The notes under the pieces were generated by a model. The model was not told the origin of the DNA and did no database searches. It saw nothing but the letters and a program-made list of their open reading frames with translations. DNA of 29,697 nucleotides from a virus. The DNA is taken from IMG/VR virus record IMGVR_UViG_3300045999_004989, positions 1 through 29,697 of that record; one strand, given 5' to 3'. Positions 1 through 29,697 of the stretch are shown piece by piece (the stretch's first letter is position 1; every line of letters begins with the position of its first letter). Position numbers and translations under genes: made by a program.

Positions 1-612
1 GAAGCTCTTGTGAACAAGCACAAAAGCCCAGAACTCCACGGTAAAGTCTCCAAGAAAACGAGTAGCATCCGACGTTGCGCCAGACAGGTAGTCTCCGCTG
101 CCGTCAAACAAAGCAGACACGCCGCCGAACTTGCTTTGAGCTGTTGACTGCGTTGCGTCGCCGTTTGCCGTGATCGTTTTTGGCGTGCCACTGGAATCCG
201 TGAATGTGCTGCCCGTGCCGTCCATGTGCATCAATAACGTCACGCTGCTGAAGTACGGGTCAGTCAGCCACGTACTCAACGCAGCCCGCTCCCACTGATT
301 GCTACCGACCGCGACGTAGAAATAGCTGCCGTCGTACGCGATCTGCCCCGCCGTGCCGCTCGCCGTCGCCGACGCTGGCACGCTCGACCATGTGAGGCCA
401 GAGCCGCCGCCAGACGCAGCCAACACGCCATCGGTGATCGTGAGGCCCGAGCCTACCTTGACGCCGCCCAGCACTGAGGCGGTTGCCGCTGGCAGCGTGT
501 ACACGCCGGTGCTTGTGAGCAATTCCCACGCATAGCCGCTCCACTGGTAGGTGCGACCGTTCTGAGTCGATTGTTGGCCCACGCTAGGGCTGCTGGGAAA
601 GCTTAGGGGCAT
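1..612 (-). CDS. Tail protein with LamG-like domain (C-terminus cut by window edge)
   Basis: The reading frame is open from an ATG at 612 to the window edge (204 residues visible, no stop), so the gene is partial. A good ribosome binding site (GAGG about 8 bases upstream) lies in the 10-base gap after the preceding gene. Residues 1-31 are a serine/glycine/tyrosine-rich tail-type start. Residues 38-73 are a module (YTLP...VLGGVKVGSG...) nearly identical to one in the next gene upstream. From about residue 125 the sequence looks like a laminin-G/concanavalin-A-like jelly roll (LLMHMDGTGS, TDSSGTPKTITANG, FGGVSALFDGSGDYL, FTVEFWAF). Such domains bind glycans in many tail fibres, so a role in host attachment is inferred. 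The rest of the LamG fold lies beyond the window. Confidence 0.8.
   Translation of the reverse strand, partial: MPLSFPSSPSVGQQSTQNGRTYQWSGYAWELLTSTGVYTLPAATASVLGGVKVGSGLTITDGVLAASGGGSGLTWSSVPASATASGTAGQIAYDGSYFYVAVGSNQWERAALSTWLTDPYFSSVTLLMHMDGTGSTFTDSSGTPKTITANGDATQSTAQSKFGGVSALFDGSGDYLSGATSDATRFLGDFTVEFWAFVLVHKSF
394..501 (-). repeat. Copy A of a 36-residue module shared by two adjacent tail genes
   Basis: This stretch encodes residues 38-73 of the left-edge tail protein. It matches residues 62-97 of the neighbouring 344-residue protein at 31 of 36 positions (core VLGGVKVGSGLTITDGVLAA). The match is also visible at DNA level. It is a glycine-rich beta-type linker of the kind that joins fibre domains. 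Confidence 0.75.
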
Positions 613-622
613 GTGCTAATCC

Positions 623-1657
623 TCATGGCGTAAATGTGAGCGTCGCACCATTCTGCGTGTTTTCTGTGCGATAGGTTCCAGCGATAACAGTGAAACTGCC
701 TCCCGAAAAATTTCTGTACCAGCCGGGGATTTCACCGTCGAAATCGAATCCCGCCTGCTGCGGCCCGGTAATAAACTGGCCTGCTCCGCCCGTCCACGAC
801 AACGTGCGAGTCGCCGGTACGGACAGCGAGATATTTCCTTGTGCAGTCGCCGTGATTGTGTTGGTTCCGCTGCCCGATGCCGAGCCGCTTACGACAGTAA
901 CGCCAGCTGGCGCAGCCGCAGGCGTCACCGCACTAGATGCCGTTGAGTAGCTGCCCGTACCAACGCCATTCGTAGCCGACACGCGGAAGACGACCGCCGT
1001 GCCGTTGGTCAGCCCCGTGACGGTTGCGCTCGTCGCAGTGGACGCCGACCGCGCAAACGTCGTCCACGTCGAGCCGCTGTCGGTGCTGAACTGAACCGTG
1101 TAGTCCGTGATCGGCAGCGTGGACAGTGCAGCCGGTGCCGTCCACGACACGACCGCTTGAGCGTTGCCGCCGGTCGCCGTAACGCCCGTCGGAGCAGGCG
1201 GCACGAACAGTGCACGAAGCGTCGTGTCCTCGCCGCCGACCGAGCCAAGCTCCGCGTAAACGCTGCCGGTCCAGCGGTACAGCCGACCCGCATCCGTCGC
1301 ACAGTAAAGCGTACCTGCCACGCCGGTAGCAGGGAACTGCGCCGTTGTCGCATGCTCGGCGAGAGCGAGGCCAGAGCCACCACCTGTCGCCGCCAGCACG
1401 CCGTCTGTGATCGTCAAGCCGCTGCCGACCTTGACGCCGCCAAGCACAGTCGAGGAAGCAGTCGGCAGCGTGTATGAGCCACCGCCGCCGCTGCTGACCA
1501 TGCCGCCGAGCAAGTGAACTACAATGTTGCCGTCGGCATCCTTCGTAAAAACGCGGCCGTCGTGCCAGTTGACGGCCAGTTCTCCCTCGGCGACCTCGCT
1601 GGCGAGCGGGATGAGGTTCGGGACGAAACTACGGAGAGGCTTTATGTCGTTTGGCAT
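623..1657 (-). CDS. Tail protein with fibre-type N-terminus and fibronectin III domain
   Basis: A 344-residue protein starting at ATG 1657, three bases after the fibre gene ends, with a GGGGTAA ribosome-binding element upstream. Residues 11-46 (PNLIPLASEVAEGELAVN, then DGRVFTKDADGNI) are the short virion-anchoring motif seen at the start of many tail fibres. Residues 62-97 are the VLGGVKVGSG module also found in the next gene. Residues about 153-250 form a fibronectin type III domain (PPAPTGVTAT, SWTAP, ITDYTVQFSTD, TVTGLTNGTAVVFRVSATN). The last roughly 90 residues are beta-rich and unrecognised. FnIII domains in phage structural proteins are usually displayed on the surface and thought to help adhesion. 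The exact position in the tail is unknown. Confidence 0.8.
   Translation of the reverse strand: MPNDIKPLRSFVPNLIPLASEVAEGELAVNWHDGRVFTKDADGNIVVHLLGGMVSSGGGGSYTLPTASSTVLGGVKVGSGLTITDGVLAATGGGSGLALAEHATTAQFPATGVAGTLYCATDAGRLYRWTGSVYAELGSVGGEDTTLRALFVPPAPTGVTATGGNAQAVVSWTAPAALSTLPITDYTVQFSTDSGSTWTTFARSASTATSATVTGLTNGTAVVFRVSATNGVGTGSYSTASSAVTPAAAPAGVTVVSGSASGSGTNTITATAQGNISLSVPATRTLSWTGGAGQFITGPQQAGFDFDGEIPGWYRNFSGGSFTVIAGTYRTENTQNGATLTFTP
1367..1474 (-). repeat. Copy B of the 36-residue module shared by two adjacent tail genes
   Basis: This encodes residues 62-97 of the FnIII tail protein and pairs with the copy at 394-501. Nearly all changes between the copies are Ala/Thr/Ser swaps at the ends, while the VLGGVKVGSGLTITDGVLAA core is identical. 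Confidence 0.75.
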
Positions 1658-1660
1658 GTG

Positions 1661-4603
1661 TTACCCCGCGAACCCGTAGACGCGGACGAGGCCGGAGCCG
1701 TCACGGGCCACAATAACGTCTCCGTCTGCGCTCATCTCCGCAACCCAAGAAGGTGCGTCTATGTCGCCGCCGAACGCGGACCAACTCGTCCCGTTCCACT
1801 CGTAAGCGCGGACGATTCCGTTTGTTTCGTGGGCTCCGATTCGGCAAACGACGGCAATTTTGTTGCCGCTATCGCTGACAGATGCCCTCCACCCAAAATT
1901 TAGGCCGATGCTGTCGTCGCCAATTGCTGCCCCCTTCTGCGCAATCCCCTGAGCGGAGACAGAGTAGACAGTCACGCGGCCCTCTCCTGGGCCTAGTGGC
2001 GCGCCGACAACAACGACGCTGCCGTCGGCGCTGAGCGCAACACTAAACCCAAAGCGAGTCATCGAGGAAGTGATGACGTTGCCTCGACTGACCCACGCGG
2101 ACCCGCTCCACGCATACACCGCCATCGCACCTTGGTCGTCGCTTCCTAATTCTCCGACCGCGAGCGTGTTGCCGTCCGCGCTAAGTGACAAATCGCCGTT
2201 GTAGCCCGCAAACAGCGTCGGAGCAGTGCCTTGCTGACTCCAAGAACTTCCATTCCACTTGTATGTCACTGTCTGACTGCCGGCGAATTCGCTGGCCGCG
2301 ACTACAGTGCCGTCGTTGCTAATCGCAAGAGCCCTCGCAATTTGACTGTGAAAACTCGACCCTTGCTGCACCCACGCGGACCCACCCCACGCATACACAC
2401 GAACCGATCCTGTAGTGACATACCCCTGCTCCGTCTGCACTACTGATGCAGCAAGGTAGTTTCCGTTTCGTGAAAGCGCTAGTGAACGCCCAAGCGATGA
2501 GCCTCTCAGTGATCCAGAACTAAACCATGTTTCGCCGACAAGTTCAGCGCCTCTATTCGACCAGTTTGTTCCGTTCCACGAATAGACTCTGACTCGGCCC
2601 GGATTGCCCGCACTCGCAAGTGAGTCACCTACTCCCGGTTCGGCAACCGCAAACACAGTCCCGGTAGACGAACCTGCCAGAGAAATTTGCTGGATGCCAT
2701 GAGTGTTGATCACAAGCTGCGAGTTTTCGCTCCAGGGGACGCTCGCCCCCAACTGCTGCCACCCTTGGGCAGGGATCGTCAACGTCGCCGCGTTGCTAGC
2801 CACGCTCTGCGCCGCAAGCGCCGAAGCCACTACGCGGTACTTGTCTCCGTTGTCTGCCGCGTAGGTGAGTTGCGACACCGTCAAAGTCTTCGACGTTGCC
2901 CCGTAGATGTCGGCCCACGTCGTGCCGCCGTCGTCGCTGCGCTGCCACTGGTAACGGAGCGACAAGCCGCCCGCCGAGGTCGTAGCCAGAGAGGTAAACG
3001 TCGCGGAGCGGAAGGCCGCCGTCTGGTTGCTCGGCTGCGTCGTGAACGACACGGTGTTGGACAGCAGCAACCGGCCTCCATATACGCCACCGTCAACAGT
3101 GTCGTTGCTTCCGATTCCAGTCGATGCAATTGTCACAGTGCTGCCGCTGGCCGTGATGGCGATGTTCGCGCCGGCAACTAGAGACACATTGCCAGTAAGC
3201 CCAGCCACGCTGGCGACCGGGCCGTACTTTGCCGCCTCAATTGCGAAGTCGCTGATCGTGGATGCGGTCTGCGTGCCGGTGTGGTTGGCCCGCAAGGTTG
3301 CGTCGACATTGGGGACGTTCGGCAGGCCGACATCCGCCTTCGCCAGCGTCACGGTGCCAGTCCTGCCAGCCACGCTCTGCACGGGAGCCGCCGCTGCGGC
3401 GCGGGTGTTCGTGAAATAGAGATTCGTGCTGCCTTCTGGGACGCTGTCCGTAGAGCCAGGGCTGGCCGAAATCTCGACGTACCCCAGTGACGATCCCGCC
3501 CAGCGGTACACCTTCCGCGTGTCGATCGTCACATAGAGCTTGCCGCTCTCGCCGGCCGAGGGCAGTGCCGCGTATGAGGCGGCCTCTACGACATCGTCGA
3601 CAAACCCCGGTAGCTGGCTGCTCGGTACGGTCCCGCCCACTAGCGTGGCGTAGGTGCCAGATGGCTGCTTGCCATCAAGGGCGGCCTGCAATCCAGTCAC
3701 GTCGGCCAGGGCATGCTGATGGCCGACCGGAGGGAACTCGGACGGGACGCCAGTTAAGGACGAATAGCTGATCGTTGGGACCGCGTGAACGTGATCTGCG
3801 CGGGCTGCGGTTGAGGCGGAGCCTGCGGACGGCGTTCCCAGCGGCTGGGGTGTTTCGTCGCCAAGGTTTGACGTGCCGTCGTATCCGCGAGGAATGGTGA
3901 AACTGAGGGTCACCATCGAGCCGCTTGTAGCTGCTTCGACCTTCGCCTGCGTTCCAGGGTTCCCCGTCGCGACCGTGCCGACCTGCACCGTCGCGAGCCC
4001 GCCAGCGACCCCCGGCGGCCCCTGCGGCAAGACGAAGGAGACCTGCTGCGACGGCGCGCTGCCGGTGATTGTCACGGCTGCGGTCGCGCCGGTTGTGACG
4101 CTGCCGACTGAGAGCGAGTTCGCCGGCCCCTGCGGCCCCTGCGGCCCGGAGGGGAGGACGAACGAAATCTGCTGCGAAGGCGATGCTCCTGTAATCGAGA
4201 CTGCCGCAGACGCCCCCGTGCTCACGCTGCCGACAGACAGGACGTTCGGCGGGGCAACCGGAACGACAAAAGACAGCTTCTGTGAAGGCGCGGTTCCGGT
4301 GATTGATACGGCTGCGGTTGCGCCAGTGGTGACGCCTGCGATGGACAGCGAGTTCGCTGGCCCCGCCAGCCCAGTCGTCCCCCGCGGTATCGCGAAGTCA
4401 AGCTTGGCAGCGTAGGCCGTGCCGACGTTTACAACGGACGCCGACTGTGTGTAGTCAACAGTGGTGACCGTGCCGACCTGCACACTCGCCGCTGCCCCCC
4501 CTCCGCCAGACTCGGCACCAACTGACACATTGACAGTGTTGCCGTTGCCCACGGAGCTGTTGATGCTCGTCGAGCCGACGACGACGACGCTGATTTCGCT
4601 CAT
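1661..4603 (-). CDS. Long tail fibre with collagen-like repeats and C-terminal beta-propeller
   Basis: A 980-residue fibre starting at ATG 4603, overlapping the previous stop as ATGA. Residues about 39-243 hold five repeats of about 40 residues (SVGSVTTGATAAV...SFVLP) separated by short collagen-like GPQGPQGP / GPPG linkers. Residues about 245-330 resemble fibre shaft sequence (ADHVHAV, SLTGVPSEFPPVGHQH, LQAALDGKQPSGTYA). An Ig-like stretch follows (FTTQPSNQTAAFRSATFTS, YQWQRSDDGG). The last roughly 340 residues contain seven repeats pairing a SADG/SNDG strand with a VRVYxWNG strand, as expected for a seven-bladed beta-propeller. The propeller is the likely receptor-binding tip. This order (anchor, shaft, terminal binding domain) is typical of tail fibres; the receptor is unknown. 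Confidence 0.85.
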   Translation of the reverse strand: MSEISVVVVGSTSINSSVGNGNTVNVSVGAESGGGGAAASVQVGTVTTVDYTQSASVVNVGTAYAAKLDFAIPRGTTGLAGPANSLSIAGVTTGATAAVSITGTAPSQKLSFVVPVAPPNVLSVGSVSTGASAAVSITGASPSQQISFVLPSGPQGPQGPANSLSVGSVTTGATAAVTITGSAPSQQVSFVLPQGPPGVAGGLATVQVGTVATGNPGTQAKVEAATSGSMVTLSFTIPRGYDGTSNLGDETPQPLGTPSAGSASTAARADHVHAVPTISYSSLTGVPSEFPPVGHQHALADVTGLQAALDGKQPSGTYATLVGGTVPSSQLPGFVDDVVEAASYAALPSAGESGKLYVTIDTRKVYRWAGSSLGYVEISASPGSTDSVPEGSTNLYFTNTRAAAAAPVQSVAGRTGTVTLAKADVGLPNVPNVDATLRANHTGTQTASTISDFAIEAAKYGPVASVAGLTGNVSLVAGANIAITASGSTVTIASTGIGSNDTVDGGVYGGRLLLSNTVSFTTQPSNQTAAFRSATFTSLATTSAGGLSLRYQWQRSDDGGTTWADIYGATSKTLTVSQLTYAADNGDKYRVVASALAAQSVASNAATLTIPAQGWQQLGASVPWSENSQLVINTHGIQQISLAGSSTGTVFAVAEPGVGDSLASAGNPGRVRVYSWNGTNWSNRGAELVGETWFSSGSLRGSSLGRSLALSRNGNYLAASVVQTEQGYVTTGSVRVYAWGGSAWVQQGSSFHSQIARALAISNDGTVVAASEFAGSQTVTYKWNGSSWSQQGTAPTLFAGYNGDLSLSADGNTLAVGELGSDDQGAMAVYAWSGSAWVSRGNVITSSMTRFGFSVALSADGSVVVVGAPLGPGEGRVTVYSVSAQGIAQKGAAIGDDSIGLNFGWRASVSDSGNKIAVVCRIGAHETNGIVRAYEWNGTSWSAFGGDIDAPSWVAEMSADGDVIVARDGSGLVRVYGFAG
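3875..4489 (-). repeat. Five tandem ~40-residue repeats in the tail fibre shaft
   Basis: Repeats fall at approximately residues 39-81, 83-119, 120-160, 161-202 and 203-243 of the fibre. Copies 2-4 share SVGSVTTGATAAVTITG and PSQQVSFVLP. Copies 1 and 5 are more diverged and end in IPRG. Each unit ends in a short proline/glycine linker. This is protein-level tandem duplication within a coding gene, not a CRISPR array. Confidence 0.8.
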
Positions 4604-4965
4604 GGGGCCACCGCCGTCACGCTGCCGCTAATGATCGTGCGGGTGATCTCGCCGGGGGCGACCCATCTGAGAAACCAGCGGTAGGTCTCATTCGGACTGA
4701 GCATGGCCGTCTGGGTCTCGGACAGCCCGATGATCATTGAGCCGGCGGTGACGTTAGTGATGCCGATAGTCGGCGCGGTAACCGTCTGGCCGAAGCTGGT
4801 GATCGACCCAATGCCGCCGCCGGTGCTGACGGTCGCGCTGCGGTAGATGTAGCTCGTGAATGAGTGCGAGGTAATGTCGCGCTGGAGGTTCAGCACGATG
4901 TTGCATTCATCCCCTGGAACCAGGGAAATTTCTAGTGCGCCAGGGAGCTGGCTGAAGTTAGCGAT
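4600..4965 (-). CDS. Small tail-associated protein, apparent ATC start
   Basis: The clear protein similarity starts well before the first canonical codon. In frame upstream of GTG 4896 the translation reads ANFSQLPGALEISLVPGDEC, a convincing beginning for small tail/baseplate accessory proteins (acidic 'GD' strand, then ITSHSFTSYIYRS and later LSETQTAMLSPNETYRWFLRW). There is no ATG, GTG or TTG between the preceding in-frame TGA (4980-4978) and 4896. An excellent Shine-Dalgarno (AGAGGTGA at 4977-4970) lies 4 bases before an ATC at 4965, giving 121 residues. If only canonical starts are allowed, the gene begins at GTG 4896 (98 residues). The 3' end overlaps the fibre start as ATGA. Function is unknown; it is likely a partner of the fibre. 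Confidence 0.7.
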   Translation of the reverse strand: MANFSQLPGALEISLVPGDECNIVLNLQRDITSHSFTSYIYRSATVSTGGGIGSITSFGQTVTAPTIGITNVTAGSMIIGLSETQTAMLSPNETYRWFLRWVAPGEITRTIISGSVTAVAP

Positions 4966-4977
4966 GGCGTCACCTCT

Positions 4978-5277
4978 TCAATTGCGGGGTGCTTCGCCGG
5001 TCTTCTTCACGACCGCCTGCTTGATTTCCTGCTGGCCGGCGGCGATCTCTTGGAGGGTTTCTGCCTGCTTGAACTGCGTTTTCCCGATCTCGTCGAGCGT
5101 TTCTCTCGTCGAATCAAGGAATTCGGTGTGGGATTTGACGATCGGGACCAGCACGGTGCCGTGGAGCGTCACCGCCGCGTCCCTGAGAAACCAGATCATT
5201 ACGGCCAAGATGACGACCGGAACTCCGAACCTCTCCGCCACGCGGAACGCGGCCTCGGTGAACGATTCGCTTGACAT
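4978..5277 (-). CDS. Small single-span membrane protein, holin candidate
   Basis: I start at ATG 5277 (99 residues) because GGAG lies about 7 bases upstream; an in-frame upstream start at 5334 would run into the kinase gene. Residues 1-16 are amphipathic. Residues about 18-32 (GVPVVILAVMIWFL) form one hydrophobic span. Residues 45-92 are a Glu/Gln/Lys-rich predicted coiled coil (TRETLDEIGKTQFKQAETLQEI). Small size, one membrane span and a charged tail fit a holin or other lysis-related membrane protein. No endolysin is adjacent, so the call is tentative; it could also be a tail-associated or signalling membrane protein. Confidence 0.5.
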   Translation of the reverse strand: MSSESFTEAAFRVAERFGVPVVILAVMIWFLRDAAVTLHGTVLVPIVKSHTEFLDSTRETLDEIGKTQFKQAETLQEIAAGQQEIKQAVVKKTGEAPRN

Positions 5278-5302
5278 CTGCCACTCCGCGGAAACTACAA
5301 AA

Positions 5303-5315
5303 TGTCGGCTAGTAG
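5303..5315. repeat. Intergenic 13-mer TGTCGSCTAGTAG, copy 1
   Basis: This element lies between the kinase stop and the holin-like start. It matches the copy at 7872-7884 at 12 of 13 positions. On the transcribed strand it is CTACTAGSCGACA and overlaps a small palindrome (GGCTACTAGCC). Both copies occupy short gaps in an otherwise gapless operon, so a regulatory or processing role is possible. Confidence 0.35.
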
Positions 5316-5320
5316 CCTTC

Positions 5321-5863
5321 TTAAATTGTAGCACCGGTCAGTTGCAGTCTGAGGGCATCCAAGGAGCCGGAATTGTCGATGATTCGGGCGATCAAGTGGC
5401 CGCTCACCCCCGCCTCGCTCGAGTGCGCCGCCGAGGCGGCGTCGAGGCATCGCCACCCAGGCCGCACGACCCTCCACACCTCGCCGCCAGCGTCGATGAT
5501 GGCTTGGGCCTCGTTGTCGAACCGAACGTCGGTTATGACGACGCCACGGCCGGCGGCCAGCTCCGGCTTCGCCCGCTCGAGCGCGATCCGAATCCAGATT
5601 TCATCGTGAACGCTGTTTCGCCCCCACTCGGTGCCCATGCTCTGGAGCATCTGCCGGGGCGATTTGCCGAGCCACGGGATCACCGCCTCCTTCACGGCCC
5701 GGTCTTGGAGCCGGCCGATGGAGAGGCCCGTAATCGTCGAAATGCACTGGTACAGCGGGTCGGCGAAGGCGATCTGCCGGAACGTGCAGCCGTCGGAATC
5801 GACCAGAAACTCGGCAACCGTGTTTTTTCCGGCCCCAGCCGGCCCGCAGAGTCCAATCAGCAT
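5321..5863 (-). CDS. Deoxynucleoside monophosphate kinase
   Basis: A 180-residue P-loop kinase that phosphorylates dNMPs to dNDPs, feeding DNA precursor synthesis in the infected cell. Walker A is GPAGAGKNT (residues 7-15). The middle carries features of the phage dNMP kinase family (T4 gp1-like): FADPLYQC (residues 33-40) and SPRQMLQSMGTEWGR (68-82), followed by a strand VVITDVRFDNEA (108-119). Start ATG 5863 has a strong GGAGGGA ribosome binding site and overlaps the deaminase stop by 7 bases, so the two are co-translated. Pairing with a dCMP deaminase supports a role in balancing dTMP/dNTP pools. Family assignment is good; substrate range cannot be read from sequence. Confidence 0.85.
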   Translation of the reverse strand: MLIGLCGPAGAGKNTVAEFLVDSDGCTFRQIAFADPLYQCISTITGLSIGRLQDRAVKEAVIPWLGKSPRQMLQSMGTEWGRNSVHDEIWIRIALERAKPELAAGRGVVITDVRFDNEAQAIIDAGGEVWRVVRPGWRCLDAASAAHSSEAGVSGHLIARIIDNSGSLDALRLQLTGATI

Positions 5864-6342
5864 TGAAAATCCCTCCCATCGAAGCGAATAGTGACCCCTA
5901 CGCTGCCGGCCAGGAGCCTCTGGCTGACGCCGGCCTCCTCGAGCATCCGCTCGGCCATCTCCACGTTCAGGAGCCAGCGTGCCGGCGTGGCGTTCCTCAA
6001 GGCGACGAGGCCGACTACCTCCTTGATGCCCGCCTGGATGATCGCCCTAGCACAGTCGGTGCAGGCGAACCAGGGGCAGTAGAGCGTCGCGCCGGCCGTC
6101 GCCGAACCCACCGACGCGGCCTTGTAGATCGCCGCTCGCTCGGCGTGCTCGACAAAGTGGTACTTGAACGGCCTCGCGAGCCTGTGGTCGGGGCGGGACA
6201 CCCCCCGCGGCACGCAGTTGGCGGCGTAGATCGTGCCGCCGGCAGTCACCAGCACGGCTCCGTTCTGCGTGTCCGGGTCGTGGGAATTCTCCGCAGCGTA
6301 GCGGCAGGCGTCCCGCAGGCGACAGAGGTCGAAGTCGATCAT
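5857..6342 (-). CDS. Deoxycytidylate (dCMP) deaminase
   Basis: A 161-residue zinc-dependent deaminase converting dCMP to dUMP, the precursor of dTMP. The signature is complete: HAERAAIY (H66 zinc ligand, E68 proton shuttle) and ACTDC (C94 and C97 zinc ligands), with the substrate-pocket stretch TQNGAVLV at residues 25-32. The start at ATG 6342 makes an ATGA overlap with the phosphoesterase stop; a longer in-frame start at 6447 would only add sequence read from inside that gene. The enzyme lies between a phosphoesterase and a dNMP kinase, forming a small nucleotide block inside the tail region. Related cytidine/CMP deaminases share the motif, so 'dCMP' is the likeliest rather than proven substrate. 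Confidence 0.87.
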   Translation of the reverse strand: MIDFDLCRLRDACRYAAENSHDPDTQNGAVLVTAGGTIYAANCVPRGVSRPDHRLARPFKYHFVEHAERAAIYKAASVGSATAGATLYCPWFACTDCARAIIQAGIKEVVGLVALRNATPARWLLNVEMAERMLEEAGVSQRLLAGSVGVTIRFDGRDFQC

Positions 6343-7514
6343 CGGGTCGGCCCCGCGATGTGCATGGCGGTCAGGCCGCCCTCGGGGAGGTAGATGAACG
6401 TCTCCATGCACTGTCGCGAGCAAACGTAGCCGCTCGCGGAATGCCACTCATCCGGCGGGGTGATCGACGGCGCAGTTCGCAGCACCACCGAATCAACGGA
6501 CTCGATCGCCCGCTCGGCGGCCTGGGCGTGGAGGTGGCCGGTGTGAAACTCCCGATACCAGCACCGCGACCAATCAGCCGACGCCTCCATCGCCATGATC
6601 TGCGGCAGCCGCTTCTTCGCCTTGTCGCCGTGGGCCGCGCCGATGAGGTTGCTGCCGTGGGTGACGTACTGCCGGCGTGTGTAGTGCGGCGAGACGGCGA
6701 CCCTGCCGTCATTGCGGAATCGCTCTTGAAGGATTCGGCGAAACGCGGCCGTCAGCGTCTCGTCGTGGTTGCCGTTCACGACGAGTACGTCTGTCGGCAC
6801 AGTGGCTGCCGACCGCTCGACCAGCCCAAGCAGCGTATCGCAGCCGACTTGGATCATCTTCTGAAACCGGCCGTCATTATCCTGCGGCGTCCCTGCGGTC
6901 GTGTTGCCCGCGGGGCCGTCGGCGTTGAATAAGTCGCCTAAGAACAAGATCGTGCGGCGGGCCGGCTGGTATGTGTCGCCGGTATCAATCAGGGACATGC
7001 CGGTCTCGCTGACCATCTTCTCGGCGATCGACAGATCGTAGTCATCGTGGCCGGTCGACTTGGCCCAGGCGTATTTGCCAAAATGAGTGTCTGCGACGAC
7101 CAGCACCTGCCAGAGATCGCCGCGAGACTTCGGCTTGCTCGGCTTCTGCTTCGTCCTGGGCAGGTTCGCCCCGGCGATCATCGCCTCGACGATTTCCTTG
7201 ATGCCTGGGCCTGCCTTGGGCTTGAGCCTCACCCAGACGCGGTGAAGCTCAGTGACCGTCGGCTCGCCGTTCGCGTCGGCGGTCGCGACCTCCCATTTGG
7301 TCGCCTCACTAGCCGCTACTTCGTAGCGGCTAGTGTCGGCCTCGATGTGCTTGAGGAGATCGTCGACCGTCTTGATTCGACGACTCGTCGATCTCGCCTC
7401 GAGCGTGTCTCCGTCGCGACGCTGCGTCACCTGCTCGGCGTCGGGGGCCGGCTTCGGGGTAGACGCCGCGGCTGCGGCCGAGAGGATGTCGCCGGTCAGC
7501 CCTGGGTCAGCCAT
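6339..7514 (-). CDS. Calcineurin-like metallophosphoesterase
   Basis: A 391-residue protein. The catalytic half has all the dimetal motifs of the family: DTH (residues 142-144), GDLFN (193-197), NGNHD (247-251), AHGD (294-297) and TGHLH (325-329). The N-terminal 120 residues hold a separate conserved part (RIKTVDDLLKHIEADTSRYE, then TKWEV and VWVRLKPK) that I have seen attached to phage phosphoesterases. The enzyme probably cleaves phosphodiester or phosphomonoester bonds in nucleic acid or a nucleotide; the substrate is unknown. The ATG at 7514 overlaps the preceding small gene by 19 bases, and the 3' end is coupled to the deaminase. A perfect 13-base-pair inverted repeat lies inside the linker codons at 7307-7335. 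Confidence 0.88.
   Translation of the reverse strand: MADPGLTGDILSAAAAASTPKPAPDAEQVTQRRDGDTLEARSTSRRIKTVDDLLKHIEADTSRYEVAASEATKWEVATADANGEPTVTELHRVWVRLKPKAGPGIKEIVEAMIAGANLPRTKQKPSKPKSRGDLWQVLVVADTHFGKYAWAKSTGHDDYDLSIAEKMVSETGMSLIDTGDTYQPARRTILFLGDLFNADGPAGNTTAGTPQDNDGRFQKMIQVGCDTLLGLVERSAATVPTDVLVVNGNHDETLTAAFRRILQERFRNDGRVAVSPHYTRRQYVTHGSNLIGAAHGDKAKKRLPQIMAMEASADWSRCWYREFHTGHLHAQAAERAIESVDSVVLRTAPSITPPDEWHSASGYVCSRQCMETFIYLPEGGLTAMHIAGPTR
7307..7335. repeat. Perfect 13-bp inverted repeat inside the phosphoesterase gene
   Basis: Arms CACTAGCCGCTAC (7307-7319) and GTAGCGGCTAGTG (7323-7335) are exact reverse complements separated by TTC. In the protein they encode residues about 61-70, just before TKWEV. 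A perfect 13-base-pair stem with a three-base loop is unlikely to be a by-product of protein coding. Confidence 0.85.
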
Positions 7515-7741
7515 CGTTGCACCTGCCGGTATTTGGCGACTTTGTAGCCGCGGGCGGAGAGCTTCTCGACGATCGTCTTTGCCATCTGGCAGGCCGAGAC
7601 GCCCGTCGCCTCGGTTGTCTTTCGCCAGGAGTCGCGAACATCAAGGATCGCGCTTTGGTGCTCTTCGGACAGAGCGTGAAACCAGCTTTGGTTTCCGGGC
7701 GACGGCCTTGCGCTTTCCAGAATCTCCTTGGCTAAGTCCAT
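7496..7741 (-). CDS. Small conserved phage protein, unknown function
   Basis: An 81-residue protein with a good ribosome binding site (AAGGGA before ATG 7741). It is largely helical: MDLAKEILES, LSEEHQSAILDVRDSWRK, SACQMAKTIVEKLSARGYKV and a terminal VQRWLTQG. The last 40 residues could form a helix-turn-helix-like bundle, but I do not recognise a named family. It precedes the phosphoesterase with a 19-base overlap, suggesting coupled expression. A DNA-binding or enzyme-accessory role is only a guess. Confidence 0.65.
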   Translation of the reverse strand: MDLAKEILESARPSPGNQSWFHALSEEHQSAILDVRDSWRKTTEATGVSACQMAKTIVEKLSARGYKVAKYRQVQRWLTQG

Positions 7742-7862
7742 CCTGTTTTCCCTTGAGGTGAATCCACCCGTCGTCGTCGGGGATGCCGCCTCCGGCGATT
7801 TCCTCGTCGTCGTCCAGCTCAGGCGGGAGAATGACTCCCTTGGGTGGAGGTGCCTTGCCCAT
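7641..7862 (-). CDS. Possible small protein overlapping the next gene
   Basis: A 73-residue ORF from ATG 7862 whose last roughly 100 bases overlap the 81-residue gene in another frame. The first half (PPPKGVILPPELDDDEEIAG, then GWIHLKGKQDGLS) looks like real coding sequence, acidic and proline-rich. The second half is Arg/Lys-rich, as expected of an out-of-frame shadow. There is no strong ribosome binding site. Without it the 121 bases before 7741 would be empty, which would be unusual here. It could be a real overlapping gene or a decayed one. Confidence 0.4.
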   Translation of the reverse strand: MGKAPPPKGVILPPELDDDEEIAGGGIPDDDGWIHLKGKQDGLSQGDSGKRKAVARKPKLVSRSVRRAPKRDP

Positions 7863-7871
7863 GACTAATAG

Positions 7872-7884
7872 TGTCGCCTAGTAG
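7872..7884. repeat. Intergenic 13-mer TGTCGSCTAGTAG, copy 2
   Basis: This copy sits between the stop at 7895 and the ATG at 7862. It differs from the copy at 5303-5315 only at the sixth base (C versus G). See that entry for the transcribed-strand form. Confidence 0.35.
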
Positions 7885-7894
7885 TCTTTACTGG

Positions 7895-8323
7895 TCAATG
7901 CTGGATTTTGCGTGCATTCTTGATAGCACGCTTCACCAGGAATCGACCGGCGGCGTCTACGAATGGCAGGCCGCGGGCCGTGGCCTGCTCGCGTAGCCAG
8001 CCGACAATTTCGTTGATGTGTGCCTCGCACCAATCGCAACCCTGCTCGTCCATGTAGCTGGCGCGAGAGTTGCATTTACAGTCTGACCCACCGGAGAAAC
8101 CTAAAGTCCCCAAAATACGTTTGAGTTCGGAGCCAGCCGCACAGGCATTCTTAAGCGGTGCATCATCCCCCATTTTTGCGCCTGGGAACGCTGGGTGGCT
8201 CGTGTCTATTGTCCATATGTCGCCAGTTGTTTTCAAAACGCACGGCATGGCATCACCAATAGAAATCCCCCGCATCTTGCAGCATTTTTCGATAAACGTG
8301 CGGTGGCATATAGAAGCAGGCAT
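7895..8323 (-). CDS. Conserved tail-region protein of unknown function, cysteine-rich
   Basis: A 142-residue protein starting at ATG 8323, five bases after the previous stop, with GAGTAG as a weak ribosome binding site. The N-terminal third is cysteine-rich. The C-terminal part is more distinctive: GSELKRILGTLGFS, then CKCNSRASYMDEQGCDWCEAH, EIVGWLREQATARGLPF and FLVKRAIKNAR. This last pattern resembles a family I have seen repeatedly next to tail-tip genes in planctomycete or environmental phages, but I cannot name it. The CKC...CDWC cysteines could bind zinc. Its position after the tail-tip genes suggests a virion or assembly role, which is inference. Confidence 0.75.
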   Translation of the reverse strand: MPASICHRTFIEKCCKMRGISIGDAMPCVLKTTGDIWTIDTSHPAFPGAKMGDDAPLKNACAAGSELKRILGTLGFSGGSDCKCNSRASYMDEQGCDWCEAHINEIVGWLREQATARGLPFVDAAGRFLVKRAIKNARKIQH

Positions 8324-8328
8324 TGCGG

Positions 8329-8886
8329 CTACTCAAAGAAACCTACGTCGGGGACAACGCTTGTCCCGTCGTATTGGCAGATTCGCAACGAGCCAGGTCT
8401 TTGCCAAGCGCCCGAAGAGTACATATTCACGGTTGACCATGCCGACCTATACCCCGACGCAGGGCTCCAGTTTCTGTTTAGATACCAATTGCTGTTGTTT
8501 ATGATGATCGGTCCTTTTGCAACAACAAATGGAGTGCCAGCAAAGTTTTTCGCTGCGTAAAAGCAAGCAACGTATCCGTCTTTTACGGCGACTCCGTCAA
8601 AACTGAAATTTATTGCATTAGGAAACACAGACACCGCATCGGGGTACTCCCCTTCAGCAAGCTTGTCCATTGTGTTTGCGCCGGGAGCTGCGCATGAATT
8701 AAATGGCTGGTCAGTCCAGCCGACGACGCATTTGTTCCCAATGAGCGCCCCGCTAGCGCACAAAACGTCTGCCGTGCCGGAGAATAAGCCGGAGCAGCCT
8801 GGGCATGAGTCACCACAGCACCCGCAGTTCTCTGCGAGCTTGCCATCCTTGACGATGATCGCGCCGTTTTTGGTTGCGAGTGGCAT
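8329..8886 (-). CDS. Tail-tip region protein with cysteine-rich N-terminus
   Basis: A 185-residue protein coupled to the preceding gene through a TAATG junction. The N-terminus PLATKNGAIIVKDGKLAENC followed by GCCGDSCPGC is a conserved head I associate with tail-tip proteins of environmental phages; the cysteine cluster may bind metal or form disulfides. The C-terminal half (ACFYAAKNFAGTPFVVAKG, SGYRSAWSTVNMYSSGAW, RPGSLRICQY) resembles one beta/gamma-crystallin-type Greek key, at low confidence. Such a domain could bind calcium or glycan at the tail tip. Function is unproven. Confidence 0.72.
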   Translation of the reverse strand: MPLATKNGAIIVKDGKLAENCGCCGDSCPGCSGLFSGTADVLCASGALIGNKCVVGWTDQPFNSCAAPGANTMDKLAEGEYPDAVSVFPNAINFSFDGVAVKDGYVACFYAAKNFAGTPFVVAKGPIIINNSNWYLNRNWSPASGYRSAWSTVNMYSSGAWQRPGSLRICQYDGTSVVPDVGFFE

Positions 8887-9353
8887 TAGGTGCAGGCCGT
8901 GGTGCCGACAGATACCTGAGACGCCGTGGCCGTGGAGACCACTTGTATTCTAGACCTCGTGAAGACGAGGCCCGCCGTTCCGAGCGTGACGTTCGTGATC
9001 ACCTCAGTCGTCGTGTGCTTGACGCTGACCAGATACCACGCCGTGCCGTCTCTAGCGACGTTGCACGGCATTTCCCCCTGGCTCGGCAGTTCGTAGACCA
9101 GATTCGTGACGCTCACCGTATTCGGCGTACTCGTCACGCCCCGGAACGTGACAGTCTTGCTGGTGTTGATCGACCACGAGCCCGTGAACGTGCAGACGCG
9201 GAAGACCTTGGGCGAGAATGACTGCCCGTCGCCCTCGATCACCGTCGGTATGCGGCTCACCGGCCCGCCGAAGGGGATGGAGTCCACCTTCGCGATCGTG
9301 CTTTTCAGCTTCTCGCGGAGACTCTCGCCGATGAGGTACTTGCCGTCTGCCAT
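8886..9353 (-). CDS. Tail-tip region protein, unknown function
   Basis: A 155-residue protein starting at ATG 9353 with a TGATG junction to the preceding gene, and ending in TAATG with the next. A short helical start (LIGESLREKLKSTIAKVDSI) is followed by a Thr/Val/Ser-rich beta body (FRVCTFTGSWSINTSKTVTF, AWYLVSVKHTTTEVITNVTL). I do not recognise a family. Tight coupling on both sides and position after the tape measure suggest a minor tail or baseplate component. Confidence 0.7.
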   Translation of the reverse strand: MADGKYLIGESLREKLKSTIAKVDSIPFGGPVSRIPTVIEGDGQSFSPKVFRVCTFTGSWSINTSKTVTFRGVTSTPNTVSVTNLVYELPSQGEMPCNVARDGTAWYLVSVKHTTTEVITNVTLGTAGLVFTRSRIQVVSTATASQVSVGTTACT

Positions 9354-10438
9354 CAGGTGAACCAGCGGATTCCGAAGTTCGAGAAGTTGTTGCCGAACGC
9401 CATTTCTGGCTGGATGCAGATGCGGTTGATCAGCACCCTTGGGCTCGCCGTCGGCGACCTCGGCGTCCCGTCGTCGTTAAGCGGGACCGGCTGGGCAGAT
9501 GGCCTCTGAGTCCATCCGCCTTCGCTTGCGGGAACCGTGACCATCGCCCGAACCTTCTTGTTTTGAGTGCCAAAAGCGTACCCGTATGGCGACCCGTCGC
9601 CGTTGAGTTTCACCTTGCCGCCTTCTTCGTGCTGGAGGGTCAGCGACTGAGGGTCAACGTCGCTTTGAGACGTGAGTCCGTAGTTGATGATGTTAAACCC
9701 CGTCTGCGGCACGGCCATGTCCCAGCCGATTGCCTGGAAGCCGCTGCGGGTGAGCGTCCAGTGCGCCCTGACGGCGAACCCAAAAGTCACCTTGAATCCG
9801 CGAAACGTCGCGTTGCCGAACTGTTCCACCACCGCGTTTGACGAGATGCTCTGAAGCATGCAGCAGTGGACGCCGACGGAGAGGCTGCTGAAAGTGAACG
9901 GGTCGCTGTTCACATATCCGCAGTAGGCAAGCAACTGGCTCATATCGCTCGCCGAATACTGGTCGACGTTGATGTTCACGACCGGCTCAAGGCGAGTCAC
10001 CCCATCGACGAGGTCGCCCACCGGGTTGACGGCAGGCACCCACGAGCCTGACACGCCCCCCGTCACCGGAGCACCGCCCCACGCCGCGATCTCCGTCAGC
10101 GACGTGGTCATCGAATACATCGCAGGCCGGATCGTCGGCTCTTGAAGCTTCGGGTCGGTGCCTCCGACTCCAGGGTTGCTGCGGTACTGCGCCGTGACAA
10201 TTCGCACCAGCCTGCTCTCGCCGTCTGCTTTTACATCCAGGCTGACGCAGGGGATGGGGTTCGCCGAGCCCAAGGGGTCGCCGATGTTGACGCCGATCAC
10301 GTCGGAGATGATGAACGCCTCGTCGGGGGCATTCAGCAGGATTTTCCATGTCCGCGTCGCCTGATCGGCGAGCTGGCCTCCATCGGCACTGCGGCTGAAG
10401 GATTTGCCCTGCGCGAGTTCTGATACGAGCTTTGGCAT
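9353..10438 (-). CDS. Probable distal-tail/baseplate protein after the tape measure gene
   Basis: A 361-residue protein with ATG 10438 overlapping the tape measure stop as TAATG. The sequence is beta-rich with motifs such as RTWKILLNAPDEAFIISDVI, RLEPVVNINVDQYSASDMSQ, FRGFKVTFGFAVRAHWTL and VLINRICIQPEMAF. I do not recognise a specific family. In siphophages the gene after the tape measure usually encodes the distal tail protein, so that role is inferred from synteny alone. Confidence 0.75.
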   Translation of the reverse strand: MPKLVSELAQGKSFSRSADGGQLADQATRTWKILLNAPDEAFIISDVIGVNIGDPLGSANPIPCVSLDVKADGESRLVRIVTAQYRSNPGVGGTDPKLQEPTIRPAMYSMTTSLTEIAAWGGAPVTGGVSGSWVPAVNPVGDLVDGVTRLEPVVNINVDQYSASDMSQLLAYCGYVNSDPFTFSSLSVGVHCCMLQSISSNAVVEQFGNATFRGFKVTFGFAVRAHWTLTRSGFQAIGWDMAVPQTGFNIINYGLTSQSDVDPQSLTLQHEEGGKVKLNGDGSPYGYAFGTQNKKVRAMVTVPASEGGWTQRPSAQPVPLNDDGTPRSPTASPRVLINRICIQPEMAFGNNFSNFGIRWFT

Positions 10439-13400
10439 TACAGCAGAACTCCTGGGTTGTTCTCCTTCAGGTTCCTCGCGATGTCCTCAAGGTATCCAGA
10501 CTGCTTCCGCAGCTCCGCGAGGTTCACATCCTTCGCCGAGTCGTCGCCTCGGAGAAGCCTGTTGAGTTCGCTCTGCCCCTGGCTCGTCGACACGTCGGAG
10601 ACGTTGAGGGCGGCGCGGGACGGGCCTTGCAGCAGGGCGTTCTGCCGCTCCTCTTGGAACTGCTGGAGCATCGGGGCGACCTGCTCCATCTGGTTCTTGA
10701 GGGCTTGGCGGAGGAAGGCTTGCGGGTTGACGCCCTGGTCGCGGAGTTCCTTGGCTCGGGCGTTTATGTCGGCACCAGAACCTTCGGCGAAGTCCTTGCG
10801 GAATCGCTCTCGCTCGGTCATGCCGAGATCGCGGCCCCGGAGGGCGCGGTCGCGCTGATTCTGTGCGATCAGTTCATCGTCGATGGCCTTCTGCTCCGTT
10901 TGCAATTCGCGAGCGAAGATGGCTTCGTTGTCAGCCCGCCTCTCGCGGTTTCTTCTTTGCAGAAACTTGCGTTCTCCGATCTCGTCCTCTGTCAGCCCTG
11001 TCGTGGCTTCTTTTCCAGCAAGCTGCGCGAGCCTCGCAGAGTTTTCCGCAATGCGGAGGTCGTTTTCAACGACCTCGGGGTCGGCGGTCATTTCCCTGCG
11101 CCTTCTTTCCAGGTCGTCTTGCAGCCCTTGGGCACGCTCCCGGTCCTCGCGGAGGCGAGCATCCGCTTCGTCTCGTTCCTTGCGAGTCATTTCGGTGGGG
11201 TTATTGATGAACCTCTGCTGCGCGTCGCTGGCCTGTCGCTCGCTGTCAGCAATAACCCGATTCGCGGCGTCCATCTGCCGCCGGAATGTCGGCTCTTCCG
11301 CGGCTCGCTGCCGCTCTTTCTCAAGCTCCTTCTCGCGAGCGACGATGCTGTTGTTGATAGCGTCAAGGTGCTTGCGTTCGGCCTCGGTCAGTTTGAGGGC
11401 GGCTTGCTCCCGCTCTCGCGTAAGCTCAATCTCTCGCTTTCGAGACGCATCGAGCTCTCTTTGTTCAGCCGGGGCGAGCACTCCAACTCTGGCCTTGGCC
11501 TCTAGGTCCGCGCGCCGCTGCGTGATGGCCTCAAGCTCTTTGCTGATGCCCTGCATCTGCGGGTCGTTCTGCACGGAGCGTCGCAAATCGGCCTGGGCCT
11601 GCGCCACGCGGGCGCGGTCATCGATCAGTGTCCGTTCCGCGTCGTCGCGAGACTGGACGTTTCCAGCACGCAGCGGGTTTTCCTCGAACGCCTTCTGCGC
11701 TGCGTCCGCGCCCTGCTCAGATCGCTGCAACGCCGAATCGCCGACTTTGCGAATGCGGGCCAGCGCGGCCTCGACGGCGACGGCTGCCTCGCCGAATGCG
11801 GCAGCGGCCTCCGAGGCTCTCTGGGCGGCTTCAAGCTCTGCCTCTGCGGCCTTGATTTCTGCGTCAGACCCCTTTGCCGTCGCAACCTCGAGCTGCCCGC
11901 GAGCCTCAATCTCTCGGTCGATTGCGGCCTCAATGTACGCGGTCGTTCTGATGCTATATTCGTCGCCCCCAAACCGCTCGTTTCCTTGAATCGACGCCAA
12001 TGCGGCCGTCGTCCGCTCGCCGCCAAACGTGCGGCCAAGCCGCATTTCGCGAGAGCGGAGGCGAATGTCAGCCCCCTCTGCCTCGACTTGGTCGATATTC
12101 GCCTTGGCCTCGTCTACCTTGGCCCGCTTCTTGTCAGGGTCGGTTTCCTTCTGGGCTTCCTCGAGCGATACATAGGCTTCTTTCAGCTTCTTGGCATTCG
12201 CATCAAGCTCACGCTGAAACGCGGCGGCATTCGGCACGCCCCTGCGAATCGCCTCCGCAACGTCCTCTTGGGCTTGGCGAATCTGGGCCGCAGGGCCGCG
12301 GGACGCCTCGGCAACGGAATTTGCCAGATCGTCTATGGCCTTGCGAAGTGGCAGTTCAAGACTGGCGAGCAGCACCTCGAGATTATTCCGCTGTTCTGCC
12401 GCCCTGTCTGCTTCTGGGCCAAACCCGAAGAGCTTAAGACCAGCCGCGTCATCTCTGAGGTCCGCTATCTGCTTTTCTAGTGCTCGCCTTTGCGCCTCAA
12501 GGTTATCGGCGTCGCCCCGCGGGGCCGCTACGTTGATTCCAGCGACGGCCTCTCCCCTGCGACGCTCTATCTCTTCCGGCGTGAATCGACCGGGGTCTGC
12601 ATTAGTTCTTCTCGCCCTGTCGGATTCGACAACATCCCGCGCCCGCTCAATCGCACCGACTACATCGGCCGCCGACGGTGTTCTCTCCAAGGCGGCCCCA
12701 GCCTTCTCCTTTTCCCTGTCTTGCGACGCGCGAATCTGCGCCTGGATGGCGGTACGCCTGCCGATGTCTGTCTCGGACTCAAGGTCTTTGCGAAGCTTGT
12801 TCTGGTTGGCCCGCTCTCGCGCGACTTCTGGGTCAAGGTCAACGACCGTGCTCTCCCTCGCCTCTCGCTGCTTCTTCTTGATATCCTCGATCTGCCTCGA
12901 GAACTCGGCAGCCTGCTCTCCGCCGGACGAGAAGGTGCCGCGAGACATCGCATCGCCAAGCGAGCCGAAAGCTTGCGCGAGTTCTTCGACAAGACTCTTC
13001 TGTCTCGCCAAGGCTTCATTGAGAGCCTTCGTCTGGTCTTCTGCCGACCGGCCTTCGTTGATCCACTTGGCGAGTCCAATCGCGACCTGCCCCCCAATAA
13101 CGGCACCAAGGCCGACCCACAGGCCGGTTGTGCCCCCGAGGATGAATGCAAGCTGGGTGACGTTGTTGCTGATCGCGCGGAGCTTGAACTCAAGACCGCC
13201 GGTCGAAGACAAGAAGTCGTCGATTGCGAATGCGGCTTGATTCATGGCAAGGGCAAACTTGTCTGCTCCTGCGCGCCCCACGTCTCCGACGTTCTTGCTG
13301 AACGCCTTGCCTTGCGCCGCGGTGAGCTTGCCCTCTGCGACCAGGGCTTCGCCGATTTTGGCGATCAGGCCGTCAAGCTGTTTTGTTGTGGCGGCGGTTC

Positions 13401-16107
13401 CAGAGATTCCGGCGTTTGCTGCCGCTGCCGCTGCCGCTGAATATGCGTTGAACGCTGCGGCGACTGGGCCGCTCGCAGTCGCCCCTACCTCGAGCAGCTT
13501 CGACCGGATGAACCCGAGTTGCTTCTCAGTCTTCGTGATCGCCGCGGCGTTGAGTGCCTCCTCGAACGTCCCGCCTAGCTTCGCGGCCTGCCCTGCCCGC
13601 GTGAACGCAACCTCAAGGTTCTTGGCCTTGTTGACAACGGTGTCGATCTCATCCGCGGTAGAGGAGATTGTCAGCTTCTGGAACTCACTCCGCACCTCGT
13701 TGATCGCTGGGATGAACTGCGCCTGCATAGGCAGGGGTAGTCTCTCGAGGCTGCTTTGGAGCGACATCACGCCGGACTGTAGCGACGCCAAGCTCCTCTC
13801 GGCCGTGCCGAAATCCGCCCCCAGCGGGTTCGGCGTGGTCTTCGCTGGCGTGGCTGCCGCCGCGATCGCGTTCACTCGATCGGCGGCAAAGCCAATGTTT
13901 TCCGGCGTCGACTCGTCCGAATTCGGCCGCCCAATATTCTTCAGGAGAGACTTTTCCTGAAAAAGGTCGGCCTGCAACTTTGTCTTGAGCGCCCCGGCCG
14001 GCATTCTTTCTATCGCGGCGTTCGCAGCGTCAATTGACTTTGCAAGCCTGTCAATTGGCTCGCCTGGGTTTCCGATCCTGTCGGCAAGAGAATTGAGCGA
14101 TTCCTTGAGCTTGTCGATGCTCTTCTTGGCCTCGTCGGCCTTGACCTTGATCTCTCGCTCTTTTTCAAACTCGTCGTCAAGGTCTTTTATCGCCGCGGAG
14201 ATGATGGCGATTTCCTTCGTGCCGAGAGACGATATGGCAGCATCGACCTTCGGCTGCAAAGACTGACGCTGGGCTGCGTCAAGTTGTTCCATGCCTCCGA
14301 CGATTCGCTTGATCTCGGCCTCGGCCTGCCCTGCGTTCTGCACCTTCGCGGAGATGACGAAGTTCGACTCGTCCCTCAACGAGTCCATCGTGGCCTTCAG
14401 GTCGTCCAAGTCCTTCTTGGCCTGGGCGGTCGTGACGTTGAATCGCTTGTCCTGGGCGAGCCTGAACGCGATCTTGTCAAGCGCGTCGTTGTATTTGTCC
14501 AGGTCGCCCAGTTGGCGCGCCATAGCCGCGTCTTCTAGGAGCGGCTTGTAGTTCTGTCGCTGCGCTCGGTCTAGGCCGCTGATGTCCCCCTCAAGCTGGC
14601 CGCGACGGCCGTCGGCTTGATCCGTGTTCTGCGGGCGGCCGGTGATGACGAAGGCGCTTCTTTCGCGCATCGCCGCGGCCTTTGCGGTCAGTTCGTCAAA
14701 GTCCTTTTTCGCCTGCTCGGTGTCGACGTGTATCTGGTATGTCCTGTCGAACTCATCGAACAGCACCTCGAGCTTTGCCCGGAGCGCATCGACTTGTTTC
14801 TGCGAGCCGCTCGTGTCAAGCCCCATGGCGGCTCGGGACTCAAGTCTCGCGAACGCAGCGACGGCTTTGTTCGCTAGGCCGTCGATCTCGGTCAGCATTT
14901 CAGCGATGCGAGGATTCGCTTGAATCACCGACGAAGGTAGAGATGCGGCCCTATTGCCGACCTCTTCCCCGCGCCCAAGCGTGGCTGCAAGTTGCGGTGC
15001 CGCGAACGCAAGCTCACGACCTGTTTTGAGTCGGGCTGTCTTCTGCTCTGCCTCCGCAAGGCGGCCGACCGCCCCCGCGGCTGCCAGAGCACGTTTCTCA
15101 ACCTCGTCGAACTGCTGTGCTATCGCGGTCGCGGGCAGAACGCCACTCTCTATGTTCGACTTTAGCGACTCAACCTGGGCTTGAACTCGCTTGAACGCCG
15201 GCAGCAGTCCAGCCTGGGTCTCGATTGACATGGCCTGGAGCTTGCCCACCGCCTCGCCGAACGGCTTGTTGATCTGCTCGGCCACAGAGCGAAGTCGCTG
15301 GCTCTGGGTGACCGCCTCTTTGACGGCGGCTTCGCCGAGAACGTCCAGCAAGACGGGCAGGCGGATCGCCTCCGCACGCTCGCCCGCCTGGAGGATTCGA
15401 TCAACGTCGGCGTCCTTCTGGACATTGACGCCGAGCGTCGTCTTGATCGACTGCCGCCCAAGCTCCTGAAGGCGTCGGACTTCCGCAGTCGCCTCGCGGT
15501 ACTCGCTAGCAAGGCCGCCGATGCCTCCGTCCGGTACAGCCCCGCCGTCCCTGACGGAGGCCACCGCAGCCTTTAGCTCTTGCACCTTTGACTTCGCATC
15601 AGCAAGCTTCCTGCCGAGGCCAGAGTCGATCAGGTTTATCGCGAAATCGACTCGCTTCTCGGCCGAGAGCGCCCGAAGCTCCCTGACCTTCTCGATGCCG
15701 CCGACCTTGGCGACGATCTGAAGGTCTTTTGCACGCAGGCCGACAAGGGCTTCGCGAACATCGGTTATGTTCTTCATCCCGCTGGCCTTGAGCACCAGCG
15801 AAATCTGCGAGTCCTTCATGCTCCCCAGCCGCTGCCGAAGGACATCCACGTCCTTTATGGCACCGGCGAAGCCCTTGAACGAGAGCTTCATCGAGGCTGC
15901 GGCCTGGAGCGACCGCTCGAACTTCTGGAGCGGCGTGTAGATACTCTCAAATGACTTCGCGGCATCGCGGGACGCCGAGGTCAGGTTGCTCTGCACGCTC
16001 CGAGCGAAAGCCTGAACGTCCTTGGCGGATGCGTTCAGCTTGCTCTGGAAGTCGGCCGTATTCGCCGAGACGACTGCGCTGATCTTGCCGAGGTAGCCGT
16101 TAGCCAT
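10438..16107 (-). CDS. Tape measure protein
   Basis: An 1889-residue protein, the longest gene in the window, directly after the tail chaperone pair and before the tail-tip genes, as in lambda-like siphophages. It fixes tail length during assembly and may help DNA pass through the membrane. Most of it is charged, Ala/Glu/Lys/Arg-rich helix and coiled coil (for example LRREVE-type stretches and EKERQRAAEEPTFRRQMDAA). A single hydrophobic stretch at residues about 982-1009 (FILGGTTGLWVGLGAVIGG) is the usual membrane-active region. At the roughly 0.15 nm per residue known from lambda, the tail would be near 280 nm, a rough inference. The ATG at 16107 follows AGGGA, and that site lies in a small hairpin at 16110-16123. 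Confidence 0.93.
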   Translation of the reverse strand: MANGYLGKISAVVSANTADFQSKLNASAKDVQAFARSVQSNLTSASRDAAKSFESIYTPLQKFERSLQAAASMKLSFKGFAGAIKDVDVLRQRLGSMKDSQISLVLKASGMKNITDVREALVGLRAKDLQIVAKVGGIEKVRELRALSAEKRVDFAINLIDSGLGRKLADAKSKVQELKAAVASVRDGGAVPDGGIGGLASEYREATAEVRRLQELGRQSIKTTLGVNVQKDADVDRILQAGERAEAIRLPVLLDVLGEAAVKEAVTQSQRLRSVAEQINKPFGEAVGKLQAMSIETQAGLLPAFKRVQAQVESLKSNIESGVLPATAIAQQFDEVEKRALAAAGAVGRLAEAEQKTARLKTGRELAFAAPQLAATLGRGEEVGNRAASLPSSVIQANPRIAEMLTEIDGLANKAVAAFARLESRAAMGLDTSGSQKQVDALRAKLEVLFDEFDRTYQIHVDTEQAKKDFDELTAKAAAMRERSAFVITGRPQNTDQADGRRGQLEGDISGLDRAQRQNYKPLLEDAAMARQLGDLDKYNDALDKIAFRLAQDKRFNVTTAQAKKDLDDLKATMDSLRDESNFVISAKVQNAGQAEAEIKRIVGGMEQLDAAQRQSLQPKVDAAISSLGTKEIAIISAAIKDLDDEFEKEREIKVKADEAKKSIDKLKESLNSLADRIGNPGEPIDRLAKSIDAANAAIERMPAGALKTKLQADLFQEKSLLKNIGRPNSDESTPENIGFAADRVNAIAAAATPAKTTPNPLGADFGTAERSLASLQSGVMSLQSSLERLPLPMQAQFIPAINEVRSEFQKLTISSTADEIDTVVNKAKNLEVAFTRAGQAAKLGGTFEEALNAAAITKTEKQLGFIRSKLLEVGATASGPVAAAFNAYSAAAAAAANAGISGTAATTKQLDGLIAKIGEALVAEGKLTAAQGKAFSKNVGDVGRAGADKFALAMNQAAFAIDDFLSSTGGLEFKLRAISNNVTQLAFILGGTTGLWVGLGAVIGGQVAIGLAKWINEGRSAEDQTKALNEALARQKSLVEELAQAFGSLGDAMSRGTFSSGGEQAAEFSRQIEDIKKKQREARESTVVDLDPEVARERANQNKLRKDLESETDIGRRTAIQAQIRASQDREKEKAGAALERTPSAADVVGAIERARDVVESDRARRTNADPGRFTPEEIERRRGEAVAGINVAAPRGDADNLEAQRRALEKQIADLRDDAAGLKLFGFGPEADRAAEQRNNLEVLLASLELPLRKAIDDLANSVAEASRGPAAQIRQAQEDVAEAIRRGVPNAAAFQRELDANAKKLKEAYVSLEEAQKETDPDKKRAKVDEAKANIDQVEAEGADIRLRSREMRLGRTFGGERTTAALASIQGNERFGGDEYSIRTTAYIEAAIDREIEARGQLEVATAKGSDAEIKAAEAELEAAQRASEAAAAFGEAAVAVEAALARIRKVGDSALQRSEQGADAAQKAFEENPLRAGNVQSRDDAERTLIDDRARVAQAQADLRRSVQNDPQMQGISKELEAITQRRADLEAKARVGVLAPAEQRELDASRKREIELTREREQAALKLTEAERKHLDAINNSIVAREKELEKERQRAAEEPTFRRQMDAANRVIADSERQASDAQQRFINNPTEMTRKERDEADARLREDRERAQGLQDDLERRRREMTADPEVVENDLRIAENSARLAQLAGKEATTGLTEDEIGERKFLQRRNRERRADNEAIFARELQTEQKAIDDELIAQNQRDRALRGRDLGMTERERFRKDFAEGSGADINARAKELRDQGVNPQAFLRQALKNQMEQVAPMLQQFQEERQNALLQGPSRAALNVSDVSTSQGQSELNRLLRGDDSAKDVNLAELRKQSGYLEDIARNLKENNPGVLL

Positions 16108-16109
16108 CG

Positions 16110-16123
16110 ATTCATCCCTGAAT
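16110..16123 (-). promoter_or_regulatory. GGGA-loop hairpin over the tape measure ribosome binding site
   Basis: On the transcript this reads ATTCA-GGGA-TGAAT, a perfect 5-base-pair stem with a GGGA loop. It covers the Shine-Dalgarno of the tape measure gene and the stop codon of the frameshift product. Ribosomes finishing the chaperone would open it, giving coupling. It belongs to a set of GGA-loop hairpins in this window. Confidence 0.45.
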
Positions 16124-16435
16124 TGGCGTGTTCAACTTCATCAGCTCGGCCATGATCTGATCGTTCGTCTGTTCGGGCTTGACCACGCTCGGGATGAATG
16201 CCGCCTCGTCTGGGAGGTCATGCTTCTTGTAGTTCCCAGACGAGGCCATGATCACCCTGCACAGTCTGGCCGTTTGCCCCCACGGGTCAGGCAGCGGCCA
16301 CCTCTGATCAAATGCGTACCATTCGGCGATCTCCGCGCTGTCAACCTCCTGCAACAGCCGCTTAACGCTCATCCCCAGCGTCGCCGCTAGGCGGAAGTAG
16401 AACCTCCGCTCTGGGCGGTTTCGGAACCTTCCCCC
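16112..16435 (-). CDS. T-domain of the tail assembly chaperone GT, made by -1 frameshift
   Basis: This is the downstream frame of the gpG/gpGT pair. Recognisable sequence begins before any good start codon (RFYFRLAATLGMSVKRLL, then VDSAEIAEWYAFDQRWPLP). This pattern matches the lambda gpT-type / DUF4035-like extension. It has no ribosome binding site of its own, and its first ATG lies inside the conserved region. Hence it is probably translated by a -1 shift from the 16387-16758 frame, near GGGGGAA at 16435-16429. The resulting GT protein would be about 215 residues. In lambda, gpG and gpGT bind tail tube subunits and the tape measure protein before assembly. The coordinates mark the extension only. 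Confidence 0.78.
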   Translation of the reverse strand, partial: GGRFRNRPERRFYFRLAATLGMSVKRLLQEVDSAEIAEWYAFDQRWPLPDPWGQTARLCRVIMASSGNYKKHDLPDEAAFIPSVVKPEQTNDQIMAELMKLNTPIQG

Positions 16436-16758
16436 AGGGCATCCACTGCCTCCTGCGTGAAGGCGTTCAGCTTCCAGCCGGCCTCGAAGAGGCGATTGAT
16501 CACAACCGAAGACTTCTTGCCGAGAATGTCGGCTTCGTCGTCGTTGAAGAGCCGCTCGCCGTCCTCGTCGCACAGGGCGAGCAGGAGGAAGCGAATGCGG
16601 AACGCCTTCATCTTCTGATCGGCGTAGGACTCCTCGAACCTGTCCCGGTCGGTGCCGGTGAGCACGCGGAGATACACGTCGCCCTTCCACTCGGGGACGG
16701 CGACCTTCTCCCTGCGAACGTCGTCGGCGGCTAGGATGCTTTTTCGATCAAGTGCCAT
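16387..16758 (-). CDS. Tail assembly chaperone (gpG-like)
   Basis: A 123-residue acidic helical protein between the tube genes and the tape measure gene, the canonical position of lambda gpG. Typical stretches are VPEWKGDVYLRVLTGTDRDR, ESYADQKMKAFRIRFLLLAL, CDEDGERLFNDDEAD and INRLFEAGWKLNAFT. The ATG at 16758 follows GAAGAGA. The last residues (GSETAQSGGSTSA) are low-complexity, as expected where the frame is normally left by ribosomal frameshifting. Its stop lies 46 bases downstream of the proposed slip site. It should act with the GT form as a chaperone for tube and tape measure assembly and be absent from the finished virion. Confidence 0.85.
   Translation of the reverse strand: MALDRKSILAADDVRREKVAVPEWKGDVYLRVLTGTDRDRFEESYADQKMKAFRIRFLLLALCDEDGERLFNDDEADILGKKSSVVINRLFEAGWKLNAFTQEAVDALGEGSETAQSGGSTSA
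16429..16435 (-). promoter_or_regulatory. Candidate -1 frameshift slip site, GGGGGAA
   Basis: In the gpG frame the codons are CTG GGG GAA; a one-base backward slip gives GGG GGA AGG, which enters the T frame. The P-site Gly codon re-pairs perfectly, but A-site GAA to GGA is imperfect, so this is not a textbook X XXY YYZ heptamer. It is the best run within the region where both frames are open. Confidence 0.5.
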
Positions 16759-16789
16759 GTCTCTTCTACTCCAAATAAATGATGCGATG

Positions 16790-16803
16790 CGGCATCCTTG
16801 CCG
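16790..16803 (-). promoter_or_regulatory. AGGA-loop hairpin in the gpG leader
   Basis: On the transcript CGGCA-AGGA-TGCCG forms a 5-base-pair stem with an AGGA loop in the 46-base gap before the chaperone gene. A second GGA (TTTGGAGTAG) follows before the ribosome binding site. It is a member of the GGA-loop hairpin set. Confidence 0.4.
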
Positions 16804-16804
16804 G

Positions 16805-17170
16805 CTATGTACCTTGGTAGTCAGTCATCAAGAACTTGAGCGAGCCGCGCACTAGCTCGCCCGCCTGCGCGCCGATCGAGGCAGATTCGCAGAGCACCCG
16901 CCGGCTGATGCTGTAGCCGTTGGAGCGGAACGTGAGGTCGCCGACCCTCCTGACCAGCGTCTGCGGGTCGACGCTGGTGGTCAGGAAGTCCACCGTTATG
17001 GTGCCGCCGGCCCACTCGCCGGTCGGCACCATGAAGGTGTATCCAAGCTGGTCTGTCGCGGAGGTCATGTTGGCGACCTCCGCTACCGGCGTCTCCACCG
17101 AGATGCCGGTCAGCGTGAATCTGACTCCCTGGAACGAGAAGGTCGCGCCGTGTGCGGTGGCCCCGGCCAT
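16805..17170 (-). CDS. Tail tube-like protein 2
   Basis: A 121-residue protein with a strong GGAGGTGA ribosome binding site before ATG 17170. It is beta-rich (ATFSFQGVRFTLTGISVE, GTITVDFLTTSVDPQ, GDLTFRSNGYSISRRVLCES) and lies immediately upstream of the tail chaperone pair, where siphophages encode the major tail tube protein. It shares its start (MAG...G.T), strand order and ending (AGELVRGSLKF versus GDLIKGNATW) with the gene just upstream, so the two look like diverged duplicates. It might be the tube subunit itself or a specialised ring/terminator variant. Confidence 0.7.
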   Translation of the reverse strand: MAGATAHGATFSFQGVRFTLTGISVETPVAEVANMTSATDQLGYTFMVPTGEWAGGTITVDFLTTSVDPQTLVRRVGDLTFRSNGYSISRRVLCESASIGAQAGELVRGSLKFLMTDYQGT

Positions 17171-17190
17171 GTCGGGTCACCTCCAGGGCG

Positions 17191-17520
17191 TTAGGCGACC
17201 CGCCAAGTCGCGTTGCCCTTGATGAGATCGCCGACGGTGCCGCCCACGGTCGACGCCGTGAGGGTGGCGTTGCCGCTGAAGCTGACCGGGCCTGCGATGC
17301 TGATCGCAGCCGACTGCGTCGTGATGACGGTCGTGGCGATGTAGTCGCAGGAGATTTCCCGCTGCACGAACGTGGGGACGAACTCTCGCCGGCCGCCAGC
17401 GGGGATGCCGAGATGCGACCCGTCGGCATTGTCGATCTGGTCGTTGACATTGAAGCTCGTGATCGTCAGGGTCTGAGCGCCGTAGGTCAACGTCACGCCC
17501 ATCGCAGCAACACCGGCCAT
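17191..17520 (-). CDS. Tail tube-like protein 1
   Basis: A 109-residue beta-rich protein (VTLTYGAQTLTITSFNVNDQ, REISCDYIATTVITTQS, GDLIKGNATWRVA) with a strong AAGGAGG ribosome binding site before ATG 17520. It is paired with a similar 121-residue protein 20 bases downstream. High-level expression signals and position before the chaperones suit a major tail protein. Which of the two builds the tube is not decidable from sequence. The ribosome binding site sits in the loop of a small GCGC stem (17524-17537). Confidence 0.7.
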   Translation of the reverse strand: MAGVAAMGVTLTYGAQTLTITSFNVNDQIDNADGSHLGIPAGGRREFVPTFVQREISCDYIATTVITTQSAAISIAGPVSFSGNATLTASTVGGTVGDLIKGNATWRVA

Positions 17521-17523
17521 ATT

Positions 17524-17537
17524 GCGCCTCCTTGCGC
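17524..17537 (-). promoter_or_regulatory. Hairpin presenting the tail protein 1 ribosome binding site in its loop
   Basis: On the transcript GCGC-AAGGAG-GCGC forms a 4-base-pair GC stem with the Shine-Dalgarno as the six-base loop, placing a GGA in the loop as in other leaders of this window. The stem is short, so stability alone is weak evidence. Confidence 0.35.
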
Positions 17538-17544
17538 TAAAGTC

Positions 17545-17970
17545 TTATTCGGTAGCTTCCGACCACCGAATCTGAAACAGTTGTCGAACCTCGTATGCGG
17601 GCGGGAGCTGGGCTCCCACGGCTGCCGGGTCCAGATAGTCATCCGTCTCCGACACGAGCCGTATATCACTTATTGTAACGCCCGCGATGGTGCCGGTGCG
17701 TCCATCCAAGGCGAGACGAACCTCGTCGGCAAGCTCGCGGGCAACGTCGTAGTAGAGCGCCCAGGAGGCGATCTGGAGATGCACGATCGGCTGGTACATC
17801 GGGCCGGCGAGGTGGGCCTCGCGGGTGATGTTGTTCCGCTTGTAGATGCAGAACGGCAGGACGGCGTTTTTCGGCACCGCGATCGGGTAGACCTGAAAAC
17901 CGACCAGCCTCGCCACCTCCGGCGAGGTGATGAGCCTCTGGAAAACGTGTTTTTCTGGGGAGATGATCAC
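17545..17970 (-). CDS. Tail completion / tail terminator protein
   Basis: A 141-residue protein starting at GTG 17970, overlapping the previous stop as GTGA. The body fits the gp17/DUF3168-type tail completion family: a short helical start (HVFQRLITSPEVARLVG), then VYPIAVPKNAVLPFCIYKR, then VHLQIASWALYYDVARELAD and VRLALDGRTGTIAGVTI, ending in a beta strand (YEVRQLFQIRW). Such proteins cap the tail so that it can join the head. The order head closure, gp10-like protein, this gene, then tube proteins is the standard siphophage neck cassette. Confidence 0.8.
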   Translation of the reverse strand: MIISPEKHVFQRLITSPEVARLVGFQVYPIAVPKNAVLPFCIYKRNNITREAHLAGPMYQPIVHLQIASWALYYDVARELADEVRLALDGRTGTIAGVTISDIRLVSETDDYLDPAAVGAQLPPAYEVRQLFQIRWSEATE

Positions 17971-18704
17971 TGCGTGAGCCTCGCCAGCGTGTTTTCGATG
18001 GCTCCCTTGAGCGTGTTGAACACAGCCCCCTGCTGCTCGCCGATGGTCTTCTCCATAGCGTGCGATGCGGGCATGGCCCCATACGTCTCGCCTGGGTGCA
18101 GTGTGACCGGGTGCATCTTGCCGTTCGTGTGCCCGAAGTCGTGCGGATACCCCTTGCCCATGCCGGCCTGCCTCGTGGCCTCGTTGATGCTGCCCATGAG
18201 GAAGTAGTAGCCCTTCGACATGTTCGCGAACTGCTGGTCGTTCGCTGACGAATGCCGGCGCATCTTCCCATTGATCATCTGGTGGACGTTGACGTAGGTG
18301 CGCCGCCCTTTAGTCCCAGGCTTCCTACGGTCGCTGCCGAACTCGACTAACCACGCCGCGTTCCCCGATTCTGCGCCCTCGCGGCTGCCTGCCGACCCTG
18401 ACTGCCAGGGGCCGACGATCGCCACCGTCGCGGCGTCGTAAGTCTTGGTCTTGATTCTGACGGACTTCTTCAAATTGCCGGTGACATTGCGGACTTTCGA
18501 CTGATAGCCCTTCTTGATGTGCTCTGCGGCCTTCCTGACGGCGGCCTCGAGCGCTCTCGGCTCGCCCATCTTCGCGGCGAGCATCTGCAACTCCTCCGCC
18601 AGCTCGCGGATGCCCGCGGTTTTGATTGTGACGAACCCCTCGGCCAGCGACTTGCCGGTCGAGCCGCCAAACGTCCTCGGCGATCCCTGCCCCTGCGTAA
18701 TCAT
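17967..18704 (-). CDS. HK97 gp10-like neck protein
   Basis: A 245-residue protein with an ATGA overlap at its start (18704) and a GTGA overlap at its end. The family pattern is present: GIRELAEELQMLAAKMG, AVRKAAEHIKKGYQSKV, TGNLKKSVRIK, AAWLVEFGSDRRKPGT and the C-terminal HAMEKTIGEQQGAVFNTL. It is longer than the usual roughly 130-160 residues because of an insertion at about residues 130-205 (a His/Gly/Met-rich stretch including HPVTLHPGE). HK97 gp10-like proteins act at the head-tail junction or tail completion. The insertion is unexplained. Confidence 0.82.
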   Translation of the reverse strand: MITQGQGSPRTFGGSTGKSLAEGFVTIKTAGIRELAEELQMLAAKMGEPRALEAAVRKAAEHIKKGYQSKVRNVTGNLKKSVRIKTKTYDAATVAIVGPWQSGSAGSREGAESGNAAWLVEFGSDRRKPGTKGRRTYVNVHQMINGKMRRHSSANDQQFANMSKGYYFLMGSINEATRQAGMGKGYPHDFGHTNGKMHPVTLHPGETYGAMPASHAMEKTIGEQQGAVFNTLKGAIENTLARLTQ

Positions 18705-19021
18705 GTCGCGTCCTCCCTCGCCAGTATCTCATGGATCGAGCGGGTCTCTCGCTCAAGAACGCTAGAAATCTCCATCACGCGGCCCCTCCAGAGGAGCCGG
18801 TGCTGGTGATTTAGGCCGGGGAAGAACCTGATCCGAACGCGGTGCGTCACGATCGCGCCAGCCTGCTGGGCAGCGAAGTAGTCGCTGGCCCTAACGCCCA
18901 TGATGCTGGCGTAGACCGTGGCCTCGTCCACCCAGGTCAGCGTCGTCTCGCCGAAGGAACTCTGCTGCTCCACGGGCTTCTGGATCGTGACCCGCTCGCG
19001 CATCGTGCCCGAATTGATCAT
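18701..19021 (-). CDS. Head closure (head-tail joining) protein
   Basis: A 106-residue protein of the phage head-tail joining type (SPP1 gp16 / Phage_H_T_join). The signature runs RERVTIQKP, FGETTLTWVDEATVYASIMG, RASDYFAAQQ, VTHRVRIRFFPGLNHQHRLL, WRGRVMEISSV. It closes the packaged head and docks the tail. I favour ATG 19021, since family members begin a few residues before RERVTIQ and GGGGTG sits just upstream. GTG 19027 would instead give the GTGA overlap used elsewhere here. The two starts differ by two residues. Confidence 0.85.
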   Translation of the reverse strand: MINSGTMRERVTIQKPVEQQSSFGETTLTWVDEATVYASIMGVRASDYFAAQQAGAIVTHRVRIRFFPGLNHQHRLLWRGRVMEISSVLERETRSIHEILAREDAT

Positions 19022-19023
19022 GG

Positions 19024-19353
19024 TCACCCCATCCAGAGGGCGGTGTACGAACCCGTGCCGGACGGCGCAGAGACCGTGATCGTCGTTGTAACTGGCAGCA
19101 CGGCCACGCGGCCGGCGGCCACGTTGAAGCTGCCAGCCAGCCGCAGGACGCTCGTGCCGGTGTTCTTGACCACCAGCGTCGAGAGCGGCGTCGCCCCGAC
19201 GATCTGAACGGCGGCTGTGCCGACGCTGCCGTTGATCGTCTGAGCGCTCGTCAGCGACGGGGAAATGTGCTCGGACAGCGAGCCGATCGTGAGCGAAGTG
19301 TCACTCGAGTCGTGGTAGACGGCGTCGATGTCGATGCGGGCCTTTACGGTCAT
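19024..19353 (-). CDS. Small beta-rich virion-region protein, unknown
   Basis: A 109-residue protein from ATG 19353 (ATGA overlap with the connector gene). It is Thr/Ser/Val-rich and beta-type (ARIDIDAVYHDSSDTSLTI, STLVVKNTGTSVLRLAG, VAVLPVTTTITVSAPSGTGS). Its place between the connector and head closure genes is unusual for the standard neck cassette. I do not recognise it; a small decoration or neck accessory protein is plausible. Confidence 0.65.
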   Translation of the reverse strand: MTVKARIDIDAVYHDSSDTSLTIGSLSEHISPSLTSAQTINGSVGTAAVQIVGATPLSTLVVKNTGTSVLRLAGSFNVAAGRVAVLPVTTTITVSAPSGTGSYTALWMG

Positions 19354-19991
19354 CGGTAAACCCCCATGCTGGCCGCGGCCAGGAGCGTATCGAACGTCTG
19401 CGGCACAGAAACGGGTGCCCCCGTGACCGCCGGCTGCCTCGTGTCGAACCAGTGGGCCACGAGCAGGCAAATCAAGTGCTTCACCACGGGCGGCGCGCTC
19501 TGCCCGTCGTCGCCGTAGCCCGCCGAATACCGCACAGTGACCGAATTCTCGTCGCCGCGGGTCGCCGGCCACGACCGTGCCCACTGCGGGTAAATCCGCC
19601 CAGGCAGGACGCTGGCGTCCACTTGGAAGTCGCCGTTCGCGCTCGTAAGCGTGCCGTAGGTGCCGTCGCCGTTACGGTGGGTCACCGTGATCGACCTGTC
19701 CAGAAGCGGCATGCGAGGCAGGATGATCGCCCAGACGGGAAACAGGTCGTACTTGGCCTCCCACACGGTCGTGCAGATCGTGATGTCAAGAACGTCCTCG
19801 ACATACTGCCTCGCCACGGCGATGAGACCCTGGACGTAGAGGTTGTCCACATCGGTATCCACCCGGCAATGCTGCTTCGCCGTCGACAGGCTGACCGGCT
19901 CCACGGCCGGGTTCGTAATGCGCCGCAGGCTGCGAAACGGCGTAATCGTCGCCGTCGGCCTCTGCGGCGTGCCGAAGACAATCTGATCCAT
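19350..19991 (-). CDS. Head-tail connector, phiE125 gp8-like
   Basis: A 213-residue protein beginning one base after the preceding stop (TAA then ATG 19991). Family hallmarks are EPVSLSTAKQHCRVD (residues 31-45), LYVQGLIAVARQYVEDVL (51-68) and a late VVKHLICLLVAHWFDTRQP (helix). HK97 gp6 / phiE125 gp8-type proteins form the adaptor ring below the portal. Position before the head closure gene fits. Confidence 0.85.
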   Translation of the reverse strand: MDQIVFGTPQRPTATITPFRSLRRITNPAVEPVSLSTAKQHCRVDTDVDNLYVQGLIAVARQYVEDVLDITICTTVWEAKYDLFPVWAIILPRMPLLDRSITVTHRNGDGTYGTLTSANGDFQVDASVLPGRIYPQWARSWPATRGDENSVTVRYSAGYGDDGQSAPPVVKHLICLLVAHWFDTRQPAVTGAPVSVPQTFDTLLAAASMGVYR

Positions 19992-20183
19992 TTATCGCCT
20001 CTTCTTCGGTGTGTGCTTCACGGCCACTTCCGCACGCTCGACGGCCTCGGAGACAGCCTCGGCGGTCTCGACCTCTTCGATCAGCCCGCGGCGGATGAGG
20101 AGGTCGCACATCCCGGCCGCCCAGTCCTCAAAGACTTGCCCCTTCTCATAGCAGTCGAAATTCTGGAGAACGCGGATTTTCAA
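19992..20183 (-). CDS. Small protein before the connector gene, TTG start
   Basis: A 63-residue protein. The TTG at 20183 overlaps the glycosyltransferase stop as TTGA, with GGGGGCAGG upstream. The first part (LKIRVLQNFDCYEKGQVFED, then MCDLLIRRGLIEEV) resembles the short proteins that often precede gp6-like connectors, starting with a strand and containing 'W...L...GLIE'. The tail is Glu/Ala-rich and ends in KKRR. A longer upstream start would run out of frame through the glycosyltransferase and is not supported. Function unknown. Confidence 0.65.
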   Translation of the reverse strand: MKIRVLQNFDCYEKGQVFEDWAAGMCDLLIRRGLIEEVETAEAVSEAVERAEVAVKHTPKKRR

Positions 20184-20908
20184 TGAACCTGCCCCCAGGC
20201 GTTTTCCGGTGCCTTCTGGCCGTTCGTCCAGTATTCCGTCGTATGCTGCTGCACCTTGCCGCCGTCGGCCGTCCTCGAGGGCCATGTGACCATCAGCTCG
20301 GCGTGGCCGACGCTGACGTGCGTAGCTAGTCCAAGCGTGTTCCCGCAGGCGGCCCACGACTTCCAGAACGAGATGTCCTCGTCGGTATGGCCGCCCGTCC
20401 ACTCTCCCTGGTCATTCGCCCTGGCGAGGAACCAGGGCTTCTTCATCTTCTTGAGGCCGGAGGTCCGCAGGAATGTGAGCCCGAAGTGGGCCGTCTCCAC
20501 TGGCTGCACGACTTTGTTGAAGAAGTCGCCATCCACCGTCGTCTTCTGGTCAACGTCACTGCCGGCCAGGGCGAACATCACCGCGTTCGCCTCCCGCTTC
20601 GTCTGAAGCGGAGCGATGGCGTCGTAGCCAGAGTGCAGGAGCAGTGCAAGGAGCGCCTCGACCGTCTTCGCGTTGAAGACCGTGTCATAGTCGATGGTCA
20701 GAATCACGTCGTGCGTGTCGACGACCTGCTCCATCGCTCGCTGAAGGCACTGGCCCCAAAAGGCACCTGTCACCTTGATGGGACTGATGCCATGCGGGGC
20801 CAGTGCCGACGAGACACAGAAGAAGTTGTCTGTGAACCCAAGCCGCGGGGTCGACATGACCGCCGCGACTTTGATTTCCGCTTCGACGTTACCGACTCTG
20901 ATCAGCAT
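20180..20908 (-). CDS. GT-A type glycosyltransferase in the virion gene cluster
   Basis: A 242-residue enzyme. The nucleotide-sugar/metal motif is LTIDYDTVF (D73-x-D75, residues 70-78). Later motifs expected in GT2-like enzymes are FLRTSGLKKM, TDEDISFWKSWAACG (about 175-189, acidic 'ED' base region) and VSVGHAEL with H202 as possible metal ligand. It should transfer a sugar to a protein or other acceptor; donor and acceptor are unknown. No signal peptide or membrane span is visible, so it is cytoplasmic. Placement between capsid and neck genes suggests a virion protein as acceptor (inference). ATG 20908 has a GGAG site 6 bases upstream that is paired in a hairpin (20913-20930). Confidence 0.75.
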   Translation of the reverse strand: MLIRVGNVEAEIKVAAVMSTPRLGFTDNFFCVSSALAPHGISPIKVTGAFWGQCLQRAMEQVVDTHDVILTIDYDTVFNAKTVEALLALLLHSGYDAIAPLQTKREANAVMFALAGSDVDQKTTVDGDFFNKVVQPVETAHFGLTFLRTSGLKKMKKPWFLARANDQGEWTGGHTDEDISFWKSWAACGNTLGLATHVSVGHAELMVTWPSRTADGGKVQQHTTEYWTNGQKAPENAWGQVH

Positions 20909-20912
20909 GGAT

Positions 20913-20930
20913 CGCTCCGTATGTGGAGCG
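20913..20930 (-). promoter_or_regulatory. Hairpin sequestering the glycosyltransferase ribosome binding site
   Basis: On the transcript CGCTCC-ACATAC-GGAGCG is a perfect 6-base-pair stem. Its 3' arm contains the GGAG Shine-Dalgarno, with ATG 20908 four bases after the stem. Folding would lower initiation unless opened by ribosomes or a protein. Confidence 0.6.
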
Positions 20931-20932
20931 GG

Positions 20933-20968
20933 CGCGCATCCATGCGCCTTTGTCGGCCATCATGGCCG
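20933..20968 (-). promoter_or_regulatory. Two tandem hairpins between decoration and glycosyltransferase genes
   Basis: On the transcript CGGCCA-TGA-TGGCCG (20968-20954) is followed by GCGCA-TGGA-TGCGC (20947-20934). The second loop carries GGA. Neither is followed by a T-run, so they are not typical terminators. They may stabilise the upstream mRNA end or bind a regulator. Confidence 0.4.
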
Positions 20969-20984
20969 TCCCGCAGTTCGGGAA

Positions 20985-21410
20985 TCAGCCCTTGACCCAG
21001 CCGATGACGCCAGCGTCGGCCGCCGTCACCGGAGCCTCTTCGCCACGCGACAGACGAGCCGTCACCACCGTGTTCACGCTGACCGCGGGGGTCGCCGTGA
21101 CCTTGAGGTAACGCTTCTTCGCCTTGGTGTCGACATCGAGCTTCACGATGGCAGCCGACGCGGTGTCGGACACAGCCGGGATCGTGAAGTCGGTGCCGCC
21201 GACGAGGCCCGACACGTTCGAGTAGGACACGTTGTCGTCCGACTCTTCGACCTTCAGAACGCTGGCGAACGCCGTCGAGGCGTTGCTCGCCCGCATCACG
21301 GTCACGCTCGCGTGGTCGTAGCCGCGGGTGTCGATCGTCAGGGTCACTGCGCTGGTGCCGACGGCCGTGGGGACGGAGCCGACAACCTTGTCGTTCTGCG
21401 AATGGATCAT
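20985..21410 (-). CDS. Probable capsid decoration/accessory protein
   Basis: A 141-residue protein right after the major capsid gene. It begins MIHSQNDKVVGSVPTAVGTS and continues as a beta-rich body (VTLTIDTRGYDHASVTVM, VLKVEESDDNVSYSNVSG, KLDVDTKAKKRYLKVTAT) ending in TARLSRGEEAPVTAADAG. I have seen this pattern repeatedly beside HK97-type capsid genes in environmental phages. The single-domain beta architecture and position suggest a decoration or head-stabilising protein. AAGGAG lies about 12 bases upstream of ATG 21410. Confidence 0.7.
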   Translation of the reverse strand: MIHSQNDKVVGSVPTAVGTSAVTLTIDTRGYDHASVTVMRASNASTAFASVLKVEESDDNVSYSNVSGLVGGTDFTIPAVSDTASAAIVKLDVDTKAKKRYLKVTATPAVSVNTVVTARLSRGEEAPVTAADAGVIGWVKG

Positions 21411-21448
21411 GGTTCTGGGGTTCTCCTTCTAGAGGGGGTTTGTCAGGC

Positions 21449-22801
21449 TCACGACGCCGCGGACTTGAGGGCAACCACGGGGCCGGCGGTCGTGTTGTCG
21501 CCGAGCGAGTGATGAACCACGTCGAACCGCATCGTGCCCTGAAGCAGGAGCTGATCGGTCGTGGCGTAGACTTGGTCGTACATCCGCACTGCGAAGTCGC
21601 GGCGACGAGCGTAGATGCTGGAGAGCCCCAGGTTCGCGAAGAGAACCTTGACCTTGCCGGGATCGGCACCGAGCGTGCCGTCCATGACATGGACGAGGTT
21701 CACGGGGTAGCCCATGAACTGCTCGCTCACGCCACCACCGACCTGCTCGACGGTGTTGCCGCCGGCCGCGTAGCGGAGGCGGGCCATCGAGGCCGCGAAG
21801 CCGGCCGGCGAGATGTACCACGCTGCACCCTGGCGGGCGTAGAGCGGCATCTTGCCGATGGCCTTCACGAAGTCGGTCACGGTCAGGGTCTCGAAGCCCG
21901 TGGCACCGGCACCGGCGGTCAGAACGCTGGCCGTGTGCGTGCCGTCGTTGACCTTCGGCACAACGCCGTAGATGCCGCCGTAGGTGGACGTGCCGTCGCC
22001 GAGCCAGCCGCACATGTCCTGCTTGAGCGACAGCGACGTGCTGAACTCGACAGCGACGGCGTCGGCGATGCTTACAAGAGCATCCTCCACCACCTCCGAA
22101 CTAAGCCTCGTGCCGCATGCCAATTTTTTGGCAATGAGCTGCACGTTCGCGTAGGTCGGCTCACTTTCGTTCACCGCGGTCCCTTCCCCGACAAAATACG
22201 CGCTGGTGCCCGTGACTCTCTTGGGGATCACGAGGGTGTCCCGGGTCATCGTCACCTTCTCGACGTTGCTCGCCGCGAAGGTGCCGTAGTTTTCGACGAG
22301 CCGGATCACGCGAGCGGCGAACTCCTCGGGGACAAGGGCACCGCCAGAAGCGTTGCTGTTCTCGCCCATCGCGCGGTTCTCGACGCCGTGATCCTTGCAC
22401 CACCGGAGGTCTTCGGCGTTCTTGAAGATGTGAGCCCGGAGCCACCGGCCGCAGCGGTACGCGCTCTCGACGGCCTCGGGGCCATCGTTGAACGCCCGCA
22501 GGCTGGTGTGATGGGGCTGGATCGAGCGAATCTCGACCTTCTTCTCCTCGACCTTCGCGGCGACTTCAGCCACGGGAGCCGGGGCAGGGGCGGCCTTCTC
22601 GACCACGGCCCGCAGTTCGGCTTCCTTCGCGGCGATCCGCTCCTCGAAGTCGAGGGAGGTCTTCAGGTCGTCGGCCTGGGTGCCGAGCGAGATGAGTTCC
22701 TTGGTCTGCTCGGCCGAGCGATCCTCGATACCGGACAGTTCGGTCATCCGAGCGGCGACAGCCGCTGCACGTTCCTGAAGACGCTTGAGATTCGATGCCA
22801 T
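21449..22801 (-). CDS. Major capsid protein, HK97 family
   Basis: A 450-residue protein. I choose ATG 22801 because AAGGAG lies 10 bases upstream and the longer in-frame reading to 22915 runs through a structured leader. Residues about 1-90 are a helical, charged delta/scaffold domain (LKRLQERAAAVAARMTELSG, EERIAAKEAELRAVVEKA) that HK97-type proteases remove. The coat body begins near residue 143 (GENSNASGGALVPEEFAARV). Typical blocks follow: TLVIPKRV, VGEGTAVNES, LIAKKLACGTRLSSEVVEDA, and the late YPVNLVHVMDGT and MRFDVVHHS. Capsid, protease and portal form a complete HK97 head cassette. Confidence 0.92.
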   Translation of the reverse strand: MASNLKRLQERAAAVAARMTELSGIEDRSAEQTKELISLGTQADDLKTSLDFEERIAAKEAELRAVVEKAAPAPAPVAEVAAKVEEKKVEIRSIQPHHTSLRAFNDGPEAVESAYRCGRWLRAHIFKNAEDLRWCKDHGVENRAMGENSNASGGALVPEEFAARVIRLVENYGTFAASNVEKVTMTRDTLVIPKRVTGTSAYFVGEGTAVNESEPTYANVQLIAKKLACGTRLSSEVVEDALVSIADAVAVEFSTSLSLKQDMCGWLGDGTSTYGGIYGVVPKVNDGTHTASVLTAGAGATGFETLTVTDFVKAIGKMPLYARQGAAWYISPAGFAASMARLRYAAGGNTVEQVGGGVSEQFMGYPVNLVHVMDGTLGADPGKVKVLFANLGLSSIYARRRDFAVRMYDQVYATTDQLLLQGTMRFDVVHHSLGDNTTAGPVVALKSAAS

Positions 22802-22950
22802 GTTTGGCCTGCTCCTTGGTTTTGAGCCGGCCAAACGCACGATGCGGCGGCCGGCGGGTGATCCCGCTAGCGCGCCGCGTGCTTGAATCCTCAAGTCGCT
22901 CGCACTGCCCCTCACGACATCCGTCGTGAAGCAATGTCTCTACCTGTAGA
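22802..22950 (-). promoter_or_regulatory. Structured leader of the capsid gene, largest gap in the window
   Basis: I see no ORF with coding character in these 149 bases. Transcript structures in order: TCACGAC-GGAT-GTCGTGA (22929-22912), CTTGA-GGAT-TCAAG (22895-22882), stem B GCCGGCC/GGCCGGC (22855-22849 with 22832-22826), and stem A GTTTGGCC/GGCCAAAC (22836-22829 with 22809-22802). Stems A and B share bases 22829-22832 and cannot coexist. Stem A ends directly before the ATG and holds the AGGAG site in its 19-base loop; with stem B formed the site is open. Two hairpins with identical GGAT loops plus a GGA in the ribosome binding site match the layout of CsrA/RsmA targets. No convincing promoter or terminator is visible. 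Confidence 0.55.
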
Positions 22951-24627
22951 CTACTGACCCTGACGTGCGCCGTGCAACTGAGTCCGAAGGATTGTCGCCT
23001 TCAGGTTCGCGAGCTTCACAGCGATGTCGACGCTTTCCTGCTCCGCACGCATGTCCTCGGCGGGCTTTTCCTCAACCGGAGCAGGCTCCGGCTTCTTTTC
23101 TTCTTGGCTCATACGCTCCTCGGGAATGATCCACAGTTTGCACACGGCGTCGGCCGCGATGGCACCTTGAACGATGTAGCACCGGCCCTCTTCGCCCTCG
23201 AAGAAGACGCAGTTGCTGCACTTCACGCCATCCTTGGCAAACGGATTCTCAGTCATGTAGTGAGCGTCGTTCTGGCTCCAGGGGCCGTACTCCTCGGCGA
23301 TGCCCTCATACGACTCGGCCAGGGCGAGGTTCGCAGCCGACAGCGTGTCCGCGTACTCACCTTCGACGCCGTCTTCGCCGATGTCACGTTTGCCGCTCGC
23401 CCGCTCGATCTGCGAGACCTTGGCCTCGCTCCACCGCCACGCCGGATCGCCGCCCCACAGCATCCAGGCGGTGTACCCTGGCGTTTCCTCGCCCTTATTC
23501 GACCAGCCGGGTCTCTTGTCGACCTTGTGGCGTCGGAACCACGCTCGCATCTCGCGAACGTGCTCGGGCGTCAGTTCTTCGCGTGCGGCGATCTTGCCAG
23601 CACGGGCCACCGTCTCAGGCTTCAGCCCGTCGCCCGACCGGCCCTCCTCGTGCAGGGCCAGACCTCGCTTTGCGGCGGCTGCCATGCCCGCGGTGGGCTT
23701 CAGGTTTACGTCGGAGGCGGCGCGGGTCTCCTCAGAGGGAGCCTCGGGGGTGGTTTCAGCAGAAGAGTCCACCGACGGGGCTGCCTCATCGGACGATGAG
23801 GCAGCACGCCGATCCACCCACTTCTCGCCAGCGTCGCCGCCTGCCAGTTGCCACTCGATCCAGGCCGGCGAGCCCGACCAGCCCGTCACTTTCGCCGCCA
23901 AACACCGCTCGTAGACGCCCGAGAGGTACGAAACCTCCTCGACACTGACGATTTCGCGGTTCGCGACTCGCTCGGCGATGCAGAGAAGGCGAGAATCGAT
24001 GTTTTCGTGCCTCTGAGCCAGCTTCAGACCTCGTTTTGACGCATTCGCCATCGTCTGGATGGGCCTGAACGACTCGCCGAGAGCCATTTCGATGGCTCGG
24101 CGACTCACAACCACGCTGGAGGAGTCATATGCAGGCCGAACCACGGGCCCAACGTCCTCGAGCAGGCCGATCGCTTTCACTTCACGCCTGCGAATGCCAC
24201 GCTGACTGTCCGTCGACCACGAATCACCACCGTCACGCTTGATGGCGAACGCGAAACTGGACCCGACAACCGTCCGATCCTTCACCCATTCGACCACGTC
24301 GCGGCCGATGGAGGTGTTTTCGTTCGGCGCGATCTCGTAGCGAAGCCCATACGGGTCTTTCTTGAGTCGCATAGTACCATTTCCGGTACGTCCGAGCAGC
24401 AGGTTGCGGTCGTGATTGAACACGCCGATGACATCGGGGTTCTCGGCGAGCACTTCGTCGAACGCATTCGGGTGAATCGTCTCGATGAAGCCACCCAGGT
24501 TGCGACTTTCGGCGTTAAAGACGGCGGCGTAGCCCGAAATCACGGGCTTTTTCTCGCCGTTACCCATGTCTCGGTACTCGATCGTCGCGTCCGAAACCGT
24601 CGTGCGCCGCTCAATCTCGTTGCTCAT
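22951..24627 (-). CDS. Prohead maturation protease with long duplicated and four-cysteine extension
   Basis: A 558-residue protein, ATGA-coupled to the ferritin-like gene. Residues 1-190 are an HK97-type prohead serine protease (U35/S78): VISGYAAVFN, HPNAF, NHDRNLLLGR (H72) and the catalytic GSSFAFAI (S124). It cleaves the capsid delta domain during maturation. The family usually has 180-250 residues; the remainder is an added extension. Residues about 193-272 and 316-402 are two diverged copies of one roughly 85-residue domain (K-R-G-L start, IAxRE, GxxxxW.LWGGD / WQLAGGD). Residues 470-496 hold C-x2-C-x9-C-x12-C (C470, C473, C483, C496), reminiscent of HiPIP or other small metal sites. The C-terminus is Glu/Pro/Lys-rich, then helical. 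GGTGA precedes ATG 24627. Confidence 0.88.
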   Translation of the reverse strand: MSNEIERRTTVSDATIEYRDMGNGEKKPVISGYAAVFNAESRNLGGFIETIHPNAFDEVLAENPDVIGVFNHDRNLLLGRTGNGTMRLKKDPYGLRYEIAPNENTSIGRDVVEWVKDRTVVGSSFAFAIKRDGGDSWSTDSQRGIRRREVKAIGLLEDVGPVVRPAYDSSSVVVSRRAIEMALGESFRPIQTMANASKRGLKLAQRHENIDSRLLCIAERVANREIVSVEEVSYLSGVYERCLAAKVTGWSGSPAWIEWQLAGGDAGEKWVDRRAASSSDEAAPSVDSSAETTPEAPSEETRAASDVNLKPTAGMAAAAKRGLALHEEGRSGDGLKPETVARAGKIAAREELTPEHVREMRAWFRRHKVDKRPGWSNKGEETPGYTAWMLWGGDPAWRWSEAKVSQIERASGKRDIGEDGVEGEYADTLSAANLALAESYEGIAEEYGPWSQNDAHYMTENPFAKDGVKCSNCVFFEGEEGRCYIVQGAIAADAVCKLWIIPEERMSQEEKKPEPAPVEEKPAEDMRAEQESVDIAVKLANLKATILRTQLHGARQGQ

Positions 24628-25097
24628 GCCGTCACCTGATTCGCGAGGTAGTTGTCCAGACCGATCTGTTCGATAACACGCTGTTTTGCTTCGATCGCCG
24701 CCACCGCTTCTTCGCTGCCTTCAAGCAACTGAGTGAAGATGACGGCAGAAATCTCGTCGCCGACGGCGCGGCAGGCCGCCACGTTGGCTCGCTCGACCTC
24801 CGCGGCGGCGGTTTCAAGCGAGAGGTTGGCTGCGAGGATGCCCTCGTAGTCGTGCCTGGGCCAATCGGGCTGATCGTGGTCGTAGGTCGGCTGAACGTCA
24901 TAGTATTCAAGCCGCGCCTGCACCTCATGCAGATGCCGGCGCTCCTCTTCGACCTCGCCGCGACTCGTGTCGGCAAGTTTGCCGTAGCCCCAGCGGTCGA
25001 AGTGCTCGGCCTGCGACTGATAGTGCTCAATCGCGGTCATGTGCAGCCGAACGGAGGCTTGCAGGGCGTCGATCACGCCTTCAGGTGCTTGCGGCAT
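24624..25097 (-). CDS. Bacterioferritin-like four-helix protein in the capsid cassette
   Basis: A 157-residue protein aligning over its full length with bacterioferritin from memory: LHMTAIEHYQSQAEHFDRWG (helix A), EVEEERRHLHEVQARL (helix B), NLSLETAAAEVERANVAACR (helix C), ISAVIFTQLLEGSEEAVAAI (helix D) and the typical ending IEQIGLDNYLANQV. Against E. coli Bfr, four of six ferroxidase ligands are kept: E52 (E51), H55 (H54), E95 (E94) and E130 (E127). E18 is replaced by H19 and H130 by V133. The haem-ligating Met52 is Arg53, so haem binding is unlikely. It lies between portal and protease, overlaps the portal end by 17 bases and is ATGA-coupled to the protease. Iron storage, redox protection or a recycled structural fold are all possible. 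Confidence 0.82.
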   Translation of the reverse strand: MPQAPEGVIDALQASVRLHMTAIEHYQSQAEHFDRWGYGKLADTSRGEVEEERRHLHEVQARLEYYDVQPTYDHDQPDWPRHDYEGILAANLSLETAAAEVERANVAACRAVGDEISAVIFTQLLEGSEEAVAAIEAKQRVIEQIGLDNYLANQVTA

Positions 25098-26724
25098 CGC
25101 TCGTCAGGTGCTTGTCGCACCAGTCCTCGGTTACTGATTCGTACTTCTGGCCGCTGCGATGACACTCAAGCAGGAGTTCTCGCGAGCGGGTCATCCACGT
25201 TCCCACAAACTTGTCGATGTCTCTGCCGGTAGCCTGTGCGGACTCGCGTAGCTCTTCCCGCATCCGGCCGGTCATTTGATCAAGCCATGCAGCAAGCTTC
25301 TCGGGCTTATTGCGTCGCTCAAGGACGCCGTCAGCCTCGATGGCGGCGAGTCGCCGGAGAGAGGTCTTGAAGACGACTTCGGCTCCTGCGATCTGACGGG
25401 CGTCGGGGGCGTCTTCTCCGTCGGGGGCATCGCCAACCGTCGGTTCCGGCGGCCCGTCAACGCCGCCCTGGGGAGCGGGATTCTGCGGCTTCTGGCCGGT
25501 CGGGTTCTCAAGCGTGAACGCCTCCAGCAACTGCATGTTGACCTGAATGAATCGCTTCTTCCCGACGCCGCCGGGGAGCGGGTTGTAGCCGATCTGAGCG
25601 CGAATCTCGTCGATGTCGAGGGCTCCGAGGTTCGCCATCTCCCGAATGAACTGCGACCTCGCCGCGTAGTCGCCGGCCATCAGAGAGTTCAAGTCGAACT
25701 GGCAGAAATACTGCTTGTCGTCGACCACGAGGTCTCGCCGGCACGCCATCTCCCACCGCCGGCACCAGGGCAAGAGCGAGAACGTAACGAAGTCGATCGC
25801 CTGCTGCTCCACGGTGCTGTGGCGGACATCAGACAAGTCGCCAATCAAATACTGTGGCACGCGATAGCAGCGTGCCACTTCGGCCAACTGGAAGCGCCTG
25901 GTCTCAACCAGTTGGGCCGTGTCGTTTCTGACCTCGACCTGCTTCCGGTGGAAGCCGAACGGCATGACGACGGTTTTGTATGCCTTGTCCGGCCCCTGGT
26001 GGGCATCGTTCCACTGATCCTTGAACCGGGCGAGCACCTCTGGCTTGTGCGGCTGATCGGTTTCGATGTACGTCCCGACCTGCGCGCCGTGCCCGAAGAA
26101 GCTGCCGGAGTGTAGCTCAGTTGCTCTCGCCAGACCGATCGCATCGCGGGACAGGCTCGTTGGGATAAATCCTGTCACCCCATCTGACGAGAGCCATCGC
26201 AAATGAAAAATCTCGTCCTGCCGATACTCCGTCGGGTCGGGCGTCGGCTGAATCAGCGTCGTGGGCTCTCGGTAGTAGTATCTCAGCTTGCCGTTGGTCA
26301 GCCGCTTGACCTCCATCCGCGAGGGATGCAGCGGGATCAACTCAGTCACCGCGCCGTTCTTGCCGCCCTTGATGTAGGCGTAGGCGTTGCCCCACAGGAG
26401 CAGCCAGCTTTGCATCAACTCGCGGAACTCAAAGCCCGTCATCCACGAGTTCGGCTGGTAGGCGATCACCTCGTGCAGGTGCTGCTCCTCGGCGATCTCC
26501 TTGCCGCCGCCTGGAAGCCGCCGATACACGTTGAACGGAAGGCTGGCGAGCGACTCGGACAGCACGCGGACGCAGGCGAGAACGGCCGTGCATTCCAGGG
26601 CCGTTTCCGGCGAGACGGAGACCCCCGACGCAGTTCGCCGGGTGCTGGAAATCTCCTCGAAAATGCGGGAAAGATTACCGCGAAGCTCGATCAGATCGGA
26701 GACTTCCTCGTCGACTCTGTCCAC
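25081..26724 (-). CDS. Portal protein, HK97 family
   Basis: About 547 residues if started at GTG 26724, one base after the terminase stop; an alternative TTG at 26781 would overlap the terminase by 56 bases. Neither has a clear ribosome binding site, so coupling from the terminase is likely. HK97-type hallmarks are TALECTAVLACVRVLSESLA, SLPFNVYRR, LLLWGNAYAYIKGGKNG, ELIPLHPSRMEV, YRQDEIFHLRW and VARCYRVPQYLIGDLSDVRH with YAARSQFIREMANLGALDID later. Twelve copies form the ring at one capsid vertex for DNA entry and exit. The C-terminal roughly 150 residues (after NPLPGGVGKKRF) are a Pro/Asp-rich extension and a helical tail. Confidence 0.92.
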   Translation of the reverse strand: MDRVDEEVSDLIELRGNLSRIFEEISSTRRTASGVSVSPETALECTAVLACVRVLSESLASLPFNVYRRLPGGGKEIAEEQHLHEVIAYQPNSWMTGFEFRELMQSWLLLWGNAYAYIKGGKNGAVTELIPLHPSRMEVKRLTNGKLRYYYREPTTLIQPTPDPTEYRQDEIFHLRWLSSDGVTGFIPTSLSRDAIGLARATELHSGSFFGHGAQVGTYIETDQPHKPEVLARFKDQWNDAHQGPDKAYKTVVMPFGFHRKQVEVRNDTAQLVETRRFQLAEVARCYRVPQYLIGDLSDVRHSTVEQQAIDFVTFSLLPWCRRWEMACRRDLVVDDKQYFCQFDLNSLMAGDYAARSQFIREMANLGALDIDEIRAQIGYNPLPGGVGKKRFIQVNMQLLEAFTLENPTGQKPQNPAPQGGVDGPPEPTVGDAPDGEDAPDARQIAGAEVVFKTSLRRLAAIEADGVLERRNKPEKLAAWLDQMTGRMREELRESAQATGRDIDKFVGTWMTRSRELLLECHRSGQKYESVTEDWCDKHLTSDAAST

Positions 26725-26725
26725 G

Positions 26726-28243
26726 CTACAGCACCATGAGGTTTGGTTCGTCGGTATTGCCGTGGGTTTCGCTCGAGGCAATGCCCAGGGCCATGATCAG
26801 AGAAACTGCACCGTCGATGCGGGCCGTGGAATGACTGTGCTTCTTGGTCGGCTTGATATTCCCGGCGTCGTCTACCTTCACCTGCACATTCGACATCTGC
26901 CACGCCAAGACGGGGTTGCCGCCGTGACGCAGTTTCTTGGAGATTGTCAGCGTCTCGAGCAGCTTCGACGGCGCTGATAAACTCGCAAAACCTTGTCCAA
27001 ACGGCTTAACGTCGATTCCCTCCGCCGTGAGCTGCGTCGTCAGATGCACTGCGTTCCAGCGGTCAATCGCAATAGACCGAACCGCATTCTTCTCGCAAAA
27101 CGAGAGAATGTAGTCGCGGACCACGTCGTAATCCGTTATGTCGCCATCTGTTAGTGTAACAAAACCGTCCTTCGCCCAGGCTTGATACGGCACCCTGTCC
27201 TCGCGACCACGCTTGATCGCGTTCTCCTCTGGGATGAAGAAGTGAGCGTGGATGTCGTAGGTGCCGTCGACATCCGGCCAGACCGCCACGAACGCCGTCG
27301 TGTCGAAGGTGCTGGCGAGGTCGACGCCGCACCAGCACGGCCGCCCCGCCGTCGGCCTGAGCGGAGCGTTGTTGGCGTCCCAGGCACCATGCCTGATCCA
27401 CTTGGTTTCCGATTTTTGCCACTGGTTCAAGTGGAGGGTTCGGAAAACGACTTCGTCGGTGGGTGAGGACTTGGCTTTTTCGGCGAATTGGCGGAAGTAT
27501 TCTGGCTTGGAGGTGATCCCGTAGTTTGGGTTCGCCTTCTTCCACGTCTCCTCGGCGAATGGGTCATCTTCGGGGTCGGCGGCGTAGATGCAGGGGAGGA
27601 AGGACTCGTCCTTGAGGACGCCGTCTCGCACCTTGATGGCTCGCTGCCAGTCCTTGTAGCAGGGGCCGTCCATGTCTGTGCCGGCCGTTGTGATATAGAT
27701 CGTCAGAGGCTGCCGGCGGGCACCCATGCCCGTCTCGAGCACGTCGACCAGCTCGCGATCTCGGAATACATGAAACTCGTCTATGAGGACCACCGAGGGG
27801 TTCAGGCCGTGCTTGGTCGAACTCTCGGAGCTGACAGTTATCATCGTCGACTTCGTTGACTCGACGACGATGGAGTTTCGGTACACTTTTGCTCGCCGAA
27901 GCAGGCTCGGGCACGACTCCAGCAAGTGCTTCGCAGCAGTGTGCAATATGCCGGCCTGTGATCTGTCACCGGCCGCGACGACGATCTCAGACCCAGGCTC
28001 GTTGTCCATGAAAAGGCAATAAAGCCCTAATGCCGCACACATTTGGCTTTTTCCTGATTTTCTCGGCAGTGCGAGAAAAGCGCGGCGATACTGCCTGAGT
28101 CCCTCTGGCGTGAATGTAAAAAGCAGCTTGTCGAAGAAGTCCTGTTGCCACGGCATTAACTCGAATGGCTTGTTGGCAAAGTCGCCCTTGGAGTGGCGCA
28201 GCATGCCGCAGAACTGGGTGAACAGGCTCGGCTCTGGTGTCAT
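26726..28243 (-). CDS. terL: Large terminase subunit
   Basis: A 505-residue packaging motor. I choose ATG 28243 (ATGA overlap with the endonuclease gene); an in-frame extension to 28411 is Arg/Gly-rich shadow sequence. ATPase motifs are Walker A PRKSGKS (residues 60-66) and Walker B VVLIDEF (151-157). The C-terminal RNase H-like nuclease has its acidic residues at D308 (CGVDLAST), D394 (AIDRWNA) and D477 (ARIDGAV). It matches Terminase_1-type subunits that serve HK97-like phages. It translocates DNA into the prohead and cuts concatemers, working with the small subunit at 29084-29563. All key residues are present. Confidence 0.95.
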   Translation of the reverse strand: MTPEPSLFTQFCGMLRHSKGDFANKPFELMPWQQDFFDKLLFTFTPEGLRQYRRAFLALPRKSGKSQMCAALGLYCLFMDNEPGSEIVVAAGDRSQAGILHTAAKHLLESCPSLLRRAKVYRNSIVVESTKSTMITVSSESSTKHGLNPSVVLIDEFHVFRDRELVDVLETGMGARRQPLTIYITTAGTDMDGPCYKDWQRAIKVRDGVLKDESFLPCIYAADPEDDPFAEETWKKANPNYGITSKPEYFRQFAEKAKSSPTDEVVFRTLHLNQWQKSETKWIRHGAWDANNAPLRPTAGRPCWCGVDLASTFDTTAFVAVWPDVDGTYDIHAHFFIPEENAIKRGREDRVPYQAWAKDGFVTLTDGDITDYDVVRDYILSFCEKNAVRSIAIDRWNAVHLTTQLTAEGIDVKPFGQGFASLSAPSKLLETLTISKKLRHGGNPVLAWQMSNVQVKVDDAGNIKPTKKHSHSTARIDGAVSLIMALGIASSETHGNTDEPNLMVL

Positions 28244-29025
28244 GCGACTCTCGACTTCGCCGGATACCGCCGATTCGCTATGTACGGGCTGATGCCTGCG
28301 TACTGCCTGAAGTTGCCCTTGCCGACCAGATAGAGCGGCCTGCCTGTTGCCCGAAATGCGGCCACCTTGTCCTTTGACCTGCCGAAGAACTCGCCCTTCA
28401 CCTCGATCCACAGGTCGCCAAGCGGGCCGAGGTCGACCTTGAAGTCAGGCGTGTATCGCGTGTGCTCGTCCAGCCGGAACGACTCGGGCTCGTACTGCCA
28501 AGACAAGCCGTCGCGATCAAGCCCGTGAGCCACGGCGACCTCCCACGAAGACCGCATCCAGATTCTTCCTTGAACTCCTTCGTACAGCCGGTTCAGGTTG
28601 GCGCGGCTTCCGATGTCTCGCGCAGCAGCCTGCGACGACCGCTCGCGATGCAGGCAGCCGCACGACTGCGTGGTTCCGCGGCGAAGGCAGTGCTGATGGA
28701 TGACGCACGTCTCGCCGCAATCGCACAGACAGGAGACCGTTGGTCGCTTGCCGCTCTCGTATTTTGCGTCCTGAACTGCTACCAGCCGTCCGAAACGCTC
28801 GCCTGCTAGCACCGGCCTGCGACACTTCAAAGCGATGCCGTCGGCTCTTGCGCACCCGCAGGATGACGACAGGCGGCTCCGCATGTAGGCAGAGGGCACA
28901 ATTCGCTCGGTTCCGCAGTCGCACCTGCATTCAACCATTTGCCGACCAGACGAGTAGTCGCCATCCTTGATCGCCGTCCATCGGCCGTGCCGTTCGCCGG
29001 CCTTCACCTGTCGCCTTGCTGGCAT
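28240..29025 (-). CDS. Zinc-finger PD-(D/E)XK endonuclease, probable homing enzyme
   Basis: A 261-residue protein. ATG 29025 is preceded by GAGGGG at ideal spacing; a longer in-frame start at 29124 would overlap the small terminase. Residues 10-58 and 75-124 are two copies of a cysteine module: GERHGRWTAI...CRCDCG...SSCGC and GERFGRLVAV...CLCDCG...QSCGC (C33, C35, C37, C56, C58; C99, C101, C103, C122, C124). Such zinc modules precede the catalytic domain in many phage homing nucleases. The C-terminal domain has the PD-(D/E)XK core: SSWE (E162), YTPDF (D194) and WIEVKG (E208, K210). It splits terS from terL and couples to terL by ATGA. Cleavage has not been shown. Confidence 0.8.
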   Translation of the reverse strand: MPARRQVKAGERHGRWTAIKDGDYSSGRQMVECRCDCGTERIVPSAYMRSRLSSSCGCARADGIALKCRRPVLAGERFGRLVAVQDAKYESGKRPTVSCLCDCGETCVIHQHCLRRGTTQSCGCLHRERSSQAAARDIGSRANLNRLYEGVQGRIWMRSSWEVAVAHGLDRDGLSWQYEPESFRLDEHTRYTPDFKVDLGPLGDLWIEVKGEFFGRSKDKVAAFRATGRPLYLVGKGNFRQYAGISPYIANRRYPAKSRVA

Positions 29026-29041
29026 ATTCCCCTCGGAGTTA

Positions 29042-29054
29042 TGGCTCCATGCCA
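29042..29054 (-). promoter_or_regulatory. Weak ATGGA-loop hairpin in the endonuclease leader
   Basis: On the transcript TGGC-ATGGA-GCCA forms a 4-base-pair stem with GGA in the loop, 16 bases before ATG 29025. The 58-base gap around it holds nothing else that I recognise. It is the weakest member of the hairpin set. Confidence 0.25.
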
Positions 29055-29083
29055 AAACTGCGAGCTGGGGATATGTGCGTGAA

Positions 29084-29563
29084 TCAACCACGCTTGGCGA
29101 GCAGAGCATCCATCGGATCGACAACCACCTTCACGGCTCCGTAGCCGAGGCGGGTTCGATCGCCGGGGGTCAGGCCGAGCACGGTCTCGAGGTGCCGAAG
29201 CGCCTCGCCGCACTCTTTTGCCTGCATTGCCATTGCCACTGGACGAGAGAATCGGATCGAGCCGTCGGGGGCCAGAACCTCAACGTAGGCTGAGTCGACC
29301 GCCTGGAGCTGCTGGGTCGCGTACTCCCACATAACGTAGGTCGTCGCGTACCTCGTGATGACGTGTTCGTCGGATTCGGCCAGGGTTCCCATGCCGTCCA
29401 GCCACGCCACAACACGGGAGAAAATCTCCTTCGCCCGAGGTTTCAGCCACTCGGCCGGCTGGATCGGGGCCGGCGGCGCGGCACCAAGCTCCTCGCGGTT
29501 CTTGGCGTGCTTGGAACCACGCATGGCGAGGATGTGTTTCGGCGTTGGGGGGCGGCCCTTCAT
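29084..29563 (-). CDS. terS: Small terminase subunit, P27 family
   Basis: A 159-residue protein that recognises phage DNA to start packaging. The P27-type pattern is clear: KGRPPTPKHILAMRGSKHAK at the start (basic, residues 2-21), PEWLKPRAKEIFSRVVAWL-like helix (38-55), LAESDEHVITRYATTYVMWE (61-80) and the terminal GLTPGDRTRLGYG (130-142). It is the first complete gene of the transcript. The ATG at 29563 has only a weak ribosome binding site, with the repeated TGTAGGC just upstream. The usual partner, the large subunit, is separated from it by the endonuclease gene. Confidence 0.9.
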   Translation of the reverse strand: MKGRPPTPKHILAMRGSKHAKNREELGAAPPAPIQPAEWLKPRAKEIFSRVVAWLDGMGTLAESDEHVITRYATTYVMWEYATQQLQAVDSAYVEVLAPDGSIRFSRPVAMAMQAKECGEALRHLETVLGLTPGDRTRLGYGAVKVVVDPMDALLAKRG

Positions 29564-29623
29564 GCCTACAAGCCTACAGAACGGCTTCCATGGCGTGCAA
29601 AGGAGTCGGAAAAACAGGGAGAA

Positions 29624-29648
29624 GCTGGCCGGCGAACAGCCGGCCAGC
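29624..29648 (-). terminator. Strong GC hairpin upstream of terS, possible terminator
   Basis: Arms GCTGGCCGGC and GCCGGCCAGC pair perfectly over 10 bases with a 5-base loop. On the transcribed strand the first T-run (TTTTT, 29614-29610) comes 10 bases later, so this is an imperfect intrinsic terminator for an upstream leftward gene, or an attenuator/processing hairpin ahead of the late operon. The 134 bases between terS and the window edge hold no gene that I can support. Confidence 0.5.
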
Positions 29649-29697
29649 GAAAGCGCCAGTTTTGTCCTCGCGTCTTCCCCCTAAGACATGCGCCCTT

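Follow-up and report, generated by a model that had tools for sequence, protein, structure and literature searches.

The window analysed here is a 29.7-kb virus record (29,697 nucleotides), and the genes that we read in it all lie on the minus strand, in the head-to-tail order typical of tailed phages. Its main features are the following.

29084-29563, minus strand: terminase small subunit (PHROG match)
22951-24627, minus strand: protease (PHROG match)
21449..22801, minus strand: major capsid protein (phrog_10, E 4.5e-39)
20985..21410, minus strand: jelly-roll protein of 141 aa, putative decoration or cement protein (phrog_5707, unknown function)
20180..20908, minus strand: glycosyltransferase (GT) gene with an ATG start, 242 aa, predicted GT-A fold
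19992..20183, minus strand: small gene of unknown function, 63 aa by the chosen start (phrog_2616, E 0.0057)
19350..19991, minus strand: head-tail adaptor Ad1 (phrog_442, E 9.3e-19; phrog_40, E 2.5e-17)
18701-19027, minus strand: head closure Hc1 (PHROG match)
17967-18704, minus strand: Neck1 (PHROG match)
17545-17970, minus strand: tail terminator (PHROG match)
17191..17520, minus strand: tail-region gene, 109 aa, in the tail-tube position, from which its identity is proposed (no PHROG match)
16387-16758, minus strand: tail assembly chaperone, two genes downstream of 17191..17520 (phrog_344)

The likely TTG start of the small gene at 19992..20183 overlaps the GT stop codon (TTGA). Two tail-region genes between the tail terminator and the chaperone have no PHROG family. 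The labels large terminase, portal and tape measure rest on size, place and sequence reading, and the first 369 aa of the 1889-aa gene product that we call tape measure by size and place gave no PHROG match. The window also carries dCMP deaminase and dNMP kinase genes. Beside the terminase genes lies an HNH-endonuclease-like gene (window 28240-28830; phrog_374, phrog_9019), possibly a homing endonuclease, and a fibre-like protein encoded at 1661-4603 has collagen-like G-x-y stretches in its N-terminal part.

The first-pass annotation of this DNA had described a GT-A enzyme with a D-x-D and an ED...H pattern in a place reserved for structural genes. The open frame at 20180-20908 is real, with 242 codons on the minus strand, and it does lie between the capsid and decoration-type genes on one side and the head-tail adaptor gene on the other. 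Plus-strand frame 1 of the same interval was ruled out as coding by an internal stop, and the overlapping plus-strand ORFs 20256-20606 and 20387-20995 are mechanical calls for which nothing speaks. The gene is under purifying selection (dN/dS of 0.07-0.17 against nine relatives). The two patterns correspond to the following codons, which are near-invariant in homologues.

20684..20692, minus strand: D73-Y74-D75 (DxD; proposed metal/nucleotide-sugar site; coordinates from the reading frame)
20375..20383, minus strand: D176-E177-D178, with D178 the proposed catalytic base (from conservation)
20303..20305, minus strand: H202, proposed metal ligand (from conservation)

The catalytic and metal-binding roles of these residues are assigned from general knowledge of GT-A enzymes. 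We counted conservation over 153 distinct homologous ORFs with a score >80 (154 aligned domains). All 152 aligned homologues with a residue at the site have D73 and D75, and H202 is kept in 148 of 148 homologous ORFs. D178 is kept in 149 of 150 and E177 in only 133 of 150; because E177 varies, the base is more likely to be D178. An ED-type acidic catalytic base is the rule in family GT2, and an acidic residue pair of this type, D176-x-D178, is found at the start of helix 177-187 in the GT model.

The fold search that the first-pass annotation had named as its test supports the assignment of the encoded protein as a GT-A-fold glycosyltransferase, as judged from a predicted structure (mean pLDDT 80.8) from which we infer its activity. 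Foldseek returned 136 PDB chains at E<=0.001, and the 50 best among them are mostly glycosyltransferases. The top match is 2c0n, protein A197 of STIV, whose PDB title is itself silent on function and which we take to be a GT-A glycosyltransferase; LH3, B4GALNT1 and COLGALT1 stand among the leading rows, and GalNAc-transferases are also listed. VIA-align gave Z 17.9 against 2c0n (rmsd 2.8 over 163 residues, 16% identity) and Z 17.1 against human LH3, and the top rows from BFVD include annotated phage glycosyltransferases. Although A197 is the best fold match, it is only distantly similar in sequence and belongs to an unrelated virus with an unrelated host. UDP-glucose pyrophosphorylases, which are nucleotidyltransferases, appear in the Foldseek list from rank 34, and because they share it the fold alone does not prove transferase chemistry. 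At the sequence level, the match to Pfam Glyco_trans_2_3 (E 1.4e-4) falls under the curated cut-off, with 22.2 bits for PF13632 (cut-off 27) and 12.3 for PF00535 (cut-off 23.3); because these scores are below the curated ones, we do not file the protein under CAZy GT2 or Glycos_transf_2. Its PHROG match is phrog_1574, of unknown function, a sequence search of the PDB gave no credible match, and a tblastn search of 50,697 records of isolate phages gave no match at E 0.01. Among viral stretches matching the pattern, a scan with the GT protein found relatives in 286 of 299, and a profile scan found a relative encoded in 331 of 367. The best 80 of these 331 relatives are all uninterrupted across the match, with L024 running off the contig end.

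The GT gene is nearly a core head-module gene in this uncultured tailed-phage group. The capsid gene lies upstream in 69 of the 72 unique GT-fetched contexts with >2 kb upstream (the misses are L136, L137 and L138), and the GT gene lies downstream in 83 of the 89 unique capsid-fetched contexts that extend 1.3 kb or more in that direction; as some contigs occur in both samples, the two counts are not independent. Six capsid contexts are without the GT gene (L149, L219, L253, L255, L260 and L285). The L219 contig is cut off, yet a GDP-mannose-dehydratase-like gene is already visible downstream of its capsid gene. L149, a member of the window's clade, is truly without the GT and decoration genes, and no GT is seen in the 3-6 kb downstream in the deeper capsid relatives L253, L255, L260 and L285. 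Because the GT gene is missing in L149 and in these four relatives, it is dispensable, and we keep in mind that a gene in a head module may act on something other than head proteins.

A sister clade with a 33-36% identical capsid protein has the GT domain at the C-terminal end of a ~380-390-aa protein, whose N-terminal part matched Methyltransf_11 above cut-off in the three fusions scanned (L216, L231, L243). In L231, L233 and L243 the decoration and GT genes are separated by a gene for GDP-mannose 4,6-dehydratase (PF16363, E at most 1.2e-115), and a cupin domain on the dehydratase passes its cut-off in L243 but falls short of it in L233. GDP-mannose dehydratase is found in 5 of 25 long contigs, namely 4 of 9 from the sister clade and 1 of 16 from the window's clade; in the latter contig (G015) the gene is far from the GT gene. 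In a further locus, what looks by eye like a second capsid gene (L224:6870-7931) is flanked by the decoration gene and the methyltransferase-GT gene. More distant matches include L135, where methyltransferase and GT-like sequence share one 661-aa protein ~0.8 kb after the capsid gene; L136, where an FkbM-methyltransferase-GT protein lies between a phrog_9953 major head protein that our capsid model does not match and an SU10-type adaptor gene; and L138, where genes for a fusion of a family-2 GT with a methyltransferase and for another glycosyltransferase precede an SU10-type adaptor gene. For L137, a distant GT-like match, no head context is visible. Because of L135, L136, L138 and the sister clade, the slot between capsid and connector can be said to hold glycan genes in several phage types, and the three distant loci suggest repeated recruitment of methyltransferase-GT fusions or GT clusters to this one slot. 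Searched against the 50,697 phage records, the methyltransferase-GT protein gave just three weak methyltransferase matches.

The first-pass annotation had proposed that the enzyme puts sugar on the capsid or decoration protein. The jelly-roll protein encoded at 20985-21410 is a predicted beta-sandwich (pLDDT 75). Row 7 of its Foldseek list is 3j4u_H (E 1.5e-4), from a Bordetella phage capsid secured by jelly-rolls, many other rows are discoidin or carbohydrate-binding modules, and its best VIA match is YomS (Z 9.2); a decoration role may fairly be read from this model. Nine loci of the window's clade on seven distinct contigs (L048, L049, L050, L068/L085, L079, L083/L084, L095) keep the GT gene without the decoration gene, with a capsid-to-GT gap of 134-144 bases, compared with 534-591 bases where both genes are present (1133 in L134, the exception). 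Because these nine loci keep the GT gene without it, the decoration protein is not an obligate partner, its candidacy as the only acceptor is weakened, and no single acceptor is fixed. Over the 72 loci with all genes, GT distances correlated with those of the decoration protein at 0.56 (Spearman), the capsid protein at 0.44, the overlapping small gene at 0.40 and the adaptor at 0.30, and when overlapping half-samples of these loci were drawn, the decoration protein came first in 498 of 500, a ranking that linkage confounds. L243, which was in the wrong frame in alignment A5, was excluded from alignment A6. On these comparisons the capsid and decoration proteins are both plausible candidate acceptors.

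The first-pass proposal is thus supported in part: virion glycosylation is the best explanation given the tie to the head module, the lack of a membrane segment and the methyltransferase and sugar-nucleotide partners in the sister clade. We consider it reasonably probable that the GT glycosylates a virion head protein, with activity, donor, acceptor and benefit all inferred from the genes and models described; the shielding of virions or surface binding that the annotation put forward would be candidate benefits. A soluble, metal-dependent GT-A glycosyltransferase would be made during head assembly and would transfer sugar onto an exposed part of the capsid protein, the adjoining jelly-roll protein or both. 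The nucleotide sugar donor would probably be supplied by the host in the window's clade and, in some relatives, may partly be made by the phage GDP-mannose 4,6-dehydratase.

Many phage glycosyltransferases modify a host surface glycan, and the GT fold also matches the wall-teichoic-acid transferases TarP and TarS and the rhamnosyl transferase RmlT. The enzyme could thus act on the host surface in serotype conversion or superinfection exclusion and not on the virion, and the available part of PMC12619734 says that GTs of temperate phages alter host serotypes. We regard this as unlikely: the GT has no membrane segment by hydropathy (maximum 19-residue Kyte-Doolittle value of 1.28), no flippase-type gene is found among its identified neighbours, the gene keeps to the late head module, and in the sister clade the methyltransferase and dehydratase are encoded among the structural genes. 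A tail or fibre protein, for instance the product of the collagen-like fibre gene at 1661-4603, is a distinctly less probable acceptor. The GT fold resembles the collagen glycosyltransferases LH3 and COLGALT1, the fibre product has its G-x-y stretches, and mycobacteriophage tail-tube subunits carry glycans according to the same portion of PMC12619734, but the GT gene lies ~15 kb away from the fibre gene and is linked to the capsid gene. Because GT-A folds are alike across many acceptors, the fold does not identify the substrate.

Glycosylation of modified bases in the phage DNA, as protection against host nucleases, would fit the dCMP deaminase and dNMP kinase genes of the window, and virus GTs can hypermodify DNA (Pyle 2024, as cited in the accessible text of PMC12619734). 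It is nonetheless quite improbable, since the GT gene sits in the head module and PF00303 (the thymidylate-synthase family) matched none of 25 long relatives, whereas its control matched in 9 of 14 genomes; the control of a Tet_JBP search matched in no genome, so that search carries no weight. That the GT has no catalytic activity, or has a role in virion structure or assembly instead, as Pfam matches under cut-off and a placement among structural genes might suggest, is scarcely credible given that its catalytic-type residues are almost invariant and that methyltransferase and dehydratase partners recur.

The proposed head glycosylation by an enzyme of the structural operon has a parallel in the cluster O mycobacteriophages. 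Corndog gp35-gp38 comprise an O-methyltransferase, two glycosyltransferases and a putative GlcNAc-transferase, which the authors suggest may add methyl groups and glycans to the capsid; all four enzymes were detected in infected cells (PMC4351075, available in part). Compared by description, the likeness to our phages is that methyltransferase and GT genes lie within the virion structural operon. In the part of that source available, however, the Corndog genes lie between portal and protease, whereas those described here lie between capsid and adaptor, and that part mentions neither an RNA element nor CsrA of the kind described below. Freeman 2023 reported that capsid and tail-tube subunits of mycobacteriophages carry glycans, which are described as a shield against anti-phage responses (via the excerpts of PMC12619734 and PMC11256854), and in the related mycobacteriophage Maravista the excerpt of PMC11256854 places the GT genes near the genome 3' end and not in the head module. 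Capsid glycosylation has therefore already been reported for mycobacteriophages; here the GT gene is nearly a core head gene of a lineage whose sister clade adds methyltransferase fusions and sugar-nucleotide genes, which suggests that virion glycosylation may be a basic trait of entire phage groups.

The 76-base gap between the decoration and GT genes is conserved across the clade and holds a structured RNA, which had escaped the earlier annotation. The RNA features are as follows.

20911..20973, minus strand: conserved structured RNA, a three-way junction plus a ribosome-binding-site hairpin (covariance model R1)
20934..20947, minus strand: hairpin 2, GCGC-ANGGAN-GCGC, candidate CsrA/RsmA-type site (from conservation)
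20914..20929, minus strand: hairpin GCUCC-loop-GGAGC, with the Shine-Dalgarno sequence of the GT gene as its 3' arm (the stem hardly varies, the loop does)
17524..17537, minus strand: second CsrA-type hairpin, whose loop GGA is the Shine-Dalgarno sequence of gene 17191-17520 (in 47 of 51 distinct upstream sequences; shuffled fraction 0.01)
16110..16123, minus strand: ANGGAN hairpin, kept less often in relatives, at the ribosome-binding site of the tape-measure-labelled 1889-aa gene

The window strand at the GT leader element folds better than shuffles (z -2.85), and the covariance model, of 63 positions, matches 97 of 100 hand-chosen loci; the contigs of the three others (L140, L189 and L209) end 12, 474 and 455 bases after the capsid match, respectively. 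The element occurs once per record in 17 of 17 records of the window's clade and in 0 of 9 of the sister clade. Over 72 distinct RNA sequences, in an alignment that was fitted to R1 and leans towards it, pairing is intact in 99.4% of cells over the 15 pairs, and sliding the 3' partners lowers pairing to 31-52%. The mean majority is 0.99 at paired positions and 0.82 at unpaired ones, and the GGAG at the GT ribosome-binding site lies in the next hairpin in 72 of 72. Three pairs vary on both sides, as many as only 1 of 500 shuffles reaches, but the covariation score at a slide of +3 is the same as that observed (0.040) and further pair types are no more frequent than in shuffles (245 of 500); covariation is modest because most pairs never vary. 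Rfam gave no match at gathering score in the window and none at E<=1 in 20850-21060. In L149, which is without the GT gene, a 401-base search gave a match at 14.9 bits (region L149:3032-3190) that is absent from a larger search (E<=1 over 497,747 bases) and whose stretch folds no better than shuffles (z 0.18), so this locus keeps at most a decayed copy.

An ANGGAN hexaloop on a stem near the GGA of a ribosome-binding site is the canonical site of CsrA/RsmA. Hairpin 2 carries ANGGAN in 67 of the 72 distinct elements at >=3 pairs and in 64 at >=4. In four of the remaining five (L151, L172, L095, L141) the motif has moved to hairpin 1, and the fifth, L083, has it in neither hairpin and keeps a plain GGA in hairpin 1, so that the two hairpins pooled carry it in 71 of 72. 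Such a swap is expected if a GGA-reading protein, and not a fixed sequence, is what is selected. An ANGGAN hairpin precedes the GT gene in 78 of 82 distinct upstream sequences across relatives and in 32 of 34 GT clusters at 85% identity; in the sister clade no such hairpin precedes it (0 of 22). On the coding strand of the window there are 9 ANGGAN hairpins with at least four pairs, where 2.5 would be expected, and on the other strand 0. Of these nine, four are no more than 50 bases ahead of a gene start (binomial P ~4e-4 over 26 starts, with a cut-off chosen post hoc). The hairpin before the tape-measure gene is present in 9 of 47 sequences at >=4 pairs and 25 of 47 at >=3, and one before the chaperone gene in 9 of 53; before nine other module genes an ANGGAN hairpin was found in 2 of 659 distinct upstream sequences (shuffled fractions 0.001-0.01). 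A further ANGGAN hairpin lies at or near a tail gene start (window 16790-16803, minus strand). GGA motifs near ribosome-binding sites are described as CsrA sites in the available part of PMC12038007.

The phages themselves encode a candidate reader. CsrA (PF02599, above cut-off) was found in 15 of 16 long relatives from the window's clade and in none of the 5 phages searched from the sister clade; the 29.7-kb window fragment gave no PF02599 match, and in G003 csrA lies ~40 kb from the GT gene. These phage proteins (L303-L316, from 12 phages) have 53-63 residues, with one of 87. CsrA contacts RNA through the Arg of a C-terminal R-x-E and the Leu before an N-terminal T/S-R. In the phage proteins R-x-E-L near the end and T-R near the start are each present in 14 of 14 loci from the 12 phages, and the residue preceding T-R is I, L or V. 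The RNA element and phage CsrA are co-distributed (Fisher P 8e-4, across two clades, so that the tests are not independent).

In the window's clade the structured RNA would probably restrain translation of the GT gene and the overlapping small gene by sequestering the ribosome-binding site and presenting a CsrA-type site, with phage CsrA, host CsrA or both as the reader. On these sequence patterns we give nearly even chances to phage CsrA reading the GT leader. Just short of evenly balanced, too, is the wider proposal of an uncultured phage lineage with its own CsrA regulon, in which CsrA would bind the leader RNA to restrain GT translation and would also act at the tail-gene hairpin. There is a somewhat smaller, still substantial chance that the leader is a mere intrinsic translation attenuator, that the ANGGAN hairpins are not CsrA sites and that phage CsrA targets host mRNAs such as those of CRISPR-Cas. 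Phage CsrA and the RNA share a single clade and their co-distribution may be ancestry, GGA is inherent in Shine-Dalgarno sequences, L083 is without an ANGGAN hairpin, I, L or V precedes T-R in the phage proteins, and Campa et al. found that phage CsrA homologues repress CRISPR-Cas mRNAs (via the text available of PMC12038007). Against such an attenuator, the ANGGAN before the GT gene is apart from the Shine-Dalgarno sequence and, where it has left hairpin 2, reappears in hairpin 1 in four elements, and the hairpin frequency at GT clusters far exceeds that before the nine other genes.

Phages encoding csrA are known: the accessible part of PMC7366521 counts 30 of them, and csrA lies between the portal and capsid genes in Burkholderia phage JC1 (PMC9144972, in part) and is present in Vibrio phage vB_VneS_J26 (PMC12038007, in part). 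CsrA is encoded in these phages as in ours, but as far as the available portions of the three papers go, target sites in the phage's own late genes are proposed only here, and a literature search by title found no paper on CsrA as a regulator of late genes in the phage itself. The conserved leader RNA is a concrete candidate for such a target. If CsrA control through it is real, it would amount to post-transcriptional control within the phage late gene block, by which sugar coating and tail production could be timed or dosed apart from the upstream-encoded capsid protein.

Planctomycete hosts are probable. The planctomycete genomes G001 and G672 have four PF02599 matches each, and because these two genomes carry CsrA, host CsrA could also read the site, which, if true, would offer a possible link to the carbon state of the cell. 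One contig of a MAG labelled Planctomycetaceae carries the locus (L083), the contig itself being all phage. The GT profile matched 3 of 392 genomes of the planctomycete phylum, two of them weakly, and the capsid profile matched 28 of 396 genomes of a planctomycete order. Among the seven of these loci that we inspected, L294, from the same order, has capsid, decoration and protease genes together with a GT that is 41% identical.
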